From the NCBI GenBank assembly GCA_020402865.1, contig JADBYT010000026.1, forward strand, positions 67,001 through 131,000: a DNA stretch of 64,000 bases, in the 5' to 3' direction. The translations under genes and the position numbers were made by a program. The notes beneath the pieces were generated by a model, which was not told where the DNA came from, made no database searches, and saw nothing but the letters and a program-made list of their open reading frames with translations. This DNA is from Bacteroidota bacterium (GTDB taxonomy: Bacteria > Bacteroidota > Bacteroidia > Palsa-965). Numbering within the stretch: position 1 is the first letter of the stretch; every line of letters starts with the position of its first letter. Shown here one piece after another: positions 1 through 64,000 of the stretch.

Positions 1-1275
1 ATTACTACACGTACCATCGAAATTTCGCTCGGTAAGGCATTCGATTACAAAGCCAACTATTCGCGCTACCTCGAACTTCGCAAAGAACGCCGTGATACGC
101 AAATGGCTGCGGCCAAAAACCAGCAGAAGTTTATTGATAAAACCGAGCAGCTTATTGATAAGTATCGTGCCAAAGCCAACAAGGCTTCGTTTGCGCAGTC
201 GCTCATTAAAAAGCTCGACAAGCTTGAAATTATTGAGGTTGACGATGAAGACAACCTTTCTATGCGTTTCCGTTTTCCGCCTGCGCCCCGTTCGGGCAAA
301 GTAGTGGTGGAGGCGCAGCGCGCAAAAAAAATGTATGGCGAGAAAACCATCTTCGCCGATGTGGATGTGATGATTGAACGCGGCGATCGGATTGCACTTG
401 TGGGGCGTAACGGCGAAGGTAAGTCCACTTTCAGCCGCCTCATTATGGGAGAAGCCGCTACCGATGGTTTTGTAAACGTAGGCCACAACGTAAACATCGG
501 CTATTTTGCGCAGGATGATGCCGATACGCTGGACGGCGACAAAACCGTGTTTGATACCATCGACGAAATTGCGCTTGGCGATGTACGCAAGCAGGTGCGC
601 GGCATTCTCGGGTCGTTTCTGTTCAGCGGCGATACCGTGGACAAAAAAGTAAAAGTGCTTTCGGGCGGCGAACGCACACGCCTTGCACTTTGCCGTTTGA
701 TGCTGCAGCCCTACAACCTGCTGCTGCTCGACGAACCTACCAACCACCTTGACATGCGCTCGAAAGAAGTGCTTAAAGGTGCGCTGATGAATTACGACGG
801 TACGCTCATTGTGGTATCACACGACCGCGATTTTCTTCAGGGACTTACCGGCAAGGTGCTTGAGTTCAGAAGTGGCCGTGTAAAAGAATACATCGGCGAT
901 GTGTACGACTTCCTGCGCGACAGGAAGATCGACAACTTTGCAGCGCTTGAGAAGAAAGACAATCCCTTTGTAAGCCAAACGCCCAAAGCCGAAACACCCA
1001 AGGCCGAAGCCGGCGAAAATGCCGCTCAGCGCGAGCAGAAGAAACTGCAGGAAAAAGAACTCCGCCAGATCAAAACCCGCGTAGCCCGTCTTGAAGAAGA
1101 AATCGGTAAACTCGAAGCCGAAATAAAAGTATTCGACGAGCAGCTTGCTGATCCCGAAAAGTATCAGAAACTCATTAACGATAAAGCTGCATTTGCCGAA
1201 TACGAGGCGAAACGCAAGCGGCTGGATAATGTGATGAACGAGTGGGAAGCGGCTTTGCTGGAACTGGAAGGGTAA
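1..1275 (+). CDS. ABC-F family ATPase, C-terminal part (5' end outside window)
   Basis: The reading frame is open from base 1, so the gene begins upstream; 424 codons are visible. The first ~75 residues match the inter-domain linker of ABC-F proteins (basic and Tyr-rich, with LELRKERR). A complete second ATPase domain follows: Walker A GRNGEGKS (visible residues 135-142), signature LSGGERTRLAL, and Walker B LLLLDEPTNHLD. The last ~70 residues, after an Ala/Pro/Glu-rich linker, form a charged coiled coil like the Uup-type C-terminal domain. ABC-F proteins are soluble and act on ribosomes (translation-factor or antibiotic-protection types) rather than in transport. Which subfamily this is cannot be decided without the first half. 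An ATG at 103 is internal to the linker and is not the start. A terminator follows directly. Confidence 0.93.
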   Translation: MTTRTIEISLGKAFDYKANYSRYLELRKERRDTQMAAAKNQQKFIDKTEQLIDKYRAKANKASFAQSLIKKLDKLEIIEVDDEDNLSMRFRFPPAPRSGKVVVEAQRAKKMYGEKTIFADVDVMIERGDRIALVGRNGEGKSTFSRLIMGEAATDGFVNVGHNVNIGYFAQDDADTLDGDKTVFDTIDEIALGDVRKQVRGILGSFLFSGDTVDKKVKVLSGGERTRLALCRLMLQPYNLLLLDEPTNHLDMRSKEVLKGALMNYDGTLIVVSHDRDFLQGLTGKVLEFRSGRVKEYIGDVYDFLRDRKIDNFAALEKKDNPFVSQTPKAETPKAEAGENAAQREQKKLQEKELRQIKTRVARLEEEIGKLEAEIKVFDEQLADPEKYQKLINDKAAFAEYEAKRKRLDNVMNEWEAALLELEG

Positions 1276-1305
1276 GCGAGTAGGTTGATTTTCGTTTCTG
1301 TATAT

Positions 1306-1338
1306 AAATCGTCTTCCATTTGGGAGACGATTTTTTTT
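1306..1338 (+). terminator. Intrinsic terminator after the ABC-F gene
   Basis: A 12-bp stem, AAATCGTCTTCC (1306-1317) with GGGAGACGATTT (1322-1333), contains one G-T pair and has loop ATTT. It runs into eight consecutive T (1331-1338) about 30 bases after the stop codon. Confidence 0.85.
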
Positions 1339-1450
1339 GTGCAGTATTTGTAAATTTTAATTTTCTTTTTAAAATTAAATTATTCAATTGTAAACGTTTT
1401 TATTCGATTAAATCGCATTGGTTATTCTAAATTGTCTTAAAACAAAAATC

Positions 1451-2503
1451 ATGAAAAATATTCGATTATTTTTTCTGCTGTTTGCCGTGTTTTTGATCGG
1501 TATTCATTCCTGTCGTAAAGAACCTCAAACTCTAAAGAATAGCAAAGCCAATCTGTCAAGACAAAGCAATTGTCAGATTGAAGTAAGTTCAGTGTGTGGC
1601 AATACCATGCTTTCGTTTCCTTCCCAAGCGGCTTATGACTATGCTTACGATTGTTTGTTTGAGGAGTACGAAACCTGGAACGACAATTTCGATGCTCAAT
1701 ATGCAAATCTGAACGACGAAGATTTGAACGATCTGATAGAAGCCACCGGCTGGGAGGAAGAACAAACACTCATTGATTTTGAAAACAGTCAGGGGCTGTA
1801 TTCCCTTCGCACAAAACTTCGTGCCGATGAATTGGTGTGGCTTGCCACCGGCACGTTCGACCCGCTTACCGATCCTAATAATCATTATGTGGATGATCCG
1901 GTAGAACAGGCGTTGCTTAACGATAAAGGGATGATTATGATTGACGGGGAAATATTTATTTACCGGGAAGATGGTTCTATTTACCGAATCACCAATGGTG
2001 ATTGTAATCTGGCATTGAGTGTGGCTACGGATCCGGCTTCGGTGAGTGATCCGAATGTGGTGGTGGTTGCTGCTGCAGGTAATTCTACCGATGAATGTAA
2101 ATCTGAAGCAAGAAATAACCGCGATACTGTTTGGGGAGCCGATCCTAATAAAATGTATAAGTGGTATTTGAAATTCAAAAGAGGGGGAACTCAGTCGATA
2201 GCGTGCGCTAAAATTGTTAATTTTAAAAGAAAAAGTAACACATCTGACTGGAAAAAATTCAGAACAATGTGCGATGTGGAAGTGAGCGGTTATGCTCGAC
2301 AAGCGGACTCTTGCGGAACTCAGGAGGAATTTAGTGTAGGTTGCCCTCGTGTGCTTAGGACACAAAATTATTGTGCGCCTAAAAAACGAATAAGGAGAAC
2401 CGGAAATTCAAAACTTGGCAGAATCGCTAAGATTAAAAGACTGGATGTTGCCGGATATTATGAGGCCGGTGGTACAGTTTCACGCAGATATCTAACGTGG
2501 TAA
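1451..2503 (+). CDS. Hypothetical lipoprotein, 350 aa
   Basis: Starting at 1451, the protein opens with a lipoprotein signal peptide (MKNIRLFFLLFAVFLIG, then IHSC with Cys21 as the probable lipidated residue). The frame can be extended to 1418, but those 11 residues would precede a clean signal peptide, so 1451 is preferred. The middle is acidic (many Asp, Glu and Asn). The last ~130 residues switch to a strongly basic, Cys-rich segment with at least six cysteines, which could form disulfides in the periplasm or outside the cell. I recognise no family. The next gene starts one base after the stop, so the two are probably co-transcribed. Base composition is more AT-rich than the his operon that follows. 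Confidence 0.75.
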   Translation: MKNIRLFFLLFAVFLIGIHSCRKEPQTLKNSKANLSRQSNCQIEVSSVCGNTMLSFPSQAAYDYAYDCLFEEYETWNDNFDAQYANLNDEDLNDLIEATGWEEEQTLIDFENSQGLYSLRTKLRADELVWLATGTFDPLTDPNNHYVDDPVEQALLNDKGMIMIDGEIFIYREDGSIYRITNGDCNLALSVATDPASVSDPNVVVVAAAGNSTDECKSEARNNRDTVWGADPNKMYKWYLKFKRGGTQSIACAKIVNFKRKSNTSDWKKFRTMCDVEVSGYARQADSCGTQEEFSVGCPRVLRTQNYCAPKKRIRRTGNSKLGRIAKIKRLDVAGYYEAGGTVSRRYLTW

Positions 2504-2504
2504 A

Positions 2505-3266
2505 ATGAGTAAATTGTGGTGTTCTCCTTTCTTTTTGTTAGTGATTTTGTCTGGAATGTCAACTTTTCTTAACGGACAAACATTTGCTCTGGGTTTAACA
2601 GGTGCAGGAGGCATGGTATCTAAAACGAAGCCTGTAACTGCGAATGGAATTTTTGCTCCACGCCTCACACAACCATTGATTGCACAGGGTGGCATTTATT
2701 TGCAGGTTGATCTTGCAGATGTTTTTTTTATAAGATTAAGCGGGCAGTTTACGGCTGTTCAATATGGAGTAAATGTTGAATTTGATCCGTCATTGCAACC
2801 GGAGGTGCCTTTTAAAGTTAATTCCGAAAATAGATTTTGGCTAAACGGTTTGCAGCCCGAATTGCGAATTGGATATTCTTTTCCCCTGAATTCGCAACGT
2901 AAACTTTTTTTAATGGCAGGATTTGGTCGCAGATTCAATTATTCAACAGCTAATGTATATTCATTTGTAATGGGGCTTCCTTCGGGGCAGGGATTGCTCT
3001 GTTATGAGGAAACATTCGATAGTAACGAAAGTCGTGTACCTGTTTTGTCTTTTGGTTTAGAATATCCAATCACGCTAGGTGTGAATTATACGATTTTTAT
3101 AGGTTTGGAGTATCAATATGCTCGTTCTTCTTCAAGTCAGGTGAATTATGAATTTTTTCCAGCACGATCAGTTAGTTATTCTTCAGGTAATTATGGAATA
3201 TCACCTCACCATGCAAGTTTACGTCTGTCATTACCGGTTCTTTGGTGGAAGAAAAAAACAGATTGA
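2505..3266 (+). CDS. Outer-membrane beta-barrel-like protein, 253 aa
   Basis: The protein has an N-terminal signal peptide (about 24 residues, ending near FLNGQ), then alternating aromatic and small residues in strand-length runs such as the LRIGYSF and FIGLEYQYA types. This is the pattern of small Bacteroidota outer-membrane barrels. I cannot assign a specific family or function. It starts one base after the stop of the upstream lipoprotein gene (TAA-A-ATG), suggesting a two-gene unit. The coding sequence is visibly AT-rich, with TTT, AAA and AAT codons common, unlike the his/trp genes downstream. An outer-membrane partner for the preceding lipoprotein is a reasonable inference but is not shown. 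Confidence 0.72.
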   Translation: MSKLWCSPFFLLVILSGMSTFLNGQTFALGLTGAGGMVSKTKPVTANGIFAPRLTQPLIAQGGIYLQVDLADVFFIRLSGQFTAVQYGVNVEFDPSLQPEVPFKVNSENRFWLNGLQPELRIGYSFPLNSQRKLFLMAGFGRRFNYSTANVYSFVMGLPSGQGLLCYEETFDSNESRVPVLSFGLEYPITLGVNYTIFIGLEYQYARSSSSQVNYEFFPARSVSYSSGNYGISPHHASLRLSLPVLWWKKKTD

Positions 3267-3482
3267 TTCTATTTTGAGGCAAGAAGCATCCTCTCTTTGA
3301 TCTTTGACTTGATTGTTATTTGTGACAATAAGTGAGGTGGGAGTTGAATGCATTGTTAGGAATGATTTATTCGGAATCTCTTATTGAAAGGGTCTGGAAA
3401 AGCCGTTGTTGATTTTCTTTTGTGATAACTATTTGTAAAGTATGTATAGTACTAATAGTATCTTGGATACTGATGTTTCAGG

Positions 3483-3510
3483 TGTTTGATGCCTATTTTT
3501 GCATCAAACA
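3483..3510. repeat. 10-bp inverted repeat upstream of the frameshifted gene
   Basis: TGTTTGATGC (3483-3492) and GCATCAAACA (3501-3510) are perfect inverted arms around an 8-base AT-rich spacer, ending 7 bases before the ATG at 3518. The spacer region contains TATTTTTG (3494-3501), which fits the Bacteroidota -7 box TAnnTTTG, but no -33 TTG lies at the right distance. It may be an operator or an mRNA hairpin at the start codon. The rest of 3267-3482 shows nothing I can name. Confidence 0.45.
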
Positions 3511-3517
3511 AAAACAC

Positions 3518-4025
3518 ATGAAAACAAAAGTTTTGATATTGTTTTTTTACCCTGTTTACAGGCGTAAATCTTATCCACGCACAAGACTATAAAACTGCAA
3601 TAGGTGTGCGTGGTGGTTTTTACAACGGATTAAGTGCGAAGCACTATCTGAACAACAAACTTGCTCTCGAAGGTTTGCTCACCACACGCTGGTATGGTTT
3701 TATGGCAACCGGATTTATTGAAGGATCGCGGCAGTTAAAGGTTGAGCGTTTACGCGCGTATGCCGGTTTGGGTGCGCACGTTAGTTCGTGGAACAGCGCG
3801 TATTACTATTCCTACAATAGTCCTTACTACAACAATGGCCGTTTTCTTACATTCGGAGCCGATGCCATTTTGGGTGTGGAATACACCACCGAAGTATTGC
3901 CGCTCAATTTTGCGCTTGATCTGCATCCGCTTGCAGATTTTACCGAATATGGTATGAATCTTTACATTGATGTAGGCCTTTCGATACGCTGGGTAATGCG
4001 CAATGCCGACGGGAGCCGGAATTAA
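3518..4025 (+). pseudogene. Small outer-membrane protein gene with a one-base frameshift in its signal peptide
   Basis: An ATG at 3518 opens MKTKVLILFF and then goes out of frame and stops at TAA (3590-3592). The long downstream frame, up to the stop at 4025, continues as TLFTGVNLIHAQDYKTAIGV if one T is removed from the seven-T run at 3542-3548. The repaired product is 168 aa: a classic signal peptide ending IHAQ, then a beta-barrel-like protein rich in Tyr and Gly. As the sequence stands, only the part from a GTG near 3606 is open, without a signal peptide. The cause may be a sequencing error in the homopolymer, a true mutation, or slippage-based switching. No specific family is recognised. 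Confidence 0.7.
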
Positions 4026-4039
4026 TTTTAGCGGTATAA

Positions 4040-4070
4040 TTTGGAAATTACAATCAACCTCCTAATTTTG
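4040..4070 (+). promoter_or_regulatory. Promoter of the his operon (Bacteroidota type)
   Basis: TTTG (4040-4043), exactly 19 bases, then TAATTTTG (4063-4070) matches the primary sigma-factor consensus of Bacteroidota (TTTG-N19-TAnnTTTG). Transcription would start near 4075, leaving only about 6-8 bases before the ATG of the leader peptide. Confidence 0.8.
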
Positions 4071-4082
4071 CATCCGCATACC

Positions 4083-4145
4083 ATGCAGGCACTCGTTCAC
4101 ATCCATCATCATCACGCAACCGCAACGCGGGTGGCTGTGCATTGA
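4083..4145 (+). CDS. hisL: His operon leader peptide, 20 aa
   Basis: The peptide reads MQALVHIHHHHATATRVAVH and stops at TGA (4143-4145). Six of 20 residues are His, five of them at codons 6-11 (4098-4115), as expected of a regulatory leader whose translation reports charged tRNA-His. It lies between a strong promoter and an intrinsic terminator, and hisG follows. The peptide itself needs no function; ribosome stalling on the His codons controls the terminator. The identification rests on codon content and position, not on homology. Confidence 0.92.
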   Translation: MQALVHIHHHHATATRVAVH

Positions 4146-4182
4146 TGGTTCTGAAGGAGAATCTCATTTAAAGCCCACCCGC
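4120..4182 (+). promoter_or_regulatory. His attenuator: alternative hairpins 1:2 and 2:3
   Basis: Segment 1:2 is CCGC (4120-4123) with GCGG (4127-4130), lying just downstream of the His codons. Segment 2:3 is GCGGGTGG (4127-4134), perfectly complementary to CCACCCGC (4175-4182), which overlaps the 5' arm of the terminator. A ribosome stalled at 4098-4115 would cover segment 1 and free segment 2 to pair with 3, blocking the terminator. All three pairings are visible in the sequence; the mechanism is inferred from known enterobacterial attenuators. Confidence 0.85.
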
Positions 4183-4197
4183 AAGGTGGGCTTTTTT
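4171..4197 (+). terminator. Attenuator terminator in front of hisG
   Basis: A 9-bp stem, AAGCCCACC (4171-4179) with GGTGGGCTT (4185-4193), has loop CGCAA and is followed by a T run to 4197. It ends 22 bases before the hisG ATG. It would stop transcription when histidine is plentiful. Confidence 0.9.
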
Positions 4198-4218
4198 ATT
4201 TTCAATCCAATCGAACTT

Positions 4219-5079
4219 ATGTCAGCAAAACTTCGCATTGCCATTCAGAAATCAGGCCGTCTCAATGAAGACTCCATTCGCCTCTTGCGCGAATGTGGCA
4301 TTGAGTTTAACAATGGTCAGCAAAAACTAAAAGCCGAGGCGCACAATTTTCCGCTCGAAGTATTTTTTCTGCGCGATGATGATATTCCGCAGTATGTGGA
4401 AGATGGCGTGGCTGATATTGGTATAGTGGGCGAGAACGTACTGCTTGAAAAAGGCCGTAAAGTGAAACTGATAGAACGGCTTGGTTTCGGGAAATGCCGT
4501 TTATCGCTGGCTATTCCGCGCAACGAAAAATACAAATCGGTAAACGATCTCGACGGAAAACGTATTGCCACTTCGTATCCCAATTTGCTGAAACGTTTTC
4601 TGAAAAAGCAACAAATCAAAGCCGAGATTCACGAAATAAGCGGCTCGGTTGAAATTGCGCCGGGCATTGGCCTTGCTGATGCCATCTGCGATCTGGTGAG
4701 TTCGGGAAGCACGCTTCTCACCAACGGCTTGCGGGAAGTGGAAACTGTGCTTCAGTCTGAAGCGGTGCTGGTGGCTAATGCAAATCTCAATGAGGCACAA
4801 CAGCGGATTCTTGAACGTTTGCTGTTTCGCTTGCATGCCGTGCGCAAGGCCCGGCACAACAAGTATATTTTGCTCAATGCGCCTGATGAACAATTACCCG
4901 AAATCATTTCACTCATTCCCGGAATGAAAAGTCCTACCATTCTGCCGCTTGCCAAAAAAGGCTGGAGTTCGGTACATTCGGTGATACAGGAAGATGAGTT
5001 TTGGGATAGTATCGAACGCCTCAAAGCCGCCGGGGCAGAAGGAATTCTGGTGGTGCCCATCGAAAAAATGATCTTGTAA
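4219..5079 (+). CDS. hisG: ATP phosphoribosyltransferase (long form)
   Basis: HisG catalyses the first, committed step of histidine synthesis, joining ATP and PRPP. The 286-residue protein starts MSAKLRIAIQKSGRL and has the GIVGENVLLE and SGSTLLTNGL-type motifs of the PRPP/ATP site. Its length and C-terminal region (about residues 215-286, including the IPGMKSPTI stretch) mark the long form with its own regulatory ACT-like domain, which is allosterically inhibited by histidine and does not need HisZ. The frame extends upstream to 4186, but that start would lie inside the attenuator terminator, so the ATG at 4219 is chosen. Its stop overlaps the hisD start by one base. Confidence 0.97.
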   Translation: MSAKLRIAIQKSGRLNEDSIRLLRECGIEFNNGQQKLKAEAHNFPLEVFFLRDDDIPQYVEDGVADIGIVGENVLLEKGRKVKLIERLGFGKCRLSLAIPRNEKYKSVNDLDGKRIATSYPNLLKRFLKKQQIKAEIHEISGSVEIAPGIGLADAICDLVSSGSTLLTNGLREVETVLQSEAVLVANANLNEAQQRILERLLFRLHAVRKARHNKYILLNAPDEQLPEIISLIPGMKSPTILPLAKKGWSSVHSVIQEDEFWDSIERLKAAGAEGILVVPIEKMIL

Positions 5080-6371
5080 TGCAGTTGCTCATTAATCCGT
5101 CTCCCGCGCAGTGGCCCGAAATTCTTGCCCGGCCTGAAACCGATGCGCTGCAGCTTGAACCAGCCGTGCAGGGAATACTTGATGCCGTGCGCGCCGAAGG
5201 TGATGCCGCTGTAACACGTTTCACTGAAAAGTTTGATGGTGTGAAACGCACTGATTTTCGCGTACCGGACGAAGCGTTTGAAGAAGCAGCCCGCTTGCTT
5301 GGCGATGATCTCAAGGCTGCCATTCGTCTTGCCGCCCAAAATATCCGCACCTTTCACGCTGCACAGCTTGGCAACGAACCTGTGGTAGAAACCATGCCCG
5401 GCGTGTTGTGCAGCAGGCGCAGCGTAGCCATTGAGCGTGTGGGGCTTTACATACCCGGCGGCACAGCGCCTTTGTTTTCAACGGTGCTCATGCTGGGTAT
5501 TCCGGCGCAGCTGGCGGGGTGCCGCGAAGTGATACTTTGCACGCCACCGCAGCAAAACGGCAACGTACATCCGGCGGTGTTGTATGCGGCGCAGTGTTGC
5601 GGCATCAGCAACGTGTTTGCAGTTGGCGGCGTGCAGGCCATTGCGGCTATGGCGTTTGGCACCGGAAGCATTGCGAAGACATACAAAATATTTGGCCCCG
5701 GCAATCAGTATGTAACCTGTGCCAAACGCCTGCTTGCTCGTAACGGTATTGCCATAGACATGCCTGCCGGGCCTTCGGAAGTGGCTGTGCTGGCCGATGA
5801 TACGGTGCCAGCATCTTTTGTGGCGGCTGATTTACTTGCCCAGGCCGAACACGGTGCAGATAGTCAGGTGCTGCTGGTGAGTACAGATGTAACCGTACTC
5901 GAAAACGTGCAGCGCGAAATTGCCACACAGCTGGCACAACTTCCGCGCCGAAGTTTAGCCGAAGCCGCGTTGCAGCACAGCCGTTTTGTTGCTGTGCCCG
6001 ATGAGCGCACGGCCATGCAGCTGCTCAACAGCTATGCGCCCGAACACCTTATTCTTGCCTGCCGTAATGCCGAACAGCTTTGCAATGAGGTTGTGAATGC
6101 AGGCTCCGTGTTTGTGGGCGCATGGTCGCCGGAGAGTGTGGGCGATTATGCATCAGGCACCAACCATACACTGCCCACCAACGGCTTTGCCACAGCATGG
6201 AGCGGTGTGTCGGTTGACAGCTTCGTGAAAAAAATAACGTTTCAGCAGCTTTCTCCGCAAGGCCTGCAGCAAATTGGCCCTGCCGTAGAGCAGCTGGCCG
6301 AAGCCGAAGGGCTACAGGCGCACCGCAATGCCGTTACGGTAAGGCTCAACTACTTATCTTCATTGCTTTAA
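5079..6371 (+). CDS. hisD: Histidinol dehydrogenase
   Basis: This zinc enzyme oxidises histidinol to histidine in two NAD-dependent steps, the last of the pathway. The 430-residue length is normal for HisD. Visible motifs are IPGGTAPLFSTVLML (NAD-binding region), the PAGPSEVAVLAD signature, AQAEHGADSQ (zinc-ligand Gln and His), YAPEHL (catalytic Glu-His), GDYASGTNH (zinc-ligand Asp) and a C-terminal AHRNAV His. The start ATG overlaps the hisG stop (TAATG), indicating translational coupling. Three bases separate its stop from hisC. Confidence 0.98.
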   Translation: MQLLINPSPAQWPEILARPETDALQLEPAVQGILDAVRAEGDAAVTRFTEKFDGVKRTDFRVPDEAFEEAARLLGDDLKAAIRLAAQNIRTFHAAQLGNEPVVETMPGVLCSRRSVAIERVGLYIPGGTAPLFSTVLMLGIPAQLAGCREVILCTPPQQNGNVHPAVLYAAQCCGISNVFAVGGVQAIAAMAFGTGSIAKTYKIFGPGNQYVTCAKRLLARNGIAIDMPAGPSEVAVLADDTVPASFVAADLLAQAEHGADSQVLLVSTDVTVLENVQREIATQLAQLPRRSLAEAALQHSRFVAVPDERTAMQLLNSYAPEHLILACRNAEQLCNEVVNAGSVFVGAWSPESVGDYASGTNHTLPTNGFATAWSGVSVDSFVKKITFQQLSPQGLQQIGPAVEQLAEAEGLQAHRNAVTVRLNYLSSLL

Positions 6372-6374
6372 ACT

Positions 6375-7427
6375 ATGTCCGACTTCAATTTTCAGCAACT
6401 GCTGCGCAGCAATATTCGTAATCTGGTGCCTTACTCTTCAGCCCGGGCTGAGTTTAAGGGCAAGGCATCTGTATGGCTTGATGCCAACGAAAACGCCTGG
6501 GGATCGCCGGGAAAAGAGGCATACAACCGCTATCCCGATCCGATGCAGATGAAGCTGAAACAAAAACTCAGCAGCATCAAAGGATTATTGCCCGATTGCA
6601 TGTTTATCGGAAACGGTAGCGATGAGGCAATAGATCTGCTCTATCGTGCCTGCTGCAATCCCGGTAAAGACAATGTAATTGTTTGTCCGCCCACCTACGG
6701 TATGTACGAAGTGAGCGCAAACATTAATGATGTAGAAGTAAGAAGCATTCCTCTGCTTCCCGATTTTCAGCTTGATCTCGAACGTATTTCGGAGGCTGTA
6801 GATGAACACACCAAACTCATCTTCCTCTGTTCGCCAAATAATCCCACGGGTAATTGTCTCGAGAGAGAAGATGTGGAAATTGTGCTGAATAATTTCAATG
6901 GTTTGGTGGTGGTAGATGAAGCTTATATCAATTATGCCCGTTACCGCAGTTTTATCCCTGATTTAACTGAATATCCGAATCTGGTTGTGTTGCAAACACT
7001 TTCTAAAGCATGGGGGCTTGCAGGTTTGCGTGTAGGTATGGCATTTGCTTCGCCGGAAATAATTGAAGTGCTTAACCAGATCAAACCGCCTTATAATATA
7101 AGCGAAGCCACACAGCTACTTGCCCTGGAAGCATTGGAGCACTATACGCTGGTGAATACCCAGATCAAAAAAACGGTGGAGGAGCGTGAAATTCTTGTAC
7201 AGCGTATTGCAGGATTATCGTTTGTGCAAAAAGTATATCCATCGGATGCTAATTTTCTTCTGGTAAAAATGGACGATCCCAAACGCGTGTACAAATTGCT
7301 GGTAGATGCCGGTATTGTAGTGCGTGACCGCTCGTCGCAGCAGGGTTGCGAAGGTTGTTTGCGAATCACTGTAGGTACACCGGAGGAAAATATGCGACTT
7401 ATGGATGCGTTGAAAGCAATGGAGTAA
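6375..7427 (+). CDS. hisC: Histidinol-phosphate aminotransferase
   Basis: This PLP enzyme converts imidazole-acetol phosphate to histidinol phosphate. The protein has 350 residues, the normal length. Fold-type I aminotransferase landmarks are the N-terminal NENAWGSP substrate-binding motif, SPNNPTGN, the DEAYINY aspartate/tyrosine, LSKAWGLAGLRVG with the PLP-binding Lys, and LRITVGTPEEN with the substrate-carboxylate Arg near the C-terminus. It lies between hisD and hisB in the usual order, with 47 bases before hisB. Confidence 0.97.
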   Translation: MSDFNFQQLLRSNIRNLVPYSSARAEFKGKASVWLDANENAWGSPGKEAYNRYPDPMQMKLKQKLSSIKGLLPDCMFIGNGSDEAIDLLYRACCNPGKDNVIVCPPTYGMYEVSANINDVEVRSIPLLPDFQLDLERISEAVDEHTKLIFLCSPNNPTGNCLEREDVEIVLNNFNGLVVVDEAYINYARYRSFIPDLTEYPNLVVLQTLSKAWGLAGLRVGMAFASPEIIEVLNQIKPPYNISEATQLLALEALEHYTLVNTQIKKTVEEREILVQRIAGLSFVQKVYPSDANFLLVKMDDPKRVYKLLVDAGIVVRDRSSQQGCEGCLRITVGTPEENMRLMDALKAME

Positions 7428-7474
7428 ACCACCGGATATACAATAACCAGCACTGAATCCATATCATTCATTAC

Positions 7475-8608
7475 ATGAAAATGAGTAACCAGAAAAAACG
7501 TATTCTCTTTATCGACCGTGATGGTACGCTGATTAAAGAACCACCTGTTGATTTTCAGATTGACAGTTTTGAAAAACTGGAATTTCTTCCCGGAGTGTTT
7601 ACGTGGCTGGGAAAGATTGCGCGTGAACTTGATTTTGAACTGGTAATGGTAACCAATCAGGATGGCTTGGGCACGGCTTCATTTCCTGAACATACATTCT
7701 GGCCGGTACATGAGTTGATGATGAAAACGCTTGCCGGCGAAGATATTCAGTTCAGGAGTGTGCATATTGATGTGAGTTTTGCGCACGAGGGAAAACCTAG
7801 CCGAAAGCCGGGTACTGCAATGCTTGTGGATTACCTGAACGGCGAATTTGATCTTGAAAATTCGTTTGTGATCGGTGATCGCATTACCGATGTTTTGCTG
7901 GCAAAAAATCTTGGCGCACAGGCAATATTCATCCGCAATTACGATTCGCCCGAAGGGCATGAGCCGGATATTGCGCTCACAGCCACACACTGGCGTGATA
8001 TTTACGATTTTCTGCGCATGCCTGACCGTAAAGTGACGCACGCGCGTAAAACGCTTGAAACCGATATTCAGCTTACGCTCAGTCTCGATGGAACCGGTAT
8101 TTCTTCAATAAGCACCGGCATAGGCTTTTTTGATCACATGCTTGATCAGCTTGCGCGACACGGCATGATCGATCTCACGCTCAAAGCACAAGGTGATTTG
8201 CACATCGACGAGCATCACACCATCGAAGACACTGCAATTGCACTTGGCGAAGCCGTGAACAAAGCACTGGGCGATAAACGCGGCATTGAGCGTTATGCCG
8301 CCGAACGGATACTGCCTATGGATGATTGTCTGGCACAGGTAGCTGTTGATTTTGGTGGCAGACCCTGGCTGGTGTGGGACGCCGAATTCAAACGCGAGAA
8401 GATTGGCGATTTCCCGGCAGAGATGTTTATGCACTTCTTCAAATCCTTTAGTGATGCGGCACGATGCAACCTGAACATCAAAGCGGAAGGGCAAAATGAG
8501 CATCATAAAATCGAAATTATTTTCAAAGCATTTGCCAAGTGCATACGTGATGCCGTGCGCCGTGACCCCCGGAACAATAAATTGCCAAGCACCAAAGGCA
8601 TGCTGTAA
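7475..8608 (+). CDS. hisB: Bifunctional histidinol-phosphatase / imidazoleglycerol-phosphate dehydratase
   Basis: The 377-residue length fits the fused enzyme. The N-terminal ~165 residues are a HAD phosphatase (DRDGT nucleophile motif, [22 protein letters not shown]) that dephosphorylates histidinol phosphate. The C-terminal ~195 residues are the dehydratase ([43 protein letters not shown]), with the His/Glu manganese ligands that open imidazoleglycerol phosphate. ATGs at 7475 and 7481 are both possible starts; the choice changes only two residues. No terminator is seen before the trp leader, so his transcripts could read into trpL. Confidence 0.97.
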
Positions 8609-8645
8609 CCCTTGCAAATAAAGCGAAATGAAATTTTTTTGAGAA

Positions 8646-8653
8646 TAAATTTG
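8646..8653 (+). promoter_or_regulatory. Possible -7 box for the trp leader transcript
   Basis: TAAATTTG fits TAnnTTTG and lies 33 bases before the trpL ATG, but no TTG is found 19-21 bases upstream. A separate trp promoter is therefore plausible but weakly supported, and read-through from hisB remains possible. Confidence 0.35.
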
Positions 8654-8686
8654 CTTTTCTCGAAATCGTTCCCAAATATTTGCAGC

Positions 8687-8749
8687 ATGAAAATGAATCT
8701 TTCAATCAACAAACATTGGTGGCATACGTCGGAGTACTCCAACGTGTGA
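8687..8749 (+). CDS. trpL: Trp operon leader peptide, 20 aa
   Basis: The peptide is MKMNLSINKHWWHTSEYSNV followed by TGA (8747-8749). Tandem Trp codons at 11-12 (8717-8722) are flanked by His at 10 and 13, and Tyr is at 17. A hairpin lies just after the Trp codons, and a strong terminator sits between the leader stop and trpE. This is the standard layout of a ribosome-mediated attenuator for tryptophan. A shorter start at 8693 is also possible. The assignment rests on Trp content and position, since leader peptides are not conserved enough for homology. Confidence 0.9.
   Translation: MKMNLSINKHWWHTSEYSNV
8726..8745 (+). promoter_or_regulatory. Hairpin immediately after the trpL Trp codons
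   Basis: ACGT (8726-8729) pairs with ACGT (8742-8745), and GGA (8731-8733) with TCC (8738-8740), around loop GTAC with one C-A mismatch. It occupies the place of the pause or 1:2 hairpin. GTGTGA at 8744-8749 is complementary to TCACAC (8793-8798) in the terminator, a possible but short 2:3 pairing. I could not find a longer antiterminator. Confidence 0.55.
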
Positions 8750-8781
8750 CATTGTGTTTGCTGATGGTAATCATATACCTG

Positions 8782-8817
8782 AAGAGACCCGCTCACACAG
8801 CGGGTCTCTTTTTTTTT
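8782..8817 (+). terminator. Attenuator terminator in front of trpE
   Basis: A perfect 12-bp stem, AAGAGACCCGCT (8782-8793) with AGCGGGTCTCTT (8799-8810), has loop CACAC and continues into T to 8817. It ends 35 bases before the trpE ATG. Confidence 0.93.
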
Positions 8818-8852
8818 GCTCTATCGCACCAGTCAATAATTCTAAAAATAAA

Positions 8853-10304
8853 ATGACGAAAACTGACGAACAAACCACTGCTTTTTTTGCCGCTCAGCAT
8901 GAGAATTTACTCATCACTGTGTGGCCGATGCAGGCTGATATGTGTACGCCGGTAAGCGCACTGCTAAAAATGCGCGATCGTTGCAATGGCGTTTTACTGC
9001 TCGAAGGCAATGAACGTATAGCCTCCGGAGGAAGTCATTTTTCCTTTCTTGCGGCCTCTCGTTTGGCTGAAATTAAAATACAGAACGGAAGCGTGTATTA
9101 TCAGCAGGATGGTGAGGCACCTGTTGTGCTGGATGTGGAAAAGATCGGGTCGGTTCAGGATTTGCTGAATGTGTTCCGCATGAGTTTTCCTGAGCCTGAG
9201 TTCTCACAGCCTGTGCCGGCAGGTGCTGCCGGACTATACGGATATGCAGGTTTTGAGGCGGCAGCACTGTTCGATGAAGCAAATGTGTGCATCAGTTCTG
9301 ATAGTATTCCGGAGCTTCGCTATGCCGCTTATCGTTTTGTACTGGTGTTTGATCATTTGCAGCATACACTTTCGCTCATCGAAATCCGTCAGAAAAACGA
9401 GCCTTCCAGAGCCGCTGAAATAGAACAGCTTTTACAGCAGCAGGATGTGCCGCGTTTCCGTTTTACTACCGAAGGCAGCGAGTTGGCTGATATGAGCGAG
9501 AGCCGTTATCTGGAATGTGTGGAAAAGGCACAGGAGCATTGTAAGCGCGGCGATGTGTTTCAACTTGTGCTTTCACGGCGTTTTTCGCAGGCCTTTTCGG
9601 GCGATGAGTTCAATGTCTATCGTGCGTTGCGGGCCATTAATCCGTCGCCCTTTTTGTTTTATGCTGATTTTGGCAACTATCGACTCTTTGGCTCATCGCC
9701 CGAGGCGCAGCTGATGATTAAGGATAACCGCGCAGTTGTTCATCCGATTGCGGGTACATGTAAGCGCACGGGAGATGCGGTTGCCGATAAAGCTGCTGAA
9801 GAAAAACTCCTTGCCGATGCAAAAGAAACTGCTGAACATGTAATGCTTGTTGATCTTGCCCGCAATGACCTCAGCCGGAGTCTGAAAAATGTAAAGGTTG
9901 ATGTATTCCGCAACGTGCAGCAGTTTTCACATGTACAACATCTGGTATCGGAGGTGAGCGGCGAATTGACACCTCAGCTGAATCCGTTTCAATTGCTTGC
10001 CGATACATTTCCTGCAGGCACATTAACCGGCGCTCCGAAAGTAAAAGCTATGCAACTTATTGCAAAGTATGAAGCATCGCCCCGAAGCTGGTATGGAGGA
10101 TGTATTGGTCAGGCCGGTTTCGACGTCACATTCCGGCAAGCTATACTTATCCGAAGTTTTCTCAGCTACCGCCAGCAACTCGAATACCGTGCCGGTGCAG
10201 GTGTTGTTGAGGCTTCGCAGCCAGCCGCTGAACTCGACGAAATAAACCGGAAATTGCAGGCGCTGCGTCTGGCTATGGTGCAGGCTTCCACGTTAAACAA
10301 CTGA
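8853..10304 (+). CDS. trpE: Anthranilate synthase component I
   Basis: TrpE forms anthranilate from chorismate with ammonia supplied by TrpG. The 483-residue product carries the chorismate-utilising core: AGTCKRTGD, ETAEHVMLVDLARNDLSR, FPAGTLTGAPKVKAMQ and a GGCIGQAGF C-terminal motif. The frame stays open back to 8754, but that start would pass through the attenuator terminator, so the ATG at 8853 is chosen. In the N-terminal region, where feedback-sensitive TrpE enzymes have LLES, this protein has LLEG (Gly52). That Ser contacts tryptophan in enterobacterial TrpE, so allosteric control may differ. The stop lies 4 bases before trpG. Confidence 0.96.
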   Translation: MTKTDEQTTAFFAAQHENLLITVWPMQADMCTPVSALLKMRDRCNGVLLLEGNERIASGGSHFSFLAASRLAEIKIQNGSVYYQQDGEAPVVLDVEKIGSVQDLLNVFRMSFPEPEFSQPVPAGAAGLYGYAGFEAAALFDEANVCISSDSIPELRYAAYRFVLVFDHLQHTLSLIEIRQKNEPSRAAEIEQLLQQQDVPRFRFTTEGSELADMSESRYLECVEKAQEHCKRGDVFQLVLSRRFSQAFSGDEFNVYRALRAINPSPFLFYADFGNYRLFGSSPEAQLMIKDNRAVVHPIAGTCKRTGDAVADKAAEEKLLADAKETAEHVMLVDLARNDLSRSLKNVKVDVFRNVQQFSHVQHLVSEVSGELTPQLNPFQLLADTFPAGTLTGAPKVKAMQLIAKYEASPRSWYGGCIGQAGFDVTFRQAILIRSFLSYRQQLEYRAGAGVVEASQPAAELDEINRKLQALRLAMVQASTLNN

Positions 10305-10308
10305 TCGT

Positions 10309-10890
10309 ATGAACCGCATTCTCGTTTTTGATAATTACGATTCATTTACCTACAATCTCGTGCATCTGGTGGAAACACTTACCGAAGCACCGGTGGATGT
10401 GGTACGTAATGATAAGTTGCCCCTGGAAGATGCTGACGCCTACTCACACATTATTCTCTCGCCCGGTCCGGGCATTCCCGAAGAAGCTGGCGCTTTACTG
10501 CCATTAATAAAAAGGTATGCCGGACAAAAAAATATGCTGGGTGTTTGCCTCGGCCATCAGGCTATTGCCGAAGCATTGGGCGGTAAACTAATCAACCTGG
10601 GAAAAGTATTTCACGGGGTGGCCACCCCTGTAAGCACCGCGCAAAATGCAGGCTACCTTTTCCGTGATATGCCTCACACATTTCTTGCCGGCCGCTATCA
10701 TTCATGGGTTGTGGATGAACAAACACTGCCTCCATCACTTCGTATTACTGCCCGTGATGAATCAGGACAAATTATGGCGTTTGAACATGAACAATACCAG
10801 CTTGCCGGTGTACAGTTTCATCCTGAATCGATTCTTACTGAGTACGGCGCTGTTATACTTCGGAATTTTATAAATGCACCTTCACGATGA
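10309..10890 (+). CDS. trpG: Anthranilate synthase component II (glutamine amidotransferase)
   Basis: A class I glutamine amidotransferase of 193 residues that releases ammonia for TrpE. It shows DNYDSFTYNL, the SPGPG oxyanion strand, the nucleophile elbow GVCLGHQAI with catalytic Cys, and QFHPES with the catalytic His and Glu. Position after trpE and before trpD assigns it to tryptophan; PabA-like dual use in folate synthesis is possible in organisms with one such subunit. Its end overlaps trpD by ATGA. Confidence 0.96.
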   Translation: MNRILVFDNYDSFTYNLVHLVETLTEAPVDVVRNDKLPLEDADAYSHIILSPGPGIPEEAGALLPLIKRYAGQKNMLGVCLGHQAIAEALGGKLINLGKVFHGVATPVSTAQNAGYLFRDMPHTFLAGRYHSWVVDEQTLPPSLRITARDESGQIMAFEHEQYQLAGVQFHPESILTEYGAVILRNFINAPSR

Positions 10891-11891
10891 AAAATGTTCT
10901 GAATGAGTTGTTTGCCGACAGGCAGCTTACCGAAAAAGAAGCCGAGCTGCTTATGCTTTCCATTGCGGATGGTGATGGCACGGATGCGCAGCTTGCTGCA
11001 CTGATGACAGTATATAAAATGCGCAGCATTACTCCTGATGAACTTCGTGGTTTCAGAAATGCACTGCTTCAAAGTGCTTTAACTGTTAACTTGGATGCTT
11101 CGGATGCCATTGACGTGTGTGGCACCGGCGGCGACGGAAAAAATACATTCAATATTTCTACGCTTGCCGCCATTGTTACAGCTGCTGCGGGCGTTAAAGT
11201 TGTAAAGCATGGTAATTACGGAATTTCGTCGGTGTCCGGCTCTTCGGATGTACTGCAAATGCTGGGCTACCGGTTTACGAATGAAACAGATGCATTAAGC
11301 GAACAGCTCGGTCAAAACGGAATTTGTTTTTTGCATGCGCCGCTTTTTCATCCGGCTCTTCAACGTGTAGGAGAAATTCGCCGGCAACTGGGCTTCCCTA
11401 CTTTTTTTAATTTATTGGGCCCGCTTGTCAATCCGGCCCGTCCGGGCGCTCAGGTAATGGGTGTAAACAGCAAGGCACAGGCAAGGCTTTGTCACTATCT
11501 CGCACAGCAGCAGGATAAGCGTTATTTCATCGTTCACTCATCCGACGGCTACGATGAAATTTCGCTGACGGCCTCTTTTTATCTCTATTCTCCACAGGGC
11601 GATCAGTTGCTGGAGCCTGAAGAGTTTGGAATGAAGCGCAACCGGCCGGAGGATATTGCCGCAGGTTCATCACGCGATCAGTCGGCACAGTGTTTTTTGA
11701 ATATTCTCAACGGGAAGGGAACACCGGCACAGGAAAATGTGGTTGTGGCAAATGCTGCTGTGGCGCTGGTATGCGGTAATGCGGTGAGCAGCTTTTCAGA
11801 AGGGATATCAAAAGCACGTTGGGCGTTGCGTTCGGGCGAGGCGCTGAGAAAATTAAACAGAAGTATTCAACTTTCAAGAAAAGAGGCATGA
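10887..11891 (+). CDS. trpD: Anthranilate phosphoribosyltransferase
   Basis: TrpD transfers phosphoribosyl from PRPP to anthranilate. The protein has 334 residues with an N-terminal helical domain, then the CGTGGDGKNTFNIST PRPP/magnesium loop and KHGNYGISS. It stands alone rather than fused to TrpG. ATGA overlaps join it to trpG before and trpC after, showing tight translational coupling. Confidence 0.97.
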   Translation: MKNVLNELFADRQLTEKEAELLMLSIADGDGTDAQLAALMTVYKMRSITPDELRGFRNALLQSALTVNLDASDAIDVCGTGGDGKNTFNISTLAAIVTAAAGVKVVKHGNYGISSVSGSSDVLQMLGYRFTNETDALSEQLGQNGICFLHAPLFHPALQRVGEIRRQLGFPTFFNLLGPLVNPARPGAQVMGVNSKAQARLCHYLAQQQDKRYFIVHSSDGYDEISLTASFYLYSPQGDQLLEPEEFGMKRNRPEDIAAGSSRDQSAQCFLNILNGKGTPAQENVVVANAAVALVCGNAVSSFSEGISKARWALRSGEALRKLNRSIQLSRKEA

Positions 11892-12700
11892 GCATACTGC
11901 ATAACATCATTGAAAAAAAACGTGACGAAGTGAATGAGCGCAAAGCCCTTTATCCGGTTGCGCTGCTCGAACGGAGTTTATATTTCTCCACGCCTTGCGT
12001 TTCACTCACACATTACCTTCGTCGTAGCGGTAGTTCGGGTGTCATTGCCGAATTCAAAAGACGGTCACCTTCGCGTGGATGGATTAATCAGTATGCCGAT
12101 GCGGCAACGGTGAGTGTGGGGTATATGCAAAGCGGTGCGGCTGCACTGAGTGTGCTCACCGACGAAAGTTTTTTCGGCGGCTCTTCAAAAGATCTTGAAG
12201 TGGTGAGGAGTTTTAATTACTGTCCGGTCCTTCGTAAGGATTTTATTATTGATCCGTATCAGGTAATAGAAGCGCGCTCGATCGGGGCTGATGCAATACT
12301 GCTTATTGCTGCCGCACTCGACCGTGTACAGGTATCGGAACTTGCTGCTGCAGCTGCCCAACTTGGCATGGAAACGCTGCTTGAAATTCATTCGGCTGAT
12401 GAGCTTGACCGTATTGTGGATGGGATAAGTGTAGTAGGGGTAAACAACCGTTCGCTGAAAGATTTCAGTGTGGATATAAAACGTTCGCTGGATCTTTTCC
12501 CGGAGTTACCAGCATCGTTACCGAAAATTTCGGAAAGCGGTTTGTCCGAACCGTGGCAGGTAAATCACTTGCGTGAGGCTGGTTTCGACGGTTTCCTGAT
12601 CGGCGAACAATTTATGAAGTCGCCGGATCCGGTTCGCGCAGCTGCCAGTTTCATTACCCAGTTGTCACACAAGCAGCAGTTGGAAAACGTGTTGAACTAA
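11888..12700 (+). CDS. trpC: Indole-3-glycerol phosphate synthase
   Basis: TrpC closes the indole ring by decarboxylation of the ribulotide from TrpF. The protein has 270 residues, is a TIM barrel, and is not fused to TrpF. It contains AEFKRRSPSRGWI (catalytic Lys), VLTDESFFGGSSKDL, LRKDFIIDPYQ, GVNNRSLKDFSVD and SESGLS. The open frame reaches back to 11819 inside trpD, but the ATG at 11888 gives the standard N-terminus (MSILHNIIEKKRDEV) and an ATGA overlap with the trpD stop. TrpF follows after 14 bases. Confidence 0.97.
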   Translation: MSILHNIIEKKRDEVNERKALYPVALLERSLYFSTPCVSLTHYLRRSGSSGVIAEFKRRSPSRGWINQYADAATVSVGYMQSGAAALSVLTDESFFGGSSKDLEVVRSFNYCPVLRKDFIIDPYQVIEARSIGADAILLIAAALDRVQVSELAAAAAQLGMETLLEIHSADELDRIVDGISVVGVNNRSLKDFSVDIKRSLDLFPELPASLPKISESGLSEPWQVNHLREAGFDGFLIGEQFMKSPDPVRAAASFITQLSHKQQLENVLN

Positions 12701-12714
12701 ACCCGGTTTACGTT

Positions 12715-13362
12715 ATGAAAGTTAAAGTATGCGGACTGCGCAATCGCGCAGACATCCTTTCTGTTGCCCAAAGCGGAGCTGATTTTATCGGTTTTAATTT
12801 CTACGCCCAGTCGTCAAGGTATGTGCTTCCTGCTCTTGATCCTTCCTTCTGCGCTACGTTGGGTAAATTATTTCCTGATGTAAAGAAGACAGGCGTGTTT
12901 GTGAATGCAAGCGAAGAAGAAGTGGATGCAACCATTGCTTTATTTGGGTTAAATGCCGTGCAGTTTCATGGTGATGAACCTGAGGCCTATTGCCGTTCGT
13001 TCATGTCTTACATTACGGTTATTAAAGCTGTTCAGGTAAAGTGTGCAGATGATATTACCGGATTAGCCCGCTATGCGAAGTGTTGTCATCTGTTGTTACT
13101 CGATACAGCTTCGGTACAGCGGGGTGGAAGCGGGGAGAAGTTTAACTGGGAATTGCTTTCGGACTACTCTGCAAATATCCCGTTTATACTTGCAGGCGGT
13201 ATCGGGCCTGCTGATGCGGATGCTATTCATTCTCTTGCACATCCGATGCTGGCAGGGGTAGATATTAATAGCCGCTTTGAAATTTCACCCGGACAGAAAG
13301 ACTGTCCGGCCATTACCAAATTCATCAAACAGCTTCACAATGCAAACATTCGCACAGCCTGA
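12715..13362 (+). CDS. trpF: Phosphoribosylanthranilate isomerase
   Basis: TrpF performs the Amadori rearrangement of phosphoribosylanthranilate and is the tryptophan counterpart of HisA, encoded further down the same block. The 215-residue TIM barrel has KVCGLRN with the catalytic Cys, QFHGDE, LLDTAS (catalytic Asp), AGGIGPADAD and the GVDINSRFE phosphate loop. A separate trpF means HisA need not serve both pathways, as PriA does in some bacteria. The trpB start lies 23 bases inside its 3' end. Confidence 0.96.
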   Translation: MKVKVCGLRNRADILSVAQSGADFIGFNFYAQSSRYVLPALDPSFCATLGKLFPDVKKTGVFVNASEEEVDATIALFGLNAVQFHGDEPEAYCRSFMSYITVIKAVQVKCADDITGLARYAKCCHLLLLDTASVQRGGSGEKFNWELLSDYSANIPFILAGGIGPADADAIHSLAHPMLAGVDINSRFEISPGQKDCPAITKFIKQLHNANIRTA

Positions 13363-14530
13363 TACCAAAGGCTACTACGGAAAGTTTGGTGGCGCATTTA
13401 TTCCTGAATTGCTGCGTGCAAATGTGGAAGAGCTGCGTGAAAACTATCTCGCTATCTTAACTGACAATGACTTTTGCAGGGAACTGGATGAATTGCTTTC
13501 ACAGTATGTGGGACGCCCTACTCCGTTGTATGAAGCCCGGCGACTTTCGGCTGTTACGGGTTATCGTGTGTTTCTGAAACGCGAAGATCTTTGCCATACC
13601 GGTGCACATAAAATTAACAATGCCGTAGGGCAGATTCTTCTTGCGAAACGACTTGGAAAAAAACGCATCATTGCCGAAACCGGAGCCGGACAGCATGGCG
13701 TGGCCACAGCTACCGTGTGTGCGCTTGCGGGTTTGGAATGTGTGGTGTATATGGGTGCAACGGATATTGCACGGCAGGCTCCCAATGTTGGGCGGATGAA
13801 GTTGCTTGGGGCAAAAGTGATTCCGGTACACAGCGGTTCAGCCACACTCAAAGATGCAACCAATGAAGCCATCCGCGATTGGATTGCCAATGCTGCAGAT
13901 ACACATTACATCATTGGCTCGGTAGTTGGGCCGCACCCGTATCCCGATCTGGTGGCGCGTTTGCAAGCCGTAATCAGTAAGGAAATCCGTGCACAGCTCG
14001 AAACCCGCACCGGTAATCCTTTGCCTGATGCAGTAGTGGCTTGTGTGGGGGGCGGAAGTAATGCGGCCGGAGCATTTTATCATTTTCTGGATGAGTTATC
14101 TGTAAAACTTTTTGCCGTAGAAGCAGCCGGCGAAGGCATACACTCAGGCCGTTCGGCCGCTACAACCGTGCTGGGGCGCCCGGGAGTGATACACGGTAGT
14201 TATACATTGCTCATGCAGGATGAATTCGGACAAATTACCGAGCCACATTCTGTTTCTGCCGGACTTGATTATCCGGGTATCGGCCCCTTGCATGCTTCAC
14301 TGTGTGTAAACAACCGTGCCGTTTTTCTTTCGGCCACCGATCAGGAAGCCATTTCTGCTGCACAATTACTGATGCAAACTGAAGGTATTATTCCTGCACT
14401 GGAAACGGCGCACGCATTGGCTGTTCTCCACAGACTTCCGCTTGAGCCGGGCGCACTGGTGGTGCTTAATCTTTCAGGGCGCGGTGATAAAGATTTATCT
14501 GCATACCTCTCACAACTGCCCAATGAATAA
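13340..14530 (+). CDS. trpB: Tryptophan synthase beta subunit
   Basis: TrpB condenses indole with serine using PLP. The 396-residue product contains HTGAHKINNAVGQ with the PLP-binding Lys, ETGAGQHGVATA and CVGGGSNAAG, the phosphate-binding glycine loop. It is the standard TrpB1 type that works with TrpA. The frame runs back to 13277, but MQTFAQPDTKGYYGKFGG from 13340 is the usual N-terminus. The gene overlaps trpF by 23 bases and trpA by 8. Confidence 0.98.
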   Translation: MQTFAQPDTKGYYGKFGGAFIPELLRANVEELRENYLAILTDNDFCRELDELLSQYVGRPTPLYEARRLSAVTGYRVFLKREDLCHTGAHKINNAVGQILLAKRLGKKRIIAETGAGQHGVATATVCALAGLECVVYMGATDIARQAPNVGRMKLLGAKVIPVHSGSATLKDATNEAIRDWIANAADTHYIIGSVVGPHPYPDLVARLQAVISKEIRAQLETRTGNPLPDAVVACVGGGSNAAGAFYHFLDELSVKLFAVEAAGEGIHSGRSAATTVLGRPGVIHGSYTLLMQDEFGQITEPHSVSAGLDYPGIGPLHASLCVNNRAVFLSATDQEAISAAQLLMQTEGIIPALETAHALAVLHRLPLEPGALVVLNLSGRGDKDLSAYLSQLPNE

Positions 14531-15323
14531 ACTGGACCAATTATTTCTGCTCACGCCGCATAATTTGCTTGCCGTGTATGCCACTGCCGGTTACCCTGAT
14601 CTGAACAGTCTTGCCACCGTATTGCCTGCCTTGCAGGAGGCCGGAGCTGATCTGATTGAAGTGGGTATGCCTTTTTCTGATCCGGTAGCTGATGGTGACG
14701 TGATACAGCAAACCAGCGCAATTGCTTTGCGAAACGGTATGCACATGCAACTTATGTTTGAACAGCTGCAACAATTGAAAGTCAGCGTGCTTACGCCAAT
14801 TGTATTAATGGGCTACATTAATCCGGTGCTGAGTTTTGGCATGGAAAAATTTTTGCAGTGTGCTTCGTCAGCAGGTGTTTCCGGAATTATCCTTCCCGAT
14901 CTTCCTCCTGAAGAATACGAAGCCTCCTATCGTCATTTGTTTGCCCGATATGATCTTCATGCTGTTTTTCTGGTTACACCTTCCACACCTGATGCGCGCA
15001 TCAGTTACATTGCATCACTGAGCGGCGGTTTTTTGTATGCCGTGGCAGAAGCTGGTGTAACCGGGTCGAAAAATACATGGCCGGCTTCACGCACCGAATA
15101 CCTGAAAAGAGTTAAGCAACTCGCCGGTAATCTTCCTGTTCTTGCAGGCTTTGGCATACACAATCATCAGATGTTTACAGCAGTTTGCGAAGTCACTAAC
15201 GGAGCCATTACCGGAAGCGCTTTTTTGCGTGCACTTGGAAAAGGCGATGATATACAAACCACTATTCACGCATTTGTTAAACAATTAACAGGTAGTTTCA
15301 ATGATAGTTCAATTGAAAAATAA
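14523..15323 (+). CDS. trpA: Tryptophan synthase alpha subunit
   Basis: TrpA cleaves indole-3-glycerol phosphate and channels indole to TrpB. The 266-residue TIM barrel shows YATAGYPD, IEVGMPFSDPVADGDVIQ with catalytic Glu and Asp, GYINPVL, LPDLPPEE, GVTGSK and a GFGIHN phosphate loop. Start at the ATG 14523 (MNKLDQLF) rather than an upstream in-frame codon inside trpB. Its end overlaps the DAHP synthase start by 23 bases. Confidence 0.97.
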   Translation: MNKLDQLFLLTPHNLLAVYATAGYPDLNSLATVLPALQEAGADLIEVGMPFSDPVADGDVIQQTSAIALRNGMHMQLMFEQLQQLKVSVLTPIVLMGYINPVLSFGMEKFLQCASSAGVSGIILPDLPPEEYEASYRHLFARYDLHAVFLVTPSTPDARISYIASLSGGFLYAVAEAGVTGSKNTWPASRTEYLKRVKQLAGNLPVLAGFGIHNHQMFTAVCEVTNGAITGSAFLRALGKGDDIQTTIHAFVKQLTGSFNDSSIEK

Positions 15324-16317
15324 CATCACATCTGCACAGGAAATGCAGGTGAAAAACGAAGTGAGTCTTTCGGGATTTTCACTGCGGGAAGTGGTTACGG
15401 CTTCGCAGCGTTATCTGGTTTGTATCGGGAGCAAGCCGGTTGATTTACGTCGCATTGGCTGTTTGCCCGGTGTGCGCGATGTGCATCGGGTAACAGATGC
15501 CAATCAGCTTGTTTCGCGTGAGTGGCGGGTGAAAGATACGGTGATTGATATGGGGGATGCATTACACATCGGAACAGGTGAATTCACACTTATGGCAGGG
15601 CCTTGTTCCATTGAATCGGAAGCACAGATTGCGGCAACCGTTCAGTTCCTTTCGCAGCAAGGCGTGCGTGTAATGCGTGGCGGTGTGTTTAAGCCGAGAA
15701 GTTCGCCGTATGCGTTTCGCGGATTGGGGATTGAAGGGTTGAAATTGTTTTCATCGCTTTGCCATGAGGCCGGGATAAAAATTGTGAGTGAAGTAATGCA
15801 GTCGGATCAGATTGAGCAGATGCAGCCTTATGTGGATATTTTTCAGGTAGGTGCGCGAAACGCGCAGAATTTTACGCTGCTTGATGCGCTTGGACAATGC
15901 GGGAAACCGGTATTGCTGAAGCGTGGAATTTCCGGCACGGCTGAAGAATTATTATCGGCAGCAGAGTATATTTTTTCCAACGGCAATGAATCCATCATAC
16001 TCTGTGAACGCGGAATCCGCAGCTATGAAAAAGCCTATCGCAATACACTCGATCTGAATATTGTACCTGTGCTCAAATCGCGTACACATCTGCCTGTGGT
16101 GGTTGACCCTTCGCACGGTATCGGTATTCGCCGGCACATTCCGCAAATGGCGCTGGCTGCCGTAATGGCAGGTGCCGACGGGTTGCTGCTTGAAATTCAT
16201 CCCCAGCCTGAAAAAGCAGCATCAGATGGCGCGCAAACACTTAACTTTGAAGAGGCCGCTTTGCTTTTTTCACAACTCAGGCAAGCGGTTGCTCTTCGTC
16301 AATCTTTTCAACTGTGA
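15301..16317 (+). CDS. 3-deoxy-7-phosphoheptulonate (DAHP) synthase, type I-beta
   Basis: The enzyme condenses PEP with erythrose 4-phosphate, the entry step of the shikimate pathway that supplies chorismate to TrpE. The product has 338 residues: an N-terminal ~75-residue ferredoxin-like regulatory domain, then the KDSA-related barrel with [43 protein letters not shown] and VDPSHG. Placement between trpA and hisH puts it under the trp attenuator. The regulatory domain resembles those in enzymes inhibited by Tyr or Phe, but the effector here cannot be read from sequence. Confidence 0.95.
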
Positions 16318-16910
16318 AAATTGTTCTCATCGACTATCGCGCCGGCAATGTGCAGTCTGTATTGTTTGCGCTTGAACGTTTGGGTGTAAATGCCACACTC
16401 AGTAATGATGCTGCCGAAATTGCCTCCGCCGATAAGGTGATTTTTCCCGGTGTAGGTGAAGCATCAACCGCAATGCAGGTATTGCATAAACAACAGCTTA
16501 ATACACTTATTCCGCAACTAAAGCAGCCGGTGCTTGGCATTTGTCTGGGCATGCAGCTGCTTTGCCGGCATTCCGAAGAAGGTGATACGGCTGCACTAGG
16601 CGTGTTTGATGTGGATGTGAAACGCTTTGTTCCGCAACCGGCAGATGCTTTTCAGAAAGTTCCGCACATGGGCTGGAATACGCTTGATGTAATGCGTGGC
16701 CCCTTGTTTGAAGGTCTTCCTGAAAAGGCCGCAGTTTATTTTGTACATAGTTTTTACGCCGCACTTTGCACCGATACTGCTGCAGAAGCAAATTACAATA
16801 TGCCTTTCAGTGCCGCACTTTGCCGCGATAATTTTTACGCCGTGCAGTTTCACCCCGAAAAAAGCGGTGAAGCCGGTGAACGTATCCTTCAAAATTTTCT
16901 ACAACGCTGA
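16314..16910 (+). CDS. hisH: Imidazole glycerol phosphate synthase, glutaminase subunit
   Basis: HisH supplies ammonia from glutamine to HisF. The 198-residue protein has DYRAGNVQSV, PGVGEA, GICLGMQLL with catalytic Cys, PHMGWN, FVHSFYA, and QFHPEKSG with catalytic His and Glu. The start is a GTG at 16314, overlapping the DAHP synthase stop (GTGA). The stop shares one base with the hisA ATG. It restarts the his genes after the trp block. Confidence 0.96.
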   Translation: MKIVLIDYRAGNVQSVLFALERLGVNATLSNDAAEIASADKVIFPGVGEASTAMQVLHKQQLNTLIPQLKQPVLGICLGMQLLCRHSEEGDTAALGVFDVDVKRFVPQPADAFQKVPHMGWNTLDVMRGPLFEGLPEKAAVYFVHSFYAALCTDTAAEANYNMPFSAALCRDNFYAVQFHPEKSGEAGERILQNFLQR

Positions 16911-17644
16911 TGCAGATTATTCCCGCCATCGACTTAATAAACGGGGCGTGTGTACGCCTTGAACAGGGCGATTACAACCGCCAGACACACTATGCAGAAG
17001 ATCCGCTTGAAATGGCAAAAGCATTTGAAGCGGCTGGTGTTACACGGCTTCATCTGGTAGATCTTGACGGAGCAAAAGCCGGGCGGGTAATCAATTTGCC
17101 GGTGCTCGAACGGATTGCCTCGCATACAGCGCTGCAAATTGATTTTGGCGGTGGTGTGAAATCGGCAACTGATGTGCAGCAGGTGCTTGATGCCGGCGCG
17201 CAATGGGTTGCTGTGGGCAGTATAGCCGTGAAATCACCTGAAACTATGCTTCAGTGGTTTCAGGAGTTTGGGGCATCGCGCTTTTTTATTGGTGCCGATG
17301 TGCGCGGCACACAACTGGCCGTGAGCGGCTGGCTGGAACAAACACAGGTTGAAATAGTACCGTTTATTCAGCAATATTTGCAGCTGGGAGCCGCTTCTTT
17401 TTTCTGTACCGATATTGCCCGCGACGGGCTTCTTCAGGGCCCTTCCGTTGATTTATACCGTATGCTGCTGGAAGAATGTCCCGGCCTTCAGTTAACCGCC
17501 AGCGGTGGCGTAGCCAGTGTAAACGATCTTAGCTTGCTGCAGGAATGCGGTTGCGTGGCCGCAATTACCGGGAAAGCCATTTACGAAGGCCGGATTACAC
17601 TGAATGATCTGCAACGCTGGAACAGTAACGGATCCAATAGCTGA
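16910..17644 (+). CDS. hisA: Phosphoribosylformimino-AICAR-P isomerase (ProFAR isomerase)
   Basis: HisA is the Amadori isomerase of histidine synthesis, a barrel of 244 residues made of two half-barrels. Visible landmarks are [14 protein letters not shown] (catalytic Asp), [34 protein letters not shown] (catalytic Asp) and [11 protein letters not shown] overlaps the hisH stop by one base; hisF follows after 5 bases. Confidence 0.97.
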
Positions 17645-17649
17645 TTGAT

Positions 17650-18414
17650 ATGCTTACGAAACGAATAATTCCCTGTCTGGATATAAAAGACGGCCGCACG
17701 GTGAAAGGTGTAAACTTTGAAGGACTTCGCGATGCGGGTGATGCAGTGGAACTGGCCGAGCGTTATTCACATGAAGGTGCGGATGAGCTCGTATTGCTCG
17801 ATATTACAGCTACACACGAAAAGCGAAAGACCGTAGCCGGTTTTGTGCGTCGTGTGGCCTCGCGCATCAATATTCCGTTTACAGTAGGCGGCGGCATTAC
17901 CACAGCCGATGATGTAGCCGCGCTGCTTGATAATGGTGCCGATAAAGTTTCTGTAAACTCGGCTGCATTTCGCAATCCGGCACTTATCGACGAGCTGGCA
18001 AAGCGTTTTGGCAGTCAGTGCGTGGTGCTTGCGGTTGATGCCAAAGCCGAAACCGACGGTATTGCCCGTGTGTATCTGGGTGGTGGCCGCGTGCCAACAA
18101 ACACAGAGGCGCTGCATTGGATCCGCGAAGCGGTAAACCGCGGAGCCGGCGAAATCTTACTTACGTCGATGAATCACGACGGCACAAAATCAGGCTTCGC
18201 GCTTGAGCTTACACGGCAGGTTTCCAAAGCCGTAAATGTGCCGGTTATCGCTTCGGGCGGAGCGGGGAACATGGCGCATTTTTATGAAGCATTTACGCAG
18301 GGACATGCTGATGCCGCGCTGGCGGCCAGTCTTTTTCACTTTGGCGAATTATCAGTTCCCGCGCTGAAACAGTATCTTGCTTCGCAAAATATTCCTGTTC
18401 GTCTTACTCATTAA
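17650..18414 (+). CDS. hisF: Imidazole glycerol phosphate synthase, cyclase subunit
   Basis: HisF uses HisH-derived ammonia to make imidazoleglycerol phosphate and AICAR. The 254-residue barrel has [17 protein letters not shown] (catalytic Asp), [29 protein letters not shown] (second catalytic Asp) and [11 protein letters not shown]. Six bases separate it from a lipoprotein gene that is not a his gene. Confidence 0.97.
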
Positions 18415-18420
18415 TCTGCC

Positions 18421-19125
18421 ATGCGTAAATTCATACCGCTGCTTTTGCTGTTTGGCTTGCTTGCTTCGTGCGCTCCCACACGTTATGTACGTCCGCTCGA
18501 ACATAAAACACATGCTGCAGCTGCCAGCTTTGGTGGCCCTGTTATTGGTTTTGCCGGCGCAGTGCTGCCCATTCCGTTTACAAGCATTGGCTACGGCTAT
18601 GGCCTGAAGCCACAACTTACCGGCTATGCCAATTTGCACACAACCAGTTTGCTGTTTGGTAATTTTCAAACCGATTTGGGTATTTGTACAAAACTCTGGA
18701 GCAGTTCTGATTCTCGGTTGCTGTTAACCGGAAATGCGGGAGTTAATTTCGCATTCAATTTTAAAAATGGCGATCCGCGTATATGGCCACAGCTTGATCT
18801 GAATGTAAGTTACACGTTGGGCAAAGGAAAAAGTTTTGTGTATGCAGGCGCCGGAAGCTGGTTTGAGTTTTCGAAAACCCGCGCCCACGAACAGCCGCAA
18901 CCTGCGCAGGTTTTACTTTATCCGCAACTGGGTTTTCAGCTTGTGCGTACCCGGCTCAATTATACGTTTGAACTGAAAGGCCTGCAACTCGGCACTCCGA
19001 ATACGCCCAATGTGGTAGATTATAAAGGAATAGGCGGTAACGGAGCGATTGGTTTTTACTTTGGCCTCACTTACCGCTTTGGCAAATCAGCAGAAGTTAG
19101 TACTACCACACCTGTAAATCTTTAA
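18421..19125 (+). CDS. Hypothetical lipoprotein with beta-barrel-like features, 234 aa
   Basis: A lipoprotein signal (MRKFIPLLLLFGLLASC, lipid Cys17) is followed by glycine- and aromatic-rich strand-like segments and a closing LTYRFG motif, like small outer-membrane or surface proteins of Bacteroidota. No family is recognised. It lies 6 bases after hisF and 5 bases before the next gene, on the same strand, so it must be co-transcribed with the his-trp block despite having no obvious role in amino-acid synthesis. Base use looks the same as in its neighbours, so there is no sign of recent insertion. Confidence 0.75.
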   Translation: MRKFIPLLLLFGLLASCAPTRYVRPLEHKTHAAAASFGGPVIGFAGAVLPIPFTSIGYGYGLKPQLTGYANLHTTSLLFGNFQTDLGICTKLWSSSDSRLLLTGNAGVNFAFNFKNGDPRIWPQLDLNVSYTLGKGKSFVYAGAGSWFEFSKTRAHEQPQPAQVLLYPQLGFQLVRTRLNYTFELKGLQLGTPNTPNVVDYKGIGGNGAIGFYFGLTYRFGKSAEVSTTTPVNL

Positions 19126-19130
19126 GCAAG

Positions 19131-20018
19131 ATGCGTAAACAAGTATTCTTCTTTCTGCTGCTGCTTACCGGTTGTGCCCGGCTCGACAGCTCATTGTATA
19201 ATCTTGGTGATAAAATCACAGAATATAAACTTGACAATTACACCGGCGAGCAGGATTTTATTCTTGATGCCTCATACGCTATTCCTGACAGTCTGATTCA
19301 TCTGTTCACACTTGCTTCGCAGGGGCCGGATGAAACATCGGCTACAACAATTCATGCAATTTATATTGGCGATATTTCGCGCATTGCAACGGATACTGTA
19401 ATTCTGTATTGCCACGGAAACAAATGGCACATGGATTTCTATTGGCAACGCGCCAAATTGCTGGCCAATACCGGGCATAAAAACCGGTTTGGGGTGCTTA
19501 TGCTCGATTATCGCGGCTTTGGTTTGTCGGATGGCGAACCCACCGAGCAGGGTATGTATGCCGATGTGGATGCGGCACAACGCTGGCTTCGCGATAACGG
19601 ACTTACTGGCGACAGGCTGATGATGTATGGGTTCAGTCTGGGCAGCGCGGCGGCCTGCGAACTCACTGCGCATCCGCGCACACTTACCCCGGCCAAACTT
19701 TTGCTCGAAGCGCCGTTTGCTTCTTCGGCAGTAATGGTGGCCGATGGCAGTCAGCTGAATATGCCGGCAACTTACTTTACCGATCTTGAAATAGATAATG
19801 CCGAAGAAATAAAAAACATTCAGCAGCCTTTATGCTGGCTGCATGGAACGAATGATAATTTTCTCAGCATTACTACACATGGCGAGGTTGTTTACAATAA
19901 TCATAACGGTGTATATAAAGAAGCGCACCGCATTGATGGTGCCGACCACGGTGAAGTGCCCGCCAAAACAGGATTTCAGACATACAGCAACTTGCTGTTA
20001 CAGTTTATTACCCGATAA
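19131..20018 (+). CDS. Alpha/beta-hydrolase lipoprotein, 295 aa
   Basis: Lipoprotein signal with lipobox LLTGC (Cys15). The mature part is a serine hydrolase: an oxyanion HGNKW motif, DYRGFGLSDGEP, the nucleophile elbow YGFSLGS, HGTNDNF with the acid, and GADHGEV with the catalytic His. This resembles the ABHD/BEM46-type hydrolases. Substrate is unknown; esterase or acyl-peptidase activity on envelope compounds is possible. The hisIE start lies two bases after its stop, so the pair of lipoprotein genes is embedded in the his operon. Confidence 0.85.
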   Translation: MRKQVFFFLLLLTGCARLDSSLYNLGDKITEYKLDNYTGEQDFILDASYAIPDSLIHLFTLASQGPDETSATTIHAIYIGDISRIATDTVILYCHGNKWHMDFYWQRAKLLANTGHKNRFGVLMLDYRGFGLSDGEPTEQGMYADVDAAQRWLRDNGLTGDRLMMYGFSLGSAAACELTAHPRTLTPAKLLLEAPFASSAVMVADGSQLNMPATYFTDLEIDNAEEIKNIQQPLCWLHGTNDNFLSITTHGEVVYNNHNGVYKEAHRIDGADHGEVPAKTGFQTYSNLLLQFITR

Positions 20019-20020
20019 CA

Positions 20021-20620
20021 ATGAAACCAGATTTTACTAAATCAGCCGACGGACTGTTGCCTGCCATTGTACAGGATGTGCGTACACGCCAGGTATTGAT
20101 GCAGGCGTATATGAATGAAGAAGCATTTTTACTTACACAGCAAACCGGTTTGGCTACATTCTGGAGCCGCTCACGCAGTGCGCTTTGGGTGAAAGGCGAA
20201 ACAAGCGGACATTACCTGCATGTAAAGGAGATGTTGATTGACTGTGACGGCGATTCTGTGCTCATAAAAGCGGAGCCTGCCGGGCCTGTTTGCCATACCG
20301 GCGCGCCTACCTGCTGGAATGAATTAAATGAACCTGATTTTCTTGCCAAGCTTGAAGAAATTATCCGTGAGCGGAAAAATGATCCATCCTCAACTTCTTA
20401 TACCTCAACGCTTTTGGCGCGTGGCATAAATAAAGTGGCACAGAAAGTAGGGGAGGAAGCAGTTGAGCTTGTCATAGAAGCTAAAGATGACAACCGCGAC
20501 CTCTTTCTGGGTGAAGCCGCTGATCTGCTTTACCACTATCTGGTACTGCTCACCGCCAAAAATTGCAGTTTGGCCGATGTGCTCGCTGTGCTTGAAAAAA
20601 GGCACAAGCCCAAACAGTAA
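20021..20620 (+). CDS. hisI: Bifunctional phosphoribosyl-AMP cyclohydrolase / phosphoribosyl-ATP pyrophosphatase
   Basis: The HisIE fusion performs steps 2 and 3 of histidine synthesis. Residues 1-~105 are the cyclohydrolase, with LMQAYMNEEA, FWSRSRSALWVKGETSGH and a metal site DCDGDS plus CHTG and C. Residues ~110-199 are the pyrophosphatase, a MazG-like helix bundle with KVGEEAVELVIEAK and EAADLLYH. The 199-residue length is normal for the fusion. It closes the his-trp block and is followed by a terminator. Confidence 0.97.
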   Translation: MKPDFTKSADGLLPAIVQDVRTRQVLMQAYMNEEAFLLTQQTGLATFWSRSRSALWVKGETSGHYLHVKEMLIDCDGDSVLIKAEPAGPVCHTGAPTCWNELNEPDFLAKLEEIIRERKNDPSSTSYTSTLLARGINKVAQKVGEEAVELVIEAKDDNRDLFLGEAADLLYHYLVLLTAKNCSLADVLAVLEKRHKPKQ

Positions 20621-20696
20621 AGGGTTTCGGCACGTACATTACGGTGACGTGAACTTTCCGTTTACCGATTTAGCCATTTCATTAGTTAAAAACGTA

Positions 20697-20735
20697 GTTC
20701 CGCATAAAGTACTTTTGTGCGGAACTTTTCATTTT
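20697..20735 (+). terminator. Intrinsic terminator ending the his-trp block
   Basis: GTTCCGCA (20697-20704) pairs with TGCGGAAC (20718-20725) across a 13-base loop, followed by TTTTCATTTT. It lies 76 bases after the hisIE stop. Confidence 0.7.
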
Positions 20736-20793
20736 AATTAGTCCAGATTACAATAAACAAAGTCGTCTAAACGACATCAACAACAAAACTTAT

Positions 20794-23133
20794 ATGCAAA
20801 TACACTTCAAAAACCTGTTTACCGCTTTTTGTACTATGCTGAGTTTGTCGGCAATGGCGCAAAACAGCACAGTAAGCGGTGAAGTCAGAGACGCACTTTC
20901 AGGCGAATCACTTATTGGTGTGGTGGTGAGTGTGGCCGGAAAGCCGGCTGTCGGCGCTGTAACCAATGCTTACGGATTTTATTCGCTATCTGTACCAGCG
21001 GGCGAAACACAGCTTGTGGCACGCTACATTGGTTACAAAGCCGATACACAGCGTGTAAAGGTAAACGGTGCAATACGGGTAAATTTTAATCTTATTCCCG
21101 AAGGCAAGCAACTGGCTGCAGTGGAAGTGACTGGCGAAAAGGGCAATGAAAACCTTACCAAGCCCACTATGGGTACCACTAAACTTGATATGAAAGAAGT
21201 GGCAGCCATTCCGGTGCTCATGGGTGAAAAAGATATATTGAAAACAATACAATTGCTGCCCGGCGTAAAATCGGCGGGTGAGGGTAATGCCGGCTTTTAT
21301 GTGCGTGGAGGCGGACCTGATCAGAATCTGATTCTGCTTGATGAGGCCACGGTTTACAATGCTTCGCATCTGCTGGGCTTTTTTTCAACCTTTAATTCAG
21401 ATGCGTTGAAAGATGTAACACTGCACAAAGGCGGAATGCCTGCCGAATATGGCGGACGACTTGCCAGTGTGCTGGATGTTCGTATGCGCGATGGTAACGA
21501 CAAACGTTTCGGTGCCGATGGCGGGATCGGTGCCATTTCGTCGCGCCTCACCATAGACGGGCCTTTGGTGAAAGACAAAGGTTCGTTCATCGTATCTGGA
21601 CGTCGCACGTATGCGGATGTGTTTCTCCGGCTGTCGAACGATAGTAACCTTAACCAAAGTATTCTGTACTTCTATGATTTGAATGCCAAACTGAATTATC
21701 GCATAAACGATAATAACCGCATTTTTGTGAGCGGATATTTCGGACGCGATATTTTTGGTTTTGGAGAAGCGTTGAAATTTGACTGGGGAAATGCTACCGG
21801 AACGATTCGCTGGAATCATATCTTCAACGAAAAACTTTTTTCAAATACTTCCATCATTTACAGTAACTACGATTATGCCATTGACCAGACGTTTGGTTCA
21901 AACCAAATCGGCATCAAATCAAACATCCGCGACTGGAACTTTAAACAGGATTTTCATTACTTTCCGCGAAATGGTATGGCGCTGAAAGCCGGATTAAATG
22001 TCAACTATCACACTTTTCTGCCCGGGAAAGTGACCGTGGGAGAAGCCAGTTCTTTTAATCCGCTCGAACTCGATCTTCAGTACGCGCTTGAGTCGGCTGT
22101 TTATCTTCAAAATGAACATCAGGTTAATGAACGGTTTTCAATGAACTACGGCATCCGTATTTCGATGTTTAATGTGTTGGGGAATGGCAATGTATATACG
22201 TATGATGCAAATGGCGAAGTAACAGATACCACTTCATACCGTAAAGGCGAAATTGTGAAAACCTATTATGGTATAGAGCCACGCCTTTCGATGAGCTATT
22301 TGCTCAATGAGAAAAATTCGGTTAAAGTTTCCTACAATCGTACACAACAGTATATTCATCAGCTTTCCAATACCACTACCACATTTCCTACCGATTTGTG
22401 GATTCCGAGCAGTGTGAATGTGAAGCCGCAAATGGGTGATCAGATTGCGGCGGGGTGGTTTTCGAATTTTAAGGAAAACAGTTATGAGTTTTCTACTGAA
22501 GTATATTACAAGAACCTGACCAATCAGATTGATTACCGCAACGGTGCACAGCTTATTCTCAACGAAAATGTAGAAGGCGAATTGCTCTCGGGCAAAGGCC
22601 GTGCGTATGGCGTAGAGCTGCTTCTGCGCAAGCGTAAAGGTAAATTTACCGGCTGGGTAGGTTATACGCTTTCGCGCACGGAACGTAAGTTCGAAGGCAT
22701 TAACAAAACAAACTGGTTTCCCGCACGTCAGGATCGCACACACGATGTGTCGCTGGTGGGTATTTACCAGCTTAGTGAAAAATGGACATTCTCTGCCGCG
22801 TTTGTGTTCTACACAGGCAATGCAGTTACGTTCCCGAGTGGCAGCTATGTGGTTGATGGTAACGTTGTGCCTTACTATACCGAGCGAAATGCCTACCGCA
22901 TGCCCGATTATCACCGCCTTGATCTTGGCGCTACATTTTATCCGAAAAAGAAAAACAAACGCTGGAAGAATTACGAAAGCAACTGGAATTTCTCGGTGTA
23001 CAATGCGTATGGCCGCGAAAATGCCTTTGCCATTCAGTTCCGGCAGGATCCAGATGATGCTTCGCGCATGCAGGCTGTACAGATTACACTTTTCCGCTGG
23101 ATTCCTTCTGTTACGTACAACTTTAAATTCTAA
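20794..23133 (+). CDS. TonB-dependent outer-membrane receptor with carboxypeptidase-regulatory-like domain
   Basis: The product has 779 residues. A signal peptide (ending AMAQ) is followed by a carboxypeptidase D regulatory-like domain (about 25-105, VSGEVRDALSGESLIGV). Next is the TonB plug (about 125-225), with VRGGGPDQNLILLDEATVYN and GGMPAEYGGRLASVLDVR, and then a ~550-residue barrel ending in an aromatic-alternating strand with terminal Phe. It imports or binds a ligand that needs energy from TonB. It is too short for a SusC, and no SusD follows; the partner is a DUF4249 lipoprotein 6 bases downstream, a common Bacteroidota pair of unknown substrate. Confidence 0.93.
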   Translation: MQIHFKNLFTAFCTMLSLSAMAQNSTVSGEVRDALSGESLIGVVVSVAGKPAVGAVTNAYGFYSLSVPAGETQLVARYIGYKADTQRVKVNGAIRVNFNLIPEGKQLAAVEVTGEKGNENLTKPTMGTTKLDMKEVAAIPVLMGEKDILKTIQLLPGVKSAGEGNAGFYVRGGGPDQNLILLDEATVYNASHLLGFFSTFNSDALKDVTLHKGGMPAEYGGRLASVLDVRMRDGNDKRFGADGGIGAISSRLTIDGPLVKDKGSFIVSGRRTYADVFLRLSNDSNLNQSILYFYDLNAKLNYRINDNNRIFVSGYFGRDIFGFGEALKFDWGNATGTIRWNHIFNEKLFSNTSIIYSNYDYAIDQTFGSNQIGIKSNIRDWNFKQDFHYFPRNGMALKAGLNVNYHTFLPGKVTVGEASSFNPLELDLQYALESAVYLQNEHQVNERFSMNYGIRISMFNVLGNGNVYTYDANGEVTDTTSYRKGEIVKTYYGIEPRLSMSYLLNEKNSVKVSYNRTQQYIHQLSNTTTTFPTDLWIPSSVNVKPQMGDQIAAGWFSNFKENSYEFSTEVYYKNLTNQIDYRNGAQLILNENVEGELLSGKGRAYGVELLLRKRKGKFTGWVGYTLSRTERKFEGINKTNWFPARQDRTHDVSLVGIYQLSEKWTFSAAFVFYTGNAVTFPSGSYVVDGNVVPYYTERNAYRMPDYHRLDLGATFYPKKKNKRWKNYESNWNFSVYNAYGRENAFAIQFRQDPDDASRMQAVQITLFRWIPSVTYNFKF

Positions 23134-23139
23134 TCCGAC

Positions 23140-23940
23140 ATGAAACAAATTCTCTTCATATTTTCCATTGCGTCACTTTTGGTGTTAGGTTCTTGTGAGA
23201 AAGTAATCGACATTGACCTTAACAGCGCCGATCCGAAATTAGTGATTGAATGCTTGCTTACCGATACAACAGGGCCTTGTAAAGTATCACTCACACGTAC
23301 GGTTGATTATTTCGACGGCGGAAACTCGCCCGGCGTATCCGGCGCTACGGTAGTGCTGAGCGACAATGCCGGAAATACTGAACAACTGAGCGAAGTTACG
23401 CCCGGCAATTATATTGCAACCACCATGCAGGGTACGCCCGGCCGCACTTATACGCTTAGTGTAACGGTTAACGGCACTACATACACCTCGCAATCAACCA
23501 TGCAGCAGCCGGTGCCTATTGATACCATTTTTGCAGAGTACTTTCCGCCCTTGTTTGGTGCTGATGGTGGTTATGTAACTACTGCGCCGGTACAGGATCC
23601 GGCCGGTGTAGCAAATTTTTACCGGCAGCGTATTTTTATCAATGGTGTGCTACAGGATACTGCCGGTACTTATTTTCTTGCTGATGATTTATTTTCAGAC
23701 GGGCGTTACGTGCAGTTCCCTTTGTTTCCGGTAATTGCGCAGCTTGGCGATACGGTAACGGTGCAAATGTGGCTGCTTGAAGAAAAGGCTTACCGTTATA
23801 TCGAAGCACTTTCGCTTATTTCGGGCGGTACAGATCCTACACAGGCTGCGCCGGCCAATCCCGATTATCAGTTTACGAATGATGCGCTGGGTTATTTTAT
23901 GGCCGCACCTGTGGTATCGCGCACGTTTGTGGTGCAGTAG
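23140..23940 (+). CDS. DUF4249-family lipoprotein
   Basis: Lipoprotein signal with lipobox LGSC (Cys19), then the typical CEKVIDIDLN opening and LVIECLLTD strand of DUF4249 proteins, followed by beta-sandwich-like segments (VSGATVVLSDN, YTLSVTVNG). The length of 266 aa is short for the family, and the C-terminus ends soon after VVSRTFVVQ. The gene is paired with the TonB receptor and likely forms an outer-membrane-anchored accessory to it; its biochemical role is not known for the family. A terminator shared with the convergent gene follows. Confidence 0.85.
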   Translation: MKQILFIFSIASLLVLGSCEKVIDIDLNSADPKLVIECLLTDTTGPCKVSLTRTVDYFDGGNSPGVSGATVVLSDNAGNTEQLSEVTPGNYIATTMQGTPGRTYTLSVTVNGTTYTSQSTMQQPVPIDTIFAEYFPPLFGADGGYVTTAPVQDPAGVANFYRQRIFINGVLQDTAGTYFLADDLFSDGRYVQFPLFPVIAQLGDTVTVQMWLLEEKAYRYIEALSLISGGTDPTQAAPANPDYQFTNDALGYFMAAPVVSRTFVVQ

Positions 23941-23958
23941 TTCAATTGGAATTACATA

Positions 23959-23992
23959 AAACCGCCTGCACTCAATCAAGTGCAGGCGGTTT
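23959..23992. terminator. Bidirectional terminator between convergent genes
   Basis: A 14-bp perfect stem, AAACCGCCTGCACT (23959-23972) with AGTGCAGGCGGTTT (23979-23992), has loop CAATCA. It lies 18 bases past the DUF4249 stop and 16 bases past the stop of the minus-strand gene. Confidence 0.85.
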
Positions 23993-24008
23993 ATTTATTG
24001 AAGAACGT

Positions 24009-24398
24009 TCAGATAACGGCAAGCAGAATTTTTCCGCACACGGCTTTTGCTACAGCCCGGGATCCCACAAAAAAAATGTAGAAGTGATAAAAGAAACTAC
24101 GTTCACGCGGGAGGAAGAGATGTGCGTATTGCGGTTGTGTTTCTAAAATTGCACTCATGAGCAGAAGTTTTTGCCGCAATAAACTGCCGGGATGCGAAAG
24201 TGCACAGGCACTGTCGAGTAAGCCAAGGGTGCGTGGGTAGCGAAGTGCAAATGCTACTATTTTTTTGTCGCGTGTGGTGGCGTTTGATTCATTGCGCAGG
24301 CCGAGTGCTTTGGAGTAAAGCGCAATACTTGCGGCATCAGGCTGCTTGCCGCCGAGAAGATAGCGGCCCCAAATTGCGGCTTCAGCTTCGGGTGTCAT
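24009..24398 (-). CDS. Hypothetical small protein, 129 aa
   Basis: Helix-rich N-terminal half (TPEAEAAIWGRYLLGG), a basic middle, and a hydrophobic aromatic stretch near the C-terminus (FFYHFYIFFVG), which may be a membrane-associated segment. No family is recognised. Its ATG overlaps the DUF2304 stop by four bases (ATGA), which together with the terminator placement supports it as a real, coupled gene. Confidence 0.6.
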   Translation of the reverse strand: MTPEAEAAIWGRYLLGGKQPDAASIALYSKALGLRNESNATTRDKKIVAFALRYPRTLGLLDSACALSHPGSLLRQKLLLMSAILETQPQYAHLFLPRERSFFYHFYIFFVGSRAVAKAVCGKILLAVI

Positions 24399-24742
24399 TG
24401 CTTGTGTTGCTTGCGCATTTCTTCGCGCAGCAGTGCAATTTGCTGCGCCAGCGTTTTATTTTGCTCCTGAAGTTTTGACACAACTACCGAGAGATGAAGC
24501 AGGTAAATCAGTATCGCAAAAATGGCCCCTGTAAATACCAGATTGGGCGGATCAAACACGCCAATGAAATCAGCAATTACTTCGAGTCCCTGCCGCCAGA
24601 AAGCAAACGCAATAAGCAAGGCCGAGCATACAATCCAGATAATCGCATATTCCTCGCGCAAACGGCCACGATAAATGAGTCGCGCTATGAACGCCAGAAA
24701 TGCAAAACTGGCAATGATGGCAAGCAATTGAACTCTCTCCAT
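24395..24742 (-). CDS. DUF2304-family membrane protein
   Basis: Starting at MERVQLLAIIASFAF (24742) the protein has 115 residues: three hydrophobic helices, with the family hallmark RGRLREEYAIIWI between the first two, and a charged coiled-coil tail (LQEQNKTLAQQIALLREEMRK). An earlier ATG at 24796 adds 18 residues unlike the family start. DUF2304 proteins usually sit beside glycosyltransferases of polysaccharide or polyprenyl-sugar pathways; none is next to this one. Confidence 0.8.
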   Translation of the reverse strand: MERVQLLAIIASFAFLAFIARLIYRGRLREEYAIIWIVCSALLIAFAFWRQGLEVIADFIGVFDPPNLVFTGAIFAILIYLLHLSVVVSKLQEQNKTLAQQIALLREEMRKQHKQ

Positions 24743-24799
24743 ACACTTCAGTGTGAGGTGATACACAAACCTAATCATTTGCCGCCGAAGCAGCAATGC

Positions 24800-25393
24800 C
24801 TATTTACTTTCGTTCCAGGTTTTGTACACATCCTGCTGTGCCGGCCGAAACGGAGGTATGCGGCGCAGCGGCTCACATTCCTCCAAAGTATGATGCAGCT
24901 CGAAAGGCAGTTGCTGATACAATTCAGTGCCTTTTGTTTTCCAGCCAATCATTTCATCACTCACATCCTTCACAATCTTTCCGGGATTACCCACTACCAC
25001 TTTGCGCGCCGGAATTAGTGTATCCGCCGCAATAAACGTGAGCGCCCCCACAATACATTCATCGCCAATCACCACATTGTCCATCACCACCGCATTCATA
25101 CCAATTAAACAATTGCGGCCAATGGTGGCGCCATGAATAATTGCCCCGTGTCCGATATGTGCTGCTTCATGCAAACGTACAGTTACACCCGGAAACATAT
25201 GAATGGTGCAGTTTTCCTGCACATTACAGCCATCTTCAATAATTATCTGTCCCCAGTCGCCACGTATCGCAGCACCCGGGCCCACATATACATTTCGTCC
25301 GATAATTACATTGCCCGTAACCGCAGCCTGCGGATGAATAAACGATGATTCGTGAACAACCGGGCGATACCCGTTAAATGCGTAACAAGCCAT
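24800..25393 (-). CDS. PaaY / gamma-carbonic-anhydrase-like hexapeptide-repeat protein
   Basis: The 197-residue product is a left-handed beta-helix of hexapeptide repeats (VIIGRN, VYVGPG, AAIRGDWGQIIIEDGCNVQENCTIHMFPG, HIGHGAIIHGATIGRNCLIGMNAVV). The family metal-site histidines are present in the IHMFPG and HIGHGAIIHG turns. Length and C-terminal helix fit the PaaY/CaiE group. Members include thioesterases linked to phenylacetate breakdown and gamma-carbonic-anhydrase relatives; no paa or car genes are nearby, so the substrate is open. Confidence 0.87.
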   Translation of the reverse strand: MACYAFNGYRPVVHESSFIHPQAAVTGNVIIGRNVYVGPGAAIRGDWGQIIIEDGCNVQENCTIHMFPGVTVRLHEAAHIGHGAIIHGATIGRNCLIGMNAVVMDNVVIGDECIVGALTFIAADTLIPARKVVVGNPGKIVKDVSDEMIGWKTKGTELYQQLPFELHHTLEECEPLRRIPPFRPAQQDVYKTWNESK

Positions 25394-25506
25394 GTGAGAT
25401 GAACTGATGTTGTGGATAGTGACTGATGAATTCGTGTTCGGGATTTGTATTTCCGGTAGCTTCGATCCCCGCAGAAAATGCGGGTACTTAGCCGCCGGGT
25501 TGGATG

Positions 25507-25541
25507 CTCACGGTGCCTGAGTTTATCGAAGGCACCGTGAG
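25507..25541. repeat. Intergenic inverted repeat
   Basis: CTCACGGTGCC (25507-25517) and GGCACCGTGAG (25531-25541) form a perfect 11-bp stem with a 13-base loop, downstream of the hflX stop. No T run follows on either strand. A second smaller hairpin, CCCGCA/TGCGGG (25468-25484), lies nearby. Confidence 0.6.
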
Positions 25542-25549
25542 TAAAGTGT

Positions 25550-26752
25550 TCAGCTAAAATAGTCGAACTGATCGTATGGATGCCTTTTGGCGTGAATGGC
25601 TTTTACTTCACGGAAAAGCAGCTGACGGAATTCATCCACGTTTTCCTTGCTGGCGGCGGAAATAAAAATGCAGGGGTCGCTGAGTTTACTCATCCAGCTT
25701 TTCTGCAGCTCGGCCAGCGAAAGATTCTGATGGGCGGTGGGATTAAGCGGATCGGCATTGTGGGCGTTTTCGCGGTATGCATCAATTTTGTTGAAGACAA
25801 GAATGGTGCGTTTGTCCTTAGCGCCAATTTCGGCCAGCGTTTCGTGAACTACGTTAAGCTGGTCTTCAAACTGCGGATGTGAAATGTCAACCACATGGAG
25901 CAATATATCCGCTTCGCGCGTTTCGTCGAGAGTTGATTTGAACGACTCTACCAGCTGGTGCGGCAGTTTACGGATGAATCCTACGGTATCTGAAAGCAGG
26001 AAAGGTAAATTGCCCACAACCACCTTTCGCACCGTCGTATCGAGAGTGGCGAAGAGTTTGTTTTCGGCAAACACATTCGATTTCGACACGAGGTTCATGA
26101 TGGTTGATTTACCTACGTTGGTGTAGCCAACAAGAGCCACACGCACCAGCTCGCCACGGCTTTTGCGCTGTGTGGCCATTTGCCGGTCTATTTCCTTTAG
26201 CTCGTCTTTCAGTGCCGAAATGCGGTTGCGCACAATACGGCGGTCGGTTTCAATTTCCTTTTCGCCAGATCCGCCGCGTGTACCTGTGCCGCCGCGCTGC
26301 CGTTCAAGGTGGGTCCACATACCGGCAAGGCGTGGCAGCAGATATTGCCAGCGTGCCAGTTCAACCTGTGCCTTGGCATGTGCCGTGCGCGCACGACCGG
26401 CAAAAATATCGAGGATGAGCAGGTTGCGGTCAATAACCCGGCGCGCAAACTCCTTTTCCAGGTTGCGCTGCTGCGAGGGCGAAAGCTCGTCGTCGAAAAT
26501 GAGGAGATCAATTTCGTTGGCTTCCACAAATGCCTTTACCTCGGCTACCTTGCCCGAGCCAATGTGCGTGCGCGGATCAGGATGATCCATTTTCTGCGTG
26601 AAACGTTTTACAGGCAATACGCCCGCCGTTTCCGCCAGAAAGGCCAGCTCATCAAGATATTCCTTTACCAGTTCATCGGACTGGCGCTTTTCACTCACGC
26701 CAATTAATACAGCCCGCTGTCCCGATCGGACAGTAGTTAACGATTCAATCAA
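25550..26752 (-). CDS. hflX: GTPase HflX
   Basis: The 400-residue protein has an N-terminal HflX domain (HPDPRTHIGSGKVAEV) and a helical linker with basic RQRGGTGTRGGSGEKE. The G domain carries VALVGYTNVGKST (G1), DTVGFIRKLPHQLVESF (G3) and NKIDAY (G4). HflX binds 50S subunits and rescues or splits stalled 70S ribosomes under stress. A TACTTTTG -7-like box lies on this strand at 26788-26781, about 28 bases before the start, without a clear -33 partner. Confidence 0.96.
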   Translation of the reverse strand: MIESLTTVRSGQRAVLIGVSEKRQSDELVKEYLDELAFLAETAGVLPVKRFTQKMDHPDPRTHIGSGKVAEVKAFVEANEIDLLIFDDELSPSQQRNLEKEFARRVIDRNLLILDIFAGRARTAHAKAQVELARWQYLLPRLAGMWTHLERQRGGTGTRGGSGEKEIETDRRIVRNRISALKDELKEIDRQMATQRKSRGELVRVALVGYTNVGKSTIMNLVSKSNVFAENKLFATLDTTVRKVVVGNLPFLLSDTVGFIRKLPHQLVESFKSTLDETREADILLHVVDISHPQFEDQLNVVHETLAEIGAKDKRTILVFNKIDAYRENAHNADPLNPTAHQNLSLAELQKSWMSKLSDPCIFISAASKENVDEFRQLLFREVKAIHAKRHPYDQFDYFS

Positions 26753-26817
26753 TGAAATTCAGATATTAATATTATTCCGACAAAAGTACTGTGAATAAGG
26801 CAAATGAGGAAGAAAAA

Positions 26818-28086
26818 CTACAAGGGCTTGCGGTAAAGCGAAGTGTTTTGAAAAGTTTCTTTTTCGCGGTACTGAAACCATATCCAGCCAGCATGCATGC
26901 GTACATTTTTGGGATAGGGAAATTCAAGCACGATTTCATTACCCAACCGGCCGGTCAATAAATTTATTTGTTGCAGTCCTGAATGGCGTCCATCTGCCGT
27001 TAATAAGTAAGCCTGTTGTGTAATTTCATCCACAATCACTGCATCTGGTCTTTTATTCACCAGATTTATCGGTAGTTTGAATTTACGCACCAATGTGGCC
27101 TTATTGTCGTACACGTATGTGTCGCCGCTGCATAAATTAAAAATGTACACACTGTCATTAATGATATGCAGGCTGGCCGCTACAGGGTCTTTATAGAGAA
27201 TAGCCTCAGTGAAAAATGGATCCGACTTTAACAGGAAGTCGATGGCTGGACTTCCCATACCCGATTGCATGATGCGTTCGTGATTTACACGGCGGTGCGC
27301 TTCATCTTCATACATCTGCGTTCTTACCGAATCGGTAATTGTAAGGATGCTTATTTGTGTGTTGGTGCGAATATTCAGCGCGGAATAAGAAACGGCCAGT
27401 TTTGAGGCTGCATACTTTTCATAAAAGTAATACGCACCGTTTTGCGCAGTAAGCGGAAGCAGTGTGGCGCGAAATGCATCGAGTGTGGATTCCTGAAACA
27501 GAATATTTATTCCGCTTTCATTTTTCAACAGGTCGATCTGAAGAGTTTGCGCAGCGCAAATTATATGCACATTGCCAAACGCATCTGTAAACAATCCCTT
27601 TGCCGGGTAAGGAACCGGAACCGATTTTACTGTTTTAAAGGTGCTGTCGAGCACAAACAGGATTGATTTTTCGGGCGAATTTTTATATCCGAGAATAAGC
27701 GTGAAACTACTACTGAACGCATAATCGAGTACCTGATGTGTTTTTGACTCGAAAATAATCATCGCCTGGTCTGATATCATTACTTCGCTTAACAAGATGT
27801 TTCGCGGATTTAGTAGAATGATGCCTGTTGCTGATTTAACCGGTATTTCAGTTTGCTGGTAATTAAGGTGTGAAATTTTCAGCAACATATCATTTTCTGA
27901 AATAGCAATACTGAATCGGCCAAGCGAATCGGAAATAGCAAGTTTATTGCCCGGTACCGACACGATCTGTGCTCCGGCAATATTGGCTGAATTTACAGCA
28001 TCTTTCAGTGTCCCGTTTATTACCTGCCCGAAGAGCGAAAACGGGAGGATGGCAAGCAACAGAAGAAGGGGCGTTTTTTTATACAT
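26818..28086 (-). CDS. Secreted protein with carboxypeptidase-regulatory-like domain, 422 aa
   Basis: Signal peptide (ending SLFGQ), then a CarboxypepD_reg-like beta domain (about residues 22-95: INGTLKDAVNSANIAGAQI, ISHLNYQQTEIPV). The remaining ~320 residues have repeated strand pairs such as the YIFNLCSGDTYVYDN and AYLLTADGRHSGLQQINLLTGR types, suggesting a beta-propeller like that of six-bladed-propeller hypothetical proteins in this phylum. No catalytic motif is seen. It stands alone between hflX and the cytochrome c genes. Confidence 0.75.
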   Translation of the reverse strand: MYKKTPLLLLLAILPFSLFGQVINGTLKDAVNSANIAGAQIVSVPGNKLAISDSLGRFSIAISENDMLLKISHLNYQQTEIPVKSATGIILLNPRNILLSEVMISDQAMIIFESKTHQVLDYAFSSSFTLILGYKNSPEKSILFVLDSTFKTVKSVPVPYPAKGLFTDAFGNVHIICAAQTLQIDLLKNESGINILFQESTLDAFRATLLPLTAQNGAYYFYEKYAASKLAVSYSALNIRTNTQISILTITDSVRTQMYEDEAHRRVNHERIMQSGMGSPAIDFLLKSDPFFTEAILYKDPVAASLHIINDSVYIFNLCSGDTYVYDNKATLVRKFKLPINLVNKRPDAVIVDEITQQAYLLTADGRHSGLQQINLLTGRLGNEIVLEFPYPKNVRMHAGWIWFQYREKETFQNTSLYRKPL

Positions 28087-28250
28087 ATCCGGCCTGTTTA
28101 ATTATTTGCAGACGCAGGCTTTTCGAAATTCCATAAACAATTGTTGGATGTACTAAGTCAAATTGCCCGGTTTCTGTAAAACAAAAGCGTTACAGCCAGT
28201 TGCATGTGAATGCAGCTTGAATTGTGAATGCAGATGTACCTACTAAAAAT

Positions 28251-28287
28251 GCAAAGCGACAGCAATCAATTCTTGCTGTCGCTTTGC
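28251..28287 (-). terminator. Terminator of the cytochrome c gene
   Basis: A perfect 15-bp stem, GCAAAGCGACAGCAA (28251-28265) with TTGCTGTCGCTTTGC (28273-28287), has loop TCAATTC. On the minus strand it is followed by ATTTTTAG. It lies 21 bases past the stop at 28309. Confidence 0.85.
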
Positions 28288-28308
28288 GAATGAATAGTGT
28301 GAGCTGCT

Positions 28309-28638
28309 TTACTTTTTCAGCGTTTGCAGATAAGCTGCAAGCGAATCAATTTCAGCTGGTGTGAGTTCGTCTTTGTATGCGCGCATGGCTTTGCGGCCGT
28401 TTGTTATCACAGCAGCTGCACCGGCTTTATCAAGTGTACTTGTGCTCAGGTCGTATGCGCCGCCAATTGCGGCTTTGCCATCGTTGCCATGGCAAACCAC
28501 GCATTTTGCAGCATACAAGGTTTGTGCATTTGCTGCGGGAGCCGGTGTTTGATTGTCTGGTGCAGCCTGCTCACTACCCGAACCGCAGGAAGCGGCCTGC
28601 AAGGCAAGGGCAATAAGGGCCGGTAGGAAAAGTTTCAT
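28309..28638 (-). CDS. Lipoprotein cytochrome c (monohaem)
   Basis: Lipoprotein signal with lipid Cys18 (LQAASC), a Pro/Ala-rich linker, and a class I cytochrome c domain with haem motif CVVCH (46-50), a later Met in GRKAMRAY as likely sixth ligand, and a final ELTPAEIDSLAAYLQTL helix. 109 aa in total. It would carry electrons at the periplasmic face. The start lies 13 bases after the membrane-protein gene upstream, so the two form an operon. Confidence 0.92.
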   Translation of the reverse strand: MKLFLPALIALALQAASCGSGSEQAAPDNQTPAPAANAQTLYAAKCVVCHGNDGKAAIGGAYDLSTSTLDKAGAAAVITNGRKAMRAYKDELTPAEIDSLAAYLQTLKK

Positions 28639-28651
28639 ACGGAATTATCGC

Positions 28652-29110
28652 TTAGAACCAGCCACGGGCAATGCCTTCGGCGCGGAAAGGCCAGGGAATC
28701 ATGGCAAGAATGAGCAGCAGGCCGAGCAAAAACCAGATCGCTGTACGTTTGTGTTTGGCCACATCAGTGGTGGCGCGTTTGGCTGATGCGCTGCCAATGG
28801 TAACAAAAGCAATGGCCACCACCATGCCAAGCAGGTGCTCAAGCGCAAAAAAACGAAGCGCAGGTACTTTCATGGCTGCACCAAAATCGTTAAGTGCTTC
28901 ACTCACGGTCGGACTCACGAAATAAAGAATCAGTCCGATTACCAGCTGAAGGTGCACACTGATTACGGTAAATGTAGCCAGCTTGCGGTCGAGCGGCTGA
29001 TAGGGTTTGTTGCCCAGCCAGCCGGCAAGTGCTTTAAAACCGGCAAAAACAAGCAGAAGAAGTGCTATCCAGCGCAGTCCGCTGTGGGCATGGTCGAGTG
29101 CAGAATACAT
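28652..29110 (-). CDS. Four-helix membrane protein paired with cytochrome c
   Basis: From MYSALDHAHSGLRW (29110) the protein has 152 residues and four hydrophobic helices, with several His in membrane-border positions (HAHSG, VHLQLVIG, EHLLGM). This pattern is seen in small cytochrome-b-like or DoxX-like membrane proteins. Haem binding is possible but unproven. An upstream ATG (29134) adds eight charged residues and is less likely. A CAAATGTA (TACATTTG on this strand, 29139-29132) may be its -7 box. It probably works with the adjacent lipoprotein cytochrome c. Confidence 0.75.
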   Translation of the reverse strand: MYSALDHAHSGLRWIALLLLVFAGFKALAGWLGNKPYQPLDRKLATFTVISVHLQLVIGLILYFVSPTVSEALNDFGAAMKVPALRFFALEHLLGMVVAIAFVTIGSASAKRATTDVAKHKRTAIWFLLGLLLILAMIPWPFRAEGIARGWF

Positions 29111-29273
29111 AGTGTGCTTTTTTTGGTGCTCCAAATGTAATCAAAACCCGCTTTGCGGCATCCTGCTTCAAATGCTTTTAATATACCGCTTTTCAGCTGT
29201 CAAAACCGTTCGTATGAACACCTTCCCAACACGCCGAAATAATGATACATTTGTTTCTTTCTCTCACGCTACA

Positions 29274-32200
29274 ATGAAACACTTTATTACGGCTGCTGTA
29301 TTTTGGTTTACGGCAATACTGGCACAGGCTCAGGTCACCACTTTCCCGGTTAACGGAGCACCCAATCCAAATCATAACTATGTGGCTTTTACCAACGCCC
29401 GCATCTTTGTAGATGCAGAAACGGTAATTGAAAAAGGCACACTGCTCATCCGCGACGGCTACATTGCCGATGCCGGTGCGGCTGTGGTTATTCCTGCCGG
29501 CACAGTGGTAATTGATTTGCAGGGCAAATGGATTTATCCCTCCTTCATCGATCCCTATACTACCTACGGTATGCCGCGTCCGAAAAGGCCCGAGTACGAT
29601 CCGGCTCCGCAATACGAAGCAGCCCGCCCCGGTGCGTATGCTTGGAATGACGCGCTGAAGCCTGATAATGACGCCTATCGGCATTACACAACAAGCGCGG
29701 AAAATGCCGCCGCCTACCGGAACACCGGCTTTGGCACAGTAATGAGTTATTACCCTGATGGTATTGCACGCGGTACAGCCACATGTGTCACACTCAACGC
29801 TGATCAGGGCGATAACCGTTCGATGCTTCAGGATAAAGTGGCGGCCTGCTATTCATTTAGCAAAGGCACGTCACGGCAGGAGTATCCCGGCTCGCTGATG
29901 GGCGCCATTGCGCTCATGCGCCAGACCTACGCGGATGCCGCATGGTACAAATCGCTCAAAACAAAAACCGAGTACAATCATTCGCTTGATGCGTGGATTG
30001 GCATTCAGTCATTGCCGCAGATTTTCGAAACAACTGATAAGTGGAACGTACTTCGTGCAGATAAGGTAGGCGATGAGTTTGGCGTGCAATACATTTTTAA
30101 AGGCAGCGGCAACGAATATCAGCGCATGGAAGAAATGAAAGCCACCGGCGGGTCGTTTATTCTTCCGCTCAATTTCCCTGCTGCGTTTGATGTGGACGAT
30201 CCGTTTGATGCGCGCATGATTGCCTATGAAGATCTCAAGCACTGGGAACTTGCACCGCTTAATCCCGGCGCATTTGAAAAATACGGAATCCGTTTTGCCC
30301 TTACGGCATCCGGGCTTGATGATAAAGGTGAGTTTCTGACCAATCTGCGCCGGGCCATTCTGTTTGGGCTGACTGAGAAAATGGCATTGCGTGCGCTTAC
30401 CACTGTACCTGCCGAAATGCTGGGTATTGCCGACAGGGCCGGTGCATTGCGCAAGGGTATGCTCGCCAATTTCATTATCACCTCCGGTAATGTATTTGCC
30501 GAGAATACCGTGATTTGGGAAAATTGGGTGCGCGGTACAAAATATGTGGTGAATGATATGAGTAAAATTGATCTCCGTGGTTCCTATCAGTTAACCGTTG
30601 GTAATGATGCCGCGCGCAGTTTCAAAATTTCCGGATCACTCATGAAAATGAAAGGCTCGGTGCAAAATGCCGATTCTTCGAAAACTCCGGTAATGGTTGA
30701 CCTTTCGGGCAATGCAATTACGCTGGTGTTCACGCCAAAAGGCATGGAGGGCGCCTACCGTCTCAGCGGCAGCGTGGATGCGGCTACCCGGCAAATGACC
30801 GGCTCTGCACAATTACCCGACGGGAAATGGATGAACTGGAGCGCAAAGTATGTAGCGGCTTACGACGAAAAGCCTTCCACACCGGATACCACCAACTGGT
30901 ACCTGCCCACACTCGACGATGTGATCTATCCGTTTGCAGCATACGGCATGCCGCGCAACGATACCAGTTTTATTGATAAAATGAAACGTCGTTACGATGC
31001 GGTGCTGATCAAAAATGTAACGGTGTGGACAGGCACCGAAGGTGATACAGCCATGCCCGATATGGATGTATATATTACGGAGGGCCGCATTGTACGCATT
31101 GCAAAAAATATTGATGCGCCCAAAGGTGCATTCGCACTGGTGATCGACGGCACAGGCAAACACCTTACGCCTGGCATCATCGACGAGCACTCGCACATTG
31201 CTGTTGCGGGCGGAGTCAATGAAGGCTCACAGGCCTCAACCGCCGAAGTCCGCATTGGCGATGTAATTAATCCCGACGATGTAAATATCTACCGCCAGCT
31301 TTCAGGCGGTGTTACAGCATCGCAACTGCTGCATGGCTCTGCCAACCCGATTGGCGGACAGTCGGCGCTGGTGAAACTGCGCTGGGGCAGCAATGCCGAA
31401 CAGATGAAAATTGCCGGCGCTACCGGGTTCATCAAATTTGCACTGGGTGAGAACGTGAAGCAGGCCAACTGGGGCGAATATCACACCATACGTTTCCCGC
31501 AATCACGCATGGGTGTGGAACAGGTGTATTACGACCATTTCACCCGCGCCCGCGAATATCAGAAGCAGTGGGAAGAATGGAAAAAACTTTCGCCCAAAGA
31601 CCGCGAAAAAGCAACACCGCCCCGCCGCGATCTCGAACTCGAAACGCTGGTGGAAATTCTTACGCAAGCCCGTTTCATTACCTGTCATTCCTATGTGCAG
31701 TCTGAAATAAACATGCTCATGCACGTGGCTGATTCGATGGGCTTTAAGGTGAATACCTTCACACATATTCTCGAAGGGTACAAAGTGGCGGATAAAATGC
31801 GCAAGCACGGTGCCGGCGGCTCGTCGTTTGCCGACTGGTGGGCATACAAAATGGAAGTGATGGATGCGATTCCTCAAAATCCGGCCATTTTGTTCCGCAT
31901 GGGCATTGTGGTAGCCGTAAATTCTGACGATGCCGAGATGGCCCGCCGTCTCAATCAGGAAGCTGCAAAGAGTATTAAGTACGGTGATCTCACCGAAGAA
32001 GAAGCGTTGATGCTGGTTACTTCTAATCCGGCCAAACTCCTGCATCTCGATAAACATCAGGGCCGTATTGCAGTGGGTATGGATGCCGATGTGGTGCTTT
32101 GGTCCGACAACCCGCTTTCCATTTATTCGCGCGTGGAAAAAACGCTGGTGGATGGAAAAGTACTTTACGATTCGGGCGATGATGCACGCCGTCGTGAAGA

Positions 32201-32351
32201 AATGGAAAAGGAACGGGCACGCATTATTCAGAAAATGATGCACGAAAAGGAAAACGGTGCTCCTACTGTGAAACCGCGCATGAAGCGGATGAAGGTATGG
32301 GATTGCGAAGATCTCGGAACCGAAAACGATTACCTGAATGATGCAGAATAA
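29274..32351 (+). CDS. Secreted two-domain amidohydrolase, 1025 aa
   Basis: Signal peptide MKHFITAAVFWFTAILAQAQ. The N-terminal ~450 residues have an amidohydrolase fold, but the metal-binding HxH after the PSFID strand is replaced by D93-P-Y. A beta-sandwich-like linker (~470-570) follows. The second domain (~590-1000) is intact: TPGIIDEHSHIA with H639 and H641, IKFALGENVK with a candidate carboxylated Lys, FTHILEG, and NSDDAEMARRL with the catalytic Asp. It resembles the imidazolonepropionase-like group; substrate unknown. The frame extends back to 29007, but 29274 gives the signal peptide. A TACATTTG -7-like box is at 29246-29253. Confidence 0.9.
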   Translation: MKHFITAAVFWFTAILAQAQVTTFPVNGAPNPNHNYVAFTNARIFVDAETVIEKGTLLIRDGYIADAGAAVVIPAGTVVIDLQGKWIYPSFIDPYTTYGMPRPKRPEYDPAPQYEAARPGAYAWNDALKPDNDAYRHYTTSAENAAAYRNTGFGTVMSYYPDGIARGTATCVTLNADQGDNRSMLQDKVAACYSFSKGTSRQEYPGSLMGAIALMRQTYADAAWYKSLKTKTEYNHSLDAWIGIQSLPQIFETTDKWNVLRADKVGDEFGVQYIFKGSGNEYQRMEEMKATGGSFILPLNFPAAFDVDDPFDARMIAYEDLKHWELAPLNPGAFEKYGIRFALTASGLDDKGEFLTNLRRAILFGLTEKMALRALTTVPAEMLGIADRAGALRKGMLANFIITSGNVFAENTVIWENWVRGTKYVVNDMSKIDLRGSYQLTVGNDAARSFKISGSLMKMKGSVQNADSSKTPVMVDLSGNAITLVFTPKGMEGAYRLSGSVDAATRQMTGSAQLPDGKWMNWSAKYVAAYDEKPSTPDTTNWYLPTLDDVIYPFAAYGMPRNDTSFIDKMKRRYDAVLIKNVTVWTGTEGDTAMPDMDVYITEGRIVRIAKNIDAPKGAFALVIDGTGKHLTPGIIDEHSHIAVAGGVNEGSQASTAEVRIGDVINPDDVNIYRQLSGGVTASQLLHGSANPIGGQSALVKLRWGSNAEQMKIAGATGFIKFALGENVKQANWGEYHTIRFPQSRMGVEQVYYDHFTRAREYQKQWEEWKKLSPKDREKATPPRRDLELETLVEILTQARFITCHSYVQSEINMLMHVADSMGFKVNTFTHILEGYKVADKMRKHGAGGSSFADWWAYKMEVMDAIPQNPAILFRMGIVVAVNSDDAEMARRLNQEAAKSIKYGDLTEEEALMLVTSNPAKLLHLDKHQGRIAVGMDADVVLWSDNPLSIYSRVEKTLVDGKVLYDSGDDARRREEMEKERARIIQKMMHEKENGAPTVKPRMKRMKVWDCEDLGTENDYLNDAE

Positions 32352-32364
32352 AAGAGCCTCACGT

Positions 32365-33687
32365 ATGAAACGTATTTCACTTCTCTCTCTCTCATTTGCG
32401 CTGATGGCAGCTTTACCTGCACTGGCGCAGAAACCCGTTCCAGGCAAACCGCAAACCAAAAGTATTTTGCTCATGAATGGTGTGGCACATATTGGCAACG
32501 GCACCGTGATTGAAAATTCGGTAATCGGTTTCCGTAATGGGAAAATAGAACTTGTGGGCGATGCACGCACGGTACGCATCGACCGTTCGGCTTGGGATAC
32601 CGTGGCCGACTGTTCGGGCAAACATCTTTATCCCGGTCTCATTGCGCCTAATTCCACACTCGGACTTACCGAAGTGGAGGCTGTGCGCGCATCCAACGAT
32701 CAGTATGAAGTAGGTGGCTACAATCCGCATGTCCGCTCACTGATTGCCTGGAATACCGATTCGAAAATTATTCCCACCGTGCGTACCAATGGTGTGTTAA
32801 TGGCACAGGTAACGCCGCGCGGTGGCCGGATTTCGGGTACATCAAGCGTGATGCATCTCGACGGGTGGAATTGGGAGGATGCTGTACATAAAGCGGATGA
32901 TGGCATACACATTAACTGGCCGTCATATATTTCCTACAACTGGACAGAGCAAGGTCCCGGCGGATACGAGCGCAGCAAGCGTTATCTCGATCAGCGCCAC
33001 GAACTGGAACAGTTTTTTACCGAGGCTAAAGTATATTGTTCGGTGCCAGCACAGCCCGAAAAGAATTTGCGCTATGAAGCCATGCGTGGCGTATTCAACG
33101 GTAGCAAAGCCATTTACATTCACGCCGACTATGTGAAGGAAATTACCGAAGCGGTTGCATTTGCACAGAAATTCGGTCTCAAACGCATGGTTATTGTGGG
33201 CGGTGCCGACAGCTGGATGTGTACTGCAGAATTAAAGGCGGCTTCGATACCCGTAATGCTCGGGCGCGTACACAGTTTGCCCCAAACCGATGGCGATGAT
33301 GTGAACCAGTCATACAAAACACCGTCACAACTTATGAAAGCCGGTGTGCTTTTCTGTCTCCAGAACGCCGGTGATCAGGAAGCACATGGCACACGAAATT
33401 TACCTTTCCTTGCCGGTACGGCCGCCGCGTGGGGACTTTCGAAAGAAGAAGCACTGATGTCGGTTACGCTCAGCAGTGCGAAAATACTAGGTGTTGATGC
33501 GCAATGTGGTTCACTCGAACCGGGCAAAGACGCCACGTTGTTTGTGTCTGATGGTGATGCACTTGACATGCGTGGTAATCATGTGCGCGCCGCATGGATT
33601 CAGGGCAGGAGGCTGGATTTGAGAAACGAACAGACTGAAATGGCTGAAAAGTATCAGGATAAATATGGATTAAAGAAGAAACAGTAA
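32365..33687 (+). CDS. Secreted amidohydrolase-like protein lacking the metal-binding HxH, 440 aa
   Basis: From ATG 32365 it has a clean signal peptide (MKRISLLSLSFALMAALPALAQ); an in-frame ATG at 32338 would overlap the upstream gene. The fold markers of the amidohydrolase composite domain are present (VIENSVIGFRNGKIELVGD and, at the C-terminus, SAKILGVDAQCGSLEPGKDATLFVSDGDAL). However, the strand that normally reads PGLIDxHxH is PGLIAPNSTLGL (around residues 91-100), so the binuclear site is not conserved. It is probably a non-catalytic or altered partner of the upstream enzyme, with which it forms an operon (13-base gap). Confidence 0.85.
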   Translation: MKRISLLSLSFALMAALPALAQKPVPGKPQTKSILLMNGVAHIGNGTVIENSVIGFRNGKIELVGDARTVRIDRSAWDTVADCSGKHLYPGLIAPNSTLGLTEVEAVRASNDQYEVGGYNPHVRSLIAWNTDSKIIPTVRTNGVLMAQVTPRGGRISGTSSVMHLDGWNWEDAVHKADDGIHINWPSYISYNWTEQGPGGYERSKRYLDQRHELEQFFTEAKVYCSVPAQPEKNLRYEAMRGVFNGSKAIYIHADYVKEITEAVAFAQKFGLKRMVIVGGADSWMCTAELKAASIPVMLGRVHSLPQTDGDDVNQSYKTPSQLMKAGVLFCLQNAGDQEAHGTRNLPFLAGTAAAWGLSKEEALMSVTLSSAKILGVDAQCGSLEPGKDATLFVSDGDALDMRGNHVRAAWIQGRRLDLRNEQTEMAEKYQDKYGLKKKQ

Positions 33688-33691
33688 ATGG

Positions 33692-33724
33692 AAAGGCCAC
33701 CTCGTAAAAAGGTGGCTTTTTTTG
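33692..33724 (+). terminator. Terminator of the amidohydrolase operon
   Basis: GCCACC (33696-33701) pairs with GGTGGC (33711-33716), extended by A-T pairs, and a seven-T run follows. It begins 5 bases after the stop. Confidence 0.8.
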
Positions 33725-33767
33725 TGTTGGGGAGGACGAAAGGGTGAAATAGGAATTATATTTGGGG

Positions 33768-34154
33768 ATGTGGTTGAAGGGCTTGAATGATGTAGTTGCA
33801 TTTGTCAGGGAGCAACACCTTAATAATATTGGTTTTACTCCGGTTACCAATTTCCATACCTGCACTAATCCTTACACCGGCTACAAGGCTTTTACGCGCG
33901 TTGAGGCCGCAACGCTTAACCGTGCGCTTGAACAGGCCAAACTTATCTGTGCACAGGAAGGCAAATGCCTTTACCAGATTTGCATCGAGGTCTTCCACGA
34001 AATCACCTCTGCACGTCTTGAAGCCCTTGCACTTGGGCTTGATGCTCCTCCTGAGCCACCCTTCTATACCGGAGATCCCACGCTGTCTTTCAATTCCTCC
34101 TTCAAAAAAAAGCCTGCTCCCAAACGGAAACAGGCCTCCAAATGTGCGGTTTAG
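33768..34154 (+). CDS. Hypothetical protein, 128 aa
   Basis: Start at ATG 33768 (MWLKGLNDVVAFVREQHL); a TTG two codons earlier is possible. The protein has a mixed alpha/beta N-terminal part with a Tyr/Thr-rich segment (TNPYTGYKAFTR), an amphipathic helix (AATLNRALEQAKLICAQEG), a Pro-rich linker and a basic tail (KKPAPKRKQ). Codon third positions look like real coding sequence in this genome, but I recognise no family. The last ~17 codons coincide with the terminator hairpin of the convergent pdxJ gene. Confidence 0.55.
   Translation: MWLKGLNDVVAFVREQHLNNIGFTPVTNFHTCTNPYTGYKAFTRVEAATLNRALEQAKLICAQEGKCLYQICIEVFHEITSARLEALALGLDAPPEPPFYTGDPTLSFNSSFKKKPAPKRKQASKCAV
34105..34138 (-). terminator. 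Terminator of pdxJ, lying inside the convergent gene
   Basis: On the minus strand GCCTGTTTCC pairs with GGGAGCAGGC (10 bp, two G-T pairs) around loop GTTT, and a run of eight T follows. It lies about 22 bases beyond the pdxJ stop. Confidence 0.7.
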
Positions 34155-34159
34155 GCGGG

Positions 34160-34879
34160 TTACTTCCCCAATTCGCGCTGATACATCATTACCACATTTT
34201 CGAGCCCGAAATACAGGGCGTCGGCAATGAGTGCGTGACCAATTGAAACTTCCTGCAATGCGGGAATGTGTTGGGCAAAGTAGCGCAGGTTTTGCAGGTT
34301 AAGATCGTGCCCGGCGTTAATGCCCAGCCCAAGCTGCTGTGCACGTTGAGCGGCTTTAACAAACGGGGCAATAGCCGCTTCGCGGTTTTCGGTGTAGTGG
34401 TGGGCGTAGCTTTCGGTGTAAAGCTCAATACGATCAGTGCCGGTTTCGGCGGCGCCCTCCACCATTTTTTCGTCGGCATTTACAAAGATGCTGGTGCGTA
34501 TGCCATGCTGCCTGAACAGCGCAATAATTTCGCGCAGGTAATCGCGGTGGGCGTGCGTGTCCCAGCCATGATCGGAGGTAAGCTGGCCCAGCGTATCGGG
34601 CACAAGCGTAACCTGATGCGGGCGTGTTTCGAGCACAAGGTCGATGAACTTTTGCTCGCGCGGGTTGCCTTCAATGTTGAACTCGGTGGTGATGAGCGGA
34701 CGAATGGCCCTGACGTCGGCGTAGCGGATGTGGCGTTCATCGGGGCGGGGATGCACGGTGATGCCATTTGCGCCAAAGCGTTCACAATCTGCGGCTGCTT
34801 TCACCGGATCGGGTATGTGACCTCCGCGACTGTTTCGCAAAGTGGCAATTTTATTGATGTTTACGCTGAGGTGGATCAT
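34160..34879 (-). CDS. pdxJ: Pyridoxine 5'-phosphate synthase
   Basis: PdxJ makes pyridoxine 5'-phosphate from 1-deoxyxylulose 5-phosphate and 3-amino-2-oxopropyl phosphate in the DXP-dependent vitamin B6 pathway. The protein has 239 residues and is a TIM barrel: [30 protein letters not shown] with catalytic His, [40 protein letters not shown] and [16 protein letters not shown] 34879 is preferred over a TTG two codons earlier. Its PLP product is needed by HisC and TrpB elsewhere in the window. Confidence 0.97.
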
Positions 34880-34914
34880 AGACAATGTGTCTGAAATTTT
34901 TGTGCAATTATGCG

Positions 34915-36180
34915 CTATGCTTTTGCGTTGGGCACACTCACTTCATCCACAAACCTGCGCATGAGCGGGCCGCTGGCAATGCTGGTAATGAGTGCCATTA
35001 CAACCAGCGCCACAAACACAGGTTGCGAAATGAGTCCGGCTTCAAATGCCAGTTTACCCAGTATAATTTCCATTGCGCCGCGCGCATTGAGTCCAAAGCC
35101 CACGGCTATTGCATTGCGCTTAGACAGCCCCCCGATTCGTGCGCCGGCGCCGGCGCCAATTACTTTTCCGATAAACGCAATTACCAGCACCACGCCCACA
35201 ATCAGCCAATCGAAATGCTCCACGAAATTTACCTTGAGACCGATTGACACAAAGAATAACGGCGCAAAGAAATTGGTTACAAACTGGTGAATAATTTCGC
35301 GCGCCTGTTCGCGCAGGTGAACCGAATCACCAATGGCAATGCCGGCAATAAACGCACCCAGAATGGCGTGCAGCCCGATACTTTCGGTAAAAGCCGCGCA
35401 AAGCAGGCAAAGCCCCAGACTAAGCGCCAGCACGCCGCCCGGCCACGATAAACGGGTTTGCACCCAGGGCAGTACCCTGTCAATAATGCGCCGGCCAATA
35501 AACAGCATAAACGCACCAAAGGAGAGGATGTACAAAATGGTATAACCCACATCGCCCTTTGCCCCCCCCATGCCGCCAACAGAAAGGATGAACGAAAAAA
35601 TAAGCCAGCCCACCAGGTCGTTGAACATGGCAGAGGCAATAATGATCATACCGATGTTGGTGCGGAACAGGTTCATGTCCATAAGAATGCGCGCAATAAC
35701 AGGCAGCGCGGAAATAGACATGGCTGTACCCATAAACAGGGCAAAGAGAAAATGCATTTGTGTGCCGGCCGCACTACCAAACCATTCGGGAAAATACCAG
35801 GCTACACCAAAGCCGGTGGCAAAGGGCAAAAGCATACTGCCAAGCCCCGTGCTGATAGCGGCGCGGCCCTGCCTGAGTACGGTGGCCAGCTGCACTTCCA
35901 TGCCCGCCACAAACAACAGCATAATTACCGAAAGGCTGAAAATGCCGTCGAGTGCAATGGATACATGCTCGTTTGTTTTGAGCGGAAAAAGATAGGCCGA
36001 AATGCCGGGTGCAAAAGTGCCGAGAATAGTAGGGCCGAGAATGATGCCTACCATGAGTTCGCCCATTACCATTGGAAGTTTCCATCGCTTACCAAACTCG
36101 GCCAGAATACGCGAGAGAATAAGCATGGTGCTGATGGCCAGCAGCAGCGTAATCAGATCAGAGTGGGTGAGTTTTGCCAT
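34915..36180 (-). CDS. Cation:proton antiporter, CPA2 family
   Basis: 421 residues with about 12 hydrophobic helices and no cytoplasmic TrkA-type domain. The N-terminal [16 protein letters not shown] and the [30 protein letters not shown] and [14 protein letters not shown] segments match the Na+/H+ exchanger (KefB/NapA-like) fold. The AMFNDLVGW stretch supplies the conserved Asp pair region. It would exchange Na+ or K+ for H+ at the inner membrane. A universal stress protein gene 21 bases upstream on the same strand probably shares its operon, a common pairing. Confidence 0.92.
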
Positions 36181-36201
36181 AAACGCGCTGCCGGAGCAGC
36201 A

Positions 36202-37083
36202 TCAGGAAATACGCGAGTGAACAATGAGTACGTTGCAGGGAAGATCTTCGAGTATGTATTCCATATCGTGTGTAAAGATGCGGTCGATGAGACCATACTT
36301 TACATCGGGTGAGTTGATCACGAGCAAATCGGCCTTCTTGGTTTCTGCAAACTGCCGAATGGCAAAGCCGGGTTTACCTTTTATGATTTTCTCGGTAATT
36401 TCTATGTCGCCCTGCTTGCGGCAGCGGGTCACTATGGCGTGCATGCGGTTGGCTTCATCGTCGGTAAACTCACGTTTAATTTTCGACGCCTCACCTGCGG
36501 TGCTGTTGCCGGCCATGGTCATCGCCAAGCCGGGCTGATGAACCTCGGTAGCCACCACAATGTCTTTGCTGCACACATGCTCGGCAAAGTAAATGGTGGT
36601 GTTGATGGTGTGAATGGTTTTGGGACTTTCCACCGAATTCACCACAAGCTTTTTAAATACAGAACCTTCGGCTTTGGGCTCGGTAAGCAACAGCACCGAA
36701 CATTTGGCTTTTCGCGAAATGCTGCGTGCCACTGAACCGAGGTAGAAACGAAACATGTTTTCCTTGCGCATGGCGCCCAGCACCAGCAAATCCACAATGT
36801 TCAGTTTGCAAAGTTCAAGCAGTGTGGATACAGGATCGCCTTCGCTCCAGATAATACGCACACGCTGCTCGTCAATGCCTAAACGATCTATGAGCTCGTC
36901 GAGCCTTGCCTCCTTCGTGCGGGTGCGCTCACCTATGTGCATAAGCAGAAGCTGTGCGTCAAACACCTGCGCCAGTTTCCACGATTCGCCAAGCACTCCT
37001 TCCAGTCGCGGCGAGAATGCCAGCGCCACCCCAATAGTTTCAAACGGATACGACGGGCGGCGTTTCAGTTTCTGGTAGTCCAT
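36202..37083 (-). CDS. Universal stress protein, tandem two-domain form
   Basis: 293 residues from ATG 37083 (MDYQKLKRRP). Two Usp-like domains: the first (~15-140) includes VDLLVLGAMRKENMFRFYLGSVARSISRKAKCSVLLL, close to the G-x2-G-x9-G(S/T) nucleotide motif, and the second (~150-293) ends with KADLLVINSPDVKYGLIDRIF and LPCNVLIVHS. It may bind ATP or act in signalling to the antiporter encoded next. A TATCTTTG-type box (37094-37087 on this strand) lies only three bases before the ATG, which would give a leaderless mRNA. Confidence 0.88.
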   Translation of the reverse strand: MDYQKLKRRPSYPFETIGVALAFSPRLEGVLGESWKLAQVFDAQLLLMHIGERTRTKEARLDELIDRLGIDEQRVRIIWSEGDPVSTLLELCKLNIVDLLVLGAMRKENMFRFYLGSVARSISRKAKCSVLLLTEPKAEGSVFKKLVVNSVESPKTIHTINTTIYFAEHVCSKDIVVATEVHQPGLAMTMAGNSTAGEASKIKREFTDDEANRMHAIVTRCRKQGDIEITEKIIKGKPGFAIRQFAETKKADLLVINSPDVKYGLIDRIFTHDMEYILEDLPCNVLIVHSRIS

Positions 37084-37305
37084 ATGCAAAGATAAGAACT
37101 TAAGCTCAGTGCTAAGTTTTTGATAGTTAGTTGTTTGTGTTGTAGCGGCCTTGCGCCGCCCGAATGCGGCCTGTAACCTGAGCCAGCTTGCCCATTTTAC
37201 AAGCGGTATTGAATCATAATCATAACCTAAACATTAGTATCCGTGTTGTGAAAAAAAGCTGTAACAAATGGCCCGTTCATTCGTCACATAAGATAACATC
37301 ACACC

Positions 37306-38001
37306 ATGTCTGAACGAAAAACACTTTTACGAACAGCCGGGATTCTCTATCTGCTTGTGGTTGTTTCGGGAATGTATGCACTGGCTTATGTTCCCTCACA
37401 ACTCATCAATAGAAGTAATCCAGTAGCCACATTTGAGCAGATCAGCGGAGAGGAAACATTATTCAGGTCGGGAATTGGCGCGGCGATTGTTTGTTATGCG
37501 GCATTTGTGTTTTTGCCCATTGTGCTTTATCACCTTTTCAAAACGGTAAATAAATATGCCGCTCAAGCCATGTGTGTACTTGCGTTGCTCAGTATTCCGC
37601 TTTCCTTTTCCAATCTTACCACCCGTTATACTGTTCTTTCGCTTCTCGAACAACAAAGGGAAACACTGGGAGATGTATCGCAGTTTGCTGGTCAGATCAT
37701 GCAGCAACTTTCGCTATACGATACCGGAATTCTGCTTTCCTTGTTTTTCTGGGGGAGCTGGCTGCTGCCGCTCGGTTACCTTTTTTACAAATCCGGTTTT
37801 ACACCCAAATTTCTTGGTGTGTTGCTGGTGGCCGGAGGTTTAGGGCATCTTATCAATTTTTTCGGCCACACACTTCTGGTTCATTATGCTGAACTGGGTG
37901 TGTCAAAATACATTAAACTGCTTCCGGCCGTGGCCGAAATAGGCACCTGTGTCTGGCTTTTGGTTGCAGGATTTTCAGGATTTAAAAAACAGGCTGTATG
38001 A
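37306..38001 (+). CDS. DUF4386-family membrane protein
   Basis: 231 residues with six hydrophobic helices. The opening LLRTAGILYLLVVVSGMYALAYVPSQLI and the later YDTGILLSLFFWGSWLLPLGYLFYKSGFTPKFLGVLLVAGG segment are typical of DUF4386 proteins, whose function is not known. It overlaps the next gene by ATGA, so the two are translated together. The 222-base gap upstream, shared with the divergent usp gene, shows only a GC-rich GCGGC/GCCGC hairpin (37145-37159) and no clear promoter. Confidence 0.85.
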   Translation: MSERKTLLRTAGILYLLVVVSGMYALAYVPSQLINRSNPVATFEQISGEETLFRSGIGAAIVCYAAFVFLPIVLYHLFKTVNKYAAQAMCVLALLSIPLSFSNLTTRYTVLSLLEQQRETLGDVSQFAGQIMQQLSLYDTGILLSLFFWGSWLLPLGYLFYKSGFTPKFLGVLLVAGGLGHLINFFGHTLLVHYAELGVSKYIKLLPAVAEIGTCVWLLVAGFSGFKKQAV

Positions 38002-38426
38002 ATGACCATCCGGAAGAAGTGAAAGTAAGCATCCGTATCAAGCTGTCGGCGTTATGGACTTCGGTAATGTTCTTATATATCTATGGCGATTATTTTGAAT
38101 TGTATGTGCCGGATAAAACGGCCGGCCTGTTAAGTGGCGATAATATGCTGAACACGCCTGAAAAACTTTTTCTGGCGGCAGCACTTCTTACGTTGCCTGC
38201 ATTAATGATATTCCTCACACTGCTGTTGCCTTCGCGTTTATCGCGCGCACTGAATATCGGTGTGGCTGTGTTTTTTACCTTATTTACATTGCTGGTGGGT
38301 AGTGTTTCCATTTCACACTGGCGTGCTTTTTATGTGTTTCTCGCCTTGCTCGAAAGTGTGGTCACTTCACTTATTGTGTGGCAGGCCTGGAAGTGGGGAA
38401 AACGCCCTGATCCTATTTTAACGTAG
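37998..38426 (+). CDS. Small four-helix membrane protein (DUF6326-like)
   Basis: 142 residues with four hydrophobic helices. The N-terminal KLSALWTSVMFLYIYGDYFELYVP and the later ISHWRAFYVFLALLESVVTSLIVWQAWKW resemble DUF6326 proteins; this family name is from memory and tentative. Its ATG overlaps the DUF4386 stop. Nothing is known about the function. The 178 bases that follow hold no gene; a weak AACGAGC/GCTTGTT hairpin lies at about 38449-38471. Confidence 0.78.
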   Translation: MNDHPEEVKVSIRIKLSALWTSVMFLYIYGDYFELYVPDKTAGLLSGDNMLNTPEKLFLAAALLTLPALMIFLTLLLPSRLSRALNIGVAVFFTLFTLLVGSVSISHWRAFYVFLALLESVVTSLIVWQAWKWGKRPDPILT

Positions 38427-38604
38427 TCATGTACTGCATGAACGAGCGTTTCGGAGCTTGTTTATGAGGTTGTATTTCAATGGTTTTGATGTTTAATGGA
38501 TAAGTCATTCAACTATTTGAGTGATTTGCTGTTGAAAGATTGTCGGCTTAAAAAAACCGAACTGTTCTGGAAACCGTATCTTTCGCATAGCATCACCAAT
38601 CAGA

Positions 38605-39336
38605 ATGGCCGTTTTCTTCTTTCTGGCAGCGCACTGGTTTCTGTCGCTGTTCTGCCAAACATTTTTTCTGCATCGTTACGCCTCGCACCGCATGTTTTCG
38701 ATGAGCAAAGGCTGGGAGCGTTTTTTTTATCTGTTTACGTTTATCCTTCAGGGATCGTCGTTCCTTAATCCGCGTGCATACGCCATTATGCACCGTATGC
38801 ATCATGCCTACAGTGATACAGATAAGGATCCGCACTCGCCGCATTTTATACGCGATGTGTGGGGGCTGATGATGAAAACCAAACGCATTTACCATGATTT
38901 TGTGCGCTATAAAACGCAGCCTGAACCCATCTTCAACAGTCATTATCCAACATGGCCTGCGCTTGATAAATTATCTGACCGCTGGGATGTGCGCATTGGT
39001 TTTGGTATTGCTTACACATTGTTTTATGTGTATTTCGCCACGGCATGGTGGCAGTTTCTGTTACTTCCGGTGCATTATCTGATCGGGCCGGTGCAGGGGG
39101 CTATTGTAAACTGGTGCGGGCACAAATACGGTTATTCGAATTTCGATAATGACGATCATTCCAAAAATTCGCTCCCGGTTGATTTTCTGCTTATGGGCGA
39201 ACTCATGCAGAACAATCACCACAAAAGCCCCAACAGTCCGAACTTTGCCAAGCGGTGGTTTGAAGTTGATCCTACCTGGCCGGTGATGCGCTTGCTGCAC
39301 GTACTTCATATTATCAAACTCCGCCGCACGGCATAA
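38605..39336 (+). CDS. Membrane fatty-acid (acyl-CoA type) desaturase
   Basis: 243 residues with the three His boxes of the SCD-type integral di-iron desaturases: [24 protein letters not shown], and NWCGHKYGY plus a later [13 protein letters not shown]. Four hydrophobic helices. The protein is shorter than animal SCDs but within the bacterial range. It would insert a cis double bond into membrane acyl chains. An overlapping open frame from 38496 is out of frame and lacks the boxes. The DUF1295 gene follows after 11 bases, then a CFA-synthase-like gene, suggesting a lipid-modification operon. Confidence 0.92.
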
Positions 39337-39347
39337 ATCACTTCGAT

Positions 39348-40142
39348 ATGCAAATTCTGTTTATGCTTCTTGCAGCTACAGCCGCCTGCTGTGTGGTGAT
39401 GTGGCTGGTGTGGCTCTGGCAAAAACGCATTGCCAATGCGGGCGTGGTAGATATTGTGTGGTCGTACAACTTTCCGCTTATTGCAGTTATTTATTTTGTA
39501 ATGGGCGATGGCTGGTTTGAACGACGTGCGCTGATTGCGGTGATGGTAGTGGTGTGGGGAATTCGCCTCGGCACGTATTTGTATATACGTGTACTCGGTC
39601 ATATTCATGAAGAAGATGGGCGTTACAAGCAACTGCGTACCGACTGGGCGCCGAATTTTGAATCGAAGCTGTTCTGGTTTTACCAGATGCAGGCCGTGTC
39701 GAATGTATTGCTTTCGGTGCCTTTTTTGCTGGCCAGTCTGAACCCTGCAGCAGCCTTTCATCCGCTCGAAATTACGGGCGCTGCAATCTGGTTGCTGGCT
39801 ATTCTTGGTGAGGCTGTGGCCGACAGGCAGCTGCAGAAGTTCAAAAGCAACAAAGCCAACAAGGGCAAAGTATGCGACGCAGGCCTTTGGGGCTGGTCGC
39901 GGCATCCGAATTATTTTTTCGAGTGGTGCATCTGGCTGGGCTATTTTGTATTTGCCTGTGCATCGCCCTGGGGCTGGATCAGCATTATTTGCCCGGCAAT
40001 AATTCTATATCTGCTGCTGCGGGTTACGGGCATTCCCATGAACGAGGAGCAAAACCTGCGCTCGAAACCCGAAGCGTACAAAGCCTATCAGCAGCGGGTA
40101 AGCAAGTTTATTCCGCTTCCGCCCAAAAAAGCCGGTGTATGA
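39348..40142 (+). CDS. DUF1295 (steroid 5-alpha-reductase-like) membrane protein
   Basis: 264 residues with about six hydrophobic helices. Conserved DUF1295 features include VDIVWSYNFP, GIRLGTYLYIRVLGHIHEEDGRYKQLRTDW, and the C-terminal LWGWSRHPNYFFEWCIWLGYFVFA with GIPMNEEQNLRSKPEAYKAYQQRVSKFIP, the NADPH-site region shared with steroid 5-alpha reductases and isoprenylcysteine methyltransferases. Its likely role is reducing a double bond in a lipid; the substrate is unknown. The stop overlaps the next start by ATGA. Confidence 0.88.
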   Translation: MQILFMLLAATAACCVVMWLVWLWQKRIANAGVVDIVWSYNFPLIAVIYFVMGDGWFERRALIAVMVVVWGIRLGTYLYIRVLGHIHEEDGRYKQLRTDWAPNFESKLFWFYQMQAVSNVLLSVPFLLASLNPAAAFHPLEITGAAIWLLAILGEAVADRQLQKFKSNKANKGKVCDAGLWGWSRHPNYFFEWCIWLGYFVFACASPWGWISIICPAIILYLLLRVTGIPMNEEQNLRSKPEAYKAYQQRVSKFIPLPPKKAGV

Positions 40143-41170
40143 ATATCGACAGTCTGCTTGAACGGAATCTTTTGCCTGATGCGCTTATCCGCGCGGGCAT
40201 TCGCAAACTGCTGCGCCAGCGTTTGCGCGATGAAAAGCGTCCTACGCCCGATGCGCAGTATGCCCATTTCATGCAGCAGCTCGAAGAGTTTTCGCGCAGC
40301 CCGGTGGCCGTAGAAACCAAAGCCGCCAATGAGCAGCACTACGAAGTGCCCACTGCTTTTTATCAGTACTGCCTCGGCCCGCATCTCAAGTACAGCAGCG
40401 GTTTCTGGAAACCCGGCACCACCACGCTGGCGCAGGCCGAAGAAGACATGCTGGCACTCACCTGCCAGCGCGCACAGCTCGAAAACGGCCAGCATATTCT
40501 CGAACTTGGCTGCGGCTGGGGTTCGCTTACACTTTACATGGCGGCCAAATTTCCGCAAAGTAAAATCACTGCTGTCTCCAACTCGCGCACACAAAAGCAA
40601 TACATTGACGCCACCGCTGCGCAACGCGGTCTCACCAACATCACCATCATCACTGCCGACATGAACGTGTTTGCCACAGAATCCGCGCAGTTCGACCGCG
40701 TGGTTTCGGTAGAAATGTTTGAGCACATGCGCAACCACGGCCTCCTCCTCGAACGGATCTCCGGCTGGCTCAAACCCGGCGGCAAACTCTTCGTACACAT
40801 CTTCACCCATAAAGCATACACCTATCTCTTCGAGGCGAAAGACGAAACCGATTGGATGTCGCGCTACTTCTTCACCGGAGGCATGATGCCGTCTGACCAT
40901 TACCTGCTTTACTGGAACAAACACCTGCGCGTAACCTCACACTGGCGCGTAAGCGGCGAGCATTATGGTAAAACAGCCGAAGCATGGTTAAAGAATATGG
41001 ATGCGCGTAAGGCTGATATTTTGCCGTTGTTTGCAGAGACTTATGGGAAAGAGAACGTGACGAAATGGTGGGTGTACTGGCGCGTGTTTTATATGGCCTG
41101 TGCCGAGTTGTGGAATTTTGAGAAAGGGGAGGAATGGTTTGTGAGTCATTATTTGTTTGAGAAAAATTAA
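40139..41170 (+). CDS. Cyclopropane-fatty-acid-synthase-like SAM methyltransferase
   Basis: 343 residues from ATG 40139 (MNIDSLLERNLLPD). The class I methyltransferase core has ILELGCGWGSLTLYMA (SAM site), VSVEMFEHMRNHG and LFVHIFTH. The family ends with CAELWNFEKGEEWFVSHYLFEK. Compared with E. coli Cfa, the bicarbonate-ligand Cys139 and Tyr317 positions appear here as Ser87 (KYSSGFW) and Leu284 (AWLKNMD), while the Glu and His ligands remain. This pattern fits the coclaurine-N-methyltransferase-like branch, so true cyclopropanation is doubtful. Its stop codon overlaps the convergent gene's stop. Confidence 0.87.
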   Translation: MNIDSLLERNLLPDALIRAGIRKLLRQRLRDEKRPTPDAQYAHFMQQLEEFSRSPVAVETKAANEQHYEVPTAFYQYCLGPHLKYSSGFWKPGTTTLAQAEEDMLALTCQRAQLENGQHILELGCGWGSLTLYMAAKFPQSKITAVSNSRTQKQYIDATAAQRGLTNITIITADMNVFATESAQFDRVVSVEMFEHMRNHGLLLERISGWLKPGGKLFVHIFTHKAYTYLFEAKDETDWMSRYFFTGGMMPSDHYLLYWNKHLRVTSHWRVSGEHYGKTAEAWLKNMDARKADILPLFAETYGKENVTKWWVYWRVFYMACAELWNFEKGEEWFVSHYLFEKN

Positions 41171-42303
41171 TTAGATGTACTACTCTTTGTAGCATTATTT
41201 GTTTTGTTCTCAATTAGCCAATTAGCTTTGTGAAATTCTTTGAGCATCCGTCTTTGAAGCGGCATCCCTTTTTTCTTTAGACTCTCTATTTGGTCAACAA
41301 AAACAGGTGTGAGTTCTATTTCCGGATCTTCATCAGTTTCTCCCCGTGTAATATAAAGGTCAGTCGTTTCATAACGATTTTTCGTTTTGCTTAATTGATA
41401 AATTGTACGATAATGCGCCTTGTTAATGATGATATACTCAGCAGAATCTCCTGAGAATTTCAAAGTATAGCTATAGGTGATATTAAGTTTATTGTCGTTC
41501 GAAAAAGAAACTTCGCTGTCTATTTCGGTAGATGCTGAAAACTCATTATCTGACATTGCATATATCCAATGAGAGTTACCGACAGTAATTTGTTCCGACA
41601 TCTGAATGGGTATTCCACTTATTAATTTATAATAGGTGTGATAAATTGCCGTGTAACCTGTTCCCCAGCCAAAGCTGGGTACGGCCCAGTAATCTGATTT
41701 TTCAATTCGTTCAATTGGTGCCGGCCAAAAATTTCTGTTGATGGCTGAAACTGTACCTGCAAGTGTGTAACGTTCTCCGTCGTTGTGATAAATCATATAG
41801 AAATGTTCCCAATGCCTGTCACGAATTATTTCAATAACCAGCTCTTTTTTCCGGTCGTTATTCAGGTGTATTTCCTGAAAACAGATTGGTGCAACTGTAT
41901 ATTCCGAGTCAATCATCAGCCATTGATATTGATCGTTAAGAAATGTTTCATTGCAAACCAAAAGATCGATCTCTTCGCGCTTTACAGGCGCAGGATAAAT
42001 AGGCTTTTCGTTTGCCGTATCACAAAACGTTTCAATAAATGCCTGTACAGAAGCATTGCGGATATATTGTGCGGCGGAATCAATTCGGCTGTTGCTGTCC
42101 ACCAGAAACGTATCCCCGCCCAGCAGGTAGCCGGAAGTTCTTTGCACAGAATCTCTAAGCAATGTCACATAAAGTGTATCCTTCCACTTCGGATTGACAA
42201 ACCGGATTTTCTCAGGTGTGGAGGATTGCGATTGTGTTGTTGCCTGTTCTTCGCCACAGCGTACAAGCAAAAAGGGGAGAAGTGTTATGAGTAGCCAGCG
42301 CAT
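41167..42303 (-). CDS. Hypothetical lipoprotein, 378 aa
   Basis: Short signal peptide with Cys near residue 16 (LLPFLLVRCGEE; the Arg at -1 is unusual for a lipobox), then a Gln/Ser/Thr-rich linker and a mostly beta-type domain with many Tyr and Trp (FGWGTGYTAIYHTYYKL, ITYSYTLKFSGDSAEYI). No family is recognised. It is convergent with the methyltransferase gene, sharing the TTAA that serves as both stop codons. It lies alone, with the hairpin array behind its start. Confidence 0.75.
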   Translation of the reverse strand: MRWLLITLLPFLLVRCGEEQATTQSQSSTPEKIRFVNPKWKDTLYVTLLRDSVQRTSGYLLGGDTFLVDSNSRIDSAAQYIRNASVQAFIETFCDTANEKPIYPAPVKREEIDLLVCNETFLNDQYQWLMIDSEYTVAPICFQEIHLNNDRKKELVIEIIRDRHWEHFYMIYHNDGERYTLAGTVSAINRNFWPAPIERIEKSDYWAVPSFGWGTGYTAIYHTYYKLISGIPIQMSEQITVGNSHWIYAMSDNEFSASTEIDSEVSFSNDNKLNITYSYTLKFSGDSAEYIIINKAHYRTIYQLSKTKNRYETTDLYITRGETDEDPEIELTPVFVDQIESLKKKGMPLQRRMLKEFHKANWLIENKTNNATKSSTSN

Positions 42304-42379
42304 GAAACGAAGCTACTTTGGGAAATGTTCGTTTCAGTGGTCGCTTGTAGAACTGTGCGGGTGTTTTGAATAAGTGTAG

Positions 42380-42557
42380 TTTCTTTGGAAAAGTTGCAAA
42401 CTTTTCCAAAGAAAGCATCCGGTTTATCTCGTCTTCGACGAGGTAAACCGGATGCAGCTACACAGCTACAGCGAAGCTGTAGCTGCGGAAAGTTTACTTC
42501 CGGCTTTGCCGGAAATAAACTTTCCGCAAAAGTTGTTCAAGTCTGTGACTTGAACAA
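42380..42557. repeat. Array of five consecutive long hairpins with three-base loops
   Basis: Five palindromes in tandem. H1: 16-bp stem 42380-42395/42399-42414, loop GCA. H2: 19-bp stem 42415-42433/42437-42455 with one G-T pair, loop TTC. H3: 10-bp stem 42463-42472/42476-42485, loop GAA. H4: 12+7-bp stem 42485-42504/42508-42527 with one C-A mismatch, loop TTT. H5: 11-bp stem 42533-42543/42547-42557, loop TGT. Gaps are 0 to 7 bases. Stem sequences differ from one another, so this is not a direct repeat or a CRISPR array. Function unknown; it may be REP-like or a mobile palindrome cluster. Confidence 0.9.
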
Positions 42558-42561
42558 AACA

Positions 42562-42589
42562 AAAACGGCTTCCCGAAGAAAGCCGTTTT
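42562..42589 (-). terminator. Terminator of the TPR/PD40 gene
   Basis: AAAACGGCTT (42562-42571) pairs with AAGCCGTTTT (42580-42589), loop of 8 bases; on the minus strand TTTTTGTTTTG follows. It lies 21 bases past the stop at 42610. Confidence 0.8.
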
Positions 42590-42609
42590 CAATTATTCGC
42601 ATAAGCACT

Positions 42610-44235
42610 TTATTCCTTATAAATAATAAAATGTTTTACCATTTCAAAAGTACCGCCTTCTTTATCGGCGGGAAGGCTGATGGTTTCTTTAACCACTTTA
42701 TAGCCCGGCATTTCAATGCGGATTTCATAGGTGCGGTCGCCTTCAAGGGTTACATTATAGTTGCCTTGCGGTGTGGAAGCCGACGAAGTAACGAGGTTGC
42801 CGTTTACATCATATACTTTCACTTCTACAGCCATGGAAAGACCATCGCCGTTGTAAATGGAGCCAAGCAGATTACTCATGATCGGGCCTTCTTTTTTCTT
42901 GGGCAGCAGTTCAGTCATGTCCACCATCCAGATGTCGCGTTCACCGAGCCCGCCGGGGCGGTCGCTGTCCACGTAAGCAGAACGGCCGTCGGCAGAGATG
43001 AGGAACATACGTTCGTTGTGCGGCGTGTTAATGGGGTAGCCTACGTTTACGGGTGTGGTCCACTGGCCGTTTTCAAAACGTGTCATAAAAATATCATAAC
43101 CGCCCATGGTGCTGTGGCCGTTGGAGCAGAAGTAAAGCGTTTTGCCATCGGGCGCGGGATAAATGCCGCCTTCGTCATATTCCGTATTTACCTGCGGACC
43201 AAGGTTCACCGGGTCGCCCCATTCGCTTTTGCTTTTGCGTTTGCACATCCAGATATCACTGCGGCCCATTCCGCGCTGTCCTTTCCAGGGCAGATCCTGT
43301 CCGCGTTCACTCATGAAATACATGGTGTTTCCATCGGGCGAAAGCACGGCGCCGTCTTCAAAGTAGCTGGTGTTGATGCCGGTGCCCATGTTTTTCGGGT
43401 TGCTCCATTTGCCGTTGTTGTTGCGCTTGGAGAAATAAATATCGCCGCCGCGTGCCTGATCGGCATTGTTTACATAAATGAAAAGCTGCTTACCATCGGG
43501 CGAAATGCTGCACGCGGCATCGTGTCCGTCGGTATTAATTGCGCCGGGAGCCAGATCGGCAGCGCCCCATTTCATAGCGGCTGAGTCCCATGTGCTCAGG
43601 TAAATATCTTCGAAATATTTATTGTCGCCTTCTTTGTCTTTTTCAGAGGTTTTGCCACCGGGCCGGCGCGAATTGAAAATCATGGTTTTGCCATCAGCCG
43701 TAATCGACGGACGTTTATCATCGTATGCGCTGTTGATGATGGTGCCGGGATTGGTAACGGTTACTTTTTTTGGCGAGGCCATGAGTGTTTTTGCCGTCTG
43801 GCACTGATTGAGGTAATAATCAATTTCCTTGCCTTTGGCGGGCGATGTATTTCGCGATTTTGCGGCAGTAAGTTCGGTAATGGCTTCGTCGAGTTTGCCC
43901 TGCATCTGGTAAATACGGCCGAGCATGAGACGGATATCGGGGTGACCGTCGGCGTTTATTGATTTTGCTTTTTCAAATTGTGTGAGCGCCTGATCGGTTT
44001 CGCCCATTGCGAAATAGCACTCGCCGATGTGGAAAATTACGGAAGCGTCGTTCGGGTTGTTGGCGAGCACTTCTTTATAAAGGTTGAGTGCTTTTACATA
44101 ATCGCCGCCATTAAAGGATTGCGAGGCGGCAAAGAGTTTTACTTCGTCGGCGCTCTTGGTTACCACAGATTGTGCGCCTGATGAAAAGGGCAGCAAAAGA
44201 AACAGGGCGAGGGTAAGATGTAACAGGTGCTTCAT
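42610..44235 (-). CDS. TPR and PD40 (WD40-like) repeat secreted protein
   Basis: 541 residues from ATG 44235 (MKHLLHLTLALFLLLPFSSGAQ). TPR-like helices at ~35-160 (YVKALNLYKEVLANNPNDASVIFHIGECYFAMGE), then a PD40 beta-propeller at ~175-440 with repeated DGKxMxF motifs and SDIWM/YDIFMTR strand ends, and a C-terminal carboxypeptidase-regulatory-like domain (VEVKVYDVNGNLVTSSA). The layout resembles PorE, the peptidoglycan-linked T9SS component, but the C-terminal OmpA domain is missing, so it may not bind the cell wall. A TATATTTG box (44270-44263, this strand) could be its -7 element. Confidence 0.87.
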   Translation of the reverse strand: MKHLLHLTLALFLLLPFSSGAQSVVTKSADEVKLFAASQSFNGGDYVKALNLYKEVLANNPNDASVIFHIGECYFAMGETDQALTQFEKAKSINADGHPDIRLMLGRIYQMQGKLDEAITELTAAKSRNTSPAKGKEIDYYLNQCQTAKTLMASPKKVTVTNPGTIINSAYDDKRPSITADGKTMIFNSRRPGGKTSEKDKEGDNKYFEDIYLSTWDSAAMKWGAADLAPGAINTDGHDAACSISPDGKQLFIYVNNADQARGGDIYFSKRNNNGKWSNPKNMGTGINTSYFEDGAVLSPDGNTMYFMSERGQDLPWKGQRGMGRSDIWMCKRKSKSEWGDPVNLGPQVNTEYDEGGIYPAPDGKTLYFCSNGHSTMGGYDIFMTRFENGQWTTPVNVGYPINTPHNERMFLISADGRSAYVDSDRPGGLGERDIWMVDMTELLPKKKEGPIMSNLLGSIYNGDGLSMAVEVKVYDVNGNLVTSSASTPQGNYNVTLEGDRTYEIRIEMPGYKVVKETISLPADKEGGTFEMVKHFIIYKE

Positions 44236-44338
44236 AGATTCGGATAAGTGCGAGGATGTAAACAAATATAGCAGTATGTCGCTAAGTGGAAAAGCAAACG
44301 CCGGTTTTTTATCTGGCTGTTGCCGTAACTCCTCTTTT

Positions 44339-45088
44339 CTACGCTAAATGCGGAAGCTTGGTCAGCTTATGCAGGAAGATTTCGAGGGCTTGCTGCTTTT
44401 GTTCGGTAAACGGATAGCTGATGCAGTTTTTCAGGTAGTGCGCAATGTCAAAACCGGGATAATCTTTTTGTGCGTGAATGATTACTTCGTCCATTTGCGC
44501 AATACCAAGCTGCAGGGCGGAAGTAAAACGGCTTGTAAATGAGGCATCAAGCGGTTTGTTACTTACCCATGCGGCAAACACAAACGGCAGGCCCGTAAGT
44601 GCTTTCCACTCGGCGGCCAGGTCGTATTCGTAGTTGTGTGTATGATTTAGACTAAAAGTGCGGTCGCCGATCACAACGCCGGCTGTAGTACCTTTTATTT
44701 CGGTTTCGAAGCCGGGCCGGGCCGCCTGCCAGCGCGGACTGATGTGCCAATGTTCGGCAGCCAGTACGCGGGCTAAGTTTACAGAGGTACGGCTCTGGTA
44801 GTCGAGCAGCACGGTTTCAATTTCGTGCAGCGGCACCTCGCTGTAAAGCATCACTGATTCAACCGCACCCTCGGCGCCAATACACCAGTGCGGCAAAATA
44901 TGCGCCTCGGGCAGTGCCGGAATGGTGGCTACGGGAACCAGACCAATATCGGCTTCGCCGCTGCGCAGCTTTCGTGCACATTCGGCCGGAATATCAACTG
45001 TAATTTCCACACCGGGCAATGCAGCCTGGCGCAAACCATGTAAAAACGGACGGGTGTTGAGGTACGAAACGGCAGAAATGCGCAGCAT
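44339..45088 (-). CDS. mqnA: Chorismate dehydratase of the futalosine pathway
   Basis: 249 residues of the MqnA/periplasmic-binding-protein fold: LRISAVSYLNTRPFLHGL, IPAECARKLRSGEADIGLVPVATIP, DYQSRTSVNLARVL, VVIGDRTF, and YDLAAEWKALTGLPFVFAAWVSN. MqnA dehydrates chorismate to 3-enolpyruvylbenzoate, the first step of the futalosine route to menaquinone. The presence of SVSYLNxxP and the GEADIGL signature favours MqnA over its relative MqnD. No other mqn gene is in the window; it competes with TrpE for chorismate. Confidence 0.9.
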   Translation of the reverse strand: MLRISAVSYLNTRPFLHGLRQAALPGVEITVDIPAECARKLRSGEADIGLVPVATIPALPEAHILPHWCIGAEGAVESVMLYSEVPLHEIETVLLDYQSRTSVNLARVLAAEHWHISPRWQAARPGFETEIKGTTAGVVIGDRTFSLNHTHNYEYDLAAEWKALTGLPFVFAAWVSNKPLDASFTSRFTSALQLGIAQMDEVIIHAQKDYPGFDIAHYLKNCISYPFTEQKQQALEIFLHKLTKLPHLA

Positions 45089-45117
45089 ATCAGTTTAACA
45101 AAGATGCAGCATAAATG

Positions 45118-45933
45118 TTAAACTGTGCGCAGCGTGTGCGCCTGCCCCTGCTGCTGATCGTTTTTGGCTGCTTCAAGCACCGCCAGCGTAGCCGCCACGC
45201 ACGAAAGCACCGGCGCAATGCTGATACCCAGAAACGGAATCCAAAGCAATATCGAAAATACGAAACCATTGGCTATGGCTATGCCTTTGTGCCTGCGCGT
45301 AAAACGCACACCCTCACTTATTTTCATCCGGCGGCGCTCGTACGAATAATCCATCATGCTGAAACCGAGGAAATACCAGGCCACAATTGCCTGAAACGCC
45401 TGAAGCGGCCAGTAAAGTGCCCAACCCAGCAACGGAATAAACACCACAAACAAACACCCCAGCCAGATAGCCAGTTCCAGAAACATGTTGCGCAACGTGA
45501 TCAAAATGCCCCGAAGCATATCGTGCAGCAGCTGACCAAAATTAAACGGAATGGTAGTGCCGGTTACAATCTCATCAATACGCTCAGACAGCAGCGCAAG
45601 TATGGGTGAACAGATAATCAGCACAATATACTTGAGCATGCTGGTGAATAAGTAAATAAACAATGCTTTGAAGATGCCGCTGATCAAAAAACTAAGCCCG
45701 ACACGCAGCCAGTCCATCGAGTCGCTCCACTCCCCGTTCAGCCCGATCAACGCAATGATCTTGTCGGCCACAAGTCCGCCCAGATAGAATGTGGACGAGA
45801 AGCCCGCCACGCCCATTACCACAGCAATGAGCAGCGGCCACAGAAAATACAGCCAGAGGTTATGTTTGGCAATAAACTCAATCGCTTTGATGTGCGACGA
45901 AAACCCAATTCCGAGATCTTTGAAAAAAGCCAT
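45118..45933 (-). CDS. EI24-domain membrane protein
   Basis: 271 residues with about five hydrophobic helices. The N-terminal MAFFKDLGIGFSSHIKAIEFIAKHNLWLYFLWPLLI and the central CSPILALLSERIDEIVTG are hallmarks of the EI24/CysZ family. The sulfate-permease CysZ of proteobacteria belongs here, but no cysteine-synthesis genes are adjacent, so the transported substrate is open. Start at ATG 45933. Confidence 0.87.
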   Translation of the reverse strand: MAFFKDLGIGFSSHIKAIEFIAKHNLWLYFLWPLLIAVVMGVAGFSSTFYLGGLVADKIIALIGLNGEWSDSMDWLRVGLSFLISGIFKALFIYLFTSMLKYIVLIICSPILALLSERIDEIVTGTTIPFNFGQLLHDMLRGILITLRNMFLELAIWLGCLFVVFIPLLGWALYWPLQAFQAIVAWYFLGFSMMDYSYERRRMKISEGVRFTRRHKGIAIANGFVFSILLWIPFLGISIAPVLSCVAATLAVLEAAKNDQQQGQAHTLRTV

Positions 45934-46008
45934 GAAGCGAAAATAATTTTATTTCACACTATTCGCATCATTTGTCTGCTAATGAAGACGAACTGTTAAC
46001 AATTGTTT

Positions 46009-46743
46009 TCATCTTGCGGCCTGACTGCTTCGCAGAATATCCAGCAGCAACGCATTCAGTTCCTTGCCGCGCGTGAGTGTCATCATGTGCGAACCGCCTT
46101 CAATTACATAGTCGGCCCGGGTGTGTCTGATTGGCAGGGTATGGTCGTTGCTGCCATGAATGTGAATGATGGACGAATCGGCTGTGGTGCGTTGCCAGTT
46201 TACAATCATATCAACCGTGCGTTTAAGGTAGAGCGGATTTTTGGCCCGCAGCATTTGCCTGAATGTGCGGGCACGGTGCCGCCGGTCGGGCTCTACCACG
46301 GGTTGCAGGATGCGCGCACCGCCTTTTACCAGCCGGGGAGGCACCAGCCGGTTTATTTTTACATGATGCTGAAAACGATAGCGCACCGGTAATTCGCTGC
46401 GGCATTTGGCGCTCGAAATAATAATTACCCGCTGCGGATGCATCGTTTCAGCCAGTTCGGTACAAATCATCCCGCCCAGCGATACACCTATAAATATATA
46501 CGGGCGGGTAGTGTCGATGCTTGGGCCAATGAGCCGGGCATATTCGGGTAAGCTCATTCCCTTTTCGGGAACAGGGTAGGTAACCGGTATGCGCTCAAAG
46601 GTTGAATCGAGCACGATTTCGCTAAAAATCCGCGCATCCGAACCCTGACCCGGAAACAGATAGACGCGGGTTTTGGATGTTTGTGCGAAGCTGTAAGTAT
46701 TTGTAATGCAGAATAGTAGCGATATAATTAGGGTAAAGCGCAT
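46009..46743 (-). CDS. Secreted alpha/beta-hydrolase-like protein, 244 aa
   Basis: Signal peptide (ending YSFAQ), LFPGQGSDARIF oxyanion region, nucleophile elbow GVSLGGM, HGSNDHTLP with the acid, and EGGSHMM with the catalytic His: a complete hydrolase triad in a short protein with little cap domain. Substrate unknown. The gene is divergent from the ribosomal protein operon, whose promoter lies in the 161-base gap. Confidence 0.85.
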   Translation of the reverse strand: MRFTLIISLLFCITNTYSFAQTSKTRVYLFPGQGSDARIFSEIVLDSTFERIPVTYPVPEKGMSLPEYARLIGPSIDTTRPYIFIGVSLGGMICTELAETMHPQRVIIISSAKCRSELPVRYRFQHHVKINRLVPPRLVKGGARILQPVVEPDRRHRARTFRQMLRAKNPLYLKRTVDMIVNWQRTTADSSIIHIHGSNDHTLPIRHTRADYVIEGGSHMMTLTRGKELNALLLDILRSSQAAR

Positions 46744-46837
46744 AGGGTTAGTATGTTGGATAATGAGTAAATTTAAGCCGGAAAAGTTTTGCGGGAGATA
46801 AAAAATGACGATTCGGGGCGTAAGAAATGAAATGCAC

Positions 46838-46867
46838 TTGCTGGTTTAGGAGAAATACCTATCTTTG
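46838..46867 (+). promoter_or_regulatory. Promoter of the rpsF-rpsR-rplI operon
   Basis: TTG (46838-46840), exactly 19 bases, then TATCTTTG (46860-46867) fits the Bacteroidota consensus. Transcription would start near 46872, at the 5-bp hairpin CCCTA-AAAG-TAGGG (46872-46885). Confidence 0.78.
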
Positions 46868-46904
46868 CCGTCCCTAAAAGTAGGGTAACTAAAACTAAAC
46901 CAAC

Positions 46905-47258
46905 ATGTACAACTACGAGACCGTCTTCATTTTGACTCCCGTTTTGTCTGAAGATCAGGCAAAGGAGGCGGTGGGCAAGTTTCGCAAATTGCTCAATGAT
47001 CAGAGCGCGAAAATTGTTCATGAAGAAAGCTGGGGCCTGAAAAAGCTGGCTTACCAGATTCAGAAAAAATCAACAGGTCACTACCACCTGATTCAGTTCT
47101 CTACCGAGAACAATCAGACCATTCACGACCTGGAACTTGCTTTCAAACGCGATGAGCGCATCCTGCGTTTCATGACCGTTGCGCTCGACAAGCATGGTCT
47201 TGCCTACAGCGAGAAACGTCGCAACAAGGCAAAAGCTAAGAAAGAAACCGCCGCTTAA
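46905..47258 (+). CDS. rpsF: 30S ribosomal protein bS6
   Basis: 117 residues with the typical MYNYETVFILTPVLSEDQAKE start, then SWGLKKLAYQIQKKSTGHYHLIQFS and RDERILRFMTVALDKH, the ferredoxin-like bS6 fold, and a lysine-rich tail. bS6 binds bS18 on the 30S platform. First gene of the classical rpsF-rpsR-rplI operon, 27 bases before rpsR. No Shine-Dalgarno sequence precedes it. Confidence 0.98.
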   Translation: MYNYETVFILTPVLSEDQAKEAVGKFRKLLNDQSAKIVHEESWGLKKLAYQIQKKSTGHYHLIQFSTENNQTIHDLELAFKRDERILRFMTVALDKHGLAYSEKRRNKAKAKKETAA

Positions 47259-47285
47259 TCATCAACCGCTAAAACTGGATTCAAA

Positions 47286-47555
47286 ATGGCTGAAGCAAAT
47301 GCTGAAATCCGCTACCTGAACCCGCCCACGGTTGAGGTAAAGAAGAAAAAATACTGCCGCTTTAAGAAAGCCGGTATTAAATACATCGATTACAAAGACG
47401 CCGACTTCCTTCTGAAGTTCGTGAACGAACAGGGTAAAATTTTACCGCGCCGCCTCACCGGCACCTCGGTAAAATACCAGCGCAAAGTGTCGCAAGCTAT
47501 TAAGCGTGCACGCCACATCGCTCTGATGCCCTACGTAGCCGATCAGTTGAAATAA
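47286..47555 (+). CDS. rpsR: 30S ribosomal protein bS18
   Basis: 89 residues: a basic, Cys-containing [19 protein letters not shown] start, [43 protein letters not shown] core, ending ADQLK. It contacts bS6 and the 3' end region of 16S rRNA. In Bacteroidota ribosome structures, bS21, bS18 and bS6 shield the anti-Shine-Dalgarno sequence (recalled knowledge). No Shine-Dalgarno sequence precedes it. Confidence 0.98.
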
Positions 47556-47560
47556 TTGAA

Positions 47561-47567
47561 AAGGAGG
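47561..47567 (+). promoter_or_regulatory. Perfect Shine-Dalgarno sequence before rplI
   Basis: AAGGAGG, fully complementary to the 16S anti-Shine-Dalgarno CCTCCTT, ends 8 bases before the rplI ATG at 47576. No other gene start examined in this window has such a strong site, which is unusual because this phylum rarely uses Shine-Dalgarno pairing. Confidence 0.9.
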
Positions 47568-47575
47568 AACAGATC

Positions 47576-48025
47576 ATGGAAGTCATCCTGAAACAAGACG
47601 TAAAAAACCTGGGCTACAAAGACGATGTAGTTGTAGTAAAACCCGGTTTCGGCCGTAATTTTCTGATTCCGCGCGGCATGGCCATTCTGGCCGATGCTAC
47701 CGCGAAGAAAGTACACGCCGAAAATGTACGCCAGCGTGCGCACAAAGAAGCAAAAGTTCGTGAAGAAGCCGAAAAACTGGCTGGTAAACTCAAGGATATG
47801 CTCGTGAAAGTTGGCGCTAAAGCCGGCGAAAACGGCAAAATCTTTGGCTCGGTTACCGCCGTTCAGCTGGCCGACGCACTCCGCAAACTGAACATCGAGA
47901 TTGATCGTCGCAACATCACCATCGAAAACGAAGAAAACGTGAAAACCCTCGGCACCTATCAGGCCAAGGCCCGCATCCACAAAGACGTGGCTGCCACATT
48001 CAGCTTCGAAGTGGTAGGCGAGTAA
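47576..48025 (+). CDS. rplI: 50S ribosomal protein bL9
   Basis: 149 residues: MEVILKQDVKNLGYKDDVVVVKPGFGRNFLIPRGMA N-domain, a long charged helix (~residues 40-75), and the C-terminal domain starting GKIFGSVTAVQLADAL. bL9 protrudes near the L1 stalk and helps reading-frame fidelity. It is the only gene of the operon with a strong Shine-Dalgarno site. Terminator 41 bases after the stop. Confidence 0.98.
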   Translation: MEVILKQDVKNLGYKDDVVVVKPGFGRNFLIPRGMAILADATAKKVHAENVRQRAHKEAKVREEAEKLAGKLKDMLVKVGAKAGENGKIFGSVTAVQLADALRKLNIEIDRRNITIENEENVKTLGTYQAKARIHKDVAATFSFEVVGE

Positions 48026-48065
48026 TCGTTACTGAACACTTTGTTCTGAGTTTGTTTTGATATTT

Positions 48066-48110
48066 CCGCCCCTGTGGCTGCTTTCGCAGAAACAGGGGCG
48101 GTTTATTTTT
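48066..48110 (+). terminator. Terminator of the rpsF operon
   Basis: CCGCCCCTGT (48066-48075) pairs with ACAGGGGCGG (48092-48101); loop of 16 bases; followed by TTTATTTTT. Confidence 0.85.
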
Positions 48111-48165
48111 GTCAATTGGCCGAGCCTTGTTTTCACGTACTTTTACATCCTAAATACGTGCCGCC

Positions 48166-49407
48166 ATGCGAATGCCCGTCAGGGAAAACATCAGTCTTGC
48201 ACTTTCTTCCATCAAAGGGCAAAAACTGCGCACCATACTTACCATGCTCATCATTATGCTGGGCATTATTTCGCTGGTGGGCACGCTTACGGCAGTTGAT
48301 ATTCTCAAGGCTTCCATCAGCAACAATTTTGCAAGCATGGGCGCCAATACCTTCACCATCCGCAACCGAGAAACCACCGTGCGCATTGGCCGCAGCGGCA
48401 AACAGCCCCGGCGATACCGGGCCATTACCTATCAGGAAGCTGTGGAGTTTACCGAACGATTCAACTATCCGGCCACCGTTTCGGTTTCCACGCTGGCTTC
48501 CATGGCGGCCACCATCAAATTCGGCTCCGAAAAAACAAATCCGAATATCCGCGTTTTCGGCAGTGATGCCAATTACATTTTCACCGCCGGCTACGAAATA
48601 GCCAAAGGCCGAAACTTCTCGCCGCAGGAAGTAAGGCAGGGCGACCATGTGGTTATTCTCGGCAGCGAAGTGGCAAGCACCATTTTCACCAACCGCCAGG
48701 ATCCCATCGGACAGGTGGTAACCGTAGGCAGCAACAAATACCGCGTTATCGGCGTGCTCAAATCAAAAGGCAACAGCCAGGGGATGGGCGGCGATAAAAT
48801 TGCCCTGCTGCCGGTAGAAAACGTGCGTCAGTATTTCTCGTGGCCCAACATGTCCTACACCATCAGCGTGCTTGCCCGCAGCGCATCACAGCTCGAACCC
48901 ACTATTGGCGAAGCAACCGGCACATTCCGCATCATTCGCAAAGTGCCCGTGAGCGACGATGAAAACTTCGAAATCACCAAAAGCGACAGTGTGGCCGCCT
49001 CACTCATCGACAACCTGAGTTATCTTACACTGGGCGCTACATTCATTGGCATTATCACGCTTTTCGGCGCCGCTATTGGTCTGATGAATATTATGCTGGT
49101 GTCGGTAACCGAGCGCACCCGAGAAATCGGGGTGCGTAAATCGCTCGGCGCCACGCGGTGGATTATCCGCAACCAGTTTCTGGTAGAAGCCATTGTGATC
49201 AGCACCATTGGCGGCCTGGTGGGTATTTTGTTCTCGCTGATACTCGGCTTTGTGATGGCCCTTTCCATGAGCGGTACATTCATTGTGCCCTGGTTCTGGA
49301 TTTTATCGGGCATGGTTATCTGTTTTGTGGTGGGTGTGCTTGCCGGTTTATATCCTGCGCAGAAAGCGGCGCGACTTGATCCGATAGAGGCGCTGCGGTA
49401 CGAGTAA
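48166..49407 (+). CDS. ABC transporter permease, MacB/FtsX type
   Basis: 413 residues: an N-terminal helix after NISLALSSIKGQKLRTILTMLIIMLGI, a ~230-residue periplasmic MacB-like domain (VSTLASMAATIKFG, GRNFSPQEVRQGDHVVILGSEVA), then three C-terminal helices with the FtsX signature MLVSVTERTREIGVRKSLGATRWIIRNQFLVEA. MacB-like permeases work by mechanotransmission in efflux of peptides or antibiotics or in lipoprotein transfer. No ATPase gene is adjacent; it may lie elsewhere. Start could also be at 48172. Confidence 0.92.
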   Translation: MRMPVRENISLALSSIKGQKLRTILTMLIIMLGIISLVGTLTAVDILKASISNNFASMGANTFTIRNRETTVRIGRSGKQPRRYRAITYQEAVEFTERFNYPATVSVSTLASMAATIKFGSEKTNPNIRVFGSDANYIFTAGYEIAKGRNFSPQEVRQGDHVVILGSEVASTIFTNRQDPIGQVVTVGSNKYRVIGVLKSKGNSQGMGGDKIALLPVENVRQYFSWPNMSYTISVLARSASQLEPTIGEATGTFRIIRKVPVSDDENFEITKSDSVAASLIDNLSYLTLGATFIGIITLFGAAIGLMNIMLVSVTERTREIGVRKSLGATRWIIRNQFLVEAIVISTIGGLVGILFSLILGFVMALSMSGTFIVPWFWILSGMVICFVVGVLAGLYPAQKAARLDPIEALRYE

Positions 49408-49454
49408 ATTCCTGTTAAAAATCAGCAAATACGCAGAAGCGGAGCGGATTTTCG

Positions 49455-49485
49455 TTCGCCGCTCGAAAACGAATTTGTACCTTTG
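49455..49485 (+). promoter_or_regulatory. Promoter of the aconitase gene
   Basis: TTCG (49455-49458; one mismatch to TTTG), 19 bases, then TACCTTTG (49478-49485). It lies 43-73 bases before the ATG. Confidence 0.6.
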
Positions 49486-49527
49486 GAATCCATTCAAAAA
49501 CAGAATTAACCACACAAGAAAACCGCT

Positions 49528-51795
49528 ATGTTGTTCGATCTCGACATGATCAAGGCCGTGTATGCCGCACTGCCGGGTAAAGTGGAAGCCGCCCGCAAAC
49601 TTGCAGGCCGTCCGCTCACGCTTACAGAGAAAATTCTTTACGCTCACCTCACCGAAGCTCTTCCCGCGCAGCCTTACACAAGAGGCAAGGATTATGTTGA
49701 TTTCAATCCCGACCGCGTAGCCATGCAGGATGCCACCGCCCAAATGGCCCTGCTGCAGTTTATGCAGGCTGGCCGCAAACAGGCCGCCGTACCTTCTACG
49801 GTTCACTGCGATCACCTCATTACCGCCAAAGACAGTTCGGCAAAAGATCTTGAGCGTGCCGTGCAGGTAAATAAAGAAGTGTATGATTTCCTCTCTTCGG
49901 TATCGAACAAATACGGAATCGGCTTCTGGAAGCCCGGCGCAGGTATCATTCACCAGGTTGTGCTCGAAAATTATGCGTTTCCGGGTGGAATGATGATTGG
50001 TACCGACTCGCACACCGTAAATGCCGGTGGTTTGGGGATGATTGCCATTGGTGTGGGTGGAGCTGATGCGTGTGATGTAATGGCCGGCTTGCCCTGGGAA
50101 CTTAAAATGCCGAAAATCATCGGTGTGAAGCTTACCGGTAAACTCAACGGCTGGACATCGCCCAAGGATGTGATTCTGAAAGTAGCCGGTATTCTCACCG
50201 TAAAAGGCGGTACCGATAAAATTATCGAATACTTTGGCGAAGGCGCCGAAGCCATGTCGTGTACCGGTAAAGGCACCATCTGTAACATGGGTGCCGAAGT
50301 GGGGGCCACCACTTCAACCTTCGGTTATGATGCCTCCATGGAGCGTTACCTGCGCGCTACAGGCCGCGAAGCTGTAGCCGATGCCGCCAACGCTGTGCGC
50401 GCACACCTCACCGGCGATGCCGAGGTGTATGCCAATCCCGAAAATTATTTCGATCAGGTAATTGAAATTAACCTGAGCGAACTTGAGCCGCATGTAAACG
50501 GTCCGTTTACGCCCGACCGTGCTACCCCCATTTCGCAGATGCGCGCCGAAGCCGAGAAAAACGGCTGGCCGCTCAACCTGCAGGTAGGTCTTATCGGCTC
50601 CTGCACCAACTCATCCTACGAAGACATTGCCCGCGCGGCATCACTCGCCAAGCAGGCGGCCGATAAAAAACTCAAAGCCAAAGCCGAATTTACCATTACA
50701 CCCGGCTCTGAACTGGTGCGCTATACCATAGATCGCGACGGCTTCATCGGTATCTTCAACTCTATTGGCGCAAACGTGTTTGCCAACGCCTGCGGCCCCT
50801 GCATCGGTATGTGGGATCGTCACGGTGCCGATAAGAAAGAGAAAAACTCCATCGTTCACTCGTTCAACCGTAACTTCAGCGCCCGTCAGGACGGCAACCC
50901 GAACACACATGCGTTTGTGGCTTCGCCCGAAATTGTAACCGCGCTTGCCATTGCCGGCGATCTCGGCTTTAACCCGATTACCGATACACTCATTAACGAA
51001 GAAGGCGTAGCTGTAAAACTCGACGCGCCCACCGGCGATGAGCTTCCGCGCAACGGTTTCGATGTGGCTGATGCCGGTTATCAGGCGCCTGCTGCTGACG
51101 GCAGCAGTGTTGATGTAATCGTGTCGCCCGAATCACAGCGTTTACAACTCCTTGCGCCCTTCGCCGCGTGGGAAGGCACCGACCTCAGCGGTCTGCGTCT
51201 GCTCATCAAAGCCAAAGGCAAATGCACCACCGACCATATCTCTATGGCCGGTCCCTGGCTCAAATACCGCGGCCACCTCGATAATATCTCTAACAACCTG
51301 CTCATCGGCGCTACCAACTTCTTCAACGAGAAAACAAACAGCGTGAAGAACGCACTCGATGGAAGCTACGATGAAGTGCCGAAAGTGCAGCGTGCCTACA
51401 AAGCACAAGGCATCGGCTCAATTGTGGTGGGCGACGAAAACTATGGCGAAGGCTCTTCGCGTGAGCATGCGGCCATGGAACCGCGTCACCTCGGTGTGCG
51501 TGCCGTGCTGGTAAAATCATTCGCCCGCATTCACGAAACCAACCTCAAGAAGCAAGGCATGCTGGCGCTTACCTTCGCCAACACTGCTGACTACGATAAA
51601 ATCCGCGAAGACGACCTGATCGACATCAAAGGCCTCACCAGCTTTGCGCCCGGTCAGCAACTCACCATCGTACTCAACCACGCCGATGGAAGCAGCGAGG
51701 AGTTTGCCGTAAACCACACATACAACGCTCAGCAAATTGAGTGGTTTAAAGCAGGCGGCGCGCTCAACATCATCCGTGCAAGTGTAAAAGCCTAA
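49528..51795 (+). CDS. Aconitate hydratase
   Basis: Aconitase interconverts citrate and isocitrate in the TCA cycle using a 4Fe-4S cluster. 755 residues, matching the mitochondrial-type form used by Bacteroidota. Cluster cysteines are in [11 protein letters not shown] and [12 protein letters not shown]; other landmarks are [20 protein letters not shown]-type [16 protein letters not shown] in the swivel domain, and [34 protein letters not shown]. The protein starts [13 protein letters not shown], the standard N-terminus. A hairpin terminator follows. Confidence 0.97.
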
Positions 51796-51822
51796 CGCTT
51801 TTCACACCATTAGAATAATCCG

Positions 51823-51859
51823 GTCAGCCTCTGCAAAAGTTGTGGAGGCTGACTTATTT
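51823..51859 (+). terminator. Probable terminator of the aconitase gene
   Basis: GTCAGCCTC (51823-51831) pairs with GAGGCTGAC (51845-51853), and the stem continues through two wobble and three Watson-Crick pairs to an AAG loop. Only a short TTATTTA follows. Confidence 0.6.
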
Positions 51860-51872
51860 AAACCCCCTTTGC

Positions 51873-52847
51873 ATGAAGTTACTCGTTTCGATTCTGACGC
51901 TTGCACTGTTTGCCTCCTGTGCTACCAAACCCGGCCTCAGTCCCCGTATCAAAATAAATGTGGGCGATACGTACAGCGTGAAGCTGAATGTGGAAATGAA
52001 AAACCGCAGCCGGTTTATGATTATCAATGGCGGAACTGAAAAACAACGGTTTTCACTTGATACCGATTGGAAGGTAGAACGGATTGAAGATGATTCGGTA
52101 TATATTATCGCGGGAACAATAGGTAAAGTAAATCTTCACCTCGATAATAAAAAGGAGGTCAATCTGGGAATACCCGACTCACTCAAAAACAACATACAAA
52201 GAATACCGCTCGATACCGTACTATTGAAAATGAACGGCGCCGCATACCAGTTCAAACTCAGCCGGCATGGCGAAGTAACTGAAACCACCGGAGCCGATTC
52301 GGCCATATACAAGGCTTTTTTATTGGCCTATGGTGCTGAAGTTTCTGATTCAGTATTCAGAAACGAATTTAAAATGCTGAAATCATTCTTTGGCAGTGAG
52401 TCGATGAATGATTACCTGCAGCAGCTTTTTTCGGCGCATCAGTCGGCTGTGGTATGGAGAGACGGTGATGAATATGAAAACGAGATAGAGCTGAATAAAT
52501 ATGTGGAATCCATTGATCAGGGTATTACATTTTATTGTCTGAACGAATGGGAGTGCAAAGGCCGCAACAAACAAAACGGCGATGTGATACTCAATGCAAA
52601 AGGGCGTTTCTCCGAGCGCAGCCGCAATGAAGAAAAGCGAAGCCAGATTGGTGTGAATTTAAAAGCCGAAGGCGAACAGCAGGTTGGGGTGGCTTTCGAT
52701 ACGCTCTCCTTTATGCCCCGTGGTGCCGAAATTATTCAACAATACAAAATGAGTCTGGGCGTGAATAATATTATATTCAATGTAAGTATAGGCTCAGTGG
52801 ATGTAAACCGGAAAATTGTATTTCAATTAACTCACACTGCAAGATGA
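51873..52847 (+). CDS. Hypothetical lipoprotein (DUF6263-like), 324 aa
   Basis: From ATG 51873 a lipoprotein signal (MKLLVSILTLALFASC, lipid Cys16). The mature part begins IKINVGDTYSVKLNVEMKN and has repeated beta strands; the central ~60 residues are helical (IYKAFLLAYGAEVSDSVFRNEFKM). The pattern recalls DUF6263 lipoproteins, but that assignment is tentative. An in-frame ATG at 51840 would put 11 odd residues before the signal. Its stop overlaps the next start by ATGA. Confidence 0.75.
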   Translation: MKLLVSILTLALFASCATKPGLSPRIKINVGDTYSVKLNVEMKNRSRFMIINGGTEKQRFSLDTDWKVERIEDDSVYIIAGTIGKVNLHLDNKKEVNLGIPDSLKNNIQRIPLDTVLLKMNGAAYQFKLSRHGEVTETTGADSAIYKAFLLAYGAEVSDSVFRNEFKMLKSFFGSESMNDYLQQLFSAHQSAVVWRDGDEYENEIELNKYVESIDQGITFYCLNEWECKGRNKQNGDVILNAKGRFSERSRNEEKRSQIGVNLKAEGEQQVGVAFDTLSFMPRGAEIIQQYKMSLGVNNIIFNVSIGSVDVNRKIVFQLTHTAR

Positions 52848-53056
52848 AAAAAGAAGTATTTGAAATTGAAGGCGATTACATTGAACTCATTCAGCTGCTC
52901 AAAGTGCTGAATATTGCCGAAACAGGCGGTCAGGCCAAATGGCTAGTGGAAGAAGGATCGGTAAAAATGAACGGAGAGGTTGAATATCGGAAACGTGCCA
53001 AGTTGCGTTCCGGTGATGTGGTGGAAACCAGTGGCCGTAAAATTGAAATTAAATAG
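52844..53056 (+). CDS. S4-domain RNA-binding protein (YbcJ-like)
   Basis: 70 residues forming little more than an S4 domain: YIELIQLLKVLNIAETGGQAKWLVEEGSVKMNGEVEYRKRAKLRSGDVVET. This fits the YbcJ/YaaA small RNA-binding group, thought to bind structured RNA; the partner RNA is unknown. ATGA overlap with the lipoprotein gene indicates co-expression, though no shared function is apparent. Confidence 0.9.
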   Translation: MKKEVFEIEGDYIELIQLLKVLNIAETGGQAKWLVEEGSVKMNGEVEYRKRAKLRSGDVVETSGRKIEIK

Positions 53057-53097
53057 AGCTAATCAACTTACAGAAGTAGTTCACAATACAGAATAAA

Positions 53098-53130
53098 AAA
53101 ACGGCGCCGGAATTGTTCCGGCGCCGTTTT
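53098..53130. terminator. Bidirectional terminator
   Basis: A perfect 15-bp stem, AAAACGGCGCCGGAA (53098-53112) with TTCCGGCGCCGTTTT (53116-53130), loop TTG, with A/T runs on both sides. It serves the S4 gene and the convergent T9SS gene. Confidence 0.92.
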
Positions 53131-53146
53131 ACATTTTTACAATGTA

Positions 53147-56100
53147 CTATTTCTGTACAACCACACGCAGCACTTTTACCGAATTACCATCGGTGATGCG
53201 CACATTGTAAATGCCGCTTTCATAGGTGCTGATGTCCGTATTGCGGTTGTCGCTGGTCATGGTGAATGCATCTACCACCTGGCCCAGGCTATTGAAAATT
53301 TCAACGCTCACAGCATCGCCGGGTGTATAGCCGAGGGTCAGTGTGAACATACCGTTGTTCGGGTTGGGATATAAGCTGGCGTTTGAAATACCTGCATTCT
53401 CAGTTACACCCGCGCAAGGATCCACAAAGATGTTTTGTGAGGCGCTGTCCTGACACTGAGTGTTGGGGTCTGTGTAGGTATAGGTGAGTGTTACTGAGCC
53501 GTTAAGCGTTGACGGGTCAAACGTGTTACCTGTAACACCCTGGCCACTGAATGTACCGCCTGCGGGTGTGCCTGTGAGTGTAAGCGAAGCATCGTCGGCA
53601 CAAATGGTGGCTTGCAGCGTTCCCATTGTAACTACCGGAGCAGCCGGATCGGAGAGAATGGCGGTTACTGAATCCACACAGCCATTGGTGTCTGTCACTA
53701 CGCAGGTGTATGAACCCGAGGGAATAAAAGTGAGATCCTGTGTAGTGGCCGAATTACTCCACTGGTAAGTATAGCCCGGCGTACCGTCGGTTACGGTTAC
53801 ATCAATGCTTCCGTTAATACCTGCACACAGTGTGGGATTGGTACTTGAAGCGGAAATGGTAAGCGGGTTGGGCTGTGTAACTACTACGTTAAGCGTATCA
53901 CTGCAACCGAGCGAATCAGTTACAATAACGCCATACGAACCTGCTCCAAGACCGGTTTCAGTAGCAGCAGTGCCGCCGGTTGACCAGATGTAGCTGTACG
54001 GTGCAGTGCCGCCGGTGCTTGTCACCGTGGCTGTTCCGTTTATATCGCCAAAGCACGAAGGTGTGGTTTGCGAAGCCACCGTGAGCATCAGTGTGTCGGG
54101 TTCAGTAATGGTTACTGAATCAATTACCGTACAGCCCAGCGAGTCAGTCACAGTTACTGCGTACACCCCGGCAGCAAGTCCGGTTTCAGTAGCCGCGTTT
54201 CCGCCGCTCGACCATGCGTAGGTGCTTGTGCCGCTTCCACCGCTGGCCGCCGCCGTTGCAGAACCGTTGGTGAGGCTGTTGCAGGTTACGTTAGCCGATG
54301 AGGTGATGTTTACAAACAATTGAGGAGGCGAAGTTAACGTGAAGCCCTGGAATACTGTACATCCGTTTGCATCCGTTACGTTAACCAGATAGAATCCGGC
54401 ACCAAGCCCTGTCAGTGCGGCTGTTGTATCGCCGGTGTTCCAGAGGTAAGAAATAGGAGCCACGCCGCCCGAAACACTTACAGATACCGAACCTGTTGAG
54501 TCGCCAAAGCAGCTTTCATCCACCTGCGTATTGGCGGAAGCCGTTATCTGTGTGCCGGTTCCGTCGATGGCAAAGGTGTATGCGGCTTCGTTGCAATCGT
54601 TCGAGGCGATGTTCACCACAGCAGTGTGCAGGCCGTTGAACGAAGGATTAAACGTAATGCTGAACGTTGAGCTTCCTGATCCGGCAATTGAAGTAGCCGG
54701 CGAAGATGTTACGGTAAAGTCAGCTGCATTTGTTCCGGTAATGGTTACACCTGAAATGCTAAGCGGGCTATTGCCTGTATTTTGAATTGTAAATGTGCTT
54801 GAAATTACACCCGCGCAAACCGACTGTGTGCCAAAGCTGGTAGAATCGGCCGCTGATGTGGTGGTGCTGCCGTTTGCAATGTTTACACTGTTGCCCTGCA
54901 CGTTTATTTCGCGCGGTGTGCCAAACTCATCGGCACCAATGTCGGGCGAACAGAGATCACGTGTATTGCAGTCAATATCGCTCGTTACCGAAGCAATTAC
55001 CACACCCTGATCTTCAAGCAGCGGATTGCTTCCGGCTACAAGGTGTAAATCGGTAGTGGATACAAAGGTGGGCAGTACGCTGGCACTGTTCAGGTCGCGG
55101 CCGGTTTCTGTTTGCCAGTTGCTCAGTGCAGTGTGTGTGGTGCCAGCCGCAAGACCGTTTGTACGACCGATTACGGCGCTGGTGCCGCTCACGAAAATAT
55201 CGTTGTTGCTGCTTACCAGGTTGGCGTAGTTGCCTGTGGTTGAAGTATAGGCCAGACCAATGCCGGTGTTGCCGTTGAAACCGTTGCTTCCGGCGCAAAC
55301 TAAAATGTTGTTGCGGATATCAACCGGCGGTGTGCTGCCATTAATGCCAATGGCCATGTTGGGCTGCGATGCGCCGGTTAAGGTAGCGCCGCTCACCACT
55401 ACTGTGTTGTTAAATACATTAAACTGACCGGTACCGCCACCGTAGTAAATACCGCAGGCAAAGTCGCCGGCAGTACCGTTGGCAAACACGCGGTTAATCA
55501 TGTTGTTGGTTACAGTGGTTGTTCCGGTTGATGTGGCCGACACAAGAATCCCCACAGCCGAGAACGTATTGGTTTGTACCACACCATTAATATTGTTGCC
55601 CGAAATAATGGCATTAATGGTTTCGGCACCAACTGTTACTGAGTTGGCCGCTGCATTGTTGCCCACTGCAATGGCAATCTGGTCGGTAGAGGTAGCGTTG
55701 TTCAGGTTGCCGATGTTGTTGCCCTGAATCGACGGGCCATCTTCAAACAACGACATGATACCTATGCGGCCGATAATAAATGTACCGTTTGAATCGAGTT
55801 CGTTCAAATGGTAAATATTACTGCTGCTGCGTGTGGTGGCTGAAGAGCCGGCATTGAAAATACCAACCTGTGCGCGCAGCACCTCGTTGTTTACAATCTG
55901 GTTGTTGTTGTTGCCGTTTGCACCAGCGCCGCTGCCAATTGCCGGACCGCTGATGTTGATGGCTACACCCGTGGTAAGGCTTCCGTTGCCCTGAATAATG
56001 CTGTTCATTAAACGGTTGTTGGTAGCTGCATCGCCACCGGCGGAAGTGTTAAGCGACACAACTGCGCTTGCCGTTGAGGTGTTGGTGTTTTCAATAATCA

Positions 56101-59100
56101 GGTTGCGGCTGGCCTGTACGCGCGGACAAAGGCTGTTGATGGTAGTGCCGTTGGTTCCGTCAATAGTTACATTGTCAGCACCATTCAAAATAATCATTGC
56201 GGTGGCGCTTGAGCCGGAGAATGTTGACGTAACGCCTGTGGCCGGTTTAATGGTAAGTGTGTTTACCGCACTTGAAAACGCATTGGCGTTGATGGTTATC
56301 GGATACGTTTCTGTGGTGTAGGCAGCGTCGATGAGACTAAACAACACCGGGCCGCCGATACAACTGTTGTTGTACGCGTTTACCGCAGCGGTGAGTGTGG
56401 GATAGTTACCGGTAGTGCCAACAGTATAGGTACCGCTTAATGTGAACGAAATTGGATAAGATGAAGGTGTGGTGGGAGGTGTGGTAACCGTGTTTACGTT
56501 TGTGGCTACCAGGCCTGCTGATGGATTTGCTCCAATGTTGGGTGTAGGTGCAACCACATCCTGCGCAATAATGAAGTACGAAACCACATCGCCTTGTGTG
56601 AGACCACCCATCTGAAATGCATTGATCGGAAACGACCATGTGCCGTTTTGTGCTGTGCCGGTTACCAATGTGCCCGGATTTGATACATAAGCATTTGCGT
56701 TTTTGCGGAAGTAAATGCGCGGACGCAATGTTCCTGCTACGGGCACACCGCTGAGGTCGAGAATAGTGGCGGTAACTGTGCGCGCACTGCTGTCGCATAT
56801 ATAACCGAGCGGAGTGAAAGTAATTTGCGGACCGAGAATATCAAGCGGAACACCATCAAATTCATCGGCACCGATATCGGGCAGAAATGCACCACCGTTT
56901 ACCGAAGCTACCGGACCCGGACGGGTTTGGTTGTCGAAGTCGGTGGTGAAACTGGCAATGGTTTGTCCGTTTGACTCGATGAGTGTGGGAGTGATGCCCA
57001 TGTTGAGGTGAAGATCACCGCCCGGAGCATTAATGTAGTTTACGGTAATACCCGAAAAGCTGTTGACATCAGAAAGCGAAGCAGCCTGCCAGCCGGCAAA
57101 GGTTTGTGCGCCTGTCCACCAGCCAATGGTTGCCGCGTTTGCATTGAGCACGTTGTTGTTGGAGGCATTGGCCGGCCATCCGGTTGCCGATGATGCTGCT
57201 GCACCAAAGTTGTTGGCAATGGCAAAATGCTGGCCGGTGCCGCCTGTGCGGGTGTTGGTGATAAGGTTATTGCGAATGTCAACAGTTACCACGCGTGCAA
57301 TTGTAGAGAAATCAGTACGCGCAATGCCAAAACTAGGTTGCGCACCTGCTGCTGCTGTGCCTTCGATGTTGACGGTGTTGAAATAGATGCGGTCAAGCGG
57401 ATCGGGTGTGGAACCATGGTTACACATGATACCGATAATGGCCGAGTTGGTGGTTTGACCATTGCCCAGCGAAATCATGTTGTTTACGATATTCACCTGC
57501 GTAGTGCCCGAACGGATTACAATACCGGCAATAATGCTGGGTGCTGTAACCGTGGTGGATGTACCGGCATTTGAAAGGTTGAAAATGCGGTTGTTTGAAA
57601 CGGTGGGGTTTGTGGCATTACCAATTGCTATACCTACCACAAAGCTTCCGTTTGTTCCCGTATTGATATTTGAGATGTTGGAAATAATGTTTCCGGAAAT
57701 TACCGAGTTGGTAGTTACCCCCAACTGAATGCCCTGCGCACCGGTATTGCCGTTTGCGATTGATGTATTCGCCGCATTGCTAACCAGGTTGGAAATAGAG
57801 TTATTGGTGATGGTATATGTGGATCCGTTACCTGAAGCTGCAGCAGTAGTAATACCGCGAACAAAACCACCGGTTCCTGTACCGTAAGAAGCAAGGTTGC
57901 GGATGATGTTGTTGTTTAATGTAGCTGTAGCCGATGTGCTTGGCATGGCAATACCTGTAACCAGCGAGTTGCCTGTGGTTAATCCCAGCGTGCCGCCACG
58001 GATGTTATCGGCAGTGGTGTTGCCAATAATGTTGTTACTGATGTTGATTGAAGTAGCAATTGCCGAAACGTTGATGCCGGTTACACTACCCGCAACCGTA
58101 GCCGTAACACCCGAACAGGTAATAGCGCCGAATGTGTTGTTTTGAATAACAACCGTGCCTGATGTTTGTGAGTTTATGCCCACTACCAGGCCGCCGGTTG
58201 TGGTAGAAGTAGCAACAATTGAACCCGTGCCGGTTGGTGAACCGAATACGTTAGCAACAGCTGTGCCCACGTTGGCTGATGTAGTACCAAGCAGGTTAAT
58301 CCCGCAAAGGATACCGTTTGTAGTGGTGGCACCACTCGATGTGTTAAGCGAAATGGCTGTAACTGTATTTCCCTGTACTGATGATGCAGGTGTACTGCCC
58401 GCATTAAGTTCAATAGCAATAAAGCGAGTGGCAATTGTACCGGCCATTGTATAAACACCTGTATTTGTAGGTGCTGCATAACCTATTGTATTGCCCGTAA
58501 CAATATGATTTGATCCCGAACCAAGCGCAAGTGCTTTATGGGTGTTGGCTGTGGTATAGGTGCGCAATGCGGTTTGATAAAAACGGTTGTTGGTTACCGT
58601 CCAGTCTGTATTGCCTGCAACGGCAAGAATACCACCCGATGCCGCAGTAGCACTGAAGAAGTTGCTGATACGGCAGTTGTTTACCGTAATCTGGCTGTTC
58701 TCCTGTCCGCTCACTGCCGTACCTTGCGAATAAATGTGGTTTACCGGAAAGAAGCCCGCACTTTCCTCAAATGTTACCGCATCAAAAAGCAGCGAGTCAT
58801 TACCAAGTGAAGTGCCGGTGAAAATAAGAACGGTGCCTGAGGTAATAGTAGAGTTGGCACCACGCAGCGTAAGGTTCTGCAGTGAAATTATACGCGCATC
58901 ATTTACGTACTGCACCGTTGAAGCACTGGTAGCATTGCTGTTGTCTATGATCAGCGAGTTGCCTCCGGTGTTCAAGCCATTCACCACTACGCGGTCGGCT
59001 CCGTCGAAATTAATGAGCGGCCCGACAATATTACCCGCAATTGTGCGTGCTCCACCACCGGCTGGCAGCACGGTAAGGCTGTTCCACGCACCGCTGTTGA

Positions 59101-59314
59101 GCACTGCTGTAGCCGGCTCTGTGGTACTACCTACAATACTTACTAGAATGTTGGCTCCGGTTTGTGAGGCCGCATTAATGGCTGAAAATGCACCGCCCAG
59201 TGTAGGGTAGGTGCCGTTTCCGGTCACAGCACCCGTTACATTTACATTCTGCGCATACAATGAACCCGTAAAGAGAACAAATGCACTTGCAAGTTGCAGG
59301 GTAATTTTTTTCAT
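53147..59314 (-). CDS. Giant T9SS-secreted surface protein, 2055 aa
   Basis: Signal peptide from ATG 59314 (MKKITLQLASAFVLFTGSLYAQ). Two homologous halves, each opening with GxYPTLxxAxxAxN and followed by Asn/Thr-rich parallel-beta-helix repeats (~25-820 and ~1000-1490), each closing with PDIGADEFG. Then a choice-of-anchor-D/HYDIN-like domain (~1505-1590), four SprB-type repeats (~1595-1890; each with ASGGxxxYxYxWSxG, TGLxAGxYxVxVTDxxGC), and the C-terminal sorting domain (~1975-2055, LYPNPNNGMFTLTLG, GIYNVRIT). Such proteins are exported by T9SS and attached to or released from the surface; adhesion or gliding is a guess. Confidence 0.93.
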   Translation of the reverse strand: MKKITLQLASAFVLFTGSLYAQNVNVTGAVTGNGTYPTLGGAFSAINAASQTGANILVSIVGSTTEPATAVLNSGAWNSLTVLPAGGGARTIAGNIVGPLINFDGADRVVVNGLNTGGNSLIIDNSNATSASTVQYVNDARIISLQNLTLRGANSTITSGTVLIFTGTSLGNDSLLFDAVTFEESAGFFPVNHIYSQGTAVSGQENSQITVNNCRISNFFSATAASGGILAVAGNTDWTVTNNRFYQTALRTYTTANTHKALALGSGSNHIVTGNTIGYAAPTNTGVYTMAGTIATRFIAIELNAGSTPASSVQGNTVTAISLNTSSGATTTNGILCGINLLGTTSANVGTAVANVFGSPTGTGSIVATSTTTGGLVVGINSQTSGTVVIQNNTFGAITCSGVTATVAGSVTGINVSAIATSINISNNIIGNTTADNIRGGTLGLTTGNSLVTGIAMPSTSATATLNNNIIRNLASYGTGTGGFVRGITTAAASGNGSTYTITNNSISNLVSNAANTSIANGNTGAQGIQLGVTTNSVISGNIISNISNINTGTNGSFVVGIAIGNATNPTVSNNRIFNLSNAGTSTTVTAPSIIAGIVIRSGTTQVNIVNNMISLGNGQTTNSAIIGIMCNHGSTPDPLDRIYFNTVNIEGTAAAGAQPSFGIARTDFSTIARVVTVDIRNNLITNTRTGGTGQHFAIANNFGAAASSATGWPANASNNNVLNANAATIGWWTGAQTFAGWQAASLSDVNSFSGITVNYINAPGGDLHLNMGITPTLIESNGQTIASFTTDFDNQTRPGPVASVNGGAFLPDIGADEFDGVPLDILGPQITFTPLGYICDSSARTVTATILDLSGVPVAGTLRPRIYFRKNANAYVSNPGTLVTGTAQNGTWSFPINAFQMGGLTQGDVVSYFIIAQDVVAPTPNIGANPSAGLVATNVNTVTTPPTTPSSYPISFTLSGTYTVGTTGNYPTLTAAVNAYNNSCIGGPVLFSLIDAAYTTETYPITINANAFSSAVNTLTIKPATGVTSTFSGSSATAMIILNGADNVTIDGTNGTTINSLCPRVQASRNLIIENTNTSTASAVVSLNTSAGGDAATNNRLMNSIIQGNGSLTTGVAINISGPAIGSGAGANGNNNNQIVNNEVLRAQVGIFNAGSSATTRSSSNIYHLNELDSNGTFIIGRIGIMSLFEDGPSIQGNNIGNLNNATSTDQIAIAVGNNAAANSVTVGAETINAIISGNNINGVVQTNTFSAVGILVSATSTGTTTVTNNMINRVFANGTAGDFACGIYYGGGTGQFNVFNNTVVVSGATLTGASQPNMAIGINGSTPPVDIRNNILVCAGSNGFNGNTGIGLAYTSTTGNYANLVSSNNDIFVSGTSAVIGRTNGLAAGTTHTALSNWQTETGRDLNSASVLPTFVSTTDLHLVAGSNPLLEDQGVVIASVTSDIDCNTRDLCSPDIGADEFGTPREINVQGNSVNIANGSTTTSAADSTSFGTQSVCAGVISSTFTIQNTGNSPLSISGVTITGTNAADFTVTSSPATSIAGSGSSTFSITFNPSFNGLHTAVVNIASNDCNEAAYTFAIDGTGTQITASANTQVDESCFGDSTGSVSVSVSGGVAPISYLWNTGDTTAALTGLGAGFYLVNVTDANGCTVFQGFTLTSPPQLFVNITSSANVTCNSLTNGSATAAASGGSGTSTYAWSSGGNAATETGLAAGVYAVTVTDSLGCTVIDSVTITEPDTLMLTVASQTTPSCFGDINGTATVTSTGGTAPYSYIWSTGGTAATETGLGAGSYGVIVTDSLGCSDTLNVVVTQPNPLTISASSTNPTLCAGINGSIDVTVTDGTPGYTYQWSNSATTQDLTFIPSGSYTCVVTDTNGCVDSVTAILSDPAAPVVTMGTLQATICADDASLTLTGTPAGGTFSGQGVTGNTFDPSTLNGSVTLTYTYTDPNTQCQDSASQNIFVDPCAGVTENAGISNASLYPNPNNGMFTLTLGYTPGDAVSVEIFNSLGQVVDAFTMTSDNRNTDISTYESGIYNVRITDGNSVKVLRVVVQK

Positions 59315-59441
59315 GTGTATATGGTTAAATGAGTTTTGTAGTGTAAAAATCGACAAATTCCGGCAATACAGAAGCAGCCTAAACGGTTTTAATGTCCGAA
59401 AAGTTGTTTTTACAGAGATTTGCCGAACAAAACGGTGATAA

Positions 59442-59478
59442 AAAAACTGCTGCGTAAATTGATTACGCAGCAGTTTTT
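59442..59478 (-). terminator. Terminator of the 662-aa T9SS gene
   Basis: AAAAACTGCTGCGTAA (59442-59457) pairs with TTACGCAGCAGTTTTT (59463-59478), loop ATTGA; it abuts the stop codon at 59480 and runs into T on the minus strand. Confidence 0.88.
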
Positions 59479-59479
59479 T

Positions 59480-61468
59480 TTAATTGATAATGAACCGCGA
59501 CAGCTGTTCGCCGCTTGGGCTGCTGAGCCTTAGTACATACATTCCGGCTCCTTCGGTGGTAAGGTCAACCAAACGTACTGTAGTTCCGCTGAAACTGTTG
59601 AGCTGTTCATTCCATACCAGCTGCCCGTTAATATTATATACAGAAAGTGTATAGTTATCGCGCATTGACGCATGAAACTGAACTGAGAAAATTCCTTCCG
59701 ACGGATTCGGTACAAGCAACAGCGATGTGGTTTCGGTAAGGTTATTTTGTGTTCCGGTTGTAATCGTCAAATCAGTAGCCACTAATGTATCATTGATTAG
59801 ATTTACCGAAATCTGGTTTTCCTGATTGTCGATTACACGAACACGGCTCAGCGTAATTGGAACAAGCATCGTATTTCCTGTTGCCAGTAATGCTGAAGTT
59901 GTGCTGAACGGAATTGTACACAGCAGGCCGCTTCCGCTGATGTTGTTTTGTGTAATGCGAGTTACGGCCACATCAAGCTGGCCATATCCGCTCCGCAAAA
60001 CTTTCACACCCATAATGTTGAAGTTAGGTGTGCCCAGCATTGATCCGGTGAGCGAAAGTGCCAGTGAATTTTCATCCACATAAGTGGGGTCAAAATTGAT
60101 GGTGAATGCAATTCCATAAACATTGTTTGCCTGAATCGCTGATGTGCCAAGCCGTATCTGCATTGCGCCTGCTGTGCTGGGTTGCATGGTATCCTGCACA
60201 AGCTGAATGCGCAGATCGGGAACGTTCACTGAATAAACCGGTGCTGCAAGTCTGTTGTTGTGAACGTATCCGTAATTCAGAATTACAGCATTGGTATCGT
60301 TCAGTGTGATAAAGCTGTTGCCATCGCAGTCAACATGCTTGTGATTGACACCGCTGGGTGTTGATGTGGCCCAATTCGGCGAAGGTTGTCCGTACCAAAG
60401 CTGAGAAGCAGAAGGCCGCACGGTTCCGATACTGCCGTTGGCCACGCCAATGGTAAGAATATCAAAGTTGTCGGCAGTGCCGTCGTCATTGGCATCGCCC
60501 GGCCACACATAATCGCACGAATCATCAAGAATAATAATTTCAGTATCCGTACATCCTGTAGCATCGGTAAGCGTAACTGTAAACGGTCCCGACGGAAGGT
60601 TAATGAAAGGCGGATTATACGTTGTTGGTGGCGGTCCGCTGTTGGCCACCAGTGTATAAGGCGGAGTTCCGCCTGCGGAGTTTACATTGATTACTCCCGA
60701 GGCTCCGTTACAGGTTGACGGAATGGTACTTGTTACTGTAACTGTTGGTGTTGGCGCAACTGTAACTGTAACAACAGCAGTTGTTGTGTAATTCAATGTT
60801 GCATCCACACAGGTAAGTGTGTATGTGGTGGTAGCTGTTGGCGATGCAATAACATTTGGCCCTGTAGCCGACGAAAGGCTGGCTGCCGGTGCCCATGTAT
60901 AGTTGATGGTTGATGCATTGCAGGTTCCGGTTGTTGTACCGATCAGGTTGATGCTTCCGCTGCCGCAGATCAATGCTGAACCGGGTGAAATGCTTGCCAC
61001 AAATGCACTCGGCGGCGGCGGACTACCCGGAACAACAAAGGATATCGGTTGTGTCCACGGACCGGTACTGCCTCCGGGACCGGTAGAATGCTCGCGGGCA
61101 CGGAGGTAGTAAGTACCACCGGGGCATAAATTGGCAAATGCAATTTCAACAGGGAAATAGGGTTCAACTAAACAATAATCAGGAACACTCAGCGAATCGC
61201 GGTAAAACGGATAGGTATTCCAGAGCGGACTGTTGTTTGCCGGGGTGATACTGGTAAAACCATTGCTTAATTGTGATACTTCAACCTCCATGTAGTAAGG
61301 TCCGCATCCGCACGTAGCCGGGTCGGATGAGCCGTTTACCAAAATTTGTGTAGTGTTGCTGGTTACCGTAACATTGAGTAACGGCAAGGCATGGCAAGCT
61401 TTTGCTTCACGCGCTCCAATAAAAAGGAACAGCAAAATTGCTAAGAGGAGGGGTAATTGTTTTTTCAT
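59480..61468 (-). CDS. T9SS-secreted protein with dockerin-like and cohesin-like regions, 662 aa
   Basis: From ATG 61468 a signal peptide (MKKQLPLLLAILLFLFIGAREAKA). Immunoglobulin-like beta domains follow (~30-310, with one SprB-like segment). Two calcium-loop dockerin-like motifs come next: GDANDDGTADNFD (~323) and DCDGNSFITLND (~380). A cohesin-like sandwich (~410-570, IQLVQDTMQPSTAGAMQIRLG) precedes the C-terminal sorting domain (~583-662, LVPNPSEGIFSVQF). It is exported by T9SS. The frame could extend to 61543, but that would bury the signal peptide. Confidence 0.9.
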   Translation of the reverse strand: MKKQLPLLLAILLFLFIGAREAKACHALPLLNVTVTSNTTQILVNGSSDPATCGCGPYYMEVEVSQLSNGFTSITPANNSPLWNTYPFYRDSLSVPDYCLVEPYFPVEIAFANLCPGGTYYLRAREHSTGPGGSTGPWTQPISFVVPGSPPPPSAFVASISPGSALICGSGSINLIGTTTGTCNASTINYTWAPAASLSSATGPNVIASPTATTTYTLTCVDATLNYTTTAVVTVTVAPTPTVTVTSTIPSTCNGASGVINVNSAGGTPPYTLVANSGPPPTTYNPPFINLPSGPFTVTLTDATGCTDTEIIILDDSCDYVWPGDANDDGTADNFDILTIGVANGSIGTVRPSASQLWYGQPSPNWATSTPSGVNHKHVDCDGNSFITLNDTNAVILNYGYVHNNRLAAPVYSVNVPDLRIQLVQDTMQPSTAGAMQIRLGTSAIQANNVYGIAFTINFDPTYVDENSLALSLTGSMLGTPNFNIMGVKVLRSGYGQLDVAVTRITQNNISGSGLLCTIPFSTTSALLATGNTMLVPITLSRVRVIDNQENQISVNLINDTLVATDLTITTGTQNNLTETTSLLLVPNPSEGIFSVQFHASMRDNYTLSVYNINGQLVWNEQLNSFSGTTVRLVDLTTEGAGMYVLRLSSPSGEQLSRFIIN

Positions 61469-61525
61469 GACGGGGTATTGTGTTTGCAATTGCAATTTAC
61501 ACCCATTATTAATCTGCACAAAAAA

Positions 61526-61561
61526 ACTGCGGCCAAAAATCAACTGATTTCTGGCCGCAGT
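61526..61561 (-). terminator. Terminator of the S9 peptidase gene
   Basis: ACTGCGGCCA (61526-61535) pairs with TGGCCGCAGT (61552-61561); 16-base loop; TTTTTTTG follows on the minus strand. It lies 21 bases after the stop at 61583. Confidence 0.85.
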
Positions 61562-61582
61562 ACTAATTTCAAAACATCAAAA

Positions 61583-63769
61583 TCAGGTAGATGAAATAAT
61601 GTAGTTTGCAATTTTTGTTAGCAGATGCACGCGGTCAATACCTGTTACATTATGCAAATGCCCGGGATACATAAAGTAATCGAGCTGCTTTTTCTTATCC
61701 ACACAGGCTTTGGTAAACAGCAGGCTGTGCTGCCAAACCACCACATCATCACTGGTGCCGTGTATCATGAGGAGCTTGCCGGTGAGCTTGTCCGCATTTT
61801 CCACGAGGTTTGATTTTTTGTAGCCTTCGGGATTTTGTTGCGGCGTATCCATGTATCGCTCGGTGTACATGATTTCGTAGTAGCTCCAGTCAATTACCGG
61901 ACCGCCGGCCACACCGGTTTTAAACAAACCCGCCTTGCGCGTCATAAGCGATGTGGTCATAAAGCCGCCGTAACTCCAGCCATATACAGCAAGGCGGTTG
62001 GCGTTTATATACGATTTCGTTTTGAGGTATTCCACCCCTTTTTCCTGATCGTCTATTTCGGCCGAGCCAAGATTTCGGAATGTAGCCTGCTCAAAGTCTT
62101 TCCCCCTGTTTTCAGAGCCGCGTCCGTCAACCGTAAATACCACAAAGCCCTGTTGCGCCATGTAGTAAAGAAACATGTCGGTGCCGCCCAGCCACGAGTT
62201 TGTGACCAGCTGTACGTTGGGGCCGTTATACACATACACCAGTGAAGGATATGATTTTGTAGAATCGAAGTTGGCGGGCATAATCATGCGGCACCAGAGC
62301 GGAGTTTTGTTGTCTGCTGCATTTATTGTAAACAGGCGGATCTGGCAGGCTGAATAGGCTGCAAGCGGATTGGCTGCTCGCAGCAATGTTTTTACAGCAC
62401 CGCTTTTTACGTCATTCACCGACTGCACACGCGGCGTGTTTACCGATGAAAAATTGTCAATGTAATGTGTGCCGGCCTTGTTGAATACCGCATTGTGTAC
62501 ACCGTCTTCTTTGCTGAGCAGCGTTACTTTTCCGGTAGCCAGTTCGGTTTTATAAATGTGGCGTACAATGCTGCCAAACGGAGCTGCCTGAAAAAACAGG
62601 GTTGTGTTTTTGACATCAAAACCATACACATCAGTTACGATGTAAAGCGGTTCGGGTGTAATGCCTGTGGCCGGAGTAAGGTTGCGGATCATTTTGCCAT
62701 CGGTGCCGTAGAGATAAATTGAGTTTGCACCGTCGCGTTCGCTTTGCCAGATGAACTGGTTGGGGTTACCCGGCACAAATTGCATGGCGTGCAGGGGCTG
62801 TACATATTTTGTATCCTTCTCTTCAAAAAGTGTGGTTTCAAAGGCGCCTGTTTCGGCATTGTAGCGATTCAGTTTCATGTGGTTCTGATCGCGGTTGAGC
62901 ACGGCAATGTAGATGCTTTTGTTGTCGGGGCTCCAGGCAATGTTGGTGAGATATTGTTCTTTGGGTTCGCCGGTTTGGATGAAAATGGTTTTACCGGTAC
63001 TCAAGTTATACACACCAAGTGTAACATGGTGGCTTGCTGCGCCGGCCATGGGGTATTTAATCATGGTTGCGGTGGCCGGCTGGTTGGCGATATTCATTAT
63101 CGGGTAATCGGTAACCATGGTTTGATCCATGCGGTAAAACGCCAGCAGATTGCCTGAGGGCGACCAGAATATGCCTTTTTCAATGCCAAATTCCTCGCGG
63201 TGTACGGTGCTGCCGTTTACAATGTTTTTTTCGCTGTCGCTGGTTACGGCTGTGGCGCCGTCGCTGCCGCTTTTAATTACATACAAGTTGTTTGCAAGTG
63301 TGTAGGCAATATGTCCGCCGGCAGGTGATTCTTCGCTGTAGCCGGCATCTTCGGGGATAGCCGGAGTGAGTTGGGGTTTAGCCTTACCCGAGCCGAGATC
63401 ATAGGTAACAAGATAACGTGTCACATGAAACGTAAATGTTTTGGGCGAGGTCCATGTGATCAACGGAAATCTTTTCATACCGCCAAGTGCTGTAACCTGC
63501 AGCGACTGTATTTTCTGGTTCAGTTCGCTGAGTGTGAGTACGGCTTTTGGTAAAGATTTGCCGGAGGCGGCATCAATAAAAAGCGTTTCTTCGCCGTTGT
63601 TAACTTTCACAAAAGCCACGCTGTTGTCGGCATTCCAGGCTAGTTGTTGCAGGCGCTCGGGTGCAAGCGTAGTGCGCTGGCGCAGCACGGCATCTTCCAC
63701 AGTAAGCATTTGTTGCTGTGCCGAAATTGAAAGCGGAGCCAGCAGTAAAGCAAAAATCAGGTGTTTCAT
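61583..63769 (-). CDS. Secreted S9 family peptidase, dipeptidyl-peptidase IV type
   Basis: 728 residues. Signal peptide (ending SISAQ), an N-terminal eight-bladed propeller (~40-480) with EFGIEKGIFWSPSGNLLAFYRMD containing the Glu motif that recognises the substrate N-terminus, and a C-terminal alpha/beta-hydrolase. Catalytic residues are Ser in YGWSYGGFM, Asp in HGTSDDVV and His in PGHLHNVTG. It would release N-terminal dipeptides (often X-Pro) in the periplasm. The DUF493 gene ends 17 bases upstream, so the two may be co-transcribed. Confidence 0.95.
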   Translation of the reverse strand: MKHLIFALLLAPLSISAQQQMLTVEDAVLRQRTTLAPERLQQLAWNADNSVAFVKVNNGEETLFIDAASGKSLPKAVLTLSELNQKIQSLQVTALGGMKRFPLITWTSPKTFTFHVTRYLVTYDLGSGKAKPQLTPAIPEDAGYSEESPAGGHIAYTLANNLYVIKSGSDGATAVTSDSEKNIVNGSTVHREEFGIEKGIFWSPSGNLLAFYRMDQTMVTDYPIMNIANQPATATMIKYPMAGAASHHVTLGVYNLSTGKTIFIQTGEPKEQYLTNIAWSPDNKSIYIAVLNRDQNHMKLNRYNAETGAFETTLFEEKDTKYVQPLHAMQFVPGNPNQFIWQSERDGANSIYLYGTDGKMIRNLTPATGITPEPLYIVTDVYGFDVKNTTLFFQAAPFGSIVRHIYKTELATGKVTLLSKEDGVHNAVFNKAGTHYIDNFSSVNTPRVQSVNDVKSGAVKTLLRAANPLAAYSACQIRLFTINAADNKTPLWCRMIMPANFDSTKSYPSLVYVYNGPNVQLVTNSWLGGTDMFLYYMAQQGFVVFTVDGRGSENRGKDFEQATFRNLGSAEIDDQEKGVEYLKTKSYINANRLAVYGWSYGGFMTTSLMTRKAGLFKTGVAGGPVIDWSYYEIMYTERYMDTPQQNPEGYKKSNLVENADKLTGKLLMIHGTSDDVVVWQHSLLFTKACVDKKKQLDYFMYPGHLHNVTGIDRVHLLTKIANYIISST

Positions 63770-63786
63770 GGTGTTGTAAGGGTATG

Positions 63787-64000
63787 TTAGAGGGCAATAA
63801 TTCCTTCTATGGCCGAAGCCTGCTGATAAACCATCAGTACATCGTCCACACTGAGCATCACCTCGCGGGCGGTAATGCTGGTGTATTTTCCGTTCGAAGA
63901 AGGCTGACGTTTAATCTCGGCATCGTCGCCGAAAAGACTTTCTACCTGCGCAATTTTTTGGTTGTCGGAAGGCACAATGAATTTATACATGTACAGCGAA
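63787..64000 (-). CDS. DUF493 (YbeD-like) protein, C-terminal part (5' end outside window)
   Basis: The frame has no stop up to the window edge (TCG CTG TAC precede an ATG at 63990), and the SLYMYKFIVPSDNQKIAQVESLF segment is interior to DUF493 proteins, so the gene starts beyond base 64000. About 71 residues are visible, forming the ACT-like ferredoxin fold with YTSITAREVMLSVDDVLMVYQQASAIEGIIAL. The family's role is not established. Confidence 0.8.
   Translation of the reverse strand, partial: SLYMYKFIVPSDNQKIAQVESLFGDDAEIKRQPSSNGKYTSITAREVMLSVDDVLMVYQQASAIEGIIAL

Follow-up and report, generated by a model that had tools for sequence, protein, structure and literature searches.

Organization of the locus

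The window, that is, the whole stretch of 64,000 nucleotides analysed here, carries on its forward strand a cluster of his and trp genes whose order, from the open reading frames (ORFs) and NCBIfam models, is hisGDCB-[trpL-trpEGDCFBA-aroF]-hisHAF-orf-orf-hisIE (4219-20620). The ORFs and NCBIfam models place hisG, hisD, hisC and hisB at 4219-8608 and trpE, trpG, trpD, trpC, trpF, trpB and trpA at 8853-15323. A DAHP synthase gene, named aroF here (15301-16317; NCBIfam), is overlapped at its end by hisH, which opens the hisH, hisA and hisF segment (16314-18414; ORFs and NCBIfam), and hisIE lies at 20021-20620 (NCBIfam). The two ORFs between hisF and hisIE (18421-20018) have no NCBIfam match at 1e-10. 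The trp operon is nested inside the his operon. The NCBIfam models bear out the initial annotation, which had placed hisHAF and hisIE downstream of the trp leader. hisF is present in a single copy in the genome, the sole other match being hisA-like with 25 percent identity, so hisHAF stands behind the Trp terminator. As in a multivalent attenuator, genes for both amino acids are found behind the trpL terminator: trpEGDCFBA for Trp, hisHAF and hisIE for His. The source genome (G000) comprises 4.9 Mb in 49 contigs, and its order numbers 12 genomes in our collection.

A second leader precedes hisG on the same strand. The hisL ORF, MQALVHIHHHHATATRVAVH, was read from the sequence at 4083-4145 and is followed at 4170-4195 by a terminator (AAAGCCCACC..GGTGGGCTTT and a T run). 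In the stall model described below, antiterminator pairing is full through the last His codon of its run and then drops, and hisL thus behaves as a His attenuator in this model. The his-trp-his cluster has two attenuators in series, the His-run leader (4083-4195) and then trpL.

Anatomy of the trpL leader

The trpL ORF, MKMNLSINKHWWHTSEYSNV, extends on the forward strand from the ATG at 8687 to the stop codon at 8747-8749, and homologous leaders are found at related loci. Its central part reads K9 H10 W11 W12 H13 T14 S15 E16 Y17, exactly as first noted from the letters, with a His on either side of the Trp pair and a Tyr behind. One His codon, CAT (8714-8716), stands at position -1, ahead of the two TGG codons (8717-8722); the other, also CAT (8723-8725), stands at position +0, just after them, and starts the 5′ arm of the competing hairpin; the Tyr codon TAC is at 8735-8737. 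The tip of the competing (1:2) hairpin, the inverted repeat ACGTCGGAGTACTCCAACGT (8726-8745), does begin 3 nt past the Trp codons, as had been claimed. The 5′ strand of the antiterminator, GTGTGA (8744-8749), overlaps the stop codon of the leader, a position common to related leaders, and its 3′ strand, TCACAC (8793-8798), lies inside the loop of a strong intrinsic terminator (AAGAGACCCGC / GCGGGTCTCTT and a T run; 8782-8817), which separates the leader ORF from the first gene. The locus combines a short leader ORF carrying a run of two codons for the operon's own amino acid with an intrinsic terminator ahead of trpE, as a trp-type attenuator does. Across the whole window, no Rfam family (T-box, Trp_leader, His_leader and others) gave a match at gathering score.

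Upstream, a candidate Bacteroidota promoter is made of TTTG (8650-8653) and AATATTTG (8675-8682; forward strand), which has one mismatch to TAnnTTTG. The accessible text of PMC9723704 places this consensus at positions -12 to -5. Since the candidate box ends only 4 nt ahead of the trpL ATG, we predict a leaderless mRNA. The box is common at this place: 184 of 290 leaders have TAnnTTTG in the 120 nt upstream, versus 30 of 290 after shuffling, and in 104 of these 184 it stood 4-10 nt before the ATG. In Flavobacterium psychrophilum, the same source puts leaderless mRNAs at 5.5 percent.

Folding and stall model

The trpL region folds far more stably than shuffled sequences (z -6.5). In this fold, the 8726-8745 hairpin caps a longer stem, in which the second His codon pairs with the GUG of the antiterminator strand. 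The initial annotation had found only a 6-bp antiterminator candidate, GTGTGA with TCACAC; the two strands stand where it put them, but the predicted pairing is longer. In the free RNA it extends into a hairpin of -13.8 kcal/mol that engages about 13 bases of the terminator side.

We then modelled a stalled ribosome by removing, for each A-site codon, the RNA it would cover, its leading edge being set 13 nt ahead of the A site, with 11-16 nt tried as well; the nascent RNA through the last base of the terminator loop was folded, and pairing between the terminator side and the leader side was summed, with no kinetics. The modelled sum stays at 13.0-13.3 for H10, W11, W12, H13, T14 and S15, and falls to 12.0 at E16, 6.9 at Y17 and 1.9 at the stop codon. 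Both His and both Trp codons lie on this plateau at every edge between 11 and 16 nt, H10 being slightly lower at 11-12 nt, so that codons for two amino acids share one predicted stall window, and stalling at any of them leaves, in silico, an antiterminator that is mutually exclusive with the terminator. The family averages follow curves of the same shape, with a plateau reaching +0 in the f36 family (0.86) and about +2 in the f15 family, and only 0.19-0.30 at the stop. From the end of the plateau, the His codon after the Trp run lies at, or close to, the last position where a stall would still be useful. The Tyr codon, earlier hinted at as a possible further signal, is taken in only poorly by the modelled stall window, and the model rules it out as a third sensor (6.9 of 13.3 at the standard edge).

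As far as they were examined in silico, trpL has the defining features of both trp-type and multivalent attenuators.

Leaders with and without downstream his genes

A class-wide sample, a named-genome scan and two family scans (f36 and f15) with hisF positions supplied the trpE loci, and leaders were read upstream of trpE; the trpE locus of G134 was left out. Of 287 loci examined, 40 were dropped (contig ends or unclear distance) and 20 had no leader that we could find, which left 227 Bacteroidota loci scored. The family f36 takes in the Chitinophagaceae assembly G235, whose TrpE locus agrees with L170. A Trp-run leader is present in at least 181 of 201 loci and lacking in 18 of 201, and a hairpin followed by a T run was found in 133 of 136 leaders of the two families. 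The antiterminators come in two styles. In most f36 leaders, CGGGG(C) lies within the C-terminus of the leader; in many others, the stop codon region provides a GTGAACAG-like strand that pairs with the terminator arm or loop, and the GTGTGA/TCACAC pair of the window belongs to this second, stop-codon style.

His occupies position +0 in 61 of the 65 loci with hisH/A/F downstream versus 43 of the 162 without (227 loci; Fisher 6e-22, kinship ignored), the four linked exceptions being L192, L281, L282 and L332. The position profile (226 loci) is narrow: with hisHAF, His is found at +0 in 61/65, at -1 in 13/65 and at any other position in at most 6/65; without hisHAF, at +0 in 43/161, at -1 in 1/161, at -2 in 11/161 and elsewhere in at most 6/161. 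One alternative is a plain Trp attenuator, in which the Trp codons alone sense and the flanking His are incidental or inherited. It accords with the near universality of the Trp runs, with the absence of His at +0 from 119 of the 162 unlinked loci, and with the persistence of this residue in many loci devoid of his genes, e.g. in g84 and Hymenobacter; it does not account for a hisHAF effect confined to +0 and -1.

Within families, 22 ambiguous rows were dropped and 4 loci had no leader. In f36 alone, His stands at +0 in 46 of 47 loci with hisHAF versus 11 of 22 without (p 4e-6); in f15 alone the figures are 11 of 13 versus 20 of 32 (p 0.18, not significant), the f15 hisHAF loci having been sampled only among the best TrpE matches, with 17 listed f15 regions left out. 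Comparisons of near relatives go the same way. In g75, L068 and L082 read WWWH and L086, whose hisF is 16 kb away, reads WWWS; L086 was scored as non-contiguous, its hisF lying downstream on the same strand, and is only partly safe as a clean linkage loss. In f36, G473 and G397 carry hisF elsewhere, and their version of the HTN..RGL leader has QTN. The window's own family includes three hisHAF loci with WWH, against WWL in the three g3 loci, in none of which hisHAF was seen; one of the latter (L053) ends about 5 kb past trpE.

Is it the amino acid that is kept, or the RNA? The codon CAY might be retained for pairing with RTG in the competing hairpin, and not for coding His. Indeed, in the window the fold of minimum energy has CAU 8723-8725 paired with GUG, and the adjacent codons of f36 leaders (ACA, AAC) are strongly fixed at the nucleotide level. 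However, at +0 T and C are interchangeable as the third base (36 CAT and 10 CAC in f36 with hisHAF), and CAA or CAG is found in 1 of 47 f36 loci with hisHAF versus 5 of 22 without. The resulting CAY:CAR ratio of 46:1 versus 11:5 (p 0.003) arises while the same CGGGG antiterminator is kept. Moreover, pairing does not explain a dependence on downstream his genes, and we consider this constraint very unlikely to be what maintains the codon. Another possibility is that the WWWH nascent chain together with the free amino acid stalls the ribosome. TnaC provides a precedent for such an arrest peptide, and a short motif next to the Trp run is indeed conserved. Nevertheless, the residues before the run vary widely, the run itself is of two or three Trp, and His is freely replaced by other residues when the his genes are not downstream, which makes an arrest peptide extremely improbable here.

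Correlated evolution of His codons and hisHAF linkage

To take kinship into account, a FastTree phylogeny of 226 TrpE sequences was built and midpoint-rooted, one identical TrpE having been dropped. Fitch parsimony counts 15 changes for hisHAF linkage and 25 for His at +0. Making His at +0 dependent on linkage gives a much better fit than independence (LR 25.6, 2 df, p 2.7e-6; full dependent model, LR 27.8, 4 df, p 1.4e-5), and none of 100 simulations under independence, run for +0 only, reached the observed LR, the largest giving 8.9. His is lost at a rate of 0.275 without hisHAF versus 0.016 with it, and gained at 0.023 versus 0.22. His at -1 also depends on the downstream his genes (LR 16.8, p 2e-4). 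Were the His residues incidental or inherited, a downstream hisHAF would not be expected to slow their loss about 17-fold (LR 25.6), and we therefore judge it unlikely that trpL senses through its Trp codons alone.

On the same tree, the control residues were null (His outside the stall window, LR 1.3; Gln at +0, 2.1; Arg, Ser or Asn at +0, 0.8), as was the length of the Trp run (three or more Trp, LR 1.0). A downstream aroF also had no effect (LR 0.34 on 140 tips), versus 16.3 for hisHAF linkage on those tips. The dependence of His at +0 persists when the extra f36 loci are removed (LR 12.2, p 0.002). Among 15 independent tip pairs, a mean of 6.8 were for the association, 1.1 against and 7.0 ties (sign p ~0.035); the number of clean independent contrasts is modest. 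The initial annotation had left room for chance, since only two His are present; the null simulations (at +0 only) and the position profile reject chance as the origin of His at +0 and -1, and the phylogenetic test places it beyond chance. It had also asked, as a test, whether the flanking His codons are kept only where hisHAF is in the operon. A strong tendency of this kind exists and survives correction for phylogeny, but the word "only" fails, with 43 of 162 unlinked loci carrying His at +0.

Linkage alone does not explain why a quarter of the unlinked loci have His at +0; this may reflect a lag after separation, pathway cross-talk or, in part, RNA constraint. The His and Trp pathways both use PRPP, and His at +0 could be a mark of a wider cross-talk between them, and not of hisHAF linkage as such. 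The frequency of His at +0 without linkage (43 of 162 loci), which clearly exceeds that at other positions, accords with such cross-talk. Cross-talk does not, however, predict a dependence on linkage, and some of these loci may represent recent losses, 7 of the 15 pairs being ties, mostly with His on both sides. As an alternative to hisHAF linkage, we find cross-talk quite unlikely.

Discussion

We consider it likely that trpL is a ribosome-mediated transcription attenuator responding to Trp or His shortage. This reading builds on the observed leader anatomy and correlated evolution and on switching as modelled, ribosome-polymerase coupling in Bacteroidota being assumed; the response to His shortage is what we infer from them. 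The idea of a dual sensor, already put forward in the initial annotation, gains support from the phylogeny-corrected association of His with hisHAF and from a stall window that holds both His codons. A ribosome stalled with H10, W11, W12 or H13 in its A site would cover the 5′ arm of the competing hairpin and leave GTGTGA free, and the antiterminator would form; a ribosome reaching the stop codon would cover GTGTGA, and the terminator would form. A shortage of either amino acid is probably sensed by this one switch.

Because the trp operon lies inside the his operon, the Trp terminator would shut off hisHAF in a cell rich in Trp but short of His. Placing His codons within the stall window would solve this by making a Trp-OR-His gate; as long as his genes lie downstream, selection would maintain the His codon, and it would relax once they leave. 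With one or two His codons only, the His response may be weak. More broadly, and with somewhat less assurance, we favour the view that trp leaders in Bacteroidota act as modular sensors, with regulatory codons that track the gene content of the operon: when hisHAF is joined to trp, His codons would be gained or preserved in the stall window, forming the Trp-OR-His gate, and separation would erode this gate. Leader translation may begin at the transcription start or only a few bases from it.

The E. coli trpL leader has tandem Trp codons, a competing hairpin, an antiterminator and a terminator before trpE, and multivalent attenuators combine Thr and Ile codons (thr) or Ile, Val and Leu codons (ilv). 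The present leader resembles the former in its short ORF, tandem Trp, competing hairpin, antiterminator and intrinsic terminator before trpE. Unlike in E. coli, His codons flank the Trp pair within the predicted stall window and his genes lie behind the same terminator; moreover, the 5′ strand of the antiterminator overlaps the leader stop codon and the start is predicted to be leaderless. As in the thr and ilv attenuators, a single leader holds regulatory codons for at least two amino acids, the ones that the operon makes. However, the thr and ilv amino acids share enzymes or precursors, whereas two separate pathways are here joined by operon arrangement, and in the trpL set the gain and loss of the second codon follow the genes. 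As in HisL leaders, His regulatory codons precede his genes, and the window has such a leader at hisG; trpL differs in having two His codons beside Trp and no run. The E. coli trp attenuator is summarised, and the thr and ilv operons are named as attenuated, in the accessible part of PMC1183508.

Naville and Gautheret, in 2010 (PMC2965389), were aware of no leader peptide system demonstrated beyond Proteobacteria and Actinobacteria before their own Firmicutes cases. A 2021 study, in the part available, reports strong clues for leader peptide attenuation in Flavobacterium psychrophilum (PMC9723704), and this accessible account of the Flavobacteriaceae makes no mention of dual sensing or of a trp-his arrangement. 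In the openly available literature searched, we found no published description of a Trp-His leader, and only brief mentions of leader peptide attenuation in Bacteroidota. On the best reading, Trp-His sensing would be new among multivalent attenuators, the attenuation mechanism itself being known. If true, multivalent attenuation would extend to a pair of pathways linked through gene order, in a phylum whose leader peptide attenuation has received little study, and the trp leaders offer a testable case of a regulatory peptide adapting codon by codon to operon rearrangement, for which the linked and unlinked relatives are a natural experiment.

Several loci show other arrangements of his genes around trp. 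In L084 and L100, hisIE alone lies about 41 nt after trpA and the leaders read WWWH; when these two loci are counted as linked, the LR becomes 26.8. In one f36 genus, the hisHAF-linked L332 (G467) reads WWWQH, with the His shifted by one codon, and L277 (G542) reads WWWQQ, contig ends blurring the linkage of G542. In Nonlabens, L171, L177, L182 and L245 have hisGDCB with its own His leader behind trpA (hisGDC as far as the sequence extends in L182), and the His of their trp leaders stands two codons before the Trp run. Without hisGDCB behind trpA, L179 has Gln two codons before the run, yet L194 has His.

Follow-up and report, generated by a model that had tools for sequence, protein, structure and literature searches.

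A five-hairpin array in a Bacteroidota genome as a probable REPIN-like mobile palindrome of a RAYT transposase

Five adjoining triloop hairpins lie between two host genes

The window analysed here is a 64-kb stretch of a Bacteroidota genome (contig JADBYT010000026.1, positions 67,001 to 131,000). Within it, a minus-strand gene for a TPR and PD40 repeat protein (42610..44265) and a minus-strand ORF without a Pfam match (41167..42303) are the host genes on the two sides of an array of 178 bases (42380-42557), in which five hairpins adjoin one another, all with 3-base loops, as the preliminary description had reported. The intrinsic terminator of the TPR/PD40 gene (42560..42591, minus strand) is host sequence outside the element. 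The hairpins, none of which is assigned to a strand, are as follows. Hairpin A (42380..42414) has a 16 bp stem, the triloop GCA and the centre AAAAGTT-GCA-AACTTTT, and is a terminal REP-like hairpin. Hairpin B (42415..42455) has 19 bp, including one G-T pair, around the triloop TTC, and is what we term a type-2 hairpin (GCATCCGGTTT...AAACCGGATGC). Hairpin C (42463..42485; 10 bp, triloop GAA) is a linker hairpin, and D (42484..42528; 21 bp with one mismatch, triloop TTT) is again of type 2 (TGCGGAAAGTTT...AAACTTTCCGCA). Hairpin A' (42533..42557; 11 bp, triloop TGT) is the inverted counterpart of A.

Successive hairpins are spaced by 0, 7, 0 and 4 bases, and the first two bases of D overlap C. 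The gaps of 0-7 bases first described for the array therefore stand, and its stems are slightly longer than the 10-19 bp given there, at 10-21 bp. The accompanying statement that the stems are not copies of one unit did not hold: A and A', at the two ends, are inverted versions of one hairpin with a TGC/TGT-type triloop, and B and D have the common frame GC-N4/5-GTTT...AAAC-N4/5-GC. The array thus looks like two units, A-B and D-A', each consisting of a type-2 hairpin and a REP hairpin, which face each other in inverted orientation across C. The tetranucleotide GTAG, the classic REP foot, stands directly before A (42376-42379) and shortly before D (42480-42483); other copies of the array do not keep it.

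In DNA folding each of the five hairpins forms. Folded as RNA, positions 42370-42600 reach -128 kcal/mol (z -18), whereas shuffled sequences average -53.3 and 0 of 200 were as good. Comparable hairpins in the rest of the 64-kb window occur only singly and scattered, and sampled stretches of the same genome totalling 400 kb hold nine triloop hairpins of array-like strength, a background rate from which 0.004 would be expected in 178 bp. The five-hairpin array is far beyond chance.

The array is lineage-specific at the TPR/PD40 locus

A terminator hairpin had been noted after the array. It is present, read 42591-42560, but it lies on the minus strand and ends the minus-strand TPR/PD40 gene, so that transcription meets the terminator before the array rather than after it. 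The TPR/PD40 gene has an orthologue in all six congeneric genomes examined (61-68% identity), and the hairpin array is absent downstream of this orthologue in all five readable congeneric loci (L092-L095 and L097). In two of these (L092 and L095) a terminator-like hairpin directly follows the orthologue, and in L094 a similar short stem is followed by T's. The match in the sixth congener (L096) reaches the contig end and is therefore uninformative on the presence of the array. Since the gene beyond TPR/PD40 differs in the congeners, the exact borders of the insertion are unreadable. A search of 11 other genomes of the family with the 186-bp element as DNA gave no match at E 1e-4, and blastn of the array against phage records returned nothing. 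On sequence comparison, the array is lineage-specific at the TPR/PD40 locus.

These observations bear on the idea, raised in the preliminary description, that the array is a 3' mRNA-stabilising element, or a multi-terminator element, of the TPR/PD40 gene. Its position directly 3' of the gene and its great stability as RNA would suit such a role, and REPs elsewhere have been reported to affect mRNA stability (PMC6006769). We nevertheless regard this explanation as very unlikely, because transcription reaches the terminator ahead of the array and five orthologous TPR/PD40 genes are without the array; in addition, copies of the array elsewhere in the genome adjoin unrelated genes.

Ordered copies of the array recur across the genome

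A blastn search of the array against its own genome identified partial copies on other contigs. The longest copy (C8:50948-51116, locus L023) contains all five hairpins in the same order, A-B-C-D-A', and is 73% identical to the window array over 169 bp (E 4e-18). The order B-C-D-A' recurs in L024 and in the reverse complement of L031, L022 reads D, a decayed A' and then A-B-C, and D-A' is common to L021, L022, L023 and L024; the position of C is taken by different hairpins in L023, L024 and L022. Multiple copies with the same hairpin order, which the preliminary description had named as support, are thus found in full in L023 and in part in L024, L031 and L022.

Pattern searches extended this picture. 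The arms of D (CGGAAAGTTT...AAACTTTCCG) occur exactly at 10 genomic places, among which the inner stem of D varies, and the 16-mer CAAGTCTSSAGACTTG, a variant A' centre, occurs at 20; the reversed-pattern controls gave 0 in both cases, and both counts are minima since the patterns were exact. B has five copies, three from the pattern search together with those of the window and L022. A D-type motif lies at most 75 bases upstream of 19 of the 20 A'-core sites and downstream of 1 of 20, against a background of 2.1% per 75-base stretch, which identifies the common unit as a type-2 hairpin followed by an A' hairpin. The same D-A' order precedes 19 of 20 CAAGTCTCCAGACTTG sites. Overall, partial copies in which a B/D-type hairpin is followed by A' are present at at least 20 other sites, mostly intergenic, and the copy number of the element is about 20-30. 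Most copies of the array lie between genes, with two doubtful ORFs spanning L022 and L026.

Elsewhere in the genome the modules of the array appear singly, as inverted pairs and as tandem half-hairpins. Tandem duplications of 38-40 bp of one D half are found in L021, L028, L029, L030 and L086; in four of them the repeats stand beside one complete D (L021:1506-1750, L086:920-1095, L028:1485-1582 and L029:1420-1580), constituting half-hairpin amplification. In L025 (G000:C12), a single ORF (1649-2539) lies between two near-identical A-D arrays (L025:1360-1500 and 2660-2840) that share about 50 bp of flank, which looks like a gene trapped by two copies. Sister units, duplicated about 150 bp apart, immediately follow a probable tRNA gene (L080:7905-8305, G000:C15); in these, type-2 hairpins GC(A/G)AACAGTTT...AAACTGTTTGC are followed by GGCGGTTTGCAACCGCC, and the stems are unlike those of the window element.

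An intact RAYT gene adjoins the longest copy

A Pfam Y1_Tnp search of the genome returned three genes. One of these, P0001 (L023:839-1387, minus strand, 182 aa), is an intact RAYT; the L023 array lies upstream of it, and about 60 bp separate hairpin A from the start of the gene. In L023/L036 the centre of hairpin A occupies the stretch 61-79 bp before the RAYT start. A search for a REP-associated, IS200-like transposase, which the preliminary description had suggested, was therefore positive, and its reading of the array as a mobile palindrome cluster gains support from this RAYT linkage together with the repeated, ordered copies. No transposase ORF lies inside or beside the window array itself. 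The RAYT-linked array lies on a different contig and has just 73% identity to the window array, so that the cognacy of enzyme and array rests on their shared architecture.

P0001 scores 97.6 bits against the NCBIfam model REP_Tyr_transpos (REP-associated tyrosine transposase; cut-off 80), and a profile of 23 homologues has E. coli TnpAREP 4ER8 as its best solved structure. Its motifs NHLH, WQ and YIHQNP agree with those of TnpAREP subclass 2.6 (NH[LIV]H, W-Q, YIH[QN]NP), a Bacteroidetes group equivalent to RAYT group 5 (PMC6006769), and all 23 homologues retain both HUH histidines, the W and the Tyr. The reported values for this subclass, roughly 179 aa in length with HUH and Tyr some 82 aa apart (PMC6006769), are likewise matched by the 182 aa of P0001 and its 82 residues from H61 to Y143. 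Members of the subclass also carry a 21-aa insertion between helix C and strand 4 and a C-terminal SS motif (PMC6006769); the SS pair S163 and S164 is invariant among P0001 homologues. From its motifs, length and HUH-Tyr distance, P0001 appears to fit TnpAREP subclass 2.6/RAYT group 5. It is the only RAYT of its type in the genome, and a tblastn search of plasmids found distant RAYTs only.

The two other genes have palindromes of their own. The second RAYT-like gene (L034:1306-1812, G000:C19:223758-224048) is followed by GGGCGCGA..TCGCGCCC palindromes, which occur at 13 sites genome-wide, and then, at the contig end, by a tandem GCGCCCTAGATAAATCCCC repeat; gene and palindromes are apparently another RAYT/REP pair in the same genome. 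The third (L035:1426-1902) has the palindrome TACGAGGTCTATAAGACCTCGTA at 2138-2160, about 240 bp upstream (G000:C2:460531-461190), with four sites genome-wide.

Triloop hairpins accompany RAYT genes across Bacteroidota

We surveyed 80 named Bacteroidota RAYT loci and found triloop hairpins to be 16 times denser close to the RAYT (21.9 per 10 kb inside 200 bp) than farther away (1.36 per 10 kb); 69 lay within 200 bp of the gene, compared with 4.3 expected from their density at greater distance in the same loci. Hairpins with other loop lengths are less strongly enriched near the RAYT (triloop versus others, Fisher p 3e-6). The loops upstream of the gene are mostly TGC, TGT and TCC, that is T[GC][CT], and those downstream are mostly the reverse complements ACA, GCA and GGA (Fisher p 0.0002). 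At the cut-off used, an upstream triloop hairpin was present at only 39 of the 80 loci.

The A/A' centre (GTTTGCAAC / GTTGCAAAC) recurs beside RAYT genes of several genera, Aquimarina and Saccharicrinis among them (loci L135, L145 and L181). Resemblance to the RAYT-flanking hairpins of other genera is restricted to A/A', and B, C and D were seen only in the source genome. In one congener (G006), the genome's own RAYT is flanked by the triloop hairpin CCGCAGGATTTGCAATCCTGCGG, which has 23 exact genomic copies, several of them as inverted pairs. Between genomes, the stems of RAYT-flanking hairpins differ and the loop and centre persist.

The association across many assemblies is also relevant to the explanation that the array is an assembly artefact. 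Palindromes can be mis-assembled, but the same architecture, in diverged sequence, is found on several independent contigs, and many other Bacteroidota assemblies have this type of hairpin next to their RAYT genes; an artefact is thus extremely improbable.

Stems differ between copies yet remain complementary

Across 11 D hairpins, in an alignment that was hand-trimmed to remove bulges and is hence biased towards structure, 97% of cells pair, both partners have changed in five pairs, and covariation reaches a score of 0.291 versus 0.108 in shuffles. In the five copies of B, 95.7% of cells pair and four pairs are changed on both sides. The stems therefore differ between copies yet remain complementary, with compensatory changes in D and B.

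Compensatory changes, some of which give G-U pairs, together with the very low folding energy, might be taken to indicate a gene for a structured small RNA that folds into a rod of several hairpins, and a discrete RNA had been among the initial suggestions. Neither Rfam, where no family reached the gathering score and only sub-threshold chance matches appeared, nor promoter scans of the array, which yielded no match of the sigma-70-like or the Bacteroidota type, lent this any support. Modules that occur elsewhere singly, in inverted pairs and as tandem half-hairpins are also ill-suited to one RNA gene, and we consider an RNA gene a highly doubtful explanation.

The A' hairpins vary in another way. 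At their 20 sites the centre is fixed and the outer arms are copy-specific, 1 to 12 bp long and perfectly complementary (e.g. L027:1413-1452, L185 and L197). Summed over the 20 sites, which include a few recent duplicates of one another, outer-arm length is 83, whereas the largest sum in 200,000 random draws was 27. This pattern could be explained by selection for the hairpin, palindrome correction in replication, targeting of existing hairpins or fold-back duplication. More specifically, we put forward as a tentative possibility, itself rather unlikely, either that insertion or repair, through fold-back synthesis at the foot of the hairpin, copies the host flank as an inverted duplication, or that pre-existing host hairpins are chosen by the enzyme as targets.

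The array as a RAYT-associated element and its relation to known systems

An array that is repeated around the genome and found beside a matching RAYT gene points to a known but poorly described class of mobile palindromes. We conclude that the array is very probably a non-autonomous, REPIN-like mobile palindrome of a Bacteroidota RAYT (TnpAREP subclass 2.6, RAYT group 5). The initial view that no named family matches was wrong, as subclass 2.6 RAYTs have been described with 'atypical secondary structures' (PMC6006769). Like the REP-like sequences of that subclass, which accompany proteins with the same motifs, length and HUH-Tyr distance, the hairpins flanking the P0001 gene lack GTAG and are copied elsewhere in the genome. 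The structures of subclass 2.6 are, however, described as 'atypical', with weaker secondary structure and no consensus in the main text (PMC6006769), whereas the array has long, near-perfect stems, a prevalence of triloops and a five-hairpin composite layout. Our literature search found no paper describing such Bacteroidota hairpins beyond PMC6006769 and PMC3733652, and none of those found gave a detailed account of the subclass 2.6 hairpins.

The element has the general properties of a REP, being a short extragenic palindrome that is repeated in the genome and stands next to a RAYT. A REPIN consists of two REPs in inverted orientation whose movement is attributed to a RAYT (PMC3116915). The array resembles it in its inverted A/A' pair around a spacer, its intergenic and dispersed copies and its cluster beside a RAYT (PMC3116915); in both the window and L023, A (GCA loop) and A' (TGC/TGT loop) are at the ends. 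Unlike in a REPIN, the spacer itself contains strong hairpins (B, C and D), most other copies are a single D-A', and there is no GTAG tag. With BIMEs and GTAG-tagged REPs (PMC3733652), the array has in common clustered, alternately oriented extragenic palindromes with short loops, and it differs from them in lacking a conserved GTAG/GTGG foot and in having two hairpin types, longer stems and a lower copy number. REP families often exceed 100 copies per genome, and the array element falls short of this by its minimum counts of A'-core and exact D sites; families of 20-100 units or fewer have been reported, however, and a high copy number is usual but not necessary (PMC3733652). The array is best called a new form of the RAYT-REP/REPIN kind, namely a composite triloop element with two hairpin types and no conserved GTAG.

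Other known systems were also compared. The ends of IS200/IS605 elements (IS608, ISDra2) have subterminal hairpins, similar to the array, that are read by a Y1 HUH transposase; unlike these elements, the window copy is without tnpA, its end hairpins are inverted rather than on the same strand, and no guide or cleavage sequences were identified. CGTC-tagged REPs have a CGTC foot, an 8-9 bp stem, a 4-5 base loop and no transposase association (PMC3733652), and were dropped as a candidate given the 3-base loops, longer stems and RAYT association of the array. An integron attC array was likewise dropped, as the hairpins adjoin a RAYT and no cassette ORFs lie between them.

In the mechanism we consider most likely, exposure of the region as a single strand, such as on the lagging-strand template, would let A and A' fold as triloop hairpins, and the RAYT encoded elsewhere in the genome would bind them as single-stranded DNA. 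Its HUH/tyrosine site would cut and rejoin single strands, as described for TnpAREP and IS200/IS605 enzymes (PMC6006769), and the array might thereby be moved or copied as a passenger to other intergenic sites. By analogy with these enzymes, we infer that RAYT binding, cleavage and movement in trans may apply to the array and that it may be active at present. Inspection by eye found no conserved guide tetranucleotide around A, A' and D, and no target-site rule emerged.

A serious alternative, albeit one we consider unlikely, is that the array is a domesticated, RAYT-bound hairpin set that no longer moves and serves a host function in replication, recombination or gene regulation. The single RAYT of the P0001 type, the low copy number and the long, well-kept stems would all be compatible with host adaptation. 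Fast-turning selfish DNA is a better fit than domestication, however, to the absence of the element from 11 other family genomes at the sensitivity used (E 1e-4) and to the different stem family of the congener.

Implications for Bacteroidota RAYTs

Fold-back copying or hairpin targeting, if true, would be a transposition outcome undescribed for REP/REPIN or IS200/IS605 elements in the literature we searched, and the copy-specific, self-complementary arms raise the concrete question of how such hairpins are made or corrected. More generally, subclass 2.6 RAYTs are widespread in Bacteroidota, and their DNA partners were previously only hand-found "atypical secondary structures". For these partners our analysis provides a testable description: a hairpin, in most cases some 50-140 bp ahead of the gene, that combines a T[GC][CT] triloop with a GTTTGCAAC-like centre, and its reverse complement downstream. 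Such a triloop description eases binding and cleavage assays, the genome-wide annotation of unexplained Bacteroidota palindromes and studies of RAYT/REP co-evolution.
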